Virus record (IMG/VR): IMGVR_UViG_3300047546_001169
Location: 1-26,956 of that record
Strand: one strand, 5' to 3'
Origin: a virus
Length of the DNA stretch: 26,956 nt
A program made the translations under genes and the position numbers. Positions within the stretch are counted from its first letter, which is position 1. Each line of letters opens with the position of its first letter. Below, piece by piece: positions 1-26,956 of this stretch. The notes beneath the pieces were generated by a model. The model was given only the letters and a program-made list of their open reading frames with translations. It made no database searches and was not told the DNA's origin.

Positions 1-113
1 GTGTAGAGGGGCGTCCCGTCACCATGTTGATTGAACACAATGCGTCCACTCCAAAGGCCGTCATCGTCAACGAAGTTTTCAGTCTTTACCCACGCCACAG
101 GCTCATTGCTCAT
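1..113 (-). CDS. small phage protein, C-terminus beyond window
   Basis: The reading frame starts at an ATG at 113 and runs off the left edge after 37 codons. The visible protein begins MSNEPVAWVKTENF and ends GDGTPLY. The start is supported by a GGAGG Shine-Dalgarno 7 nt upstream and by a 4-nt ATGA overlap with the stop of the upstream gene. The EPVAW opening and the GTPLY segment resemble short proteins common in phages of proteobacteria, whose next residues are often THP or AHP, as in the neighbouring 118-aa protein. No function is known to me. It is the last visible gene of the leftward early operon. Confidence 0.7.
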   Translation of the reverse strand, partial: MSNEPVAWVKTENFVDDDGLWSGRIVFNQHGDGTPLY

Positions 114-466
114 GCTTCACCTCCAATCCCGTGTGCGCGTTCGATAAGGCGCACTATGTCGCGCACTGTTGCCGTACCGCTTGGTGGCAGCGGGAGCGCG
201 TCAATCTCCTCATCCGTCAGCGGCTTGCGCTGCGGTGGGTGGGTGTAGAGGGCCATTCCTGTAGTCAGAACAAGTGCAGGGTTAGTCGGAACAACAGTGA
301 AGTGCCCCGCATATGAGCCGCTCACATACGCCATCGGCTCCTGCTCAGGCTCCGCAAGCGCGGTGCGGAGGGCGGCTCTCGCTGCGTTCACCTGCTCCCA
401 CGAATATGCGTCCAACGCCTCAAGCGCCTGCTGCGCGGCTTGTCGTAAAGTTATTTCAGCTTGCAT
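110..466 (-). CDS. conserved phage protein with ALYTHPPQRKPLTDEEI motif
   Basis: A 118-aa acidic protein with an alanine-rich helical N-terminus (residues 1-40), the segment ALYTHPPQRKPLTDEEI around residues 72-88, and a C-terminal helix (VRDIVRLIERAHGI). This type is frequent in phages and prophages of Burkholderiales and enterobacteria, usually in early regions, and has no assigned function. The start at 466 has an AAGGTG Shine-Dalgarno. It overlaps the preceding 51-aa gene by 16 nt and the following partial gene by 4 nt, so the three are probably translated together. Confidence 0.8.
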   Translation of the reverse strand: MQAEITLRQAAQQALEALDAYSWEQVNAARAALRTALAEPEQEPMAYVSGSYAGHFTVVPTNPALVLTTGMALYTHPPQRKPLTDEEIDALPLPPSGTATVRDIVRLIERAHGIGGEA

Positions 467-606
467 TCGTACACCTTGCTGTCAATATAAAATGAAGAAA
501 GCTTGTCGCAGTCTCTTTGAATACGTGACATTCCAATGATGCCACCGAGTGCAAATGATGCTGCGACAACAATGGCAAATATCACAAGCTCTACACTGTC
601 TTTCAT
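451..606 (-). CDS. 51-aa predicted membrane protein
   Basis: A 51-aa protein beginning MKDSVELVIFAIVVAAS. Residues 6-26 form one hydrophobic segment (LVIFAIVVAASFALGGIIG) with a short acidic N-terminus, followed by a charged tail with two cysteines (RDCDKL, YECKLK). This looks like a single-pass inner-membrane protein. The start overlaps the stop of the ADP-ribosylglycohydrolase gene by 4 nt (ATGA) and has a GGAG Shine-Dalgarno inside that gene. The stop lies 16 nt inside the next gene. The function is unknown; a lysis or host-takeover role would be a guess. Confidence 0.75.
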   Translation of the reverse strand: MKDSVELVIFAIVVAASFALGGIIGMSRIQRDCDKLSSFYIDSKVYECKLK

Positions 607-1436
607 TTCTTTTCTCCTTGCTCAAACAAAGCGTTAGCAACTTCAAAGATGCGCTTTTTATTTTGAAGCGCGTTGATGTATTCTTGCGGAAAGCAGTCGA
701 TACCATTCACTGAACCAATCCACATGCCTGCAACGCAAGCATTGGTGTCGGTGTCCCATCCATAGGATACGGCATGACGCAACGTAGCGCCACCATCACC
801 CCTGCCGTAATGCACAGCATGTCGTGCAGCGTTGAAGGTGTACATGATGGAGCCTTTCTTGACGCGAGTAGCCGTCGGATTGAAATACAACGAATGGAAC
901 TGGGGCTGCACCGGCCCCATCAACTCAGCAACGAACGCGGCGGTGTAGTTGATAATATCGGCGTTGCCGTGTGTCATCAAGCTTGCAGCAACAGCGTCGG
1001 CAAGCGCTTGTGTGCTGTTGTTGTGGTTGGCAGCAAGGCAGGCAGCGATGCGCATGATGCTGCCGTTGCCGCTGTCGTGTGTGTCGCCTGTCGAAGCAAA
1101 GGGTCGGTCATGCTCCATGCGATCAATGGCAGCAGCGGTGGTGCGTCCAATGTCAAAGACATATCCACGGGTGCCATAGTTGCCCGTCTTGCGCCAGTCC
1201 TTGAAGCGACGTGCTGCATCCTGCGGATCGAACTTACCACGGGCAACGTAGCTCTCGCCCAATGCCAACGTCAATGCGCCATCGTCGGTGTACTCACCGA
1301 GACTAACATCGTGTGCGCCACCAGTTGTCAGCTTAACATCATCCGGGTTCATTGGTTCACCAAACTCATAAGGTGCGCCAAGCATATCGCCTAGAAACGC
1401 ACCGACAAACATGCCGACAACTTGATCACGGGTCAT
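603..1436 (-). CDS. ADP-ribosylglycohydrolase (DraG/ARH family)
   Basis: A 277-aa protein covering the whole family fold. Visible motifs are GAFLGDMLGAPYEF (residues 12-25), YTDDGA (49-54), NGSIMRI (124-130), THGNAD (155-160) and WDTDTNACVAG (227-237). In DraG-type enzymes the TDD and DTDT motifs hold two metal ions and remove ADP-ribose from arginine or other acceptors, or open O-acetyl-ADP-ribose. All these metal ligands (T50, D51, D52, D228, D230, T231) are present; the usual T after TDD is replaced by G. An active enzyme is therefore likely. The phage copy may reverse host or toxin ADP-ribosylation during infection; this is inference. Start at 1436 has an AAAAGGA Shine-Dalgarno and ATGA overlap with the upstream gene. 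Confidence 0.93.
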   Translation of the reverse strand: MTRDQVVGMFVGAFLGDMLGAPYEFGEPMNPDDVKLTTGGAHDVSLGEYTDDGALTLALGESYVARGKFDPQDAARRFKDWRKTGNYGTRGYVFDIGRTTAAAIDRMEHDRPFASTGDTHDSGNGSIMRIAACLAANHNNSTQALADAVAASLMTHGNADIINYTAAFVAELMGPVQPQFHSLYFNPTATRVKKGSIMYTFNAARHAVHYGRGDGGATLRHAVSYGWDTDTNACVAGMWIGSVNGIDCFPQEYINALQNKKRIFEVANALFEQGEKK

Positions 1437-1660
1437 TGTGTATCCTTTTCTTTCGGAGGTTTTCGAAGCGGCGTTACTTGCGCCGCAGCAGGAATGTGGA
1501 AAATATTTCCGGTCATGTCGAGGCAGTAACTGAACATGCCGTCGAGATGATCGAAGAAGAAATAATTATCGCACCACTTCACGTAGTTCCGTTTCGGAAC
1601 GCTGTATAGTGGTGTAGGTTGCAGGTGTATCCAATCACGCAGGTCTACTTCGCTGATCAT
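1433..1660 (-). CDS. 75-aa hypothetical protein
   Basis: A 75-aa protein rich in aromatic residues (WCDNYFFFDHLDGMFSYC in the middle) with a basic proline-containing tail (PLRKPPKEKDTQ). I do not recognise a family. It is accepted as real because its start has an AAAGGAAC Shine-Dalgarno and overlaps the upstream stop by 4 nt, and because its stop overlaps the start of the ADP-ribosylglycohydrolase gene in the same way. Confidence 0.75.
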   Translation of the reverse strand: MISEVDLRDWIHLQPTPLYSVPKRNYVKWCDNYFFFDHLDGMFSYCLDMTGNIFHIPAAAQVTPLRKPPKEKDTQ

Positions 1661-1812
1661 GATGTTCCTTTCGACAACACCTGCTTCGGTGTCTTGCGTT
1701 GAACACGATTGCTCGGATGACAGAGATATTTTTCACCAAGCTTTAGAATGGCTTGCTTGGCACGTTCGAAGTTTCGTTGCTGAATCTCTTGCAATTGCTG
1801 TTCGATGGTCAT
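1657..1812 (-). CDS. 51-aa basic helical protein
   Basis: A 51-aa protein beginning MTIEQQLQEIQQRNFERA. The first 30 residues form a charged amphipathic helix and the C-terminal part is basic (RVQRKTPKQVLSKGTS). The frame is open for another 52 codons upstream, but that part is arginine-rich translation of the 88-aa gene's antiphase and lacks a ribosome site. The ATG at 1812 has a GAGG Shine-Dalgarno and overlaps the stop of the 25-aa micro-gene by 4 nt. It may bind nucleic acid; the family is not recognised. Confidence 0.7.
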   Translation of the reverse strand: MTIEQQLQEIQQRNFERAKQAILKLGEKYLCHPSNRVQRKTPKQVLSKGTS

Positions 1813-1886
1813 ATTAATAGCCTCAAGAAAAATGGTAGCGTCAGAATGACGACGATGAGTATCAGTCCGTCGTCGTCGTCTATCAC
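1809..1886 (-). CDS. 25-aa micro-membrane peptide (GTG start)
   Basis: A 25-codon frame reading (initiator M)IDDDDGLILIVVILTLPFFLRLLI. Four aspartates are followed by a 17- to 18-residue hydrophobic segment with one arginine near the C-terminus. Its GTG start overlaps the stop of the 88-aa gene by 4 nt (GTGA) and its TGA stop overlaps the start of the 51-aa gene by 4 nt (ATGA), so it fills the 71-nt gap between them exactly. No strong Shine-Dalgarno is seen; reinitiation from the upstream gene would be needed. The pattern fits a real coupled gene, but the short length leaves doubt. Confidence 0.55.
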   Translation of the reverse strand: MIDDDDGLILIVVILTLPFFLRLLI

Positions 1887-2149
1887 ACGCTATACCGTTC
1901 GTAGTTGCGGATGCGGCTCTGCTTGTCTGTGTGCTTCTCGACGAAGCGCAACGCTGTGCCGTGGTCACGCAGGGCTTGCATCAACAGGGACAGGTCGCAG
2001 TCCTCTTCGAGGAACGCATAGTCTCCACGTTGATACGAATACGATGATACCTTGTCGGCAATGCCGAGGTTGGTGAGCACACTCTTACGTACCTTGGCCC
2101 ATGCATGACCGGGGTCACTGTAGACAGTGACGGTGAATTGTTTGCGCAT
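1883..2149 (-). CDS. 88-aa conserved phage protein
   Basis: An 88-aa protein starting MRKQFTVTVYSDPGHAWAKV and containing SSYSYQRGDYAFLEEDCDLS and a basic C-terminus (EKHTDKQSRIRNYERYSV). It resembles small proteins with the HAWAKV and YAFLEEDCD segments that occur in phages of several proteobacteria; no function is established. The AAGGAG Shine-Dalgarno lies inside the last codons of the upstream 71-aa gene, giving tight coupling. Confidence 0.8.
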   Translation of the reverse strand: MRKQFTVTVYSDPGHAWAKVRKSVLTNLGIADKVSSYSYQRGDYAFLEEDCDLSLLMQALRDHGTALRFVEKHTDKQSRIRNYERYSV

Positions 2150-2154
2150 TTTGT

Positions 2155-2370
2155 TTACTCCTTGATGTAGTCGTCCATGTTCTCTGCTTCGACAGCAACG
2201 TAGAACGTGTTGAGGGTTTCGAAGCTTCCGTCTTCGCCGATGAGCGTCACCATCTGTGACGTGATGATGCGCTCATACCCCAATCGTGGGTGGTCGAGGG
2301 CAAGGACAGTGACCTGCTTATCGTTGAGACGATGTAAGCTATCGCGGACATAATGTACAGTGGGTTTCAT
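2155..2370 (-). CDS. 71-aa hypothetical protein
   Basis: A 71-aa protein of mixed strand-like and acidic character (MKPTVHYVRDSLHRLNDKQV ... VEAENMDDYIKE). I recognise no domain. The start at 2370 has a GGAGG Shine-Dalgarno at 7-nt spacing and a 4-nt ATGA overlap with the stop of the upstream 54-aa gene. Five nt separate its stop from the next gene, whose ribosome site it contains. Confidence 0.75.
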   Translation of the reverse strand: MKPTVHYVRDSLHRLNDKQVTVLALDHPRLGYERIITSQMVTLIGEDGSFETLNTFYVAVEAENMDDYIKE

Positions 2371-2531
2371 AGCATAGCCTCCGGCATGTTGGCGAGCGCT
2401 TGCTTACTTTGTTCGCGCTGTCGCTGTTTCAAAAAAGAACGCTGCCGTTGTCGTTGTGACTCAGGCAGCGCCTTACCTTTGTAGGTATTAAAGGGCCACA
2501 CCAACGGTAGCCCTTCGTTGTTGCGTTGCAT
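2367..2531 (-). CDS. 54-aa glutamine/arginine-rich protein
   Basis: A 54-aa protein, MQRNNEGLPLVWPFNTYKGK followed by a Q/R-rich helix (SQRQRQRSFLKQRQREQSKQ) and LANMPEAML. The start shares one base with the stop of the DUF932 gene (TAATG) and no clear Shine-Dalgarno is present, so it depends on coupling. The stop overlaps the next start by 4 nt. The basic helix suggests nucleic-acid or protein binding. The family is not recognised. Confidence 0.7.
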   Translation of the reverse strand: MQRNNEGLPLVWPFNTYKGKALPESQRQRQRSFLKQRQREQSKQALANMPEAML

Positions 2532-3385
2532 TATGCAGGCAGCAGGTCGAACAACTCGCGGTTGATACGAACGTGCTCAGCCACTGCGGTGACAGGGCGA
2601 GCCTTACGCATGCCGACGTTGTTGTCGGTGATAGACTTGATCATCACGTTACCACGCAGCACATTCTCCTGAATGCGATTCCACACAGTGAAGGCATCGC
2701 TCAGGTTGTCCTCGCTACGCTGCACGCCGAGTGCATCACGGATGGTCTTGTCAACAGCGTAGCTGCCCTTGATGGGGCGACCATCGACGTCGACAATGCT
2801 GTCGTCCCATGCACCCCAACGCTTCATCACGGCTTGCTTGGCAAGCTCATACTGCTGCATGCCATCAAGGTTGATGTTACGGGCAACCTCGAACTGCTGC
2901 AACACCGAAGGCAAAGCCTCAATGACAGAGCGCAGGGATTGCTCGAATCCTGCAATCGACTTCGTCGTGTGGTAGATACGCTGCTGCATACCTTCCCCGG
3001 CAACGATGCCGTTGGAGCAGATGAAGCGGTATGCTCCGGCAAACAAACGCAGGGCAGAGCTACCATCGTGGCTGTTGTAGACGATGATCTCACCACGGGT
3101 TTGACCGTCGCCTTGGTCGCCTCCCTTGCTGAAAGCAACCATGTGGGTCTTGTGCTCAGCCTTGGTCGGGCTGTTCTTCGTGGGACGCTTCTGTGCAGCT
3201 TGCACAGGGAAGTAGTCGTAGTCTGCCATGATGGGCAACAGATCCGCAGTGCGGAAGGCTGCATAGCGATCCGTCAGACGCTCCGCCTTAGTGTCCGAGA
3301 ACATAGCGGGAGCACGCTGCTGCATGTCTTCGACAGTGAGCACGCCATTGTCGTTGCGGCGGGAGAAGATGAGTGATTGACGCAT
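2531..3385 (-). CDS. DUF932 family protein
   Basis: A 284-aa protein with the signature of the DUF932 family (phage/plasmid-like protein): a central AGAYRFICSNGIVAGEG block at about residues 116-132, preceded by EIIVYNSHDGSSALRL and followed by helical stretches (FEQSLRSVIEALPSVLQQFEVA). The length is normal for the shorter phage members. The family is common on plasmids and phages and its biochemical role is not established. The gene opens a transcription unit: a sigma70 promoter (3435-3464) and a structured leader with an AAAGGAAA Shine-Dalgarno precede it. Separate promoter control suggests high or early expression. Confidence 0.85.
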   Translation of the reverse strand: MRQSLIFSRRNDNGVLTVEDMQQRAPAMFSDTKAERLTDRYAAFRTADLLPIMADYDYFPVQAAQKRPTKNSPTKAEHKTHMVAFSKGGDQGDGQTRGEIIVYNSHDGSSALRLFAGAYRFICSNGIVAGEGMQQRIYHTTKSIAGFEQSLRSVIEALPSVLQQFEVARNINLDGMQQYELAKQAVMKRWGAWDDSIVDVDGRPIKGSYAVDKTIRDALGVQRSEDNLSDAFTVWNRIQENVLRGNVMIKSITDNNVGMRKARPVTAVAEHVRINRELFDLLPA

Positions 3386-3430
3386 GGTGTTTCCTTTCGG
3401 GGTTGTGACGGCGACAGTGCCGTCGATGGG
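3386..3430 (-). promoter_or_regulatory. structured 5' leader of the DUF932 unit
   Basis: The transcript from the promoter at 3435-3464 would begin near 3428 and at once form a stem-loop at 3407-3424 (GACGGC, 6-nt loop, GCCGTC). The Shine-Dalgarno follows in CCCCGAAAGGAAAC, with a minimal CC-GAAA-GG hairpin. The same 13 nt, ACCCCGAAAGGAA, precede the first late gene at 8913. The arrangement matches three other early leaders in the window. Confidence 0.65.
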
Positions 3431-3434
3431 ATCA

Positions 3435-3464
3435 ATTGTACAGCGAAATAAATAGTCGAGTCAA
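3435..3464 (-). promoter_or_regulatory. sigma70 promoter, early
   Basis: The -35 box TTGACT (3459-3464) and -10 box TACAAT (3435-3440) are separated by 18 nt. The promoter lies between the stop of the 72-aa gene and the DUF932 gene. It shares its TACAATTGA core and downstream CCCATCGAC with the other early leaders. Confidence 0.8.
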
Positions 3465-3472
3465 GTATGGGG

Positions 3473-3691
3473 TCATTCGTCCTTGGGTCGGATGTCAACC
3501 CATGACAGCGTGTCACTGCACCACATCATAGGTGACAGGGGCAAGCGCCACTGTATGACAACCTCAAGCGCTTCCGTCATCGTAGACTTCGTTGCACACA
3601 AGGGCATGCCTGCCCTAGCGTCGATGACAGCATAGCCCTGCGACTCGCTACCGGAAATATAAAATTGATGTTCAAGCATAGCTTGCCTCAT
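3473..3691 (-). CDS. 72-aa hypothetical protein
   Basis: A 72-aa protein (MRQAMLEHQFYISGSESQGY ... CSDTLSWVDIRPKDE). No domain is recognised. The ATG at 3691 overlaps the stop of the DUF2591 gene by 4 nt, which decides this start over the internal M5. The coding sequence ends 9 bp before the -35 box of the next promoter, so it is the last gene of the unit that begins at 4721. Confidence 0.7.
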   Translation of the reverse strand: MRQAMLEHQFYISGSESQGYAVIDARAGMPLCATKSTMTEALEVVIQWRLPLSPMMWCSDTLSWVDIRPKDE

Positions 3692-4047
3692 AGAAGATCT
3701 TCGGGAATGTCAACGTCATCACCGAACACCGACGATACATAAGCACGCATCGCTGCGATGAGCGGTGTTGCACCATACTCCTCAGCACCACTTCGTGTCG
3801 TAGCTATCCAAGGTCTGCCTTCGTTGGGGTTGAGCGGGTTGTAGTCGAGGGTGATGAGTTCACGTTCGATGATGGCTCCGGCTTGCGACCAATTCGTTGA
3901 TGGTTGCCACACTAGGCGATACGCATTGCTGAGAATAACTTTCCACGAAACAACTTCGTTGTCGTCGAGTTCTGCCTTGTGTCCTTCGGCGGTTGCCACT
4001 GCCCAGTCAAGGGCAACACCGTTGAGAATGCTTGTCTTTACTTTCAT
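3688..4047 (-). CDS. DUF2591 family phage protein
   Basis: A 119-aa protein beginning MKVKTSILNGVALDWAVA and containing TNWSQAGAIIERE, ATPLIAAMRAYVSSVFGDDV and a final PEDLL. This is the full pattern of the DUF2591 family, found mainly in phages and prophages of enterobacteria and Burkholderiales; members are about 115-125 aa and have no proven function. The ATG at 4047 is chosen because it follows the TTTCCTGAAAGGAAAC ribosome-binding hairpin and matches the family's usual N-terminus; the frame is open further upstream but without a ribosome site. Confidence 0.88.
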   Translation of the reverse strand: MKVKTSILNGVALDWAVATAEGHKAELDDNEVVSWKVILSNAYRLVWQPSTNWSQAGAIIERELITLDYNPLNPNEGRPWIATTRSGAEEYGATPLIAAMRAYVSSVFGDDVDIPEDLL

Positions 4048-4050
4048 AAG

Positions 4051-4065
4051 TTTCCTTTCAGGAAA
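4051..4065 (-). promoter_or_regulatory. CCUGAAAGG hairpin over the Shine-Dalgarno (DUF2591)
   Basis: TTTCCT, loop GAA, AGGAAA: a perfect 6-bp stem whose 3' arm is the Shine-Dalgarno. It overlaps the stop codon of the upstream peptidase-like gene (4058-4060), so ribosomes finishing that gene would open the hairpin and expose the site. Confidence 0.6.
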
Positions 4066-4528
4066 AGCTGTATACACCAATGACACGGGTACGGGGTCGG
4101 GTTGGGAACGTATCGATGATACGTCCGTTGATGAGTGCAAACACATGTCCACGCACCGACACAATGTGTCGTCCCGTGGGATAGCGTGATGCAATGTTGG
4201 CAACTGTGCAGCCTTTGCTGTCGACATCGTCAGCACCGCATTGGTACAGCGACATCAGCCTGTCGCGCTTCTTGCCCGTCTCACCCAGTGTGGTGAAGGT
4301 AGCGCCAAATATCTTCGCCACTTCGTGGGTTGTCGTCACCTTCGTACCACGGAATTGCTTGCGTCCCTTGCGGAAGAACAGGTCACGCAGGTTGGGGTAG
4401 GTATCGACGCCAACGTTAGCGAATGCTCGAATGACGCAGTCATTTTTATCTTCGAGTCCGAAGTCCGCCGCCATGTATCCGGGTTCGGCAGGGTGATGGG
4501 GCAGATGGGTGATGAAGATTGTTCGCAT
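4058..4528 (-). CDS. putative papain-like cysteine peptidase
   Basis: A 156-aa protein. After a short N-terminus it reads EDKNDCVIRAFANVG (Cys31), then RKGRKQFRGT, and near the end YPTGRHIVSVRGHVFALINGRIIDT (His128, Asn134, Asp139). The order of a helix-start cysteine followed about 100 residues later by GHVxAxxxGxxxD is that of papain-fold peptidases, and phage proteins of this layout are widespread but not characterised. The catalytic assignment is inference. The ATG at 4528 is preferred to the far upstream one because the extra 113 residues are the wrong-frame translation of the 59-aa gene. An AAAGG Shine-Dalgarno precedes it. Confidence 0.7.
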   Translation of the reverse strand: MRTIFITHLPHHPAEPGYMAADFGLEDKNDCVIRAFANVGVDTYPNLRDLFFRKGRKQFRGTKVTTTHEVAKIFGATFTTLGETGKKRDRLMSLYQCGADDVDSKGCTVANIASRYPTGRHIVSVRGHVFALINGRIIDTFPTRPRTRVIGVYSFS

Positions 4529-4541
4529 GTTGCTGAGCCTT

Positions 4542-4721
4542 TCAGTAAAAGCTGACGATGACAGCCGAAGCTTCGGCAGGGTATGCAGCAGCCCATTCGT
4601 CAGCGCTGTTGCGCTTGATGGTGTAGTGCATGAACGTTGCGTTGCCCCATACGACGACGACAACGTGTCGTGCAAAGGTACGGATGAAGCTGCGGCGGAT
4701 GGCGCTGATGATGTCACGCAT
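4542..4721 (-). CDS. 59-aa hypothetical protein
   Basis: A 59-aa protein, MRDIISAIRRSFIRTFARHV followed by a valine run (VVVVVW), MHYTIKRNSADEWAAAYPAE and ASAVIVSFY. It is the first gene after the promoter at 4771-4800 and has an AAAGGAC Shine-Dalgarno in a CCUGAAAGG hairpin. The ARHVVV segment also occurs near the end of the 134-aa protein encoded just upstream (TTARHVVVASRNG), so the two may share a short element. The function is unknown. Confidence 0.75.
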   Translation of the reverse strand: MRDIISAIRRSFIRTFARHVVVVVWGNATFMHYTIKRNSADEWAAAYPAEASAVIVSFY

Positions 4722-4765
4722 TGCTGTGTCCTTTCAGGAATTCGACAGCGGGATGCCGTCGATGG
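4722..4765 (-). promoter_or_regulatory. structured 5' leader of the 59-aa gene unit
   Basis: A 5' stem-loop at 4743-4761 (CGACGGC, loop ATCCC, GCTGTCG; one G-U pair) is followed by a second hairpin at 4729-4739 (TCCT, GAA, AGGA) that contains the Shine-Dalgarno. The transcript from the adjacent promoter should start at about 4764, a few bases before the first stem. Confidence 0.7.
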
Positions 4766-4770
4766 GTTGA

Positions 4771-4800
4771 AGTATATGGGATAAATAATCTCCGAGTCAA
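4771..4800 (-). promoter_or_regulatory. sigma70 promoter, early
   Basis: The -35 box TTGACT (4795-4800) and -10 box TATACT (4771-4776) have an 18-nt spacer. The -35 box overlaps the stop codon of the upstream 134-aa gene. The CGCTTGACTC start and an AT-rich spacer are shared with the promoter at 7601-7629. Confidence 0.8.
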
Positions 4801-5201
4801 GCGGAGGGGTTTTGTCGGCATTCCTGACCGAAGATTGCGCCTCTGCCGTTACGTGATGCAACGACAACGTGTCGCGCCGTTGTCACGGGAAGCTCGCTCA
4901 CGGCAGTGACGAAGCTGTCGAACTTGTACGGATTGTATTTGATGGGGGTGAACAGCGCTTCGATGCGGTTGATGAAGCTGTCGCTCACGTTGGTGTTGAT
5001 CATCTCACCGACGACACCGGCATGTACGTTCTTGCGTTGCTCACGGATGACACGCTGACGTCCGGCTTCGGACACCTTGAACGTGGCGTTTGCAAGCAAT
5101 ACAGAGTCAGCATGGGCAATGACACGCCCTTTGCGCTCACCTTCGAGTGCCTTCACGCTCAGGCATTTACGATTCAAGTTGAAGTAGACCATCACACGCA
5201 T
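4797..5201 (-). CDS. 134-aa conserved phage protein
   Basis: The protein begins MRVMVYFNLNRKCLSVKALE and contains GRVIAHADSVLL and FKVSEAGRQRVIREQRKNVHAG, a pattern seen in small proteins of many phages of proteobacteria whose role is not known; the usual members end soon after this, and here about 60 further residues follow (INRIEALFTPIKYNP ... RHVVVASRNGRGAIFG). The ATG at 5201 is chosen over one at 5252 because it has an AAGGAGAG Shine-Dalgarno and gives the family N-terminus. It overlaps the 3' end of the endonuclease gene by 35 nt. Confidence 0.8.
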   Translation of the reverse strand: MRVMVYFNLNRKCLSVKALEGERKGRVIAHADSVLLANATFKVSEAGRQRVIREQRKNVHAGVVGEMINTNVSDSFINRIEALFTPIKYNPYKFDSFVTAVSELPVTTARHVVVASRNGRGAIFGQECRQNPSA

Positions 5202-5622
5202 TTGTTCTCTCCTTGAGATAGTCGATTGCACATTGCAATCGGTTGATGTCATCTTTCATATGTCCAATTGCAACATTGCAACAATGACAGATGATGCCGC
5301 GAACCTTACCCGTTGCATGACAATGATCTACCACCGCCTGATTAGGCGGTCGAGAATCATTTCTTTTGATTGGTTCCACATGTAACTCTACGCTACATAC
5401 TGCACATTTTCCATCTTGCGTGGCAACCATTGCCTCCCATTGTTGTCGAGTCAACCCGTAACGATGCTTCATTTGTTTCCATCTCTGGATACTTGGATCA
5501 GCCCGTTGTCTTTCAATGAGCGCTTTGTTGTGGCAAGATTTACAGGTAAATCTATGTCCCGTTGGCGTTTTGTAGAATTCTGTCAGTTGCTTTTCAACTG
5601 AACATGTTTTGCATTTGAACAT
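5167..5622 (-). CDS. endonuclease VII-like HNH nuclease
   Basis: A 151-aa protein with an N-terminal zinc ribbon (C4, C7, C27, C30), a linker helix (RYGLTRQQWEAMVATQDGKC) and a recombination endonuclease VII core: C73/C76, VVDHCHATGKVRG (D99, H100, H102), C112/C115 and N116. In T4 endonuclease VII this His-Me fold cuts DNA junctions; small stand-alone members in phages are often homing endonucleases. The Shine-Dalgarno (GAGG) lies in the 3' arm of a perfect hairpin (5628-5643). A second, divergent member is encoded at 21681-22127. Cellular role, homing or recombination, cannot be decided from sequence. Confidence 0.88.
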   Translation of the reverse strand: MFKCKTCSVEKQLTEFYKTPTGHRFTCKSCHNKALIERQRADPSIQRWKQMKHRYGLTRQQWEAMVATQDGKCAVCSVELHVEPIKRNDSRPPNQAVVDHCHATGKVRGIICHCCNVAIGHMKDDINRLQCAIDYLKERTNACDGLLQLES

Positions 5623-5627
5623 TGTTT

Positions 5628-5643
5628 CCTCACTAATGTGAGG
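5628..5643 (-). promoter_or_regulatory. hairpin sequestering the endonuclease ribosome site
   Basis: CCTCAC, loop ATTA, GTGAGG on the minus strand: a perfect 6-bp stem. The GAGG of its 3' arm is the Shine-Dalgarno of the endonuclease gene, 5 nt from the ATG at 5622. Folding of a long read-through transcript would block translation. Confidence 0.6.
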
Positions 5644-5687
5644 ATTGTTGTATCACAATGTGCAGGTTAACGCCAGTAATACCTACA

Positions 5688-5759
5688 TCAGAATGCGTCG
5701 CGTTCAATCAATACGAACACGATGATGAGTGCTACGATGATGGCAAGGAAATAGTACAT
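5688..5759 (-). CDS. 23-aa micro-membrane peptide
   Basis: A 23-aa frame reading MYYFLAIIVALIIVFVLIER then DAF. Residues 3-18 are hydrophobic and the C-terminus is charged, so a single membrane span is expected. The ATG follows the stop of the 51-aa HTH-like gene by 1 nt and has an AAAGGA Shine-Dalgarno at 8-nt spacing. That site lies in a perfect hairpin (5766-5781). The good ribosome site and strongly biased composition support a real gene. Confidence 0.65.
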   Translation of the reverse strand: MYYFLAIIVALIIVFVLIERDAF

Positions 5760-5760
5760 G

Positions 5761-5916
5761 TCAGAATCCTTTCAAAAGGATTTTCATGAGGAACGGAACA
5801 GCAAGTCCCGTCAGATTAGATAACTCTTTTAGAGTTAAGTTGGGATTGTTGTCGTATATCCTACGGATATCATCGTAGGTTAATCCGTGGAGCGAACGCT
5901 TCATTGTGTATGCCAT
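5761..5916 (-). CDS. 51-aa HTH-like protein
   Basis: A 51-aa protein: MAYTMKRSLHGLTYDDIRRI followed by YDNNPNLTLKELSNLTGLAV and PFLMKILLKGF. The spacing of helix (DDIRRIYDNN), helix (TLKELSNLTG) and helix (VPFLMKILL) matches a small helix-turn-helix unit of a type seen in early regions of several phages. It is the first gene after the long boxA leader and has an AAAGGT site in a CCUGAAAGG hairpin. A role as an early regulator is plausible but unproven. Confidence 0.7.
   Translation of the reverse strand: MAYTMKRSLHGLTYDDIRRIYDNNPNLTLKELSNLTGLAVPFLMKILLKGF
5766..5781 (-). promoter_or_regulatory. hairpin over ribosome site of the 23-aa gene
   Basis: ATCCTTT-TG-AAAGGAT on the minus strand, a 7-bp palindrome (6 bp with a 4-nt loop in RNA) within the last codons of the HTH-like gene. 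The AAAGGA arm is the Shine-Dalgarno of the 23-aa peptide. Translation of the upstream gene would unfold it. Confidence 0.5.
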
Positions 5917-5921
5917 GTCAC

Positions 5922-5936
5922 AAACCTTTCAGGTTT
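5922..5936 (-). promoter_or_regulatory. CCUGAAAGG hairpin of the HTH-like gene
   Basis: AAACCT, loop GAA, AGGTTT: a perfect 6-bp stem with the Shine-Dalgarno in its 3' arm, 5 nt before the ATG at 5916. The outer pairs (AAA/TTT) are the complement of those in the hairpins at 4051-4065 and 7283-7297 (TTT/AAA), which is compensatory change. Confidence 0.6.
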
Positions 5937-5938
5937 TG

Positions 5939-5962
5939 TTGAACGCTCACCATTGAACGCTC
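5939..5962 (-). repeat. 10-bp direct repeat in early leader
   Basis: GAGCGTTCAA occurs twice with a 14-bp period (5939-5948 and 5953-5962). It sits just upstream of the ribosome site of the HTH-like gene and could be a protein-binding site on DNA or RNA. Confidence 0.5.
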
Positions 5963-6112
5963 AAGAAAACCCCCTATCGCAAGAGCACCCACTCTCACTT
6001 GGGGACAGATGGTATAGATGCCGCACTCTATCCAATGCATGATGCCTTAACGTATGCATCATTCACGCCAGCCCATAGTGCATCTGTCACATGCACCGAC
6101 ACTGGTAACGGG

Positions 6113-6140
6113 TTGTTAAAGAGCGGGAAGCTTTCGCTTC
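6113..6140 (-). promoter_or_regulatory. rrn-type antitermination element (boxB-like hairpin plus boxA)
   Basis: On the minus strand a stem-loop GAAGC-GAAA-GCTTC (6127-6140) is followed after 2 nt by GCTCTTTAACAA (6113-6124). The latter equals 12 nt of the E. coli rRNA-operon boxA core (TGCTCTTTAACAA), the NusB-NusE binding site for antitermination. The order hairpin then boxA is that of rrn leaders, the reverse of lambda nut sites. It begins about 6 nt after the expected transcription start of a near-consensus promoter, where such elements act. Confidence 0.72.
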
Positions 6141-6152
6141 GTGTTGCTTTCT

Positions 6153-6182
6153 ATTATAAGGGCGTCGCATTTCCCTTGTCAA
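6153..6182 (-). promoter_or_regulatory. strong sigma70 promoter of the early operon
   Basis: Both hexamers match consensus, TTGACA (6177-6182) and TATAAT (6153-6158), with an 18-nt spacer. It is the best promoter in the window. Upstream it carries the GAAAGCCC-N-TACAG block found also at the promoter at 6333-6362. Confidence 0.88.
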
Positions 6183-6332
6183 CTGTATGGGCTTTCACCC
6201 CGTCGTCAACGGTTCGCATAGCGTCGTCTGTAACATACAGGCTAAGCTACGCTTCGATACTACGCTTGTGTCGTAACCCGGCATCACCCGGCTAGCTTCT
6301 CACCGACTCGGCGTCGTCTCGCATTGGCTTCT
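6183..6332 (-). other. short untranslated segment between tandem early promoters
   Basis: No supported gene. On the minus strand it contains a two-part stem-loop at 6216-6252 (GCGTAGC/GCTATGC outer stem with one G-U pair, a 5x5 internal loop, and an inner CTGTA-TGT-TACAG hairpin), a direct repeat AGCGTAG, and a 10-codon frame MRDDAESVRS without a ribosome site. The segment could be a leader or a small RNA. Confidence 0.4.
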
Positions 6333-6362
6333 ATTATTACCGCCAACGAAAAACCCTGTCAA
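6333..6362 (-). promoter_or_regulatory. sigma70 promoter, tandem upstream copy
   Basis: The -35 box TTGACA (6357-6362) and -10 box AATAAT (6333-6338) have an 18-nt spacer. With its upstream block (to 6376) it matches 19 of 20 positions of the corresponding segment at 6177-6196, so the two promoters look duplicated. Confidence 0.75.
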
Positions 6363-6383
6363 CTGTAGGGGCTTTCGTTGACG

Positions 6384-6397
6384 TCCCCCGAAGGGGA
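6384..6397 (-). other. UUCG-tetraloop hairpin after the GP88 gene
   Basis: TCCCC-TTCG-GGGGA on the minus strand, 10 nt after the stop codon of the GP88 gene. A very stable stem but no U-tract follows, so it may protect the mRNA 3' end or cause pausing; it is not a classical terminator. The same stem reads CCCC-CGAA-GGGG on the plus strand. Confidence 0.5.
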
Positions 6398-6407
6398 TCG
6401 TCGCATG

Positions 6408-7277
6408 TTAGTGCACAGCGATTGCAATCACCTTGCCCTTGAACACGTCGCTACCGCAAGCATGCCCCACGTTGGTGCATGTGCCGCACTTGCCGGGGCA
6501 GGGAAACACTTTGCTATCAAAGATAGCACGAATGGCATCGTTCACCGGCTTCGTGCCATAATCGGCAGCTTTGATCTTGCGACCAATGCTGACAGCGACG
6601 AAGTCGCCACGGGTAAACGCTTGCTGACGGATGAAACCTACGGTGGAGTCGTCCGCATTGTGACCCGAGGAAATATTCAACTTATAGTTGACCGGCACCA
6701 CGCCGCCAGCTTCGACGAAGCTCTTCAGCAGAGCGAAGCTCTTGCTGTAGCCGTAGGCTTTCACCTTCGGCAGGACCGACAGCAGGCCCATCCAAAATTC
6801 AATGTCAGAGACATTGGAAAAATCGCCGTCCACATAGAGACGGAAATCAAAACCCTTCGGGTTTGCGTCATTAACGGCATTCAATGCATCAATAATCGCA
6901 AAGCGATTGAAGCGCATCAAGTATGCATTCTGAGCCTGACGGAAGAACGCCGACGGATAACGCCATGCCCTGAAGCTGTAGCAGAATGCTAAGCATTCTC
7001 CAGCACCGGGACAAGTGACGCCGGGCAGAGTAGAAAACGCATAGAACGGCAGCTTGCTGTTGCCTTCGGCAAACACGCTGAACGGCACAGCGTTATCGAA
7101 GATAACGGACGAAAACTTCGTCATGGCAGCTTGCCAACCCTTCGAAGCGAACAAAGGCAGAGCCTTTAGGGCAACGAATGCGTTGACGATATCAGCTTCG
7201 CTGCCGGTTTGGACGACGACGGCAAAGCGCTGAAGTTCTTCGAACTTCGGGGCGTTGGTGAATGAACGTGTTTGCAT
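6408..7277 (-). CDS. Gene product 88 (GP88) family protein
   Basis: A 289-aa protein with the hallmark block LPGVTCPGAGECLAFCYSF (about residues 84-102; three cysteines) and RAWRYPSAFFRQAQN just after it. The middle (FDFRLYVDGDFSNVSDIEFW, VKAYGYSKSF) and a C-terminal cysteine cluster (PCPGKCGTCTNVGHACG, about residues 259-275) are also typical. The GP88 family is named after a mycobacteriophage gene product and is found in many phages and plasmids. The cysteine sets suggest a metal or Fe-S site; no activity is proven. The gene is alone in its unit: own promoter, structured leader, and a UUCG hairpin after the stop. Confidence 0.87.
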   Translation of the reverse strand: MQTRSFTNAPKFEELQRFAVVVQTGSEADIVNAFVALKALPLFASKGWQAAMTKFSSVIFDNAVPFSVFAEGNSKLPFYAFSTLPGVTCPGAGECLAFCYSFRAWRYPSAFFRQAQNAYLMRFNRFAIIDALNAVNDANPKGFDFRLYVDGDFSNVSDIEFWMGLLSVLPKVKAYGYSKSFALLKSFVEAGGVVPVNYKLNISSGHNADDSTVGFIRQQAFTRGDFVAVSIGRKIKAADYGTKPVNDAIRAIFDSKVFPCPGKCGTCTNVGHACGSDVFKGKVIAIAVH

Positions 7278-7322
7278 GGTGTTTCCTTTCAGGAAAGCGA
7301 CGGAATCGCCGTCGTCGATGGG
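7278..7322 (-). promoter_or_regulatory. structured 5' leader of the GP88 gene
   Basis: A 5' stem-loop at 7299-7315 (CGACGG, loop CGATT, CCGTCG) is followed by the ribosome-site hairpin at 7283-7297 (TTTCCT, GAA, AGGAAA) and the ATG at 7277. It has the same layout as the leaders at 4722-4765 and 7548-7595. Confidence 0.7.
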
Positions 7323-7326
7323 GTCA

Positions 7327-7356
7327 ATTGTAGGGGCCGATGAAAGCCCCTGTCAA
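7327..7356 (-). promoter_or_regulatory. sigma70 promoter with inverted repeat in the spacer
   Basis: The -35 box TTGACA (7351-7356) and -10 box TACAAT (7327-7332) have an 18-nt spacer. The spacer itself starts GGGGC and ends GCCCC, an inverted repeat that could be an operator between the two boxes. TACARTTGA motifs lie at both ends. Confidence 0.8.
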
Positions 7357-7364
7357 CTGTGGGG

Positions 7365-7547
7365 TTATTCGCCAACTGTCCAGATTTTAACAACGTAGTT
7401 GTTAGGGTTGATGCACTCTACACGGGCTACGTTGATGCCATCATCGTAAACGATGACGTTGTTTTTCCATGCGGTAACGGCAGTGAATCCTTCGGATTCG
7501 AGCCATTCGGCGGGATCAGCGAAAAAATGCTTCATCGTGACGTTCAT
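7365..7547 (-). CDS. 60-aa hypothetical protein
   Basis: A 60-aa acidic protein, MNVTMKHFFADPAEWLESEG then FTAVTAWKNNVIVYDDG and ECINPNNYVVKIWTVGE. No family is recognised. The ATG at 7547 is chosen because it follows a CCUGAAAGG ribosome-binding hairpin; an in-frame ATG at 7613 lies inside the promoter and cannot be transcribed from it. It is the first gene of the leftward early region. Confidence 0.75.
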   Translation of the reverse strand: MNVTMKHFFADPAEWLESEGFTAVTAWKNNVIVYDDGINVARVECINPNNYVVKIWTVGE

Positions 7548-7595
7548 GCTATGTATCCTTTCAGGATTGCGACGCCGGGAATCGGCATCGATGGG
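7548..7595 (-). promoter_or_regulatory. structured 5' leader of the first early gene
   Basis: The 5' stem-loop at 7570-7590 (CGATGCCG, loop ATTCC, CGGCGTCG; 8 bp with one G-U) is followed by the ribosome-site hairpin at 7555-7567 (ATCCT, GAA, AGGAT). The transcript is expected to start close to 7594. Confidence 0.7.
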
Positions 7596-7600
7596 AACGG

Positions 7601-7629
7601 ACTGTAGCGACAAACAATACCTGAGTCAA
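7601..7629 (-). promoter_or_regulatory. sigma70 promoter, first early gene
   Basis: The -35 box TTGACT (7624-7629) and -10 box TACAGT (7601-7606) have a 17-nt spacer. It is the rightmost leftward promoter and marks the right end of the early region. Confidence 0.78.
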
Positions 7630-7753
7630 GCGAAGGGTTTTTCGACGTCGGCTTTGGCAGCGAAGCTGCTGCGCGTGTGCGCGTGCTACGTCACGTGTAG
7701 CGCGATGCGGTGCGTGATGCGCGGATGACGTGCGACGTCGTGCGTTAGCGGGT

Positions 7754-7809
7754 GGGGTAGTTCGATGCGAAGCTTTGCTTCGGTCGACGTCGAGCGGGGT
7801 AGTTCGATG
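7754..7809 (+). repeat. 14-bp direct repeat GGGGTAGTTCGATG
   Basis: Two exact copies at 7754-7767 and 7796-7809, 42 bp apart (four helical turns). Each copy runs straight into an inverted repeat (7768-7782 and 7803-7821), so the same protein could contact both. Confidence 0.65.
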
Positions 7810-7939
7810 TTGTACATCGAAAGAGGGGGTATGCTCTACCGCTAAGTTAGTGGTCACTAACATAGGGATTTTATCGCTCTGACGACAAAAGCACTTATTC
7901 CTACGGAATAGACCTAAGCTGTTGATTTGCAAAGCAAAT
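7768..7939. repeat. series of inverted repeats with 3-nt spacers
   Basis: CGAAGC-TTT-GCTTCG (7768-7782), TTCGATGT-TGT-ACATCGAA (7803-7821), TATTCC-TAC-GGAATA (7896-7910) and ATTTGC-AAA-GCAAAT (7925-7939) are all perfect. CACCAT-GCT-ATGGTG (8291-8305) and a 10-bp pair with spacer GCT (8722-8744) continue the series to the right. Confidence 0.7.
7846..7861. promoter_or_regulatory. 16-bp perfect palindrome, copy 1 (operator candidate)
   Basis: GTTAGTGGTCACTAAC, a perfect dyad. With flanks it forms GCTAAGTTAGTGGTCACTAA plus CATAG, which recurs in inverted orientation at 8099-8114. This is typical of a dimeric repressor site. Confidence 0.65.
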
Positions 7940-8046
7940 GACGTAGCGCGAGATCGTGCGCTAGAGCGCATTATGCGCGATCACACACACGCATCATGTG
8001 CGCGGATGACGTGAGCATGACGTGGGCGGGCGTGGGCCACCCGGGG

Positions 8047-8076
8047 GTGCTAGCGCTATTGTATATAGCCTAGCAC
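8047..8076. repeat. 12-bp inverted repeat with single bulge
   Basis: GTGCTAG-c-GCTAT, loop TGTAT, ATAGC-CTAGCAC. It is a strong cruciform or RNA hairpin without a following T-run on either strand, so it is not a standard terminator. Confidence 0.6.
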
Positions 8077-8098
8077 ACAGATCAGGATTTTTAACTTT

Positions 8099-8114
8099 GT
8101 TAGTGGTCACTAAC
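8099..8114. promoter_or_regulatory. 16-bp perfect palindrome, copy 2 (operator candidate)
   Basis: A second exact copy of GTTAGTGGTCACTAAC, 253 bp from the first. The flanking GCTAA is on the right side here, so the extended 24-bp element is inverted with respect to copy 1. Pairing of the two sites by looping would be possible. Confidence 0.65.
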
Positions 8115-8189
8115 TTAGCATGCCAATAAAAACAACGACCTATCCCGATCTTGTGCATCCTGCCGCACACACCATCACCTACATCACCC

Positions 8190-8229
8190 AACACCACACG
8201 ACACCATCCGGCACCAAACGACACCATCC
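8190..8229. repeat. 20-bp tandem repeat (iteron-like)
   Basis: Two adjacent 20-bp units, 8190-8209 and 8210-8229, share ACGACACCATCC and CACCA; 17 of the 20 positions agree. Further ACACCA and CATCACC fragments lie to the left. Tandem sites of this kind are found at replication origins and at cooperative regulator sites. Confidence 0.55.
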
Positions 8230-8306
8230 TGCACTACAATGACAGCAAAAACATAGCTTTGTCGCATTGACGACGCGGGGTCAGCAACAACACCATGCTA
8301 TGGTGA

Positions 8307-8321
8307 TGAGAATCATTCGCA
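8307..8321. promoter_or_regulatory. Fur-box-like dyad
   Basis: TGAGAATCATTCGCA matches the 7-1-7 Fur consensus TGATAAT-N-ATTATCA at 11 of 14 positions and is itself a near palindrome. It ends about 47 bp before the -35 box of the rightward promoter at 8369. The match may be chance; Fur control of a phage locus is unusual. Confidence 0.3.
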
Positions 8322-8368
8322 TTTACATAGAATAAATGGGGACAGAGACACAACAGAGTTGCTTTTGC

Positions 8369-8397
8369 TTGACAAAGACACGCAAGCTATGTAAAAC
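8369..8397 (+). promoter_or_regulatory. rightward sigma70 promoter of non-coding RNA
   Basis: The -35 box TTGACA (8369-8374) matches consensus; the -10 box TAAAAC (8392-8397) matches at four positions; the spacer is 17 nt. Transcription would begin near 8404, at the start of a strongly structured, gene-free stretch. Confidence 0.55.
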
Positions 8398-8579
8398 TGG
8401 GGCTGTCGATTGGACGGGTAACGGTGGCAATCGGCAACGACTGTAAAGTCGTCATAGCGCTACCACGGGAGAGACATTGAAACAGCGCAAATGGATGGCG
8501 AAGATAGCGTCCTAATGTCGAAAGGCTGTCGTAAGAGCTAACAAGCTCTAAAGGCTCCCCACAGGAGTCTTAGTGTATC

Positions 8580-8811
8580 TATAGAGTGTTAATGAACAAT
8601 AATAACATTTTGATGCATGCTTCTAGTTGGTTTCATCTTTATACCTTGTTAACAATTTAAACACGCCAGTATCAGCACTCTAATAAATAAACATTGTTTT
8701 TAATCTAACAAACATTGTTACTTCTAACATTGCTAATGTTAGAAACATAAAATAACAAAGATGTTGTTCTAAGTCGCTAATGTAACCGATAACAACCTAT
8801 ATAGTCTACAT
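8580..8811. other. AT-rich repeat stretch, possible replication origin
   Basis: About 230 bp clearly richer in A and T than the surroundings, with three ACATTGYT copies (8691-8698, 8712-8719, 8727-8734) and a 10-bp inverted repeat TTCTAACATT-GCT-AATGTTAGAA (8722-8744). It lies between divergent early and late units, next to an upstream promoter that could supply a primer transcript. No gene is seen. Origin function is inferred from composition and repeats only. Confidence 0.4.
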
Positions 8812-8839
8812 AAGGGAATTCTAACGAGTTCCCTTTTTT
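8812..8839 (+). terminator. intrinsic terminator, rightward
   Basis: A 10-bp stem AAGGGAATTC / GAGTTCCCTT (one G-U pair) with loop TAAC is followed by a T-run (8834-8839). It works only on the plus strand. It isolates the late promoter at 8862-8890 from upstream rightward transcription and gives the non-coding RNA a defined 3' end. Confidence 0.85.
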
Positions 8840-8861
8840 GTTAACTAAAAGCAGGGTGTTG

Positions 8862-8890
8862 TTGACACACAACGTATTTTGGTTTACATT
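8862..8890 (+). promoter_or_regulatory. sigma70-like promoter of the late operon
   Basis: The -35 box TTGACA (8862-8867) and -10 box TACATT (8885-8890) have a 17-nt spacer. The transcript would start near 8897, giving a 16-nt leader with the CCCCGAAAGGAA ribosome site. All plus-strand genes to the right follow in one direction. Confidence 0.75.
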
Positions 8891-8912
8891 GTTACCCCGA
8901 AAGGAATGTGTT

Positions 8913-9167
8913 GTGGCCCGCTTCAAAACACGAAAAGAACTCGGAGCACTTGTTAATAGTCCGCCGCACAGCTATTATGCTGTTGCCATGAAACAGGTGT
9001 TCAAAGACAAAGAAGAGGTGAAGACGATTGGATATCACTCTGATGTCTATTACGTCAGAGCAGCGTTAGAAAGGCATACAGGCTTGTTAATTCCGCTTCC
9101 GGCTGTTGACAAAGCAATGCGTGACGAAGGCTGGTATGAAGGCGTTGTCAATAGACGTCGCTATTAA
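8913..9167 (+). CDS. 84-aa hypothetical protein, first late gene
   Basis: An 84-aa basic protein beginning (GTG) MARFKTRKELGALVNSPPHS, with AAMKQVF-like helix AVAMKQVFKDKEEV and a C-terminal MRDEGWYEGVVNRRRY. No family is recognised. The GTG at 8913 is preferred to the in-frame ATG at 8838 because the latter lies upstream of the late promoter and overlaps the terminator, while the GTG has an AAAGGA Shine-Dalgarno at suitable spacing. Confidence 0.7.
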   Translation: MARFKTRKELGALVNSPPHSYYAVAMKQVFKDKEEVKTIGYHSDVYYVRAALERHTGLLIPLPAVDKAMRDEGWYEGVVNRRRY

Positions 9168-9190
9168 TTTCTGTTACAACGCGGAGTAAT

Positions 9191-9466
9191 ATGACCATCA
9201 AACGAGGCAACGAAACTTTCAGTGGCTACAACAAGCCTAAGCGTACTCCTTCTCATCCGAAGAAGAGCCATGCTGTTTTGGCTAAAGAGGGCGACAAAGT
9301 GAAGCTCATTCGTTTTGGTCAACAAGGCGTTAGTGGTTCTCCAAAGAAAGAAAACGAAAGCGAAGCCTATCGCAAACGTCGTGAAAGCTTCAAAGCTCGA
9401 CACGCCAGTAATATAGCTAAAGGCAAAATGTCTGCTGCGTATTGGGCTGACAAGGAGAAGTGGTAA
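9191..9466 (+). CDS. 91-aa conserved phage protein
   Basis: A 91-aa basic protein. The region from KLIRFGQQGVSGSPKK through ESEAYRKRRESFKARH to GKMSAAYWADKEKW is a pattern I know from late regions of podoviruses in aquatic and soil bacteria, where its function is not established. The first 30 residues are rich in K, P and S. A GGAG ribosome site precedes the ATG, and the stop shares one base with the next start (TAATG). Confidence 0.8.
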   Translation: MTIKRGNETFSGYNKPKRTPSHPKKSHAVLAKEGDKVKLIRFGQQGVSGSPKKENESEAYRKRRESFKARHASNIAKGKMSAAYWADKEKW

Positions 9467-9732
9467 TGCCGTTTCAGTCGAATGGAAAACGACAATATAG
9501 TCGTGAGCTTCAATGGGAAAAAGACAGCAAGCCGCAGCGTGTTAAACAGCGTGCTCAACGCAATGCTGCCAGAGCTAAGCTGATGGACGAAGGCGCAGTT
9601 AAGCCGGGTCATGATGTTGACCATAAGCGTCCTCTGTCAAAGGGTGGTAGCAATACACGTAGCAATTTGCGTTCTGTTCCGGCGTCAAAGAACAGAAGCG
9701 TTAAGCGTAAAGCTGATGGAAGTTTGCGATAA
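9466..9732 (+). CDS. small HNH endonuclease
   Basis: An 88-aa protein with a basic helical N-terminus (residues 1-48) and an HNH core: GHDVDHKRPLSKGG (D52, H53, G60, G61), SNTRSNLRSV (N67) and ASKNRS (N76). These are the invariant positions of the HNH motif, though the C-terminal metal histidine is replaced by asparagine, as in many HNN members. In phages an HNH protein near the terminase genes often takes part in DNA packaging; here the terminase lies 4 kb downstream. The ATG at 9466 is chosen over a GTG at 9460 because of the AAGGAG site and the one-base overlap. Confidence 0.82.
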   Translation: MPFQSNGKRQYSRELQWEKDSKPQRVKQRAQRNAARAKLMDEGAVKPGHDVDHKRPLSKGGSNTRSNLRSVPASKNRSVKRKADGSLR

Positions 9733-10106
9733 TGGGACGCACCAACGAAAAGCTGTGGGAAGCTGCCAAGGCGCAAGCGAAGGCAAAGATGGGTGGTAAA
9801 CATTCTGCCCGAGCTATGCAGCTTGCTGGTAAAATATATAAAGATAAAGGCGGCGGCTACACTGGCGAAAAGACAGAAGCGCAGAAGTCCATGACGAAAT
9901 GGACGAAGCAGGAATGGACAACGTCTAGCGGCAAGCCCTCTGAAGGCAAACGTCGTTATCTGCCGAAGGCTGCATGGGGTGCGTTGTCTGAGTCTGAGAA
10001 GAAGGCAACGAATGCCGCAAAAGCTGCGGGTAATAAAGCGGGTAAGCAATTTGTTGCCCAACCGAAGGCTGTCGCAGAAAAGACAGCGAAATATCGAAAG
10101 AAATAA
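9732..10106 (+). CDS. DUF5872-like protein
   Basis: A 124-aa lysine-rich protein. The blocks DKGGGYTGEKTEAQKSM, KWTKQEWTTSSGKPS, KRRYLPKAAWGALSESEK and KAGKQFVAQPKAVAEKTAKYR match the DUF5872 pattern found in phages and some bacteria. The function is unknown; strong positive charge suggests DNA or virion association. The start shares a base with the upstream stop (TAATG). Confidence 0.78.
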   Translation: MGRTNEKLWEAAKAQAKAKMGGKHSARAMQLAGKIYKDKGGGYTGEKTEAQKSMTKWTKQEWTTSSGKPSEGKRRYLPKAAWGALSESEKKATNAAKAAGNKAGKQFVAQPKAVAEKTAKYRKK

Positions 10107-10108
10107 AG

Positions 10109-10945
10109 ATGGCTCTTTCTAAACTATTTGGTCGTGGCGTCGGTGCTGCCACTCGTCGTGGTGCTCCTACAGCGGGTAAAAATCGCTTGATGGCTGATCT
10201 TAGCGACGACGTCGTTAGCGAAACCAAGAGCGACCTTGCTCAAATGCGCAAGGCGTTGTCTGCCCGTGCTGCTGAAGCTGAAGACGACAAGCCCGGTGCT
10301 GCCCTGCGTCGTATAAGCGTGCAAGAAGCCGGTGGTAGGGCTGCGTTGCGTACCGGTAGTCGTGCAGGTGCTGTTGGCGCTGCCGGTGCTGGCGGTGTAG
10401 CTTTGGGCACGGCTGCTAGCGAGCGTGCTAACGAAACCCGTCGTCGTATGATGGAGGACGAAGAAGACAAGACGCCTAAGCGCGTTGCTGTTGCCTCTCG
10501 GACGATGGATGATGACGAGATGGACACCATCAAGAAGCGTCTTGATGAAGAAAAGAGCAAGCGTGAAGACAAGAAGGAGATGTCCTTCAAAGAAGCCTTT
10601 GCTGCTGCGCGTAAGGACGACAAAGCCACCTTCACGTGGCAGGGCAAGCGTTATACGACGGAGCTTGCCAAAGAAGGCCCGAAGCCGTCTGTGCGTGAAG
10701 GCAAGAATGAGAACATTGACGACGAAACCCGTGGTCGCGCTGAGATGAACAAGGGTGGTGTCGTGAAGAAGAAATATAGCATGGGTGGTGCTGCCATTCC
10801 TGTTGTGTATGCAGGTGCTAAGAAGCCGGTGAAGAGCATGCCCAATCCTGCTCTGGCTGCAAAGCGTCTGAATAAGCCTAAGCCTCCTGTTGTTGCAAAG
10901 ACAAAGATGGCTAAGGGTGGTGCTGTTAAAGGAAAGAAGAAATGA
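10109..10945 (+). CDS. virion-associated protein with KGG-repeat tail
   Basis: A 278-aa protein of low complexity. The N-terminus is basic (MALSKLFGRGVGAATRRGAP); an Ala/Gly-rich hydrophobic stretch (AGAVGAAGAGGVALGTAAS, about residues 86-104) is followed by charged helices, then SFKEAFAAARKDDKATFTWQ, a segment found in proteins of marine and freshwater podoviruses. The last 70 residues repeat MNKGGVVKKK, YSMGGAA and MAKGGAVKGKKK. A minor structural or internal virion protein is likely from its place in the late operon. Its stop overlaps the next start by 4 nt. Confidence 0.7.
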   Translation: MALSKLFGRGVGAATRRGAPTAGKNRLMADLSDDVVSETKSDLAQMRKALSARAAEAEDDKPGAALRRISVQEAGGRAALRTGSRAGAVGAAGAGGVALGTAASERANETRRRMMEDEEDKTPKRVAVASRTMDDDEMDTIKKRLDEEKSKREDKKEMSFKEAFAAARKDDKATFTWQGKRYTTELAKEGPKPSVREGKNENIDDETRGRAEMNKGGVVKKKYSMGGAAIPVVYAGAKKPVKSMPNPALAAKRLNKPKPPVVAKTKMAKGGAVKGKKK

Positions 10946-11169
10946 AAGCTTGTGCTGGATGTCCCAACCCCGCTGCCTGTGCCAAAGCAGGTAAGTGCAT
11001 GATGGCAGGTAAGAAGATGAACTATGGTGGTGCTGTCAAGCCTATGATGGCTAAGGGTGGCGCTGTTAAAAAGAAGCCTGCGGCGCTAGCTATCATGATT
11101 GCTATGCCTGCTAAGGGCAAGGGCAAGACGAAGATGGCTATGGGCGGTTGTGCCACTAAGAAGAAGTAA
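10942..11169 (+). CDS. 75-aa cysteine- and KGG-motif protein
   Basis: A 75-aa protein with an N-terminal cysteine cluster (CAGCPNPAACAKAGKC) that could bind metal, followed by NYGGAV, MAKGGAVKKK, a hydrophobic stretch (AALAIMIAMPA) and MAMGGCATKKK. The KGG motifs match those in the tail of the preceding 278-aa protein, so the two probably share a partner or arose by duplication. It overlaps the upstream gene by 4 nt. No enzymatic family is recognised. Confidence 0.7.
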   Translation: MKACAGCPNPAACAKAGKCMMAGKKMNYGGAVKPMMAKGGAVKKKPAALAIMIAMPAKGKGKTKMAMGGCATKKK

Positions 11170-11170
11170 A

Positions 11171-11575
11171 ATGGCTCTCATCAGCAAGCGTTCATGCCCC
11201 ATTGCGACTCAGGATGTTCATGTCAACCTGAAAAATCGCAATGAGGCTTTCAAGGAGTACGGATACGGACCTCCTGATCCCAACGCTGTAAACAAAGAGT
11301 TTTGGGATAAGAAGGCTAAGATGTACAACGCGCCTGTTTCTGAAATCAAGAACATGCGTTGTGGCAATTGTGCAGCCTTCATTCAAACGCCTTCGATGAT
11401 GAAATGCATCATCGGTGGATTGGAGAAAGATGAAAATGAAGGTGAATTGTCATATGATGAAGCCTTTGTTGAAGCTGCCGATTTGGGCTATTGCGACTTG
11501 TTTCAATTCACCTGTGCCGCTGCTCGTACATGCGACGCATGGAAGTCTGGTGGTCCGATAAAGAAGGATAAATGA
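11171..11575 (+). CDS. 134-aa cysteine-rich conserved phage protein
   Basis: The protein begins MALISKRSCPIATQDVHVNL and contains FWDKKAKMYNAP, then MRCGNCAAFIQTPSMMKC, DLGYCDLFQFTCAAARTCDAW and SGGPI. Seven of its cysteines fall in the last 80 residues with spacing that recalls small iron-sulfur or zinc proteins; similar proteins occur in late regions of aquatic podoviruses. The ATG at 11171 directly follows the upstream stop (TAAA-ATG) and gives the natural N-terminus; the frame is open 24 codons further up, but that part lies in the upstream gene and lacks a ribosome site. Confidence 0.8.
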   Translation: MALISKRSCPIATQDVHVNLKNRNEAFKEYGYGPPDPNAVNKEFWDKKAKMYNAPVSEIKNMRCGNCAAFIQTPSMMKCIIGGLEKDENEGELSYDEAFVEAADLGYCDLFQFTCAAARTCDAWKSGGPIKKDK

Positions 11576-11745
11576 TGGCTACGAAAATGACGCCTAAGCA
11601 ACAGGCTAAAGTTGGTAAAGTGATGGATGAGTTTAAAATGGGAACTCTTCATCAAGGAGCAGGTAAGAAGGCTCCGGTGGTAAAGAGTCAAAAGCAGGCA
11701 GTGGCTATTGCGCTGTCTCAGGCTCGTGGAATGAAGAAGAAGTAA
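11572..11745 (+). CDS. DUF6496 family protein
   Basis: A 57-aa protein: MMATKMTPKQQAKVGKVMDE, FKMGTLHQGAG, PVVKSQKQAVAIALSQAR and a lysine tail. This is the whole DUF6496 pattern (KVMxEFKxGxLHxG then PVVKxxKQAxAIALSxA), a short family found in many bacteria and phages and of unknown role. It begins with a 4-nt ATGA overlap with the upstream gene; a second ATG follows at once and could also serve. Confidence 0.85.
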   Translation: MMATKMTPKQQAKVGKVMDEFKMGTLHQGAGKKAPVVKSQKQAVAIALSQARGMKKK

Positions 11746-12984
11746 GTGTCAATAACGCACTATCCTGAACTTGTTCGCATTGCTCCCGACGGTAACACAA
11801 TTACTATCGGGGGCACTTCTGTTGACGCATTTGGTCGAGCAAGAACTTCAGCGCCCTTCACACTGTTTGACAGTCAAAATCGCTATGCAAAGAATGACAT
11901 GTTTAGCGAGTCAACAGCAACCGGTGGCGCTGTCTCTTATTTAGCAAACGAAAGTACGGTGGAGATGACGACAACAACGTCGTCAGGCTCTGAAGTAGTT
12001 CGTGAAAGCAAACGTGTGTTTCCTTATCAACCCGGCAAGTCGTTGTTGGTGTTGAACACGTTTGTCATGAGCGCTGCGCAAACAAACTTGCGTTGTCGCG
12101 TTGGTTATTTTTCTACACAAAACGGTGTCTTCTTTGAACGAAACAACTCCACGCTTAACATTGTCCGTCGCTCTTATGTTACGGGCAGCGTCGTTGATAC
12201 GGCTGTTGCTCAAAGCAGTTGGAATGGTGATAAGCTCGACGGTACAGGCGCAAGCGGATATACGCTCGACACGACAAAAGCACAAATCTTTTGGATGGAC
12301 TTCGAATGGCTAGGCGTCGGTAGCGTTCGCTGCGGCTTTGTCATCAACGGGCAATTTATTGTTGCTCATACATTCAATCACGCAAACTCGCTGTCCACCG
12401 TCTACATGACGACAGCCATCTTGCCCGTTCGCTATGAGATTACGAACACGGGAGCTACAGCGTCTGCTGGCAGCTTCAAGCAAATCTGCTCCACTGTCAT
12501 TTCTGAAGGCGGCTATGAGCGTAAGGTGGCTGTACAGACGGCGTCAATGACAGCATTAAATACGAACATTAGCACAAGCTGGATGCCGCTTGTTTCCATT
12601 CGACTTGATCCAACTCGACTCGACAGCGTCATCATCCCCGATGGATATAGCGTGCTGCCAACGTCGGCAAGTAGCGCTGTCTTTGAAGTGGCAATGTTTA
12701 AGAATGCTACGCTAACGTCTCCGTCATGGACGCAGACTACGAGCGACAATGTTGAATTTGATATTTCTGCCACCGCGCTCACTGGCGGTCATCTAATCTA
12801 TCACAACTTCACCATTGCATCAACTCAAACAGCCGGTACCACCAACAACGGTGGTGAATACAACTTTGACTTGCAACTGGGCAGAACTTTAGCAGGTGTT
12901 AGTGACATCTACACCATTGCGGTTAAAACGTTGTCGGGCACTCACAATGCCATTGGATCAATGTCTTTCTGGGATTTGACATGA
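11746..12984 (+). CDS. virion structural protein (FGRARxSxPFTLFDS type)
   Basis: A 412-aa mainly beta protein that starts with GTG directly after the upstream stop. Residues 26-46 carry DAFGRARTSAPFTLFDSQNR, a signature I associate with minor structural proteins of several aquatic phages; the rest is strand-rich with many Thr/Ser, consistent with a jelly-roll or fibre-like particle protein. No enzymatic motif is visible. Head decoration or tail-associated roles are possible. The stop overlaps the next start by 4 nt, coupling it to the 113-aa protein. Confidence 0.75.
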   Translation: MSITHYPELVRIAPDGNTITIGGTSVDAFGRARTSAPFTLFDSQNRYAKNDMFSESTATGGAVSYLANESTVEMTTTTSSGSEVVRESKRVFPYQPGKSLLVLNTFVMSAAQTNLRCRVGYFSTQNGVFFERNNSTLNIVRRSYVTGSVVDTAVAQSSWNGDKLDGTGASGYTLDTTKAQIFWMDFEWLGVGSVRCGFVINGQFIVAHTFNHANSLSTVYMTTAILPVRYEITNTGATASAGSFKQICSTVISEGGYERKVAVQTASMTALNTNISTSWMPLVSIRLDPTRLDSVIIPDGYSVLPTSASSAVFEVAMFKNATLTSPSWTQTTSDNVEFDISATALTGGHLIYHNFTIASTQTAGTTNNGGEYNFDLQLGRTLAGVSDIYTIAVKTLSGTHNAIGSMSFWDLT

Positions 12985-13322
12985 CGACAAACAAGACACG
13001 CTCTGTAGCATTGGTGTTGACAACAAGTCCGCAGGACATTTATGTTGTTCCTGCTGCGTTTAAGTCAGAAGTTGACAGCATCCTTGTTTCCAACGGCAGC
13101 GACTCTAATGTTCGTGTCACGCTGCAATGGTATAGCGCTGTTAACACGACGTCATACGACATCATGGATGCTGTGGAACTAAAGCCGCGCAGCATTCTCC
13201 AAATCACCAACCCGTTGTTCCTTGACAGGAACGATAAGATAACGGGCTTTGCCACTGTCGGCAGCAGCGCTATTACGGTGACGGTGAGGACGCAAGAAAA
13301 CTTTGGTAATTACACATCATGA
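12981..13322 (+). CDS. 113-aa small beta-rich virion protein
   Basis: A 113-aa protein (MTTNKTRSVALVLTTSPQDI, IYVVPAAFKSEVDSILVSNG, VRTQENFGNYTS) predicted to be a single beta-sandwich with alternating hydrophobic residues. It overlaps the genes on both sides by 4 nt and lies directly before the terminase small subunit. Small proteins of this pattern often sit on the capsid or connect fibres. A specific assignment is not possible. Confidence 0.7.
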   Translation: MTTNKTRSVALVLTTSPQDIYVVPAAFKSEVDSILVSNGSDSNVRVTLQWYSAVNTTSYDIMDAVELKPRSILQITNPLFLDRNDKITGFATVGSSAITVTVRTQENFGNYTS

Positions 13323-13687
13323 AAAAAGAACTTAACGAACAGCAACGCAAATTCATCGAAGCTTTGTTGGGCGAAGCCAATGGTAGCCCCGTTCGCGCCA
13401 AAGAAATGGCAGGCTATAGCAAGAACTATCCGACCAAGGAGTTGATGTCTACGCTGAAAGAGCACATCATCGAAGCTACGCAGCTATACATTGCCATGCA
13501 TGCGCCGAAAGCGGCAATGGCTGTTATCGGTGGCATTGACGATCCGACGGAGTTGGGCATCAAAGAAAAGCTTGCGGCTGCGAAAGATTTGCTTGATCGG
13601 GCCGGTGTTGTCAAAACCGAAAAGCTTGAGGTACAATCTAGCGGTGGCATTATGATATTGCCTCCGAAAGAAGCTTCAGCGGAGTAA
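13319..13687 (+). CDS. terS: terminase small subunit
   Basis: A 122-aa protein. MKKELNEQQRKFIEALLGEA, VRAKEMAGYS and a following helical region form the DNA-binding helix-turn-helix domain of phage small terminases; the oligomerisation helices follow (PKAAMAVIGGIDDPTELGIK, KLAAAKDLLDRAGVVK). The C-terminal tail is short. The small subunit recognises viral DNA and hands it to the large subunit encoded 280 nt downstream. It overlaps the upstream gene by 4 nt. Length and motif order are normal. Confidence 0.85.
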   Translation: MKKELNEQQRKFIEALLGEANGSPVRAKEMAGYSKNYPTKELMSTLKEHIIEATQLYIAMHAPKAAMAVIGGIDDPTELGIKEKLAAAKDLLDRAGVVKTEKLEVQSSGGIMILPPKEASAE

Positions 13688-14143
13688 ATGAGAGAACATT
13701 TGGGCAGTTGGCTGCTTCCGCAGCCTGTTCGCACTAAAGAATATGTAAGGGTGCCGAAGCTCAATCCATACGGCAGGGTTCCTTTCGGCTATAAAATTGA
13801 CCCAGATGATCCAGATTGGTACGTTCCTATTCCTCATGAGCTTGATGCGCTTAAACTGGCAACAAAGTATTGCGCACGATATAGCTTCAGACAGGTTGCC
13901 GCATGGCTTACAAAGCAAACCGGCAGACCTATATCGCCTGATGGACTTAGAAAGCGCATAAGGGATGACAGACGACGTAAAAATCGCAGAAATTTCTATC
14001 TCGCCCTTGCAGCCAGATACAAAGACGCGCTCGAAAAGGCGAAGTCCTACGAAGAAACGCTCGGCAGGCAAGAGCGCACCGTCTTCTTCGACGAAGAACC
14101 CTACATCAGTCTCTACGAGCGACATCCAATACCCGACCGTTGA
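13688..14143 (+). CDS. terminase-associated HTH protein
   Basis: A 151-aa protein between the two terminase subunits. It contains NPYGRVPFGYKIDPDDPDWY, then IPHELDALKLATKYCARYS and FRQVAAWLTKQTGRPISPDG followed by LRKRIRDDRRRKN, which together look like a recombinase- or resolvase-type helix-turn-helix without the catalytic domain. Homologues with this layout lie next to terminase genes in many phages, so a packaging or DNA-binding role is likely. Its last 179 nt overlap the terminase large subunit gene in another frame. Confidence 0.82.
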   Translation: MREHLGSWLLPQPVRTKEYVRVPKLNPYGRVPFGYKIDPDDPDWYVPIPHELDALKLATKYCARYSFRQVAAWLTKQTGRPISPDGLRKRIRDDRRRKNRRNFYLALAARYKDALEKAKSYEETLGRQERTVFFDEEPYISLYERHPIPDR

Positions 14144-15542
14144 GATTGAAAATGTAATTTTTAAGCCTAACGTCGGCCCTCAGACAGCGTTTTTGGCTGC
14201 TGCTGAGCGCGAAGTGCTGTACGGTGGTGCTGCTGGAGGTGGTAAAAGCTACGCTATGCTGGCTGATCCGCTTCGCTACATCACCCATCCGCAGTTTTCA
14301 GGACTACTTTTGCGTCACACCACCGAAGAACTTCGTGAACTGGTATGGAAGTCGCAGGAGATATACCCCAAAATCATCCCCGGCATCAAATGGAGCGAGC
14401 GAAAGTTCCAATGGGAGGTGCCGGGTGGTGGCAGATTATGGATGTCCTACCTTGATCGGGACGAAGACGTACTGCGCTATCAGGGTTTGTCGTTTAGCTG
14501 GATTGGTTTTGACGAATTGACGCAGTGGGCTACCCCGTTTGCGTGGAACTACATGCGTTCTCGTCTGCGTACAGCCGCCCCAGACCTGCCGGTGTACATG
14601 AGAGCGTCTACAAACCCCGGAAATAAGGGGCATGCGTGGGTGAAGAAGATGTTTATCGATCCCGCCCCACCCGGAGATGCGTTCTGGGCCACCGATATTG
14701 AGACGGGTGAGACGATGACCTACCCCGAAGGTCATAGTAAGCAGGGGCAACCTCTTTTCAAGCGTCGTTTCATCCCTGCTCGACTCGCTGACAACCCATA
14801 TCTGACCAAATCGGGTGATTATGAGACAATGCTGCTTTCGTTGCCGGAGCATCAGCGCCGACAACTGCTAGAAGGAGACTGGGATGTCGCTGAAGGTGCC
14901 GCTTTCTCGGAATTTAAGCGTTCAATTCACGTTGTTGAGCCTTATTCTATTCCCTCTGACTGGGCTAGGTTTCGTGCTTGTGACTATGGCTATGGGAGTT
15001 TCACTGCTGTTCTGTGGTTTGCTGTGGCACCTGACGAGTCTCTTGTCGTTTATCGCGAACTTTATGTTACAAAGGTGCTTGCCGAAGATTTGGCAGACAT
15101 GATTTTGAATATTGAGTCGGGTGAGCGTATTCGATATGGTGTTTTGGATAGTTCATGCTGGCACCGGCGCGGGGATACCGGTCCATCTATTGCCGAGCGA
15201 ATGATTGTTAAAGGGTGCAAGTGGCGGCCATCGGATCGAAGCGCTGGTAGTCGTATTGCCGGTAAGAATGAGATACATCGTCGTCTACAAATTGACCCGT
15301 ATACCAATCATCCGCGCATGACCATCTTCGAAAACTGCACACAACTCATTGCAGATTTGCCAACTATTCCGTTGGATAAGAGCAATCCTGAAGATATTGA
15401 TACTAAGGTGAAAAATGACCATACCTATGACGCCCTGCGTTATGGTGTAATGAGTCGCCCGCGAAGCGCTAGTATCTTTGATTTTGACCCATCTAAGCAA
15501 TCGCGTGGTATAACCGCAGTTGATCAAGTTTTCGGCTATTAA
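13965..15542 (+). CDS. terL: terminase large subunit
   Basis: A 525-aa packaging motor with ATPase and nuclease domains. Walker A GGAAGGGKS (87-95), Walker B SWIGFDE (178-184), coupling motif STNPG (215-219). The RNase H-like nuclease follows with RACDYGYG (D340), GVLDSS (D395) and KNDHTYDALRYG (D485, D489). The only in-frame start upstream of Walker A is the ATG at 13965, so residues 1-60, a basic Ser/Thr/Lys-rich tail, are encoded in antiphase with the preceding gene. It has only a close AAGG ahead of the ATG, suggesting coupling. It cuts and pumps viral DNA into the head through the portal. Confidence 0.95.
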   Translation: MTDDVKIAEISISPLQPDTKTRSKRRSPTKKRSAGKSAPSSSTKNPTSVSTSDIQYPTVEIENVIFKPNVGPQTAFLAAAEREVLYGGAAGGGKSYAMLADPLRYITHPQFSGLLLRHTTEELRELVWKSQEIYPKIIPGIKWSERKFQWEVPGGGRLWMSYLDRDEDVLRYQGLSFSWIGFDELTQWATPFAWNYMRSRLRTAAPDLPVYMRASTNPGNKGHAWVKKMFIDPAPPGDAFWATDIETGETMTYPEGHSKQGQPLFKRRFIPARLADNPYLTKSGDYETMLLSLPEHQRRQLLEGDWDVAEGAAFSEFKRSIHVVEPYSIPSDWARFRACDYGYGSFTAVLWFAVAPDESLVVYRELYVTKVLAEDLADMILNIESGERIRYGVLDSSCWHRRGDTGPSIAERMIVKGCKWRPSDRSAGSRIAGKNEIHRRLQIDPYTNHPRMTIFENCTQLIADLPTIPLDKSNPEDIDTKVKNDHTYDALRYGVMSRPRSASIFDFDPSKQSRGITAVDQVFGY

Positions 15543-15554
15543 TAAGGAAACAAT

Positions 15555-17633
15555 ATGGCTATTCGTGACGATAAAAATTTCATCGATGACAAAGCCGTCG
15601 CCCTACCGGACGATAGCGGCGAAAACACCTTTGCCGGTGGCGGGCTTATCGACTTCGTAAAAGAACGATATAGCCGTTCTAAGCAGGCTCGTCGCTATGA
15701 CGAAGAGCGTTGGTTGCGTGCCTATCGCAACTATCGTGGCATCTACGGTCCCGATATGAAGTTCACCGAGACTGAGAAGTCTCGCGTCTTCATCAAGGTG
15801 ACCAAGACGAAAGTGCTTGCCGCATACGGTCAAATCATTGACGTCTTGTTCTCTGGTAACAAGTTTCCGCTGTCTGTCGATCCGACGCCACAGCCCATCG
15901 GTGTAGCCGAACACGTTCACATCGACGTTGCCGAAGAACAAAAGAAGACGGCTGGACAGCCCTCATCTCCTTCATTCGAACCCGGTAAGGCATTGCCTCC
16001 GGGCACGCGCATTAGCGATCTGTTGGGGTCGATGAAGAATGCGTTCAAGGGATTGAACGTCAAAGAAGGCGCAGGCAAGTTGCCGACGCAAATCACCTTC
16101 TCGCCTGCTCAGGTTTCTGCGCGGAAGATGGACAAGAAGATTCGCGATCAGCTTGATGAGAGCCGCGCCACCACGCATCTGCGTTCCACCGCGTTCGAAT
16201 GTGCCCTCTTCGGCACGGGTGTGATGAAGGGACCATTTGCAATTGACAAAGAATATCCCCGTTGGGAAGACGGCAAGTATAAGCCAATTATGAAGACGAT
16301 GCCAAAGGCTGAGCATGTCAGCGTTTGGAATAGCTATGTTGACCCTGACGCAAACAACATTGAAGAGTCATCTTATTTCATTGAGCGTCACAAGCTTAGC
16401 AAGACTAAGCTGCTCGAACTCAAGCGTCGTCCGATGTTTCGCAAGAGCGTCATTGATGCGCTCATTCAAGATGGGCCAAACTACACCAAAGAGTATTGGG
16501 AAGACGACCTGAGCGACTACGAACCCAACATGGGCGTCGAGCGTTGGGAAGTGTTGGAATATTGGGGTGCTGTTGATATCAAGATGTTGCAAGACAACGA
16601 CATCGACATCCCCAAAGAGTTTGAGGACAGCGTTGAATTGCAGGCAAACATTTGGTTCAGCGGTGGCAAGATCATACGACTTGTCCTCAATCCTTTTAAG
16701 CCTGCTCGCATTCCGTACTACGTGGTGCCGTATGAGCTAAATCCGTATTCGATGTTTGGCGTTGGCGTTGCCGAGAATATGGACGACACCCAAACGTTGA
16801 TGAACGGCTTCATGCGACTCGCTGTAGACAATGCCATTCTGTCGGGCAATCTCGTCTTTGAAATCGATGAAACCAATCTCGTTCCGGGTCAGGACATGAA
16901 TGTCTACCCCGGCAAGGTGTTCCGTCGTCAAGGTGGTGCTCCGGGTCAGGCTCTGTTTGGAACGTCGTTCCCCAATGTCGCACAGAGCAATCTGCAACTG
17001 TTCGATAAAGCTCGTGTACTTGCTGATGAATCCACCGGCATGCCGTCATTTGCTCACGGACAGACTGGTGTAAGCGGCGTTGGTCGCACCTCATCCGGCA
17101 TCTCAATGCTGATGAATGCTGCGTCTATCAACATTAAAACCGTCGTCAAGAATATGGACGACTATTTGTTGCGCCCACTGGGAGAAGCATTCTTTAGCTT
17201 TAATATGCAATTCGATCCTGATCCCGACATCGTTGGCGATTTGGAAGTGAATGCTCGCGGCACTGAGTCTTTGATGGCTAACGAAGTGCGCAGTCAGCGT
17301 CTGTTGCAATTCTTGCAGGTGGTGCAGAATCCGGTGTTGGCTCCGTTTGCTAAGCTGCCTTATATTGTTAAGGAAATTGCCAAGTCAATGGATTTGGACC
17401 CCGAACTTGTTTCTAATGATATGGAAGAGGCGGCTAAGCAAGCCATCTTGTTGCAGCGTATGCAGCCGCCTGCTCCGGCTATGCCGGGTGCTGCGCCGGG
17501 TGGTGAACAGCCTTTGCCGGTGTCTGACACAAGCGGTGGTGGTGGTGGTAACATTGGCGTTGGCAGCGCTCCTGTTCCGGGTGAGCAAGGCTTTAGCGCT
17601 GCGCCCCCGCAACAACGACCCCCGATGCAATGA
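15555..17633 (+). CDS. portal protein
   Basis: A 692-aa protein, long as is usual for podoviral portals. Near the N-terminus it reads RYDEERWLRAYRNYRGIYGP and FIKVTKTKVLAAYGQIIDVL, typical of portals in this phage group; the core includes PFKPARIPYYVVPYELNPYS and GISMLMNAAS. The C-terminal 60 residues are Pro/Gly-rich and probably disordered. The portal dodecamer forms the DNA channel and binds the terminase. Start at an ATG with an AAGGAAAC ribosome site 12 nt after the terminase gene. The stop overlaps the next start by 4 nt. Confidence 0.92.
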   Translation: MAIRDDKNFIDDKAVALPDDSGENTFAGGGLIDFVKERYSRSKQARRYDEERWLRAYRNYRGIYGPDMKFTETEKSRVFIKVTKTKVLAAYGQIIDVLFSGNKFPLSVDPTPQPIGVAEHVHIDVAEEQKKTAGQPSSPSFEPGKALPPGTRISDLLGSMKNAFKGLNVKEGAGKLPTQITFSPAQVSARKMDKKIRDQLDESRATTHLRSTAFECALFGTGVMKGPFAIDKEYPRWEDGKYKPIMKTMPKAEHVSVWNSYVDPDANNIEESSYFIERHKLSKTKLLELKRRPMFRKSVIDALIQDGPNYTKEYWEDDLSDYEPNMGVERWEVLEYWGAVDIKMLQDNDIDIPKEFEDSVELQANIWFSGGKIIRLVLNPFKPARIPYYVVPYELNPYSMFGVGVAENMDDTQTLMNGFMRLAVDNAILSGNLVFEIDETNLVPGQDMNVYPGKVFRRQGGAPGQALFGTSFPNVAQSNLQLFDKARVLADESTGMPSFAHGQTGVSGVGRTSSGISMLMNAASINIKTVVKNMDDYLLRPLGEAFFSFNMQFDPDPDIVGDLEVNARGTESLMANEVRSQRLLQFLQVVQNPVLAPFAKLPYIVKEIAKSMDLDPELVSNDMEEAAKQAILLQRMQPPAPAMPGAAPGGEQPLPVSDTSGGGGGNIGVGSAPVPGEQGFSAAPPQQRPPMQ

Positions 17634-17854
17634 AAGAAAAGCAATATCTCGCCAAACTCGGTACTCTGACGCAATACCATCAATGGGAAGCGTTTATGGA
17701 AATGCTCAATGCTCATATGGATAATCATCAGCGAAAACTTGAGCAGGCGTCAGAGGTGACAGAGCTATATAGAGCACAAGGTGCCATCATGGCGCTAAAA
17801 GCGCTCACAAAACTGAAGGACGAAATCAATGGGCTTCGGAAAGAAACGCAGTAG
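17630..17854 (+). CDS. 74-aa coiled-coil protein
   Basis: A 74-aa protein that is almost entirely helical (MKEKQYLAKLGTLTQYHQWE ... LKALTKLKDEINGLRKETQ), with heptad-like spacing. It overlaps the portal gene by 4 nt and the next gene by 26 nt. Similar small helical proteins follow portal genes in other podoviruses; the role is not known. It might assist portal assembly. Confidence 0.72.
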   Translation: MKEKQYLAKLGTLTQYHQWEAFMEMLNAHMDNHQRKLEQASEVTELYRAQGAIMALKALTKLKDEINGLRKETQ

Positions 17855-19394
17855 CAAGGTTGGCGTTGGTGCCATCACTACGAGCAAAAAGAAGTTGTTT
17901 GCCGAAGGCGGCATGATGGATGACGGCAAAGACGTCGATCCTGTCAGTGGTAATAAGGTGCCTGTTGGTAGCCTTGCTGAAGAGGTGAGGGACGACGTTG
18001 ACGCTAAGTTGTCACCGGGCGAATTCGTCTTTCCCGCTGACGTCGTTCGCTTCATTGGACTTGAACGTCTGATGCAGTTGCGTGATCAAGCTAAGAAAGG
18101 CTTGTCGCGCATGAATGACATTGGTCAAATGGGCAACGCCGAAGACGTTGGCGAAGACGCTAATGACACCTATGAAAACGAAGATGAATTCGAAAGTGAA
18201 ATCGATGACATCATGAAAGAGGTTGATCGTGAAGAAATGGACGATCAAACTAGGGCTGCGTTTTCTACTGGTGGCTTTGTAAACGATGCTTATTACGATT
18301 TGTCAAAAGCTCCAAAAAATCCAGCCCTTGACATTCGTTATTTCACTGACGCTGAAGGCAAAACCTTTTACATGCCATTTATTAATGGTAAGCCCATGCG
18401 CCCATTACCCAATGGTGCGCTTCAAACTGGTACGCCTACAAAAACGATTCCAACTACACCAACTGATAAAGAAACAACCACTGGCGGAATAACTACAGGT
18501 GTTGGTGTTGGTGGTGCTTCTCTGTTTAGCGGAACAGGTACATCCGCAACTGCTGGCACTAGTGGAACAACTGCTGGTGCAGGCACTAGCGTCAGTGTTG
18601 CCGGTACGTACACTGGAAGCAACATTGCTGACTTTGGTCGTTCTGACTTGATTTATAACCCCGGCGGAACCGGTAAGGCGGGTGAAATTGTCACCGAAGA
18701 CTTGTATAGTGGCATCACCCGTGGACAAGCTCAATTGGGCAATGCGGCTGTCACTACTCTTGCTGCTGTTTCCGGCGTTCCCGGCATCATAACACAAGGT
18801 GTTCGTTGGGCAATCAAGACGTATGGACAAGATGCTGTCAATCAATTCATGGGCAAGCTCAATCAAGAAATGGTTGGCAGAGCCGGTGGCGTTGATGTAA
18901 CAAGCTCAACTGGTCTTGCGTCTGCAATGGCTCAAATTGATCAAATTCGTGATAGGAATGACGCCACTGCTGCTGCATCTGCCGGTGCGTTAGGTACTGG
19001 CGGGCGTGCTGCTGATGTTGGTAAGTATGTTTACGAACAACTTAAAGATACTGGTTTGACAGATTCTGAAATTGCTGCTGCTTCACAAAACGCAGTAGAT
19101 GCTGTTATTCGTGGTAAGTCTATGTCAGATGCGATTAGTGAATCAATTAAAGCCGCTAAGCCTGACTTCGGTGTTCGACTGTCTGATATGGATGCTTTCA
19201 AAACAAACGAAGGCAGCATGTATGGCGGAGATCAATCCTTTGGTGTGCTGATGTCTGATATGGACTTTGCTGATGTAATTAAATTCTCAAAAGATATTGG
19301 TTTTGATTATGGTACAATGGGTGACTTTGGGTCTGTTAGCGGTGGCAGCGGACTAAAGGGATTCGGCAACAATGACATGATTGTTTCCGATTGA
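17829..19394 (+). CDS. 521-aa virion protein, portal-adjacent
   Basis: A protein with a basic N-terminus (MGFGKKRSSKVG), LFAEGGMMDDGKDVDPVSGN, and VDAKLSPGEFVFPADVVRFI followed by GLERLMQLRDQAKKGLSRM, a block I know from structural regions of marine and freshwater podoviruses. A very acidic stretch (NEDEFESEIDDIMKEVDREE) and a Gly/Thr/Ser-rich middle come next; the C-terminus repeats SDMD and has helices with AASAGALGTGG. It is probably an internal or ejection protein of the virion. The start at 17829 has a GAAGGAC site inside the upstream gene. The -35 box of the scaffold promoter overlaps its end. Confidence 0.72.
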   Translation: MGFGKKRSSKVGVGAITTSKKKLFAEGGMMDDGKDVDPVSGNKVPVGSLAEEVRDDVDAKLSPGEFVFPADVVRFIGLERLMQLRDQAKKGLSRMNDIGQMGNAEDVGEDANDTYENEDEFESEIDDIMKEVDREEMDDQTRAAFSTGGFVNDAYYDLSKAPKNPALDIRYFTDAEGKTFYMPFINGKPMRPLPNGALQTGTPTKTIPTTPTDKETTTGGITTGVGVGGASLFSGTGTSATAGTSGTTAGAGTSVSVAGTYTGSNIADFGRSDLIYNPGGTGKAGEIVTEDLYSGITRGQAQLGNAAVTTLAAVSGVPGIITQGVRWAIKTYGQDAVNQFMGKLNQEMVGRAGGVDVTSSTGLASAMAQIDQIRDRNDATAAASAGALGTGGRAADVGKYVYEQLKDTGLTDSEIAAASQNAVDAVIRGKSMSDAISESIKAAKPDFGVRLSDMDAFKTNEGSMYGGDQSFGVLMSDMDFADVIKFSKDIGFDYGTMGDFGSVSGGSGLKGFGNNDMIVSD

Positions 19395-19419
19395 TAAAGG
19401 AGAAAAGATCGACTATACT
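19391..19419 (+). promoter_or_regulatory. sigma70 promoter before the scaffold gene
   Basis: The -35 box TTGATA (19391-19396) and -10 box TATACT (19414-19419) have a 17-nt spacer; each box matches consensus at five positions. It overlaps the stop codon of the 521-aa gene. It should raise expression of scaffold and coat genes relative to the rest of the operon. Confidence 0.7.
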
Positions 19420-19425
19420 TAACAC

Positions 19426-19494
19426 ATAAACGGCAACCCGTTTCCCCGCACTAGCGGCTACAAATGGCCCCATAACTTTAGAAAGGAGTTAATT
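19426..19494 (+). promoter_or_regulatory. structured leader of the scaffold gene
   Basis: The transcript would start close to 19426 and form AAACGG-CAAC-CCGTTT (19428-19443) and CCGC-ACTA-GCGG (19446-19457). A strong GAAAGGAG Shine-Dalgarno lies 7 nt before the ATG. A stem-loop right at the 5' end repeats the principle seen in the early leaders. Confidence 0.6.
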
Positions 19495-20376
19495 ATGGCT
19501 GATCCTATTGCTGTACCTACACAAACTCGCGTTGCACCATTTTCCATGCGTCGCAATGCAAACGATGACCGCATCAAGAAAGAAGAAGAAGAACTCGAAA
19601 AGCTGAAAGCTGCACAGGCGCAGTCAGCAGAAACGCAGGAGACAAAAAATGAAGAGGAAACTTCTGAAGAAAATCTTAATGCTGAAGAGAAAACTTTCAA
19701 GAAGCGTTATGGCGATTTGCGACGCCATTCGCAAAAAGTGGAAACTGATCTTCGAAAAGAAATCGACGACCTAAAGAAGTTGGTTGAGCAATCCACCGAG
19801 AAGCAGATGAAGCTTCCGGCACGCGACGAAGACATCGATGCGTGGGCAAAACAATATCCCGATGTCTATCGTATTGTAGAATCTATTGCGCTAAAGAAAG
19901 CTAAGGAAACGCAGAAGACTCTTGAAGAGCGAATGAAGCAGGTCGATGAAACTGAGCGTGAAACTGCTCGGCAAAAGGCCCGAGTCGAGCTTTTGAAGAT
20001 TCATCCTGATTTTGATAAGATTGAAGATGATGACGATTTCCATGACTGGGCAGAAGAGCAGCCAAAATGGGTGCAAGATGCCCTCTATGAAAACGACGCC
20101 GACTATCGCTCGGCTGCTCGCGCCATCGATCTTTACAAAGCAGACAAGGGATTGTCAGGAAAAAAGCAAAAAGAAGACGATAGCCGCGCTGCTGCGCAAG
20201 CCGTAAACACCAAAGGACGATCTGCGCCAAGTGCTACGGCAGACCAAGAAGGTGTTTTCTATGAGAGCCAAGTGCAGAAAATGTCCATGCAGGAATACGA
20301 GGCCAAACAAGAAGATATTGTAAAAGCAATGCGTTCGGGCAAGTTTGTTTATGATATTAGCGGAAATGCTCGCTAA
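19495..20376 (+). CDS. capsid scaffolding protein
   Basis: A 293-aa highly charged, helical protein. After MADPIAVPTQTRVAPFSMRR come long E/K-rich coiled-coil segments (KKEEEELEKLKAAQAQSAET, KVETDLRKEIDDLKKLVEQS) and a middle with DAWAKQYPDVYRIVESIA. The C-terminus is more basic. Position directly before the coat gene, size and composition are those of scaffolds of P22- or T7-like phages, which direct procapsid assembly and then leave. It has its own promoter and a strong ribosome site, and is followed by a terminator. Confidence 0.87.
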   Translation: MADPIAVPTQTRVAPFSMRRNANDDRIKKEEEELEKLKAAQAQSAETQETKNEEETSEENLNAEEKTFKKRYGDLRRHSQKVETDLRKEIDDLKKLVEQSTEKQMKLPARDEDIDAWAKQYPDVYRIVESIALKKAKETQKTLEERMKQVDETERETARQKARVELLKIHPDFDKIEDDDDFHDWAEEQPKWVQDALYENDADYRSAARAIDLYKADKGLSGKKQKEDDSRAAAQAVNTKGRSAPSATADQEGVFYESQVQKMSMQEYEAKQEDIVKAMRSGKFVYDISGNAR

Positions 20377-20410
20377 CGCTTGACAAACACAAAGAAGTCT
20401 GTTCTAACGG

Positions 20411-20443
20411 GGGCGTTGTCAGAAATGGCAACGTCCTTTTTTT
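20411..20443 (+). terminator. intrinsic terminator between scaffold and coat genes
   Basis: A 10-bp stem GGGCGTTGTC / GGCAACGTCC (two G-U pairs) with loop AGAAAT is followed by seven Ts. It would end part of the scaffold transcript. Since no clear promoter is visible for the coat gene beyond it, it may be leaky or bypassed by antitermination. Confidence 0.8.
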
Positions 20444-20464
20444 GTTCCTGTCAATAAGTTTTGT

Positions 20465-20592
20465 CGAATACCCAAGCGGGTAGCCGTCAATCCTAATCGA
20501 ACTCTAGAGCGATTAGCATTGACCACCTATCCCTAGCGAGGCCCGAATAAGACGCAGACAGATAGTAAATGCTAATATAGGAGAATACTCAA
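20465..20592 (+). promoter_or_regulatory. structured 5' leader of the major capsid gene
   Basis: Two clear stem-loops lie in front of the coat gene: TACCC-AAGC-GGGTA (20470-20482) and a 14-bp stem with one mismatch (20486-20523: GTCAATcCTAATCG against CGATTAGcATTGAC, 10-nt loop with CTCTAGAG). A GGAG ribosome site comes 9 nt before the ATG. Such leaders often stabilise or process abundant coat mRNA. No convincing promoter is seen here. Confidence 0.55.
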
Positions 20593-21663
20593 ATGGCATT
20601 CGCTTCTGCTCCCGGTTGGGGCAACCTTCCTAACGGTAACTGGTCCCCGGTTATCTATTCCAAGCAAGTTCAGCTTGCTTTCCGTAAGTCGTCTGTGGTT
20701 GAAGCTATCACCAACAACGACTATTTTGGTGAAATCGCCAACGTTGGTGACTCTGTTAAGATCATCAAGGAACCCGAAATCGCCGTCAAGAACTACGCTC
20801 GTGGCACGCAAGTTACGGCCCAAGACCTCGACGACAGCGACTTCACTCTGGTGGTTGACAAGTCGGCTTACTTCGCTTTCAAGGTGGACGACATCGAATC
20901 TTCGCAGTCGCATGTGAACTGGATGTCTCTGGCTTCTGATCGTGCTGCCTATCGCCTGAAGGACAACTACGACCAAGACGTGCTTGGCTACATGACTGGC
21001 TTCCAACAAGCCGCTCTGGGTGCCAACGCCACCGTGGCTCGTACCACCGCTTCTGGTACCAAGGCTGTTTCGACTGCTGACAGCGATGAACTGCTGGCTT
21101 CGATGAAGCTGAAGAAAGGCTCGTTCGCCAACATCACCACGGCTTCTGCCGGTGAGCATTCGATTCCGGTGACCCCGCGTCTGCCGGGTACGACCTCGCT
21201 GCCGACGGATCGTGTGTCCCCCTTGATGATCATCTCTCGCATGGCTCGTCTGTTGGATCAACAGAATGTGGACACGCAAGGTCGCTTCCTCGTGGTTGAC
21301 CCGATTTTCGTGGAAATGCTGAAGGACGAAGACAGCCGCTTGCTGAACAGCGACTTCGGCGGTGCTGGTCTGCAAAATGGTTTGGTGCTGAGCAATCTGC
21401 ACGGCTTCAAGGTATTCGTGTCGAACAACCTGCCCGCTATCGGTACCGGCCCCGGCACCGCTGGCACTGCCAACCAGAACGACAACTATGGTATCATCGT
21501 TGCCGGTCATGAGGCTGCTGTGGCTACGGCTGAGACGATCACGAAGACCGAAACCTATCGTGACCCCGACAGCTTCGCTGACATCGTGCGTGGCATGCAT
21601 GTCTACGGCCGTAAGCTACTGAAACCCGAGGCTATTGTCAGGGCCAAGTATAACGTAGCGTAG
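20593..21663 (+). CDS. major capsid protein
   Basis: A 356-aa coat protein. It starts MAFASAPGWGNLPNGNWSPV, has YSKQVQLAFRKSSVVEAITN and NDYFGEIANVGDSVKI at residues 22-57, and DRAAYRLKDNYDQDVLGYMT in the helical part; the C-terminal half ends ATAETITKTETYRDPDSFAD and GMHVYGRKLLKPEA. This is an HK97-fold coat of the P22/marine podovirus kind. Codon choice is more GC-rich and uniform than in neighbours, as expected of a very highly expressed gene. It follows scaffold and a structured leader, and is followed by a homing-type nuclease gene. Confidence 0.93.
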   Translation: MAFASAPGWGNLPNGNWSPVIYSKQVQLAFRKSSVVEAITNNDYFGEIANVGDSVKIIKEPEIAVKNYARGTQVTAQDLDDSDFTLVVDKSAYFAFKVDDIESSQSHVNWMSLASDRAAYRLKDNYDQDVLGYMTGFQQAALGANATVARTTASGTKAVSTADSDELLASMKLKKGSFANITTASAGEHSIPVTPRLPGTTSLPTDRVSPLMIISRMARLLDQQNVDTQGRFLVVDPIFVEMLKDEDSRLLNSDFGGAGLQNGLVLSNLHGFKVFVSNNLPAIGTGPGTAGTANQNDNYGIIVAGHEAAVATAETITKTETYRDPDSFADIVRGMHVYGRKLLKPEAIVRAKYNVA

Positions 21664-21680
21664 TGTGCTAAAATAGCAGA
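21664..21680 (+). promoter_or_regulatory. hairpin abutting the second endonuclease start
   Basis: TGCTA-AAA-TAGCA (21666-21678), a perfect 5-bp stem, ends 2 nt before the ATG at 21681. The gene has no good Shine-Dalgarno outside it. The stem would restrict ribosome access, as in the first endonuclease gene. Confidence 0.5.
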
Positions 21681-22127
21681 ATGAAGATACCACTTACGCT
21701 CCGCGATGACCACCCGTATAAAGATGGTAGAGAGTGTAGTGTTTGTGGTATCTTTAAGTTAGCATCAGAGTTTCAGTTAGAACGAGACGAAAAAGCAAGG
21801 GGTGGAGTTTCTTTGCGGGGTCAATGTAAACCCTGTAGAGAACATATCAAGTGGAAGACATTTATTGTTCGAACTTACGGAATTACTCCCGAACAATATT
21901 ATCAATTGCTTGATGAACAAGAAGGAAAGTGTGCAATTTGCAAATCCGAGTCTCCAAATTCTGAAAGAATTGGAAGCGGAAAATTGTTTATTGACCATTG
22001 CCACGACACTAAAAAAGTTCGCGGTCTTCTTTGTGCTAAATGTAATCTCGGTATCGGCTACTTGAACGACGATGTTGACCTTCTGCAATCGGCAATAGAA
22101 TATATTAACTCTTCAAAGGAAAAATAA
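21681..22127 (+). CDS. endonuclease VII-like HNH nuclease, probable homing enzyme
   Basis: A 148-aa protein with an N-terminal zinc ribbon (C19, C22, C49, C52) and an endonuclease VII core: GKCAICKSE (C84, C87), FIDHCHDTKKVRG (D105, H106, H108), LLCAKCNLGIGYLNDD (C118, C121, N122). It is a distant relative of the enzyme at 5167-5622, with little identity outside the motifs. The codon and base composition is clearly more A/T-rich than the coat gene before it. Insertion between the coat gene and its usual follower, weak ribosome site and composition favour a recently acquired free-standing homing endonuclease. The stop overlaps the next start (TAATG). Confidence 0.88.
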   Translation: MKIPLTLRDDHPYKDGRECSVCGIFKLASEFQLERDEKARGGVSLRGQCKPCREHIKWKTFIVRTYGITPEQYYQLLDEQEGKCAICKSESPNSERIGSGKLFIDHCHDTKKVRGLLCAKCNLGIGYLNDDVDLLQSAIEYINSSKEK

Positions 22128-22534
22128 TGGCTGCTGTTCAATCTCTTCGAAATAAAGCCTACGTTGTGGAAAAGGATGTGACGCTCGCCGCCACTTCCGG
22201 TACCGCTGTAGGTATTCCTGTGGGCGCTGGCACTCTGGTGTTGGCTGTCGGTTTTCAAAACTATACGACGGTGCCTGATGTCACCACGTATACGATGAAC
22301 ATTACCGATGGTACTACCACCTTCGCTAGTGCTCTGAACTTCGACAACACCGCTGCTAACACCATTCGTGTTGGCACCACCGCCGGTCTGGTGGCTGCGG
22401 CTGACACCATCGACGTCGTGACGACGATCTCCGGTTCTCCCGGCACGATCCGTGGTCGCGTGTTCGCTGTGGTGGTCGATGTCAATGCTGACTGGGCTAC
22501 TCCGGGCACTGTTGACAATGACACGCTTGCCTAA
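22127..22534 (+). CDS. 135-aa virion protein, possible head decoration
   Basis: A 135-aa beta-rich protein (MAAVQSLRNKAYVVEKDVTL, AATSGTAVGIPVGAGTLVLA, GTIRGRVFAVVVDVNADWAT) with many Thr, Ala and Val and no cysteine. Its codon use resembles the coat gene, so high expression is expected. Position directly after the coat gene (apart from the inserted nuclease) and composition fit a head decoration or similar structural protein. A terminator follows its stop by 25 nt. Confidence 0.75.
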   Translation: MAAVQSLRNKAYVVEKDVTLAATSGTAVGIPVGAGTLVLAVGFQNYTTVPDVTTYTMNITDGTTTFASALNFDNTAANTIRVGTTAGLVAAADTIDVVTTISGSPGTIRGRVFAVVVDVNADWATPGTVDNDTLA

Positions 22535-22559
22535 GTCTGGGAAGACGTAAGCAAAATGG

Positions 22560-22582
22560 AAAAGGCTCTACGGAGCCTTTTT
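22560..22582 (+). terminator. intrinsic terminator after the head gene block
   Basis: AAAAGGCTC-TACG-GAGCCTTTT, a perfect 9-bp stem with a UACG tetraloop and a T-run (22578-22582). Because the stem has flanking A and T runs it would also work on the minus strand. It closes the scaffold-coat unit and lowers expression of the tail genes. Confidence 0.9.
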
Positions 22583-22605
22583 CTGTTGTATAACTAGGAA
22601 TACTT

Positions 22606-23322
22606 ATGGCAACCTTTCTCTCACTCACTAACGAGCTTTTGCGCCGTCTCAACGAAGTGGAGATGGACTCAAACAATTTCAGCGGTGCGCGAAATATTCA
22701 AGCTCTGGCAAAGGATGCCATCAATGCCTCTGTCCGTGAAATCTTGCATGTTGCGCAAGAATGGCCTTTTACGCTTGCCACTGGAACTACAACCACCGTT
22801 GCAGGCACTGCTGAATATAGTTTTCCCGCTGACTTGTCTAGTGTAGACTGGGACAGCTTTTATGTCCGTCAGCATGGTGATCAAACGAATATTCCACAAA
22901 AACTAGAGCCGTTGCCATATGTAGAGTTTCTACGACACTATCGTAGTCGTGATGAAACAGGTGGCACCGCTGCTCGTGAAGCGCCTCGTCGCGTTTACAT
23001 GACGCAGGAAAGCAAGTTTGGCTTAACTCCGCCGCCTGACAAAGACTATGTTATTGAATATAAATATTGGACGTTTCCGACAGAAATGTCTTTGTATAGC
23101 GATACCTGCATTGTTCCTGATAGATTTAAGGGCGTCATCATTGATGGTGGAATGATGTTTCTAATGATATTCCGCAGCAACGAACAAAGTGCTGCTATCC
23201 ATCGTGAAAAGTTTGATAACGGCATCCGCACCATGCGGCGCATTCTCATTGACGATCCGGTATCTATGACATCGACAATGATTTTGAAGCCTGCGGTATC
23301 TGCACGAGTATTAAATGGCTGA
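22606..23322 (+). CDS. head-tail adaptor protein
   Basis: A 238-aa protein: MATFLSLTNELLRRLNEVEM, AKDAINASVREILHVAQEWP (helical N-terminal part), then beta segments with AEYSFPADLSSVDWDSFYVR and PPPDKDYVIEYKYWTFP, and a closing helix (FKGVIIDGGMMFLMIFR). This is the layout of podoviral adaptor proteins (P22 gp4 / T7 gp11 position) which sit below the portal and bind the tail hub. An AGGA ribosome site precedes the ATG. The last 8 nt overlap the next gene. Confidence 0.78.
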   Translation: MATFLSLTNELLRRLNEVEMDSNNFSGARNIQALAKDAINASVREILHVAQEWPFTLATGTTTTVAGTAEYSFPADLSSVDWDSFYVRQHGDQTNIPQKLEPLPYVEFLRHYRSRDETGGTAAREAPRRVYMTQESKFGLTPPPDKDYVIEYKYWTFPTEMSLYSDTCIVPDRFKGVIIDGGMMFLMIFRSNEQSAAIHREKFDNGIRTMRRILIDDPVSMTSTMILKPAVSARVLNG

Positions 23323-24871
23323 TCGTATTCAAGCGCTAAAAGTTAGCTGTCTTGGTGGGCTTGATACCAACAAAGACTTGCTAACGCAAGCTGAGCGCTA
23401 TCCCGGTAGCGCTTTACAGCTTATCAACTATGAGCCGTCCACATCGGGTGGATATAGGCGCATTAGTGGATATGCAAACAGCTACGGCACTCTTGCGGGT
23501 GAAGGTGGTGTCTTAGGCATCAACATCTTTGATGGTGTTAATAACGGCATCTTTGCTTGCCGTAAGCCTTCTGCTGGCACCAACTACTTCTACCGCTGGA
23601 ATACCAGCACTAGCGCATGGGTGGCTGTTACGACTCCCGGCACCGTCACTATGGTTGGTGTCAAAAAGGTGAGATTTGAAAACCTCACATGGGGCGTAAA
23701 TAAGATGGTGCTGGTTGATGGCGTCAACCCCGCTGCTGTCTATGACGGCACCACCTACACTCAGATCACAGCATCTACAGCACCTGCTGCTCCGAAATAT
23801 GTAACGCAGTTTGCCAATCACTTGTTCTTAGCAGGCGACAGCAGCGCCCCTTACAATCTCTATTTTTCTGCACCAACCGCTGAAACCAACTTTACCCCTG
23901 CCGCTGGCGCGGGCGTCATCAACGTTGGCTTCCCCATTGTACAGATTAAGTCGTTCCGCGACGTGCTCTATATCTTTGGCAAGAACGCAATTAAGCGACT
24001 TGTTGGCACAAGCATTGCTGACTTCAATGTGCAAGAGGTGACGAACAACCTCGGCTGTATTGTTCCCGATAGCGTTGTTGAATTTGCCGGTAATCTGGTG
24101 TTCTTGAGCTATGACGGTTTCCGTCCCATTGCCGGTACAGCTCGAATCGGTGACGTTGAACTTGAGAATTTGTCTAAGCAAATTCAGACAACAGTGAACA
24201 CTTTCATTGATGAAATTGTTCAGTCAAACCTTGATGTAGAAAAGTTTACAAGCGTTGTCTATAATAAGAAGTCTCAGTTTAGATTTTTGTCTACCACCGA
24301 CGGACTCTTCGGCATCTTAGCCGGTTTGCGTCGCATGGATCAAGGCATTGCAATGGAGTTTGGTCAGCTTTTCGACATAACCGCAACCTCTGCTGCTAGT
24401 GGTTTGATTGGCACTGAAGAAATTCTTTTGCACGGAGACGCTACTGGTAAAGTGTATAAACAAGAGACAGGAAGCGATTTCGATGGTCGTCCTATTCTTA
24501 GCATTTATCAGACCCCGTATTATTACTTTGAAGACCCAACGATTCGTAAAAATCTTTACAACGTCACCACGTTCTTACGAGCTGAAGGCTCTGTGAACAT
24601 TGCGTTCGCAGTGTCTTATGACTTCGATGATAGCGTAAATGTTTTTAATCCGACAGACTATGATATAACGACGCAATATGCTGCTGCTTACTACAGTAGC
24701 GCAGTTTATGACAGCGCTGCCGTCTATGATGGCAATCCATCCCCGGTTGTTAAAACAAACATCTCCGGCTCTGGATTCTCTGTCTCGTTTACATATGTCA
24801 CCAATGACACAAATCTAAGTCACAATATTCAGGGCTTAGTGATGAACTTCTCATACAACGATAGGAGATAA
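23315..24871 (+). CDS. P22 gp10-like tail hub / stabilisation protein
   Basis: A 518-aa beta protein. It opens MADRIQALKVSCLGGLDTNK and has INYEPSTSGGYRRISGYANS, followed by repeated blades such as YVTQFANHLFLAGDSSAPYN and KSFRDVLYIFGKNAIKRLVG. This is a beta-propeller pattern like that of P22 gp10, which plugs the portal-adaptor complex and holds tail spikes or fibres. The C-terminus carries YYFEDPTIRKNLYNV, typical of these hubs. It overlaps the adaptor gene by 8 nt and is followed by the tail-fibre gene after 2 nt. Confidence 0.82.
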   Translation: MADRIQALKVSCLGGLDTNKDLLTQAERYPGSALQLINYEPSTSGGYRRISGYANSYGTLAGEGGVLGINIFDGVNNGIFACRKPSAGTNYFYRWNTSTSAWVAVTTPGTVTMVGVKKVRFENLTWGVNKMVLVDGVNPAAVYDGTTYTQITASTAPAAPKYVTQFANHLFLAGDSSAPYNLYFSAPTAETNFTPAAGAGVINVGFPIVQIKSFRDVLYIFGKNAIKRLVGTSIADFNVQEVTNNLGCIVPDSVVEFAGNLVFLSYDGFRPIAGTARIGDVELENLSKQIQTTVNTFIDEIVQSNLDVEKFTSVVYNKKSQFRFLSTTDGLFGILAGLRRMDQGIAMEFGQLFDITATSAASGLIGTEEILLHGDATGKVYKQETGSDFDGRPILSIYQTPYYYFEDPTIRKNLYNVTTFLRAEGSVNIAFAVSYDFDDSVNVFNPTDYDITTQYAAAYYSSAVYDSAAVYDGNPSPVVKTNISGSGFSVSFTYVTNDTNLSHNIQGLVMNFSYNDRR

Positions 24872-24873
24872 TT

Positions 24874-26956
24874 GTGGCAGGATATTCCCGTCAATCGGCA
24901 GCGAGCATTGTTCCGACAGCAGTTGTTCGTGCTACCCCTCTGAACGATGAGTTTAACGCTCTTCGTGACGCCTTTGTCGTTGCCACTGGACATAAGCACG
25001 ACGGCACTTCCACCGAAGGCGCGTACATTCCGCTAGTCTCCGATACCAACGCTCGCAACAAGGTTGTTGTAGATAGCACGAACAATCGGATTAGTCTCTT
25101 CATCAATGTTAGCAGTGCAGCAGTAGAACAACTTCGTCTTATCGACGGAGCTATTCTGCCTGTCACTGACAACGACATCGACCTCGGCAGCAGCACGTTC
25201 GAGTTTAAAGACCTTTTCATTGACGGCACCGCCAACATCGACAGCCTTGTTGCTGACACTGCTGCCATCTCTGGCGGCACTATCAACAGCACTGTCATCG
25301 GTGGCACCACCCCCGCTGCCGGTACGTTTACGACGGTTAGCGCCACTGTAAGCGCAACGATTCCGACTGCTACCATTTCTGGTGGCACCATTAACAACAC
25401 CATCATTGGCGCAACGACGCCTGCCGCAGGCACCTTCACCAATCTGACGGTGAACACTGCGGCAACAATTGCGTCTGCTGCTATCAGCGCTGGCACCATC
25501 AATAACACCGTTATCGGTGGCACCACGCCTCAAGCTGTCACCGGCACCACCATCACCGCTAACACCGGTTTTGTTGGCGCACTCACCGGCAACGTCACCG
25601 GAAACGTAACAGCTTCTAGTGGCACTTCGACGTTCAATAACGCCACCGTCAACGGCACATTGTCGGCTACGTTGACAGGCAACGTTAATGCCTCTAGTGG
25701 CACGTCAACGTTCAACAACGTCACCATCAGCGGCACGTTGAATATGGATGGCGCAACTGCTGCGACCATCACCAATCTGTCGTCGCCAGTTAATAATAGT
25801 GATGCAGCTACAAAGCTGTATGTTGACACGTCGATTTCCAATCTTGTTAATTCTGCGCCGGGAACGCTGGATACGCTGAATGAACTGGCTGCGGCACTGG
25901 GCAACGATCCCAGTTTTGCCACGACAGTGACCAACTCCATTGCAACGAAGTTGTCGTTGAGCGGCGGCACCATGACGGGTGCTATTGCGATGGGGACGAA
26001 CAAGATCACCGGCATGGGTGATCCTACTTCTGCTCAGGATGCTGCTACCAAGACCTATGTAGATACGCAGCGCGACACACGTCTTGCGTTGAGCGGTGGC
26101 ACCATGAGCGGTGCTATTGCGATGGGGACGAACAAGATTACAGGTCTTGGTGATCCGACATCGAATCAAGACGCCGCAACAAAGATTTATGTTGACGGCA
26201 TTTTAGGCTCGGCAACGTCGGCTGCGGCATCTGCGGCAGCAGCGGCAACGAGTGCTAGCAATGCTGCAACGAGTGCTAGCAATGCGTCTACAAGCGCTAC
26301 AAATGCTGCATCAAGCGCCAGTGCTGCGGCAGCGTCTGCGGCAGCAGCAGCAGCAAGCTACGACAGTTTTGATGATCGTTATCTCGGCGTTAAGACCAGC
26401 GATCCGACTCTGGACAATGACGGTAATGCGCTAATTACCGGCGCTATCTATTTCAATAGCAGTGCTGGTGAAATGCGTGTTTGGACGGGATCGGCATGGG
26501 CGTCTACGCTTTTGACCACCGGGGCACAGACATTTATTGGCGTCAAGACATTCGCCAGCAACCCGATCCTATCCGCAGGAACCGCCAATGGCGTGGCCTA
26601 CCTCAACGGCAGCAAGGTGCTGACCACGGGGAGTGCGCTGACGTTTAACGGAACTCGTTTTAGCACTTACGTCACCAGCGACACGAATACAAACATTGCT
26701 CGGTTTGGTGTCGTTAACAGTGCTGTCACCGATGACGCTGTTTTGGACATCAGCGCAGATGCCGCCAACAACCTGATTACGCTGAACTCTACTGGCAACA
26801 ACGCAGGTTCGTTTGCGTTTCAGACTGGCAACACCGAACAAATGCGCCTGACCTCTACCGGGTTGGGCATTGGGACGAGTTCGCCTGCTTATAAGTTGGA
26901 TGTATCAAGTGCATCTACGCCAGTTGCAAGATTTACAGGCTCGGCCAACGCTTATG
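24874..26956 (+). CDS. tail fibre protein, C-terminus beyond window
   Basis: The frame starts at GTG 24874 with an AGGAGA ribosome site and runs off the right edge after 694 codons. The N-terminal part (ATPLNDEFNALRDAFVV, HKHDGTSTEGAYIPL) is of the virion-attachment kind. Next come triplicated ISGGTINxTxIGxTTP units (about residues 130-215), two LSGGTMxGAIAMGTNKITG units, each ending in DAATKxYVD (residues 368-448), and an Ala/Ser coiled coil (about 449-490). The last visible part (MRLTSTGLGIGTSSPAYKLDV) is typical of fibres that end in an S74 intramolecular chaperone. It determines host receptor binding. Confidence 0.92.
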   Translation, partial: MAGYSRQSAASIVPTAVVRATPLNDEFNALRDAFVVATGHKHDGTSTEGAYIPLVSDTNARNKVVVDSTNNRISLFINVSSAAVEQLRLIDGAILPVTDNDIDLGSSTFEFKDLFIDGTANIDSLVADTAAISGGTINSTVIGGTTPAAGTFTTVSATVSATIPTATISGGTINNTIIGATTPAAGTFTNLTVNTAATIASAAISAGTINNTVIGGTTPQAVTGTTITANTGFVGALTGNVTGNVTASSGTSTFNNATVNGTLSATLTGNVNASSGTSTFNNVTISGTLNMDGATAATITNLSSPVNNSDAATKLYVDTSISNLVNSAPGTLDTLNELAAALGNDPSFATTVTNSIATKLSLSGGTMTGAIAMGTNKITGMGDPTSAQDAATKTYVDTQRDTRLALSGGTMSGAIAMGTNKITGLGDPTSNQDAATKIYVDGILGSATSAAASAAAAATSASNAATSASNASTSATNAASSASAAAASAAAAAASYDSFDDRYLGVKTSDPTLDNDGNALITGAIYFNSSAGEMRVWTGSAWASTLLTTGAQTFIGVKTFASNPILSAGTANGVAYLNGSKVLTTGSALTFNGTRFSTYVTSDTNTNIARFGVVNSAVTDDAVLDISADAANNLITLNSTGNNAGSFAFQTGNTEQMRLTSTGLGIGTSSPAYKLDVSSASTPVARFTGSANAY
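25968..26170 (+). repeat. tandem in-frame repeat in tail-fibre gene
   Basis: Two units of 129 bp, the first starting near 25961 and the second near 26090, share long identical stretches such as GCTATTGCGATGGGGACGAA. They encode LSGGTMxGAIAMGTNKITGxGDPTSxQDAATK. Such repeats allow in-frame expansion and recombination between fibre genes. Confidence 0.75.

Follow-up and report, generated by a model that had tools for sequence, protein, structure and literature searches.

The DNA analysed here, referred to as the window, is a virus record of 26,956 bases from an HMO-2011-like phage. Its major capsid protein shares 71.1% identity with that of Puniceispirillum phage HMO-2011 and 75.6% with its counterpart in the uncultured podovirus MW202701. 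Early-type genes form a leftward block behind a leader on the minus strand (6146-5917), in which no ORF of at least 50 aa was found. Shorter GTG-start frames are present and reach 86 codons in the relative L125, so the leader is termed only apparently non-coding. The first ORF behind it encodes 51 aa (5761..5916, minus strand) and has no Pfam match. Further downstream lie an endonuclease VII-type gene (5167..5622, minus strand; PF02945, E 2.3e-21) and a gene of the phrog_586 / phage L5 gp82 family (4797..5252, minus strand). The leftward block also carries a NinX-family gene (3688-4236, minus strand; PF10765, E 2.9e-15) and an ADP-ribosylglycohydrolase gene (603-1436, minus strand; PF03747, E 1.8e-46). 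The neighbouring protein at 6408-7277 had no relative among phage records. A match to the Rfam Betaproteobacteria-1 RNA (67.1 bits against a gathering threshold of 49.4) sits upstream of the rightward structural block at 8403-8534 on the plus strand, and the same RNA was matched in four other loci (L121, L122, L124, and L211).

The leader follows a sigma-70 promoter, TTGACA-18-TATAAT (6153..6182, minus strand), which agrees with the consensus at 12 of 12 positions and ranks top of the 20 promoter-like sites in 1-12000. Its sequence would place the transcript start near 6146 on the minus strand. By eye, the spacers between the hexamers at 6182-6153 and at a second site, 7356-7327 (minus strand), contain inverted repeats (AGGG..CCCT and GGGGC..GCCCC), which are perhaps operators. 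Sequence and fold show a hairpin, P0 (GAAGC-GAAA-GCTTC; 6127..6140, minus strand), at the position that boxB takes in rrn leaders. It is directly followed by an rrn-type boxA, GCTCTTTAACAA (6113..6124, minus strand), 28 nt behind the -10 box and with 0 mismatches. The identical 12-mer stands in the leader of E. coli rrnB, after a hairpin and ahead of GTGTGGG. In three rrn leaders of Betaproteobacteria the corresponding sequence is GCTCTTTAAAAA (two leaders) or GATCTTTAAAAA (one), each followed by AAGTGTGGG; the boxA of the phage family likewise occurs in both the C and the A form.

The first-pass annotation had described a boxA preceded by a GAAA-loop hairpin, as in rrn leaders, right after a consensus promoter and at the start of the early transcript. 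All of these features were found where it had put them, at the head of the leftward block. Hairpins of at least 5 pairs near or before boxA were present in 27 of 35 family members, against 11.3 expected in shuffles, and comprised 11 distinct stems. The consensus GYTCTTTAANA, derived for gammaproteobacteria (PMC5725501, excerpted text), occurs once in the window against a mean of 0.09 in shuffles. As 9 of 100 shuffles contained one, a chance match to this gammaproteobacterial 11-mer by itself in 27 kb is only moderately unlikely. The other two boxA-like sites of the window carry 2 mismatches each, and 2.41 sites with at most 2 mismatches are expected by chance. The significance of the boxA is therefore drawn from its place behind the best promoter and from its conservation, not from the 11-mer alone.

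Conservation and spread of the leader

The protein encoded at 4797-5252 was used to retrieve 35 loci, and a model of the leader core (R1) was applied to them. The core was found in 12 of these loci (L121-L130, L143, and L145). A first core scan returned 54 stretches, 13 of which were dropped as chance matches by eye (L156, L160, L163, L168, L176, L179, L181, L184, L186, L188, L189, L190, and L202). The core pattern, which contains boxA, occurs in 51 viral contigs. Because R1 and this pattern both include boxA, we ran a boxA-blind scan with the pattern GTGTCGGTGA-N12-38-CTATNGACTAG, which covers the larger sister clade and not the window's own clade. It returned 31 contigs, every one of them already in the boxA-based lists. 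Within 25 nt upstream, TCTTTAANAA was invariant in 24/24 distinct sequences of the sister clade. Loss of boxA in relatives, which the first-pass annotation had proposed to look for, was thus seen in none of these sequences.

Among 49 further records, many of them fragments, R1 matched four; three divergent carriers (L321, L322, and L323) lie outside the training set. There was no R1 match in the whole genomes of HMO-2011, MW202701, CRP-1, phiM6, and Aeromonas phage 1233. HMO-2011, CRP-1, and MW202701 are more distant relatives without the element. Of 7 records searched with the core pattern, 6 contain one copy each, and the HMO-2011-type capsid family was detected in 10 of 16 carriers tested. 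The element seems to be a phage feature, belonging to one branch of the HMO-2011-like phages. When the exact pattern was run against a genome collection (84,980 species, contigs of at least 3 kb), three matches were obtained and all were judged by eye to be chance. BLAST of the element against phage records gave no match. At the gathering thresholds of Rfam 15, no family matched the element in the window or in the loci of 12 relatives, and a search at E up to 10 gave one chance-level match over it (E 4.5).

A folded RNA behind boxA

In the relatives, boxA heads about 155 nt of conserved and apparently non-coding RNA (6124-5971 in the window). Behind boxA come a hairpin whose internal loop is conserved, then two pseudoknots, and last a long hairpin. 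The first-pass annotation had caught only the 5' tip of this covarying RNA. The first hairpin (6068..6105, minus strand) is formed by P1 (6105-6101/6072-6068) and P2 (6097-6091/6083-6077), separated by the internal loop GUC (6100-6098) / AUGG (6076-6073). In alignment A3 (26 sequences) this loop is nearly invariant, with the GUC of its 5' side invariant, while the P2 stem and loop vary widely in sequence and length. Standard pairs fill 90.9% of the 286 P1/P2 cells, and 52 cells are changed on both sides compared to 11.9 in shuffles, a count attained in none of 500 shuffles. When the partners were slid by 1-3 columns, pairing fell to 30-47%. Further pair types were no more numerous than in shuffles (285 of 500 had at least as many).

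Pseudoknot 1 (6039..6067, minus strand) is built from P3 (6062-6056/6045-6039), whose loop ACG (6053-6051) pairs with CGU (6067-6065). Pseudoknot 2 (6014..6038, minus strand) is of the H type, with stems S1 (6038-6034/6027-6023) and S2 (6031-6028/6017-6014). The long hairpin P5 (5971..6004, minus strand) folds in the window, and the homologous hairpin covaries in relatives; TTTTCTT follows at 5969-5963. A further hairpin without a U tract, P6 (5939..5964, minus strand), was paired by eye in the window and folded in 33 members.

The region from P3 to P5 with both pseudoknots was compared in alignment A4, which contains 27 of 35 non-redundant sequences and covers six helices with 33 pairs, two of the helices crossing. 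Five sequences of the window-type clade (L121, L159, L164, L211, and L215) were omitted from it, as were L177, L194, and L212, with an unparsed 3' part or an insertion. In A4, 98.3% of 889 cells are paired, and both-side changes occur in 24 of the 33 pairs. The covariation score was 0.620 compared to 0.242 in shuffles, and 0/500 shuffles reach it. The crossing helices alone are 100% paired over 241 cells, with 40 cells changed on both sides (11.9 in shuffles) and a score of 0.474 (0.225 in shuffles), neither of which was reached in 500 shuffles. Their pairs with both-side changes number 5, a value reached by 106 of 500 shuffles, and their pair types are reached by 499 of 500. With a slide of +2, 76.2% of the cells of the crossing helices are still paired and the score is 0.212. 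The alignments were made by sequence, but the pairs were chosen by inspection of them, a choice that biases the comparison towards the structure and against its slid versions.

The window's own clade was compared in alignment A5, consisting of seven window-type sequences and L215. Here 99.3% of 152 cells pair, and both-side changes occur in 4 pairs, all of them in pseudoknot 2; further pair types are not raised (500/500 shuffles reach the count). Pseudoknot 1, which is 100% paired with both-side changes in the relatives, is invariant in this clade. By eye, L211 bridges the two clades, as it combines the window-type core with the pseudoknot 2 of the other clade. A model of the 3' part, R2, matched 9 of 97 records, all of them training sequences or near copies, and it revealed no new carrier and matched 0 of 7 window-type records. 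Because R2 missed these records, the statement that the window shares the whole architecture rests on A5 and on inspection. The folding energy of the window was ordinary (z -0.67, -0.51, and -1.48), a single-sequence measure that is uninformative here.

The 3' end of the element bears on a further claim of the first-pass annotation, that of an attenuator at 5965-6004. The hairpin at this place is present and conserved. The attenuator itself is not supported, as only 3 of 33 members have at least 5 T in the 110 nt behind the P5 anchor (33 of 35 members were counted; L177 and L212 lack this anchor). The first-pass annotation also saw no N-like gene; with regard to such a gene, a comparison of 30 loci, several of them short, showed no small gene common to all. 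The phrog_586 / L5 gp82 gene is found downstream in 23 of these loci, at a start 251 to 2238 nt behind boxA. As this distance varies, the element follows the transcript and not one gene. The scarcity of U tracts and the lack of a fixed gene favour a leader whose effect extends over the entire transcript.

Antitermination and other readings of the leader

The complex that forms on rrn leaders is known to counter Rho: NusB and NusE bind boxA, SuhB the linker between boxA and boxC, and NusA boxC (PMC6614801, in the part available), and boxA is described as both required and enough to recruit the factors (PMC10250234, excerpt). The phage leader resembles the rrn leaders of Proteobacteria (boxB-boxA-boxC, rrnTAC) in its strong promoter, its hairpin, its boxA, and the largely untranslated RNA behind, and a boxC-like GUGUCGG lies near the boxC position. 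This heptamer, present in 26 of 26 aligned sequences, is one base from the rrn boxC GUGUGGG, but the mismatch is fixed and the motif sits within a local covarying hairpin; L322 and L323 deviate more. In contrast to rrn leaders, two pseudoknots follow the phage boxA, and phage genes come behind it instead of rRNA, for which the window gave no match. We do not class the element as an rrn antitermination leader, because there is no rRNA downstream and the boxC is uncertain, though by its anatomy it should work like one.

Most of what is known about antitermination in phages comes from N, Q, and put. With lambda N/nut and the N-like Gp17 of mEp021 phages (PMC11893012, excerpt), the element shares its place in a phage early leader, a boxA, and structured RNA behind it. 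It differs from them in the rrn type of its boxA, in the hairpin that also precedes boxA, and in its far larger RNA. The hairpin behind the phage boxA has a variable P2 stem and loop and no conserved boxB loop, unlike that of lambda nut. The earlier contention that the site is rrn-like and not nut-like held for the hairpin in front of boxA but overlooked the structured hairpin behind it. The put RNA of HK022 is another structured RNA near the start of an early transcript and possibly, like the element, independent of a phage protein. It has two stem-loops within about 70 nt, and boxA goes unmentioned in the excerpted PMC9378689; set against this description, the only form in which put was compared, the element differs by its boxA, P1/P2, two pseudoknots, P5, and length of about 155 nt. 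The EAR element of Bacillus is a leader RNA with a pseudoknot that is linked to processive antitermination. It belongs to another host group and is not known to have a boxA.

Weighing these features, we lean somewhat towards reading the element as a leader at the 5' end of an early operon in an HMO-2011-like phage, one that would bring about rrn-type antitermination through host Nus factors, without an N protein. The course of events that we infer from the sequence, from transcription start through Nus binding to read-through and the part played by the folded RNA, would be as follows. Host RNA polymerase would start at the consensus promoter, and the hairpin and boxA would emerge first. The boxA would recruit host NusB and NusE (S10), which together with NusA, NusG, and perhaps SuhB and S4 would associate with the polymerase and protect it from termination by Rho. 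Because the next 200 nt are largely untranslated, the leader would be exposed to Rho in the same way as rRNA. The double-pseudoknot RNA would fix the shape of the transcript beside boxA, and most likely it would serve to stabilise the Nus complex, or to extend it, in the place of the linker and boxC, with no N-type phage protein. It may replace boxC, act directly on RNA polymerase in the manner of put (PMC9378689, as excerpted), or be a product of its own.

The last of these roles leads to a separate explanation, in which the transcript is cut to release the double-pseudoknot RNA as a stable non-coding product, and boxA only protects and folds the precursor as it would for rRNA. The strong structural constraint across about 155 nt agrees with this, as do the 45 of 116 viral-contig sites described below at which boxA stands ahead of tRNA/tmRNA genes, and the extra hairpin P6 could be a processing site. 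Yet 30 of 33 members have no terminator-like U tract, and genes with ribosome-binding sites follow close behind, so that we consider this explanation unlikely, though deserving of real weight. More doubtful still is a nut-like site at which a phage protein would bind P1/P2 or a pseudoknot beside boxA and act as lambda N does. The nearly invariant internal loop would suit such a protein, and the structured hairpin that starts about 8 nt behind boxA recalls the order of lambda nut, where boxB lies behind boxA (PMC6614801, in the part available). Against it stand the wide variation of the P2 stem and loop and the lack of a small gene common to all 30 loci, several of which are short.

The boxA could also play the opposite role and repress the downstream genes, as is described for the boxA before suhB, which represses expression rather than promoting it (PMC5725501, in its excerpted portion), or the leader, made in quantity from a consensus promoter, could titrate NusB/NusE away from the host rrn operons. 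We give both variants very little credence: conservation would be hard to explain for a repressive element that heads an early block, and a single copy per record in 6 of 7 records is unlike a sponge array. That boxA is a chance match, as the 11-base consensus in 9 of 100 window shuffles might suggest, is hardly credible given the invariant TCTTTAANAA of the boxA-blind set and the enrichment of the motif behind promoters in viral contigs.

The leader suggests that phages can borrow the host ribosomal transcription machinery through RNA signals. The interpretation given in the first-pass annotation was partly supported, being right in kind and incomplete. If read-through were confirmed, it would explain how untranslated phage transcripts are shielded from Rho, provide a natural RNA for probing what boxB and boxC do in the Nus complex, where their roles are unclear, and add a new structured RNA family with two pseudoknots.

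Promoters followed by boxA in viral contigs

Apart from this phage family, the motif is wider: rrn-type boxA is enriched behind promoters in viral contigs. With the strict pattern TTGACA-N16-18-TATAAT-N10-40-CTCTTTAANAA, 116 sites in 54 clusters were obtained, compared to 35 sites in 12 clusters for the reversed motif used as control, where one cluster accounts for 20 of the 35 sites. The strict pattern with its control replaced a looser scan (TATAAT-N15-45-GCTCTTTAACAA), which had returned at least 119 stretches and came without a chance estimate. At the position preceding the motif, which lies outside the pattern, at least 45 of 54 clusters have G; at the free position N, 45 of 54 have C or A. 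Both preferences agree with rrn boxA. In 9 of 54 clusters a hairpin with a GNRA loop closes directly ahead of the motif, where 0.27 would be expected, and none of the 12 controls has one. The contrast was weaker with a looser hairpin count: 24 of 54 clusters (15 expected), compared to 5 of 12 controls (3.6 expected).

A tRNA or tmRNA gene lies on the same strand within 600 nt at 45 of the 116 sites (19 of 54 clusters), compared to 0 of 35 control sites. The difference was smaller when promoters without boxA in the same loci were taken for comparison (20 of 55 against 26 of 143 clusters). Proximity to tRNA genes supports the antitermination reading, because these genes are untranslated too. Example loci with boxA before phage tRNA/tmRNA genes are L339, L076, L342, L370, and L400. 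Searches of open PMC papers on boxA and antitermination, a collection that mostly leaves subscription papers outside, brought up no report of boxA before phage tRNA genes, nor of rrn-type boxA in phages that lack N.

The motif is also found in cultured T5-like phages. In its 104 kb, Proteus phage Stubb (L442) contains CTCTTTAANAA five times and the reversed motif not once; all five sites lie in the pre-early region at 4.8-6.2 kb (4800-6193), on both strands. T5 (L443) has six copies against one of the reversed motif, with N = T in three of the six, and its boxA at 4977-4987 in the pre-early region stands after a hairpin. From these patterns we put forward, with somewhat less than even confidence, that rrn-type boxA may be a general phage device by which lytic phages escape Rho without N. 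It would serve early transcripts, including the pre-early operons of T5-like phages, and stable-RNA transcripts such as tRNA clusters and new non-coding RNAs; in the present family it would have grown into a double-pseudoknot RNA that needs nothing but host factors to build a polymerase resistant to termination. Confirmed read-through would mean that phages exploit the host rrn system directly via RNA in uncultured aquatic viruses, and probably in cultured T5-like phages as well.

Two further groups of sites were noted in the scan. In a cluster of 11 (L018, L050, L079, L086, L102, L338, and others), a common sequence behind the promoter, hairpin, and boxA looks like another non-coding RNA. For the stretch L018:11020-11400 BLAST gave no match in phage records, and BLAST of another boxA family gave tRNA-Glu matches only. 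In Limnohabitans phage DC31 (L325, about 25855-25985), a freshwater betaproteobacterial phage, a TATAAT, a GAAA-loop hairpin, and TTCTTTAAAAA occupy an intergenic gap.
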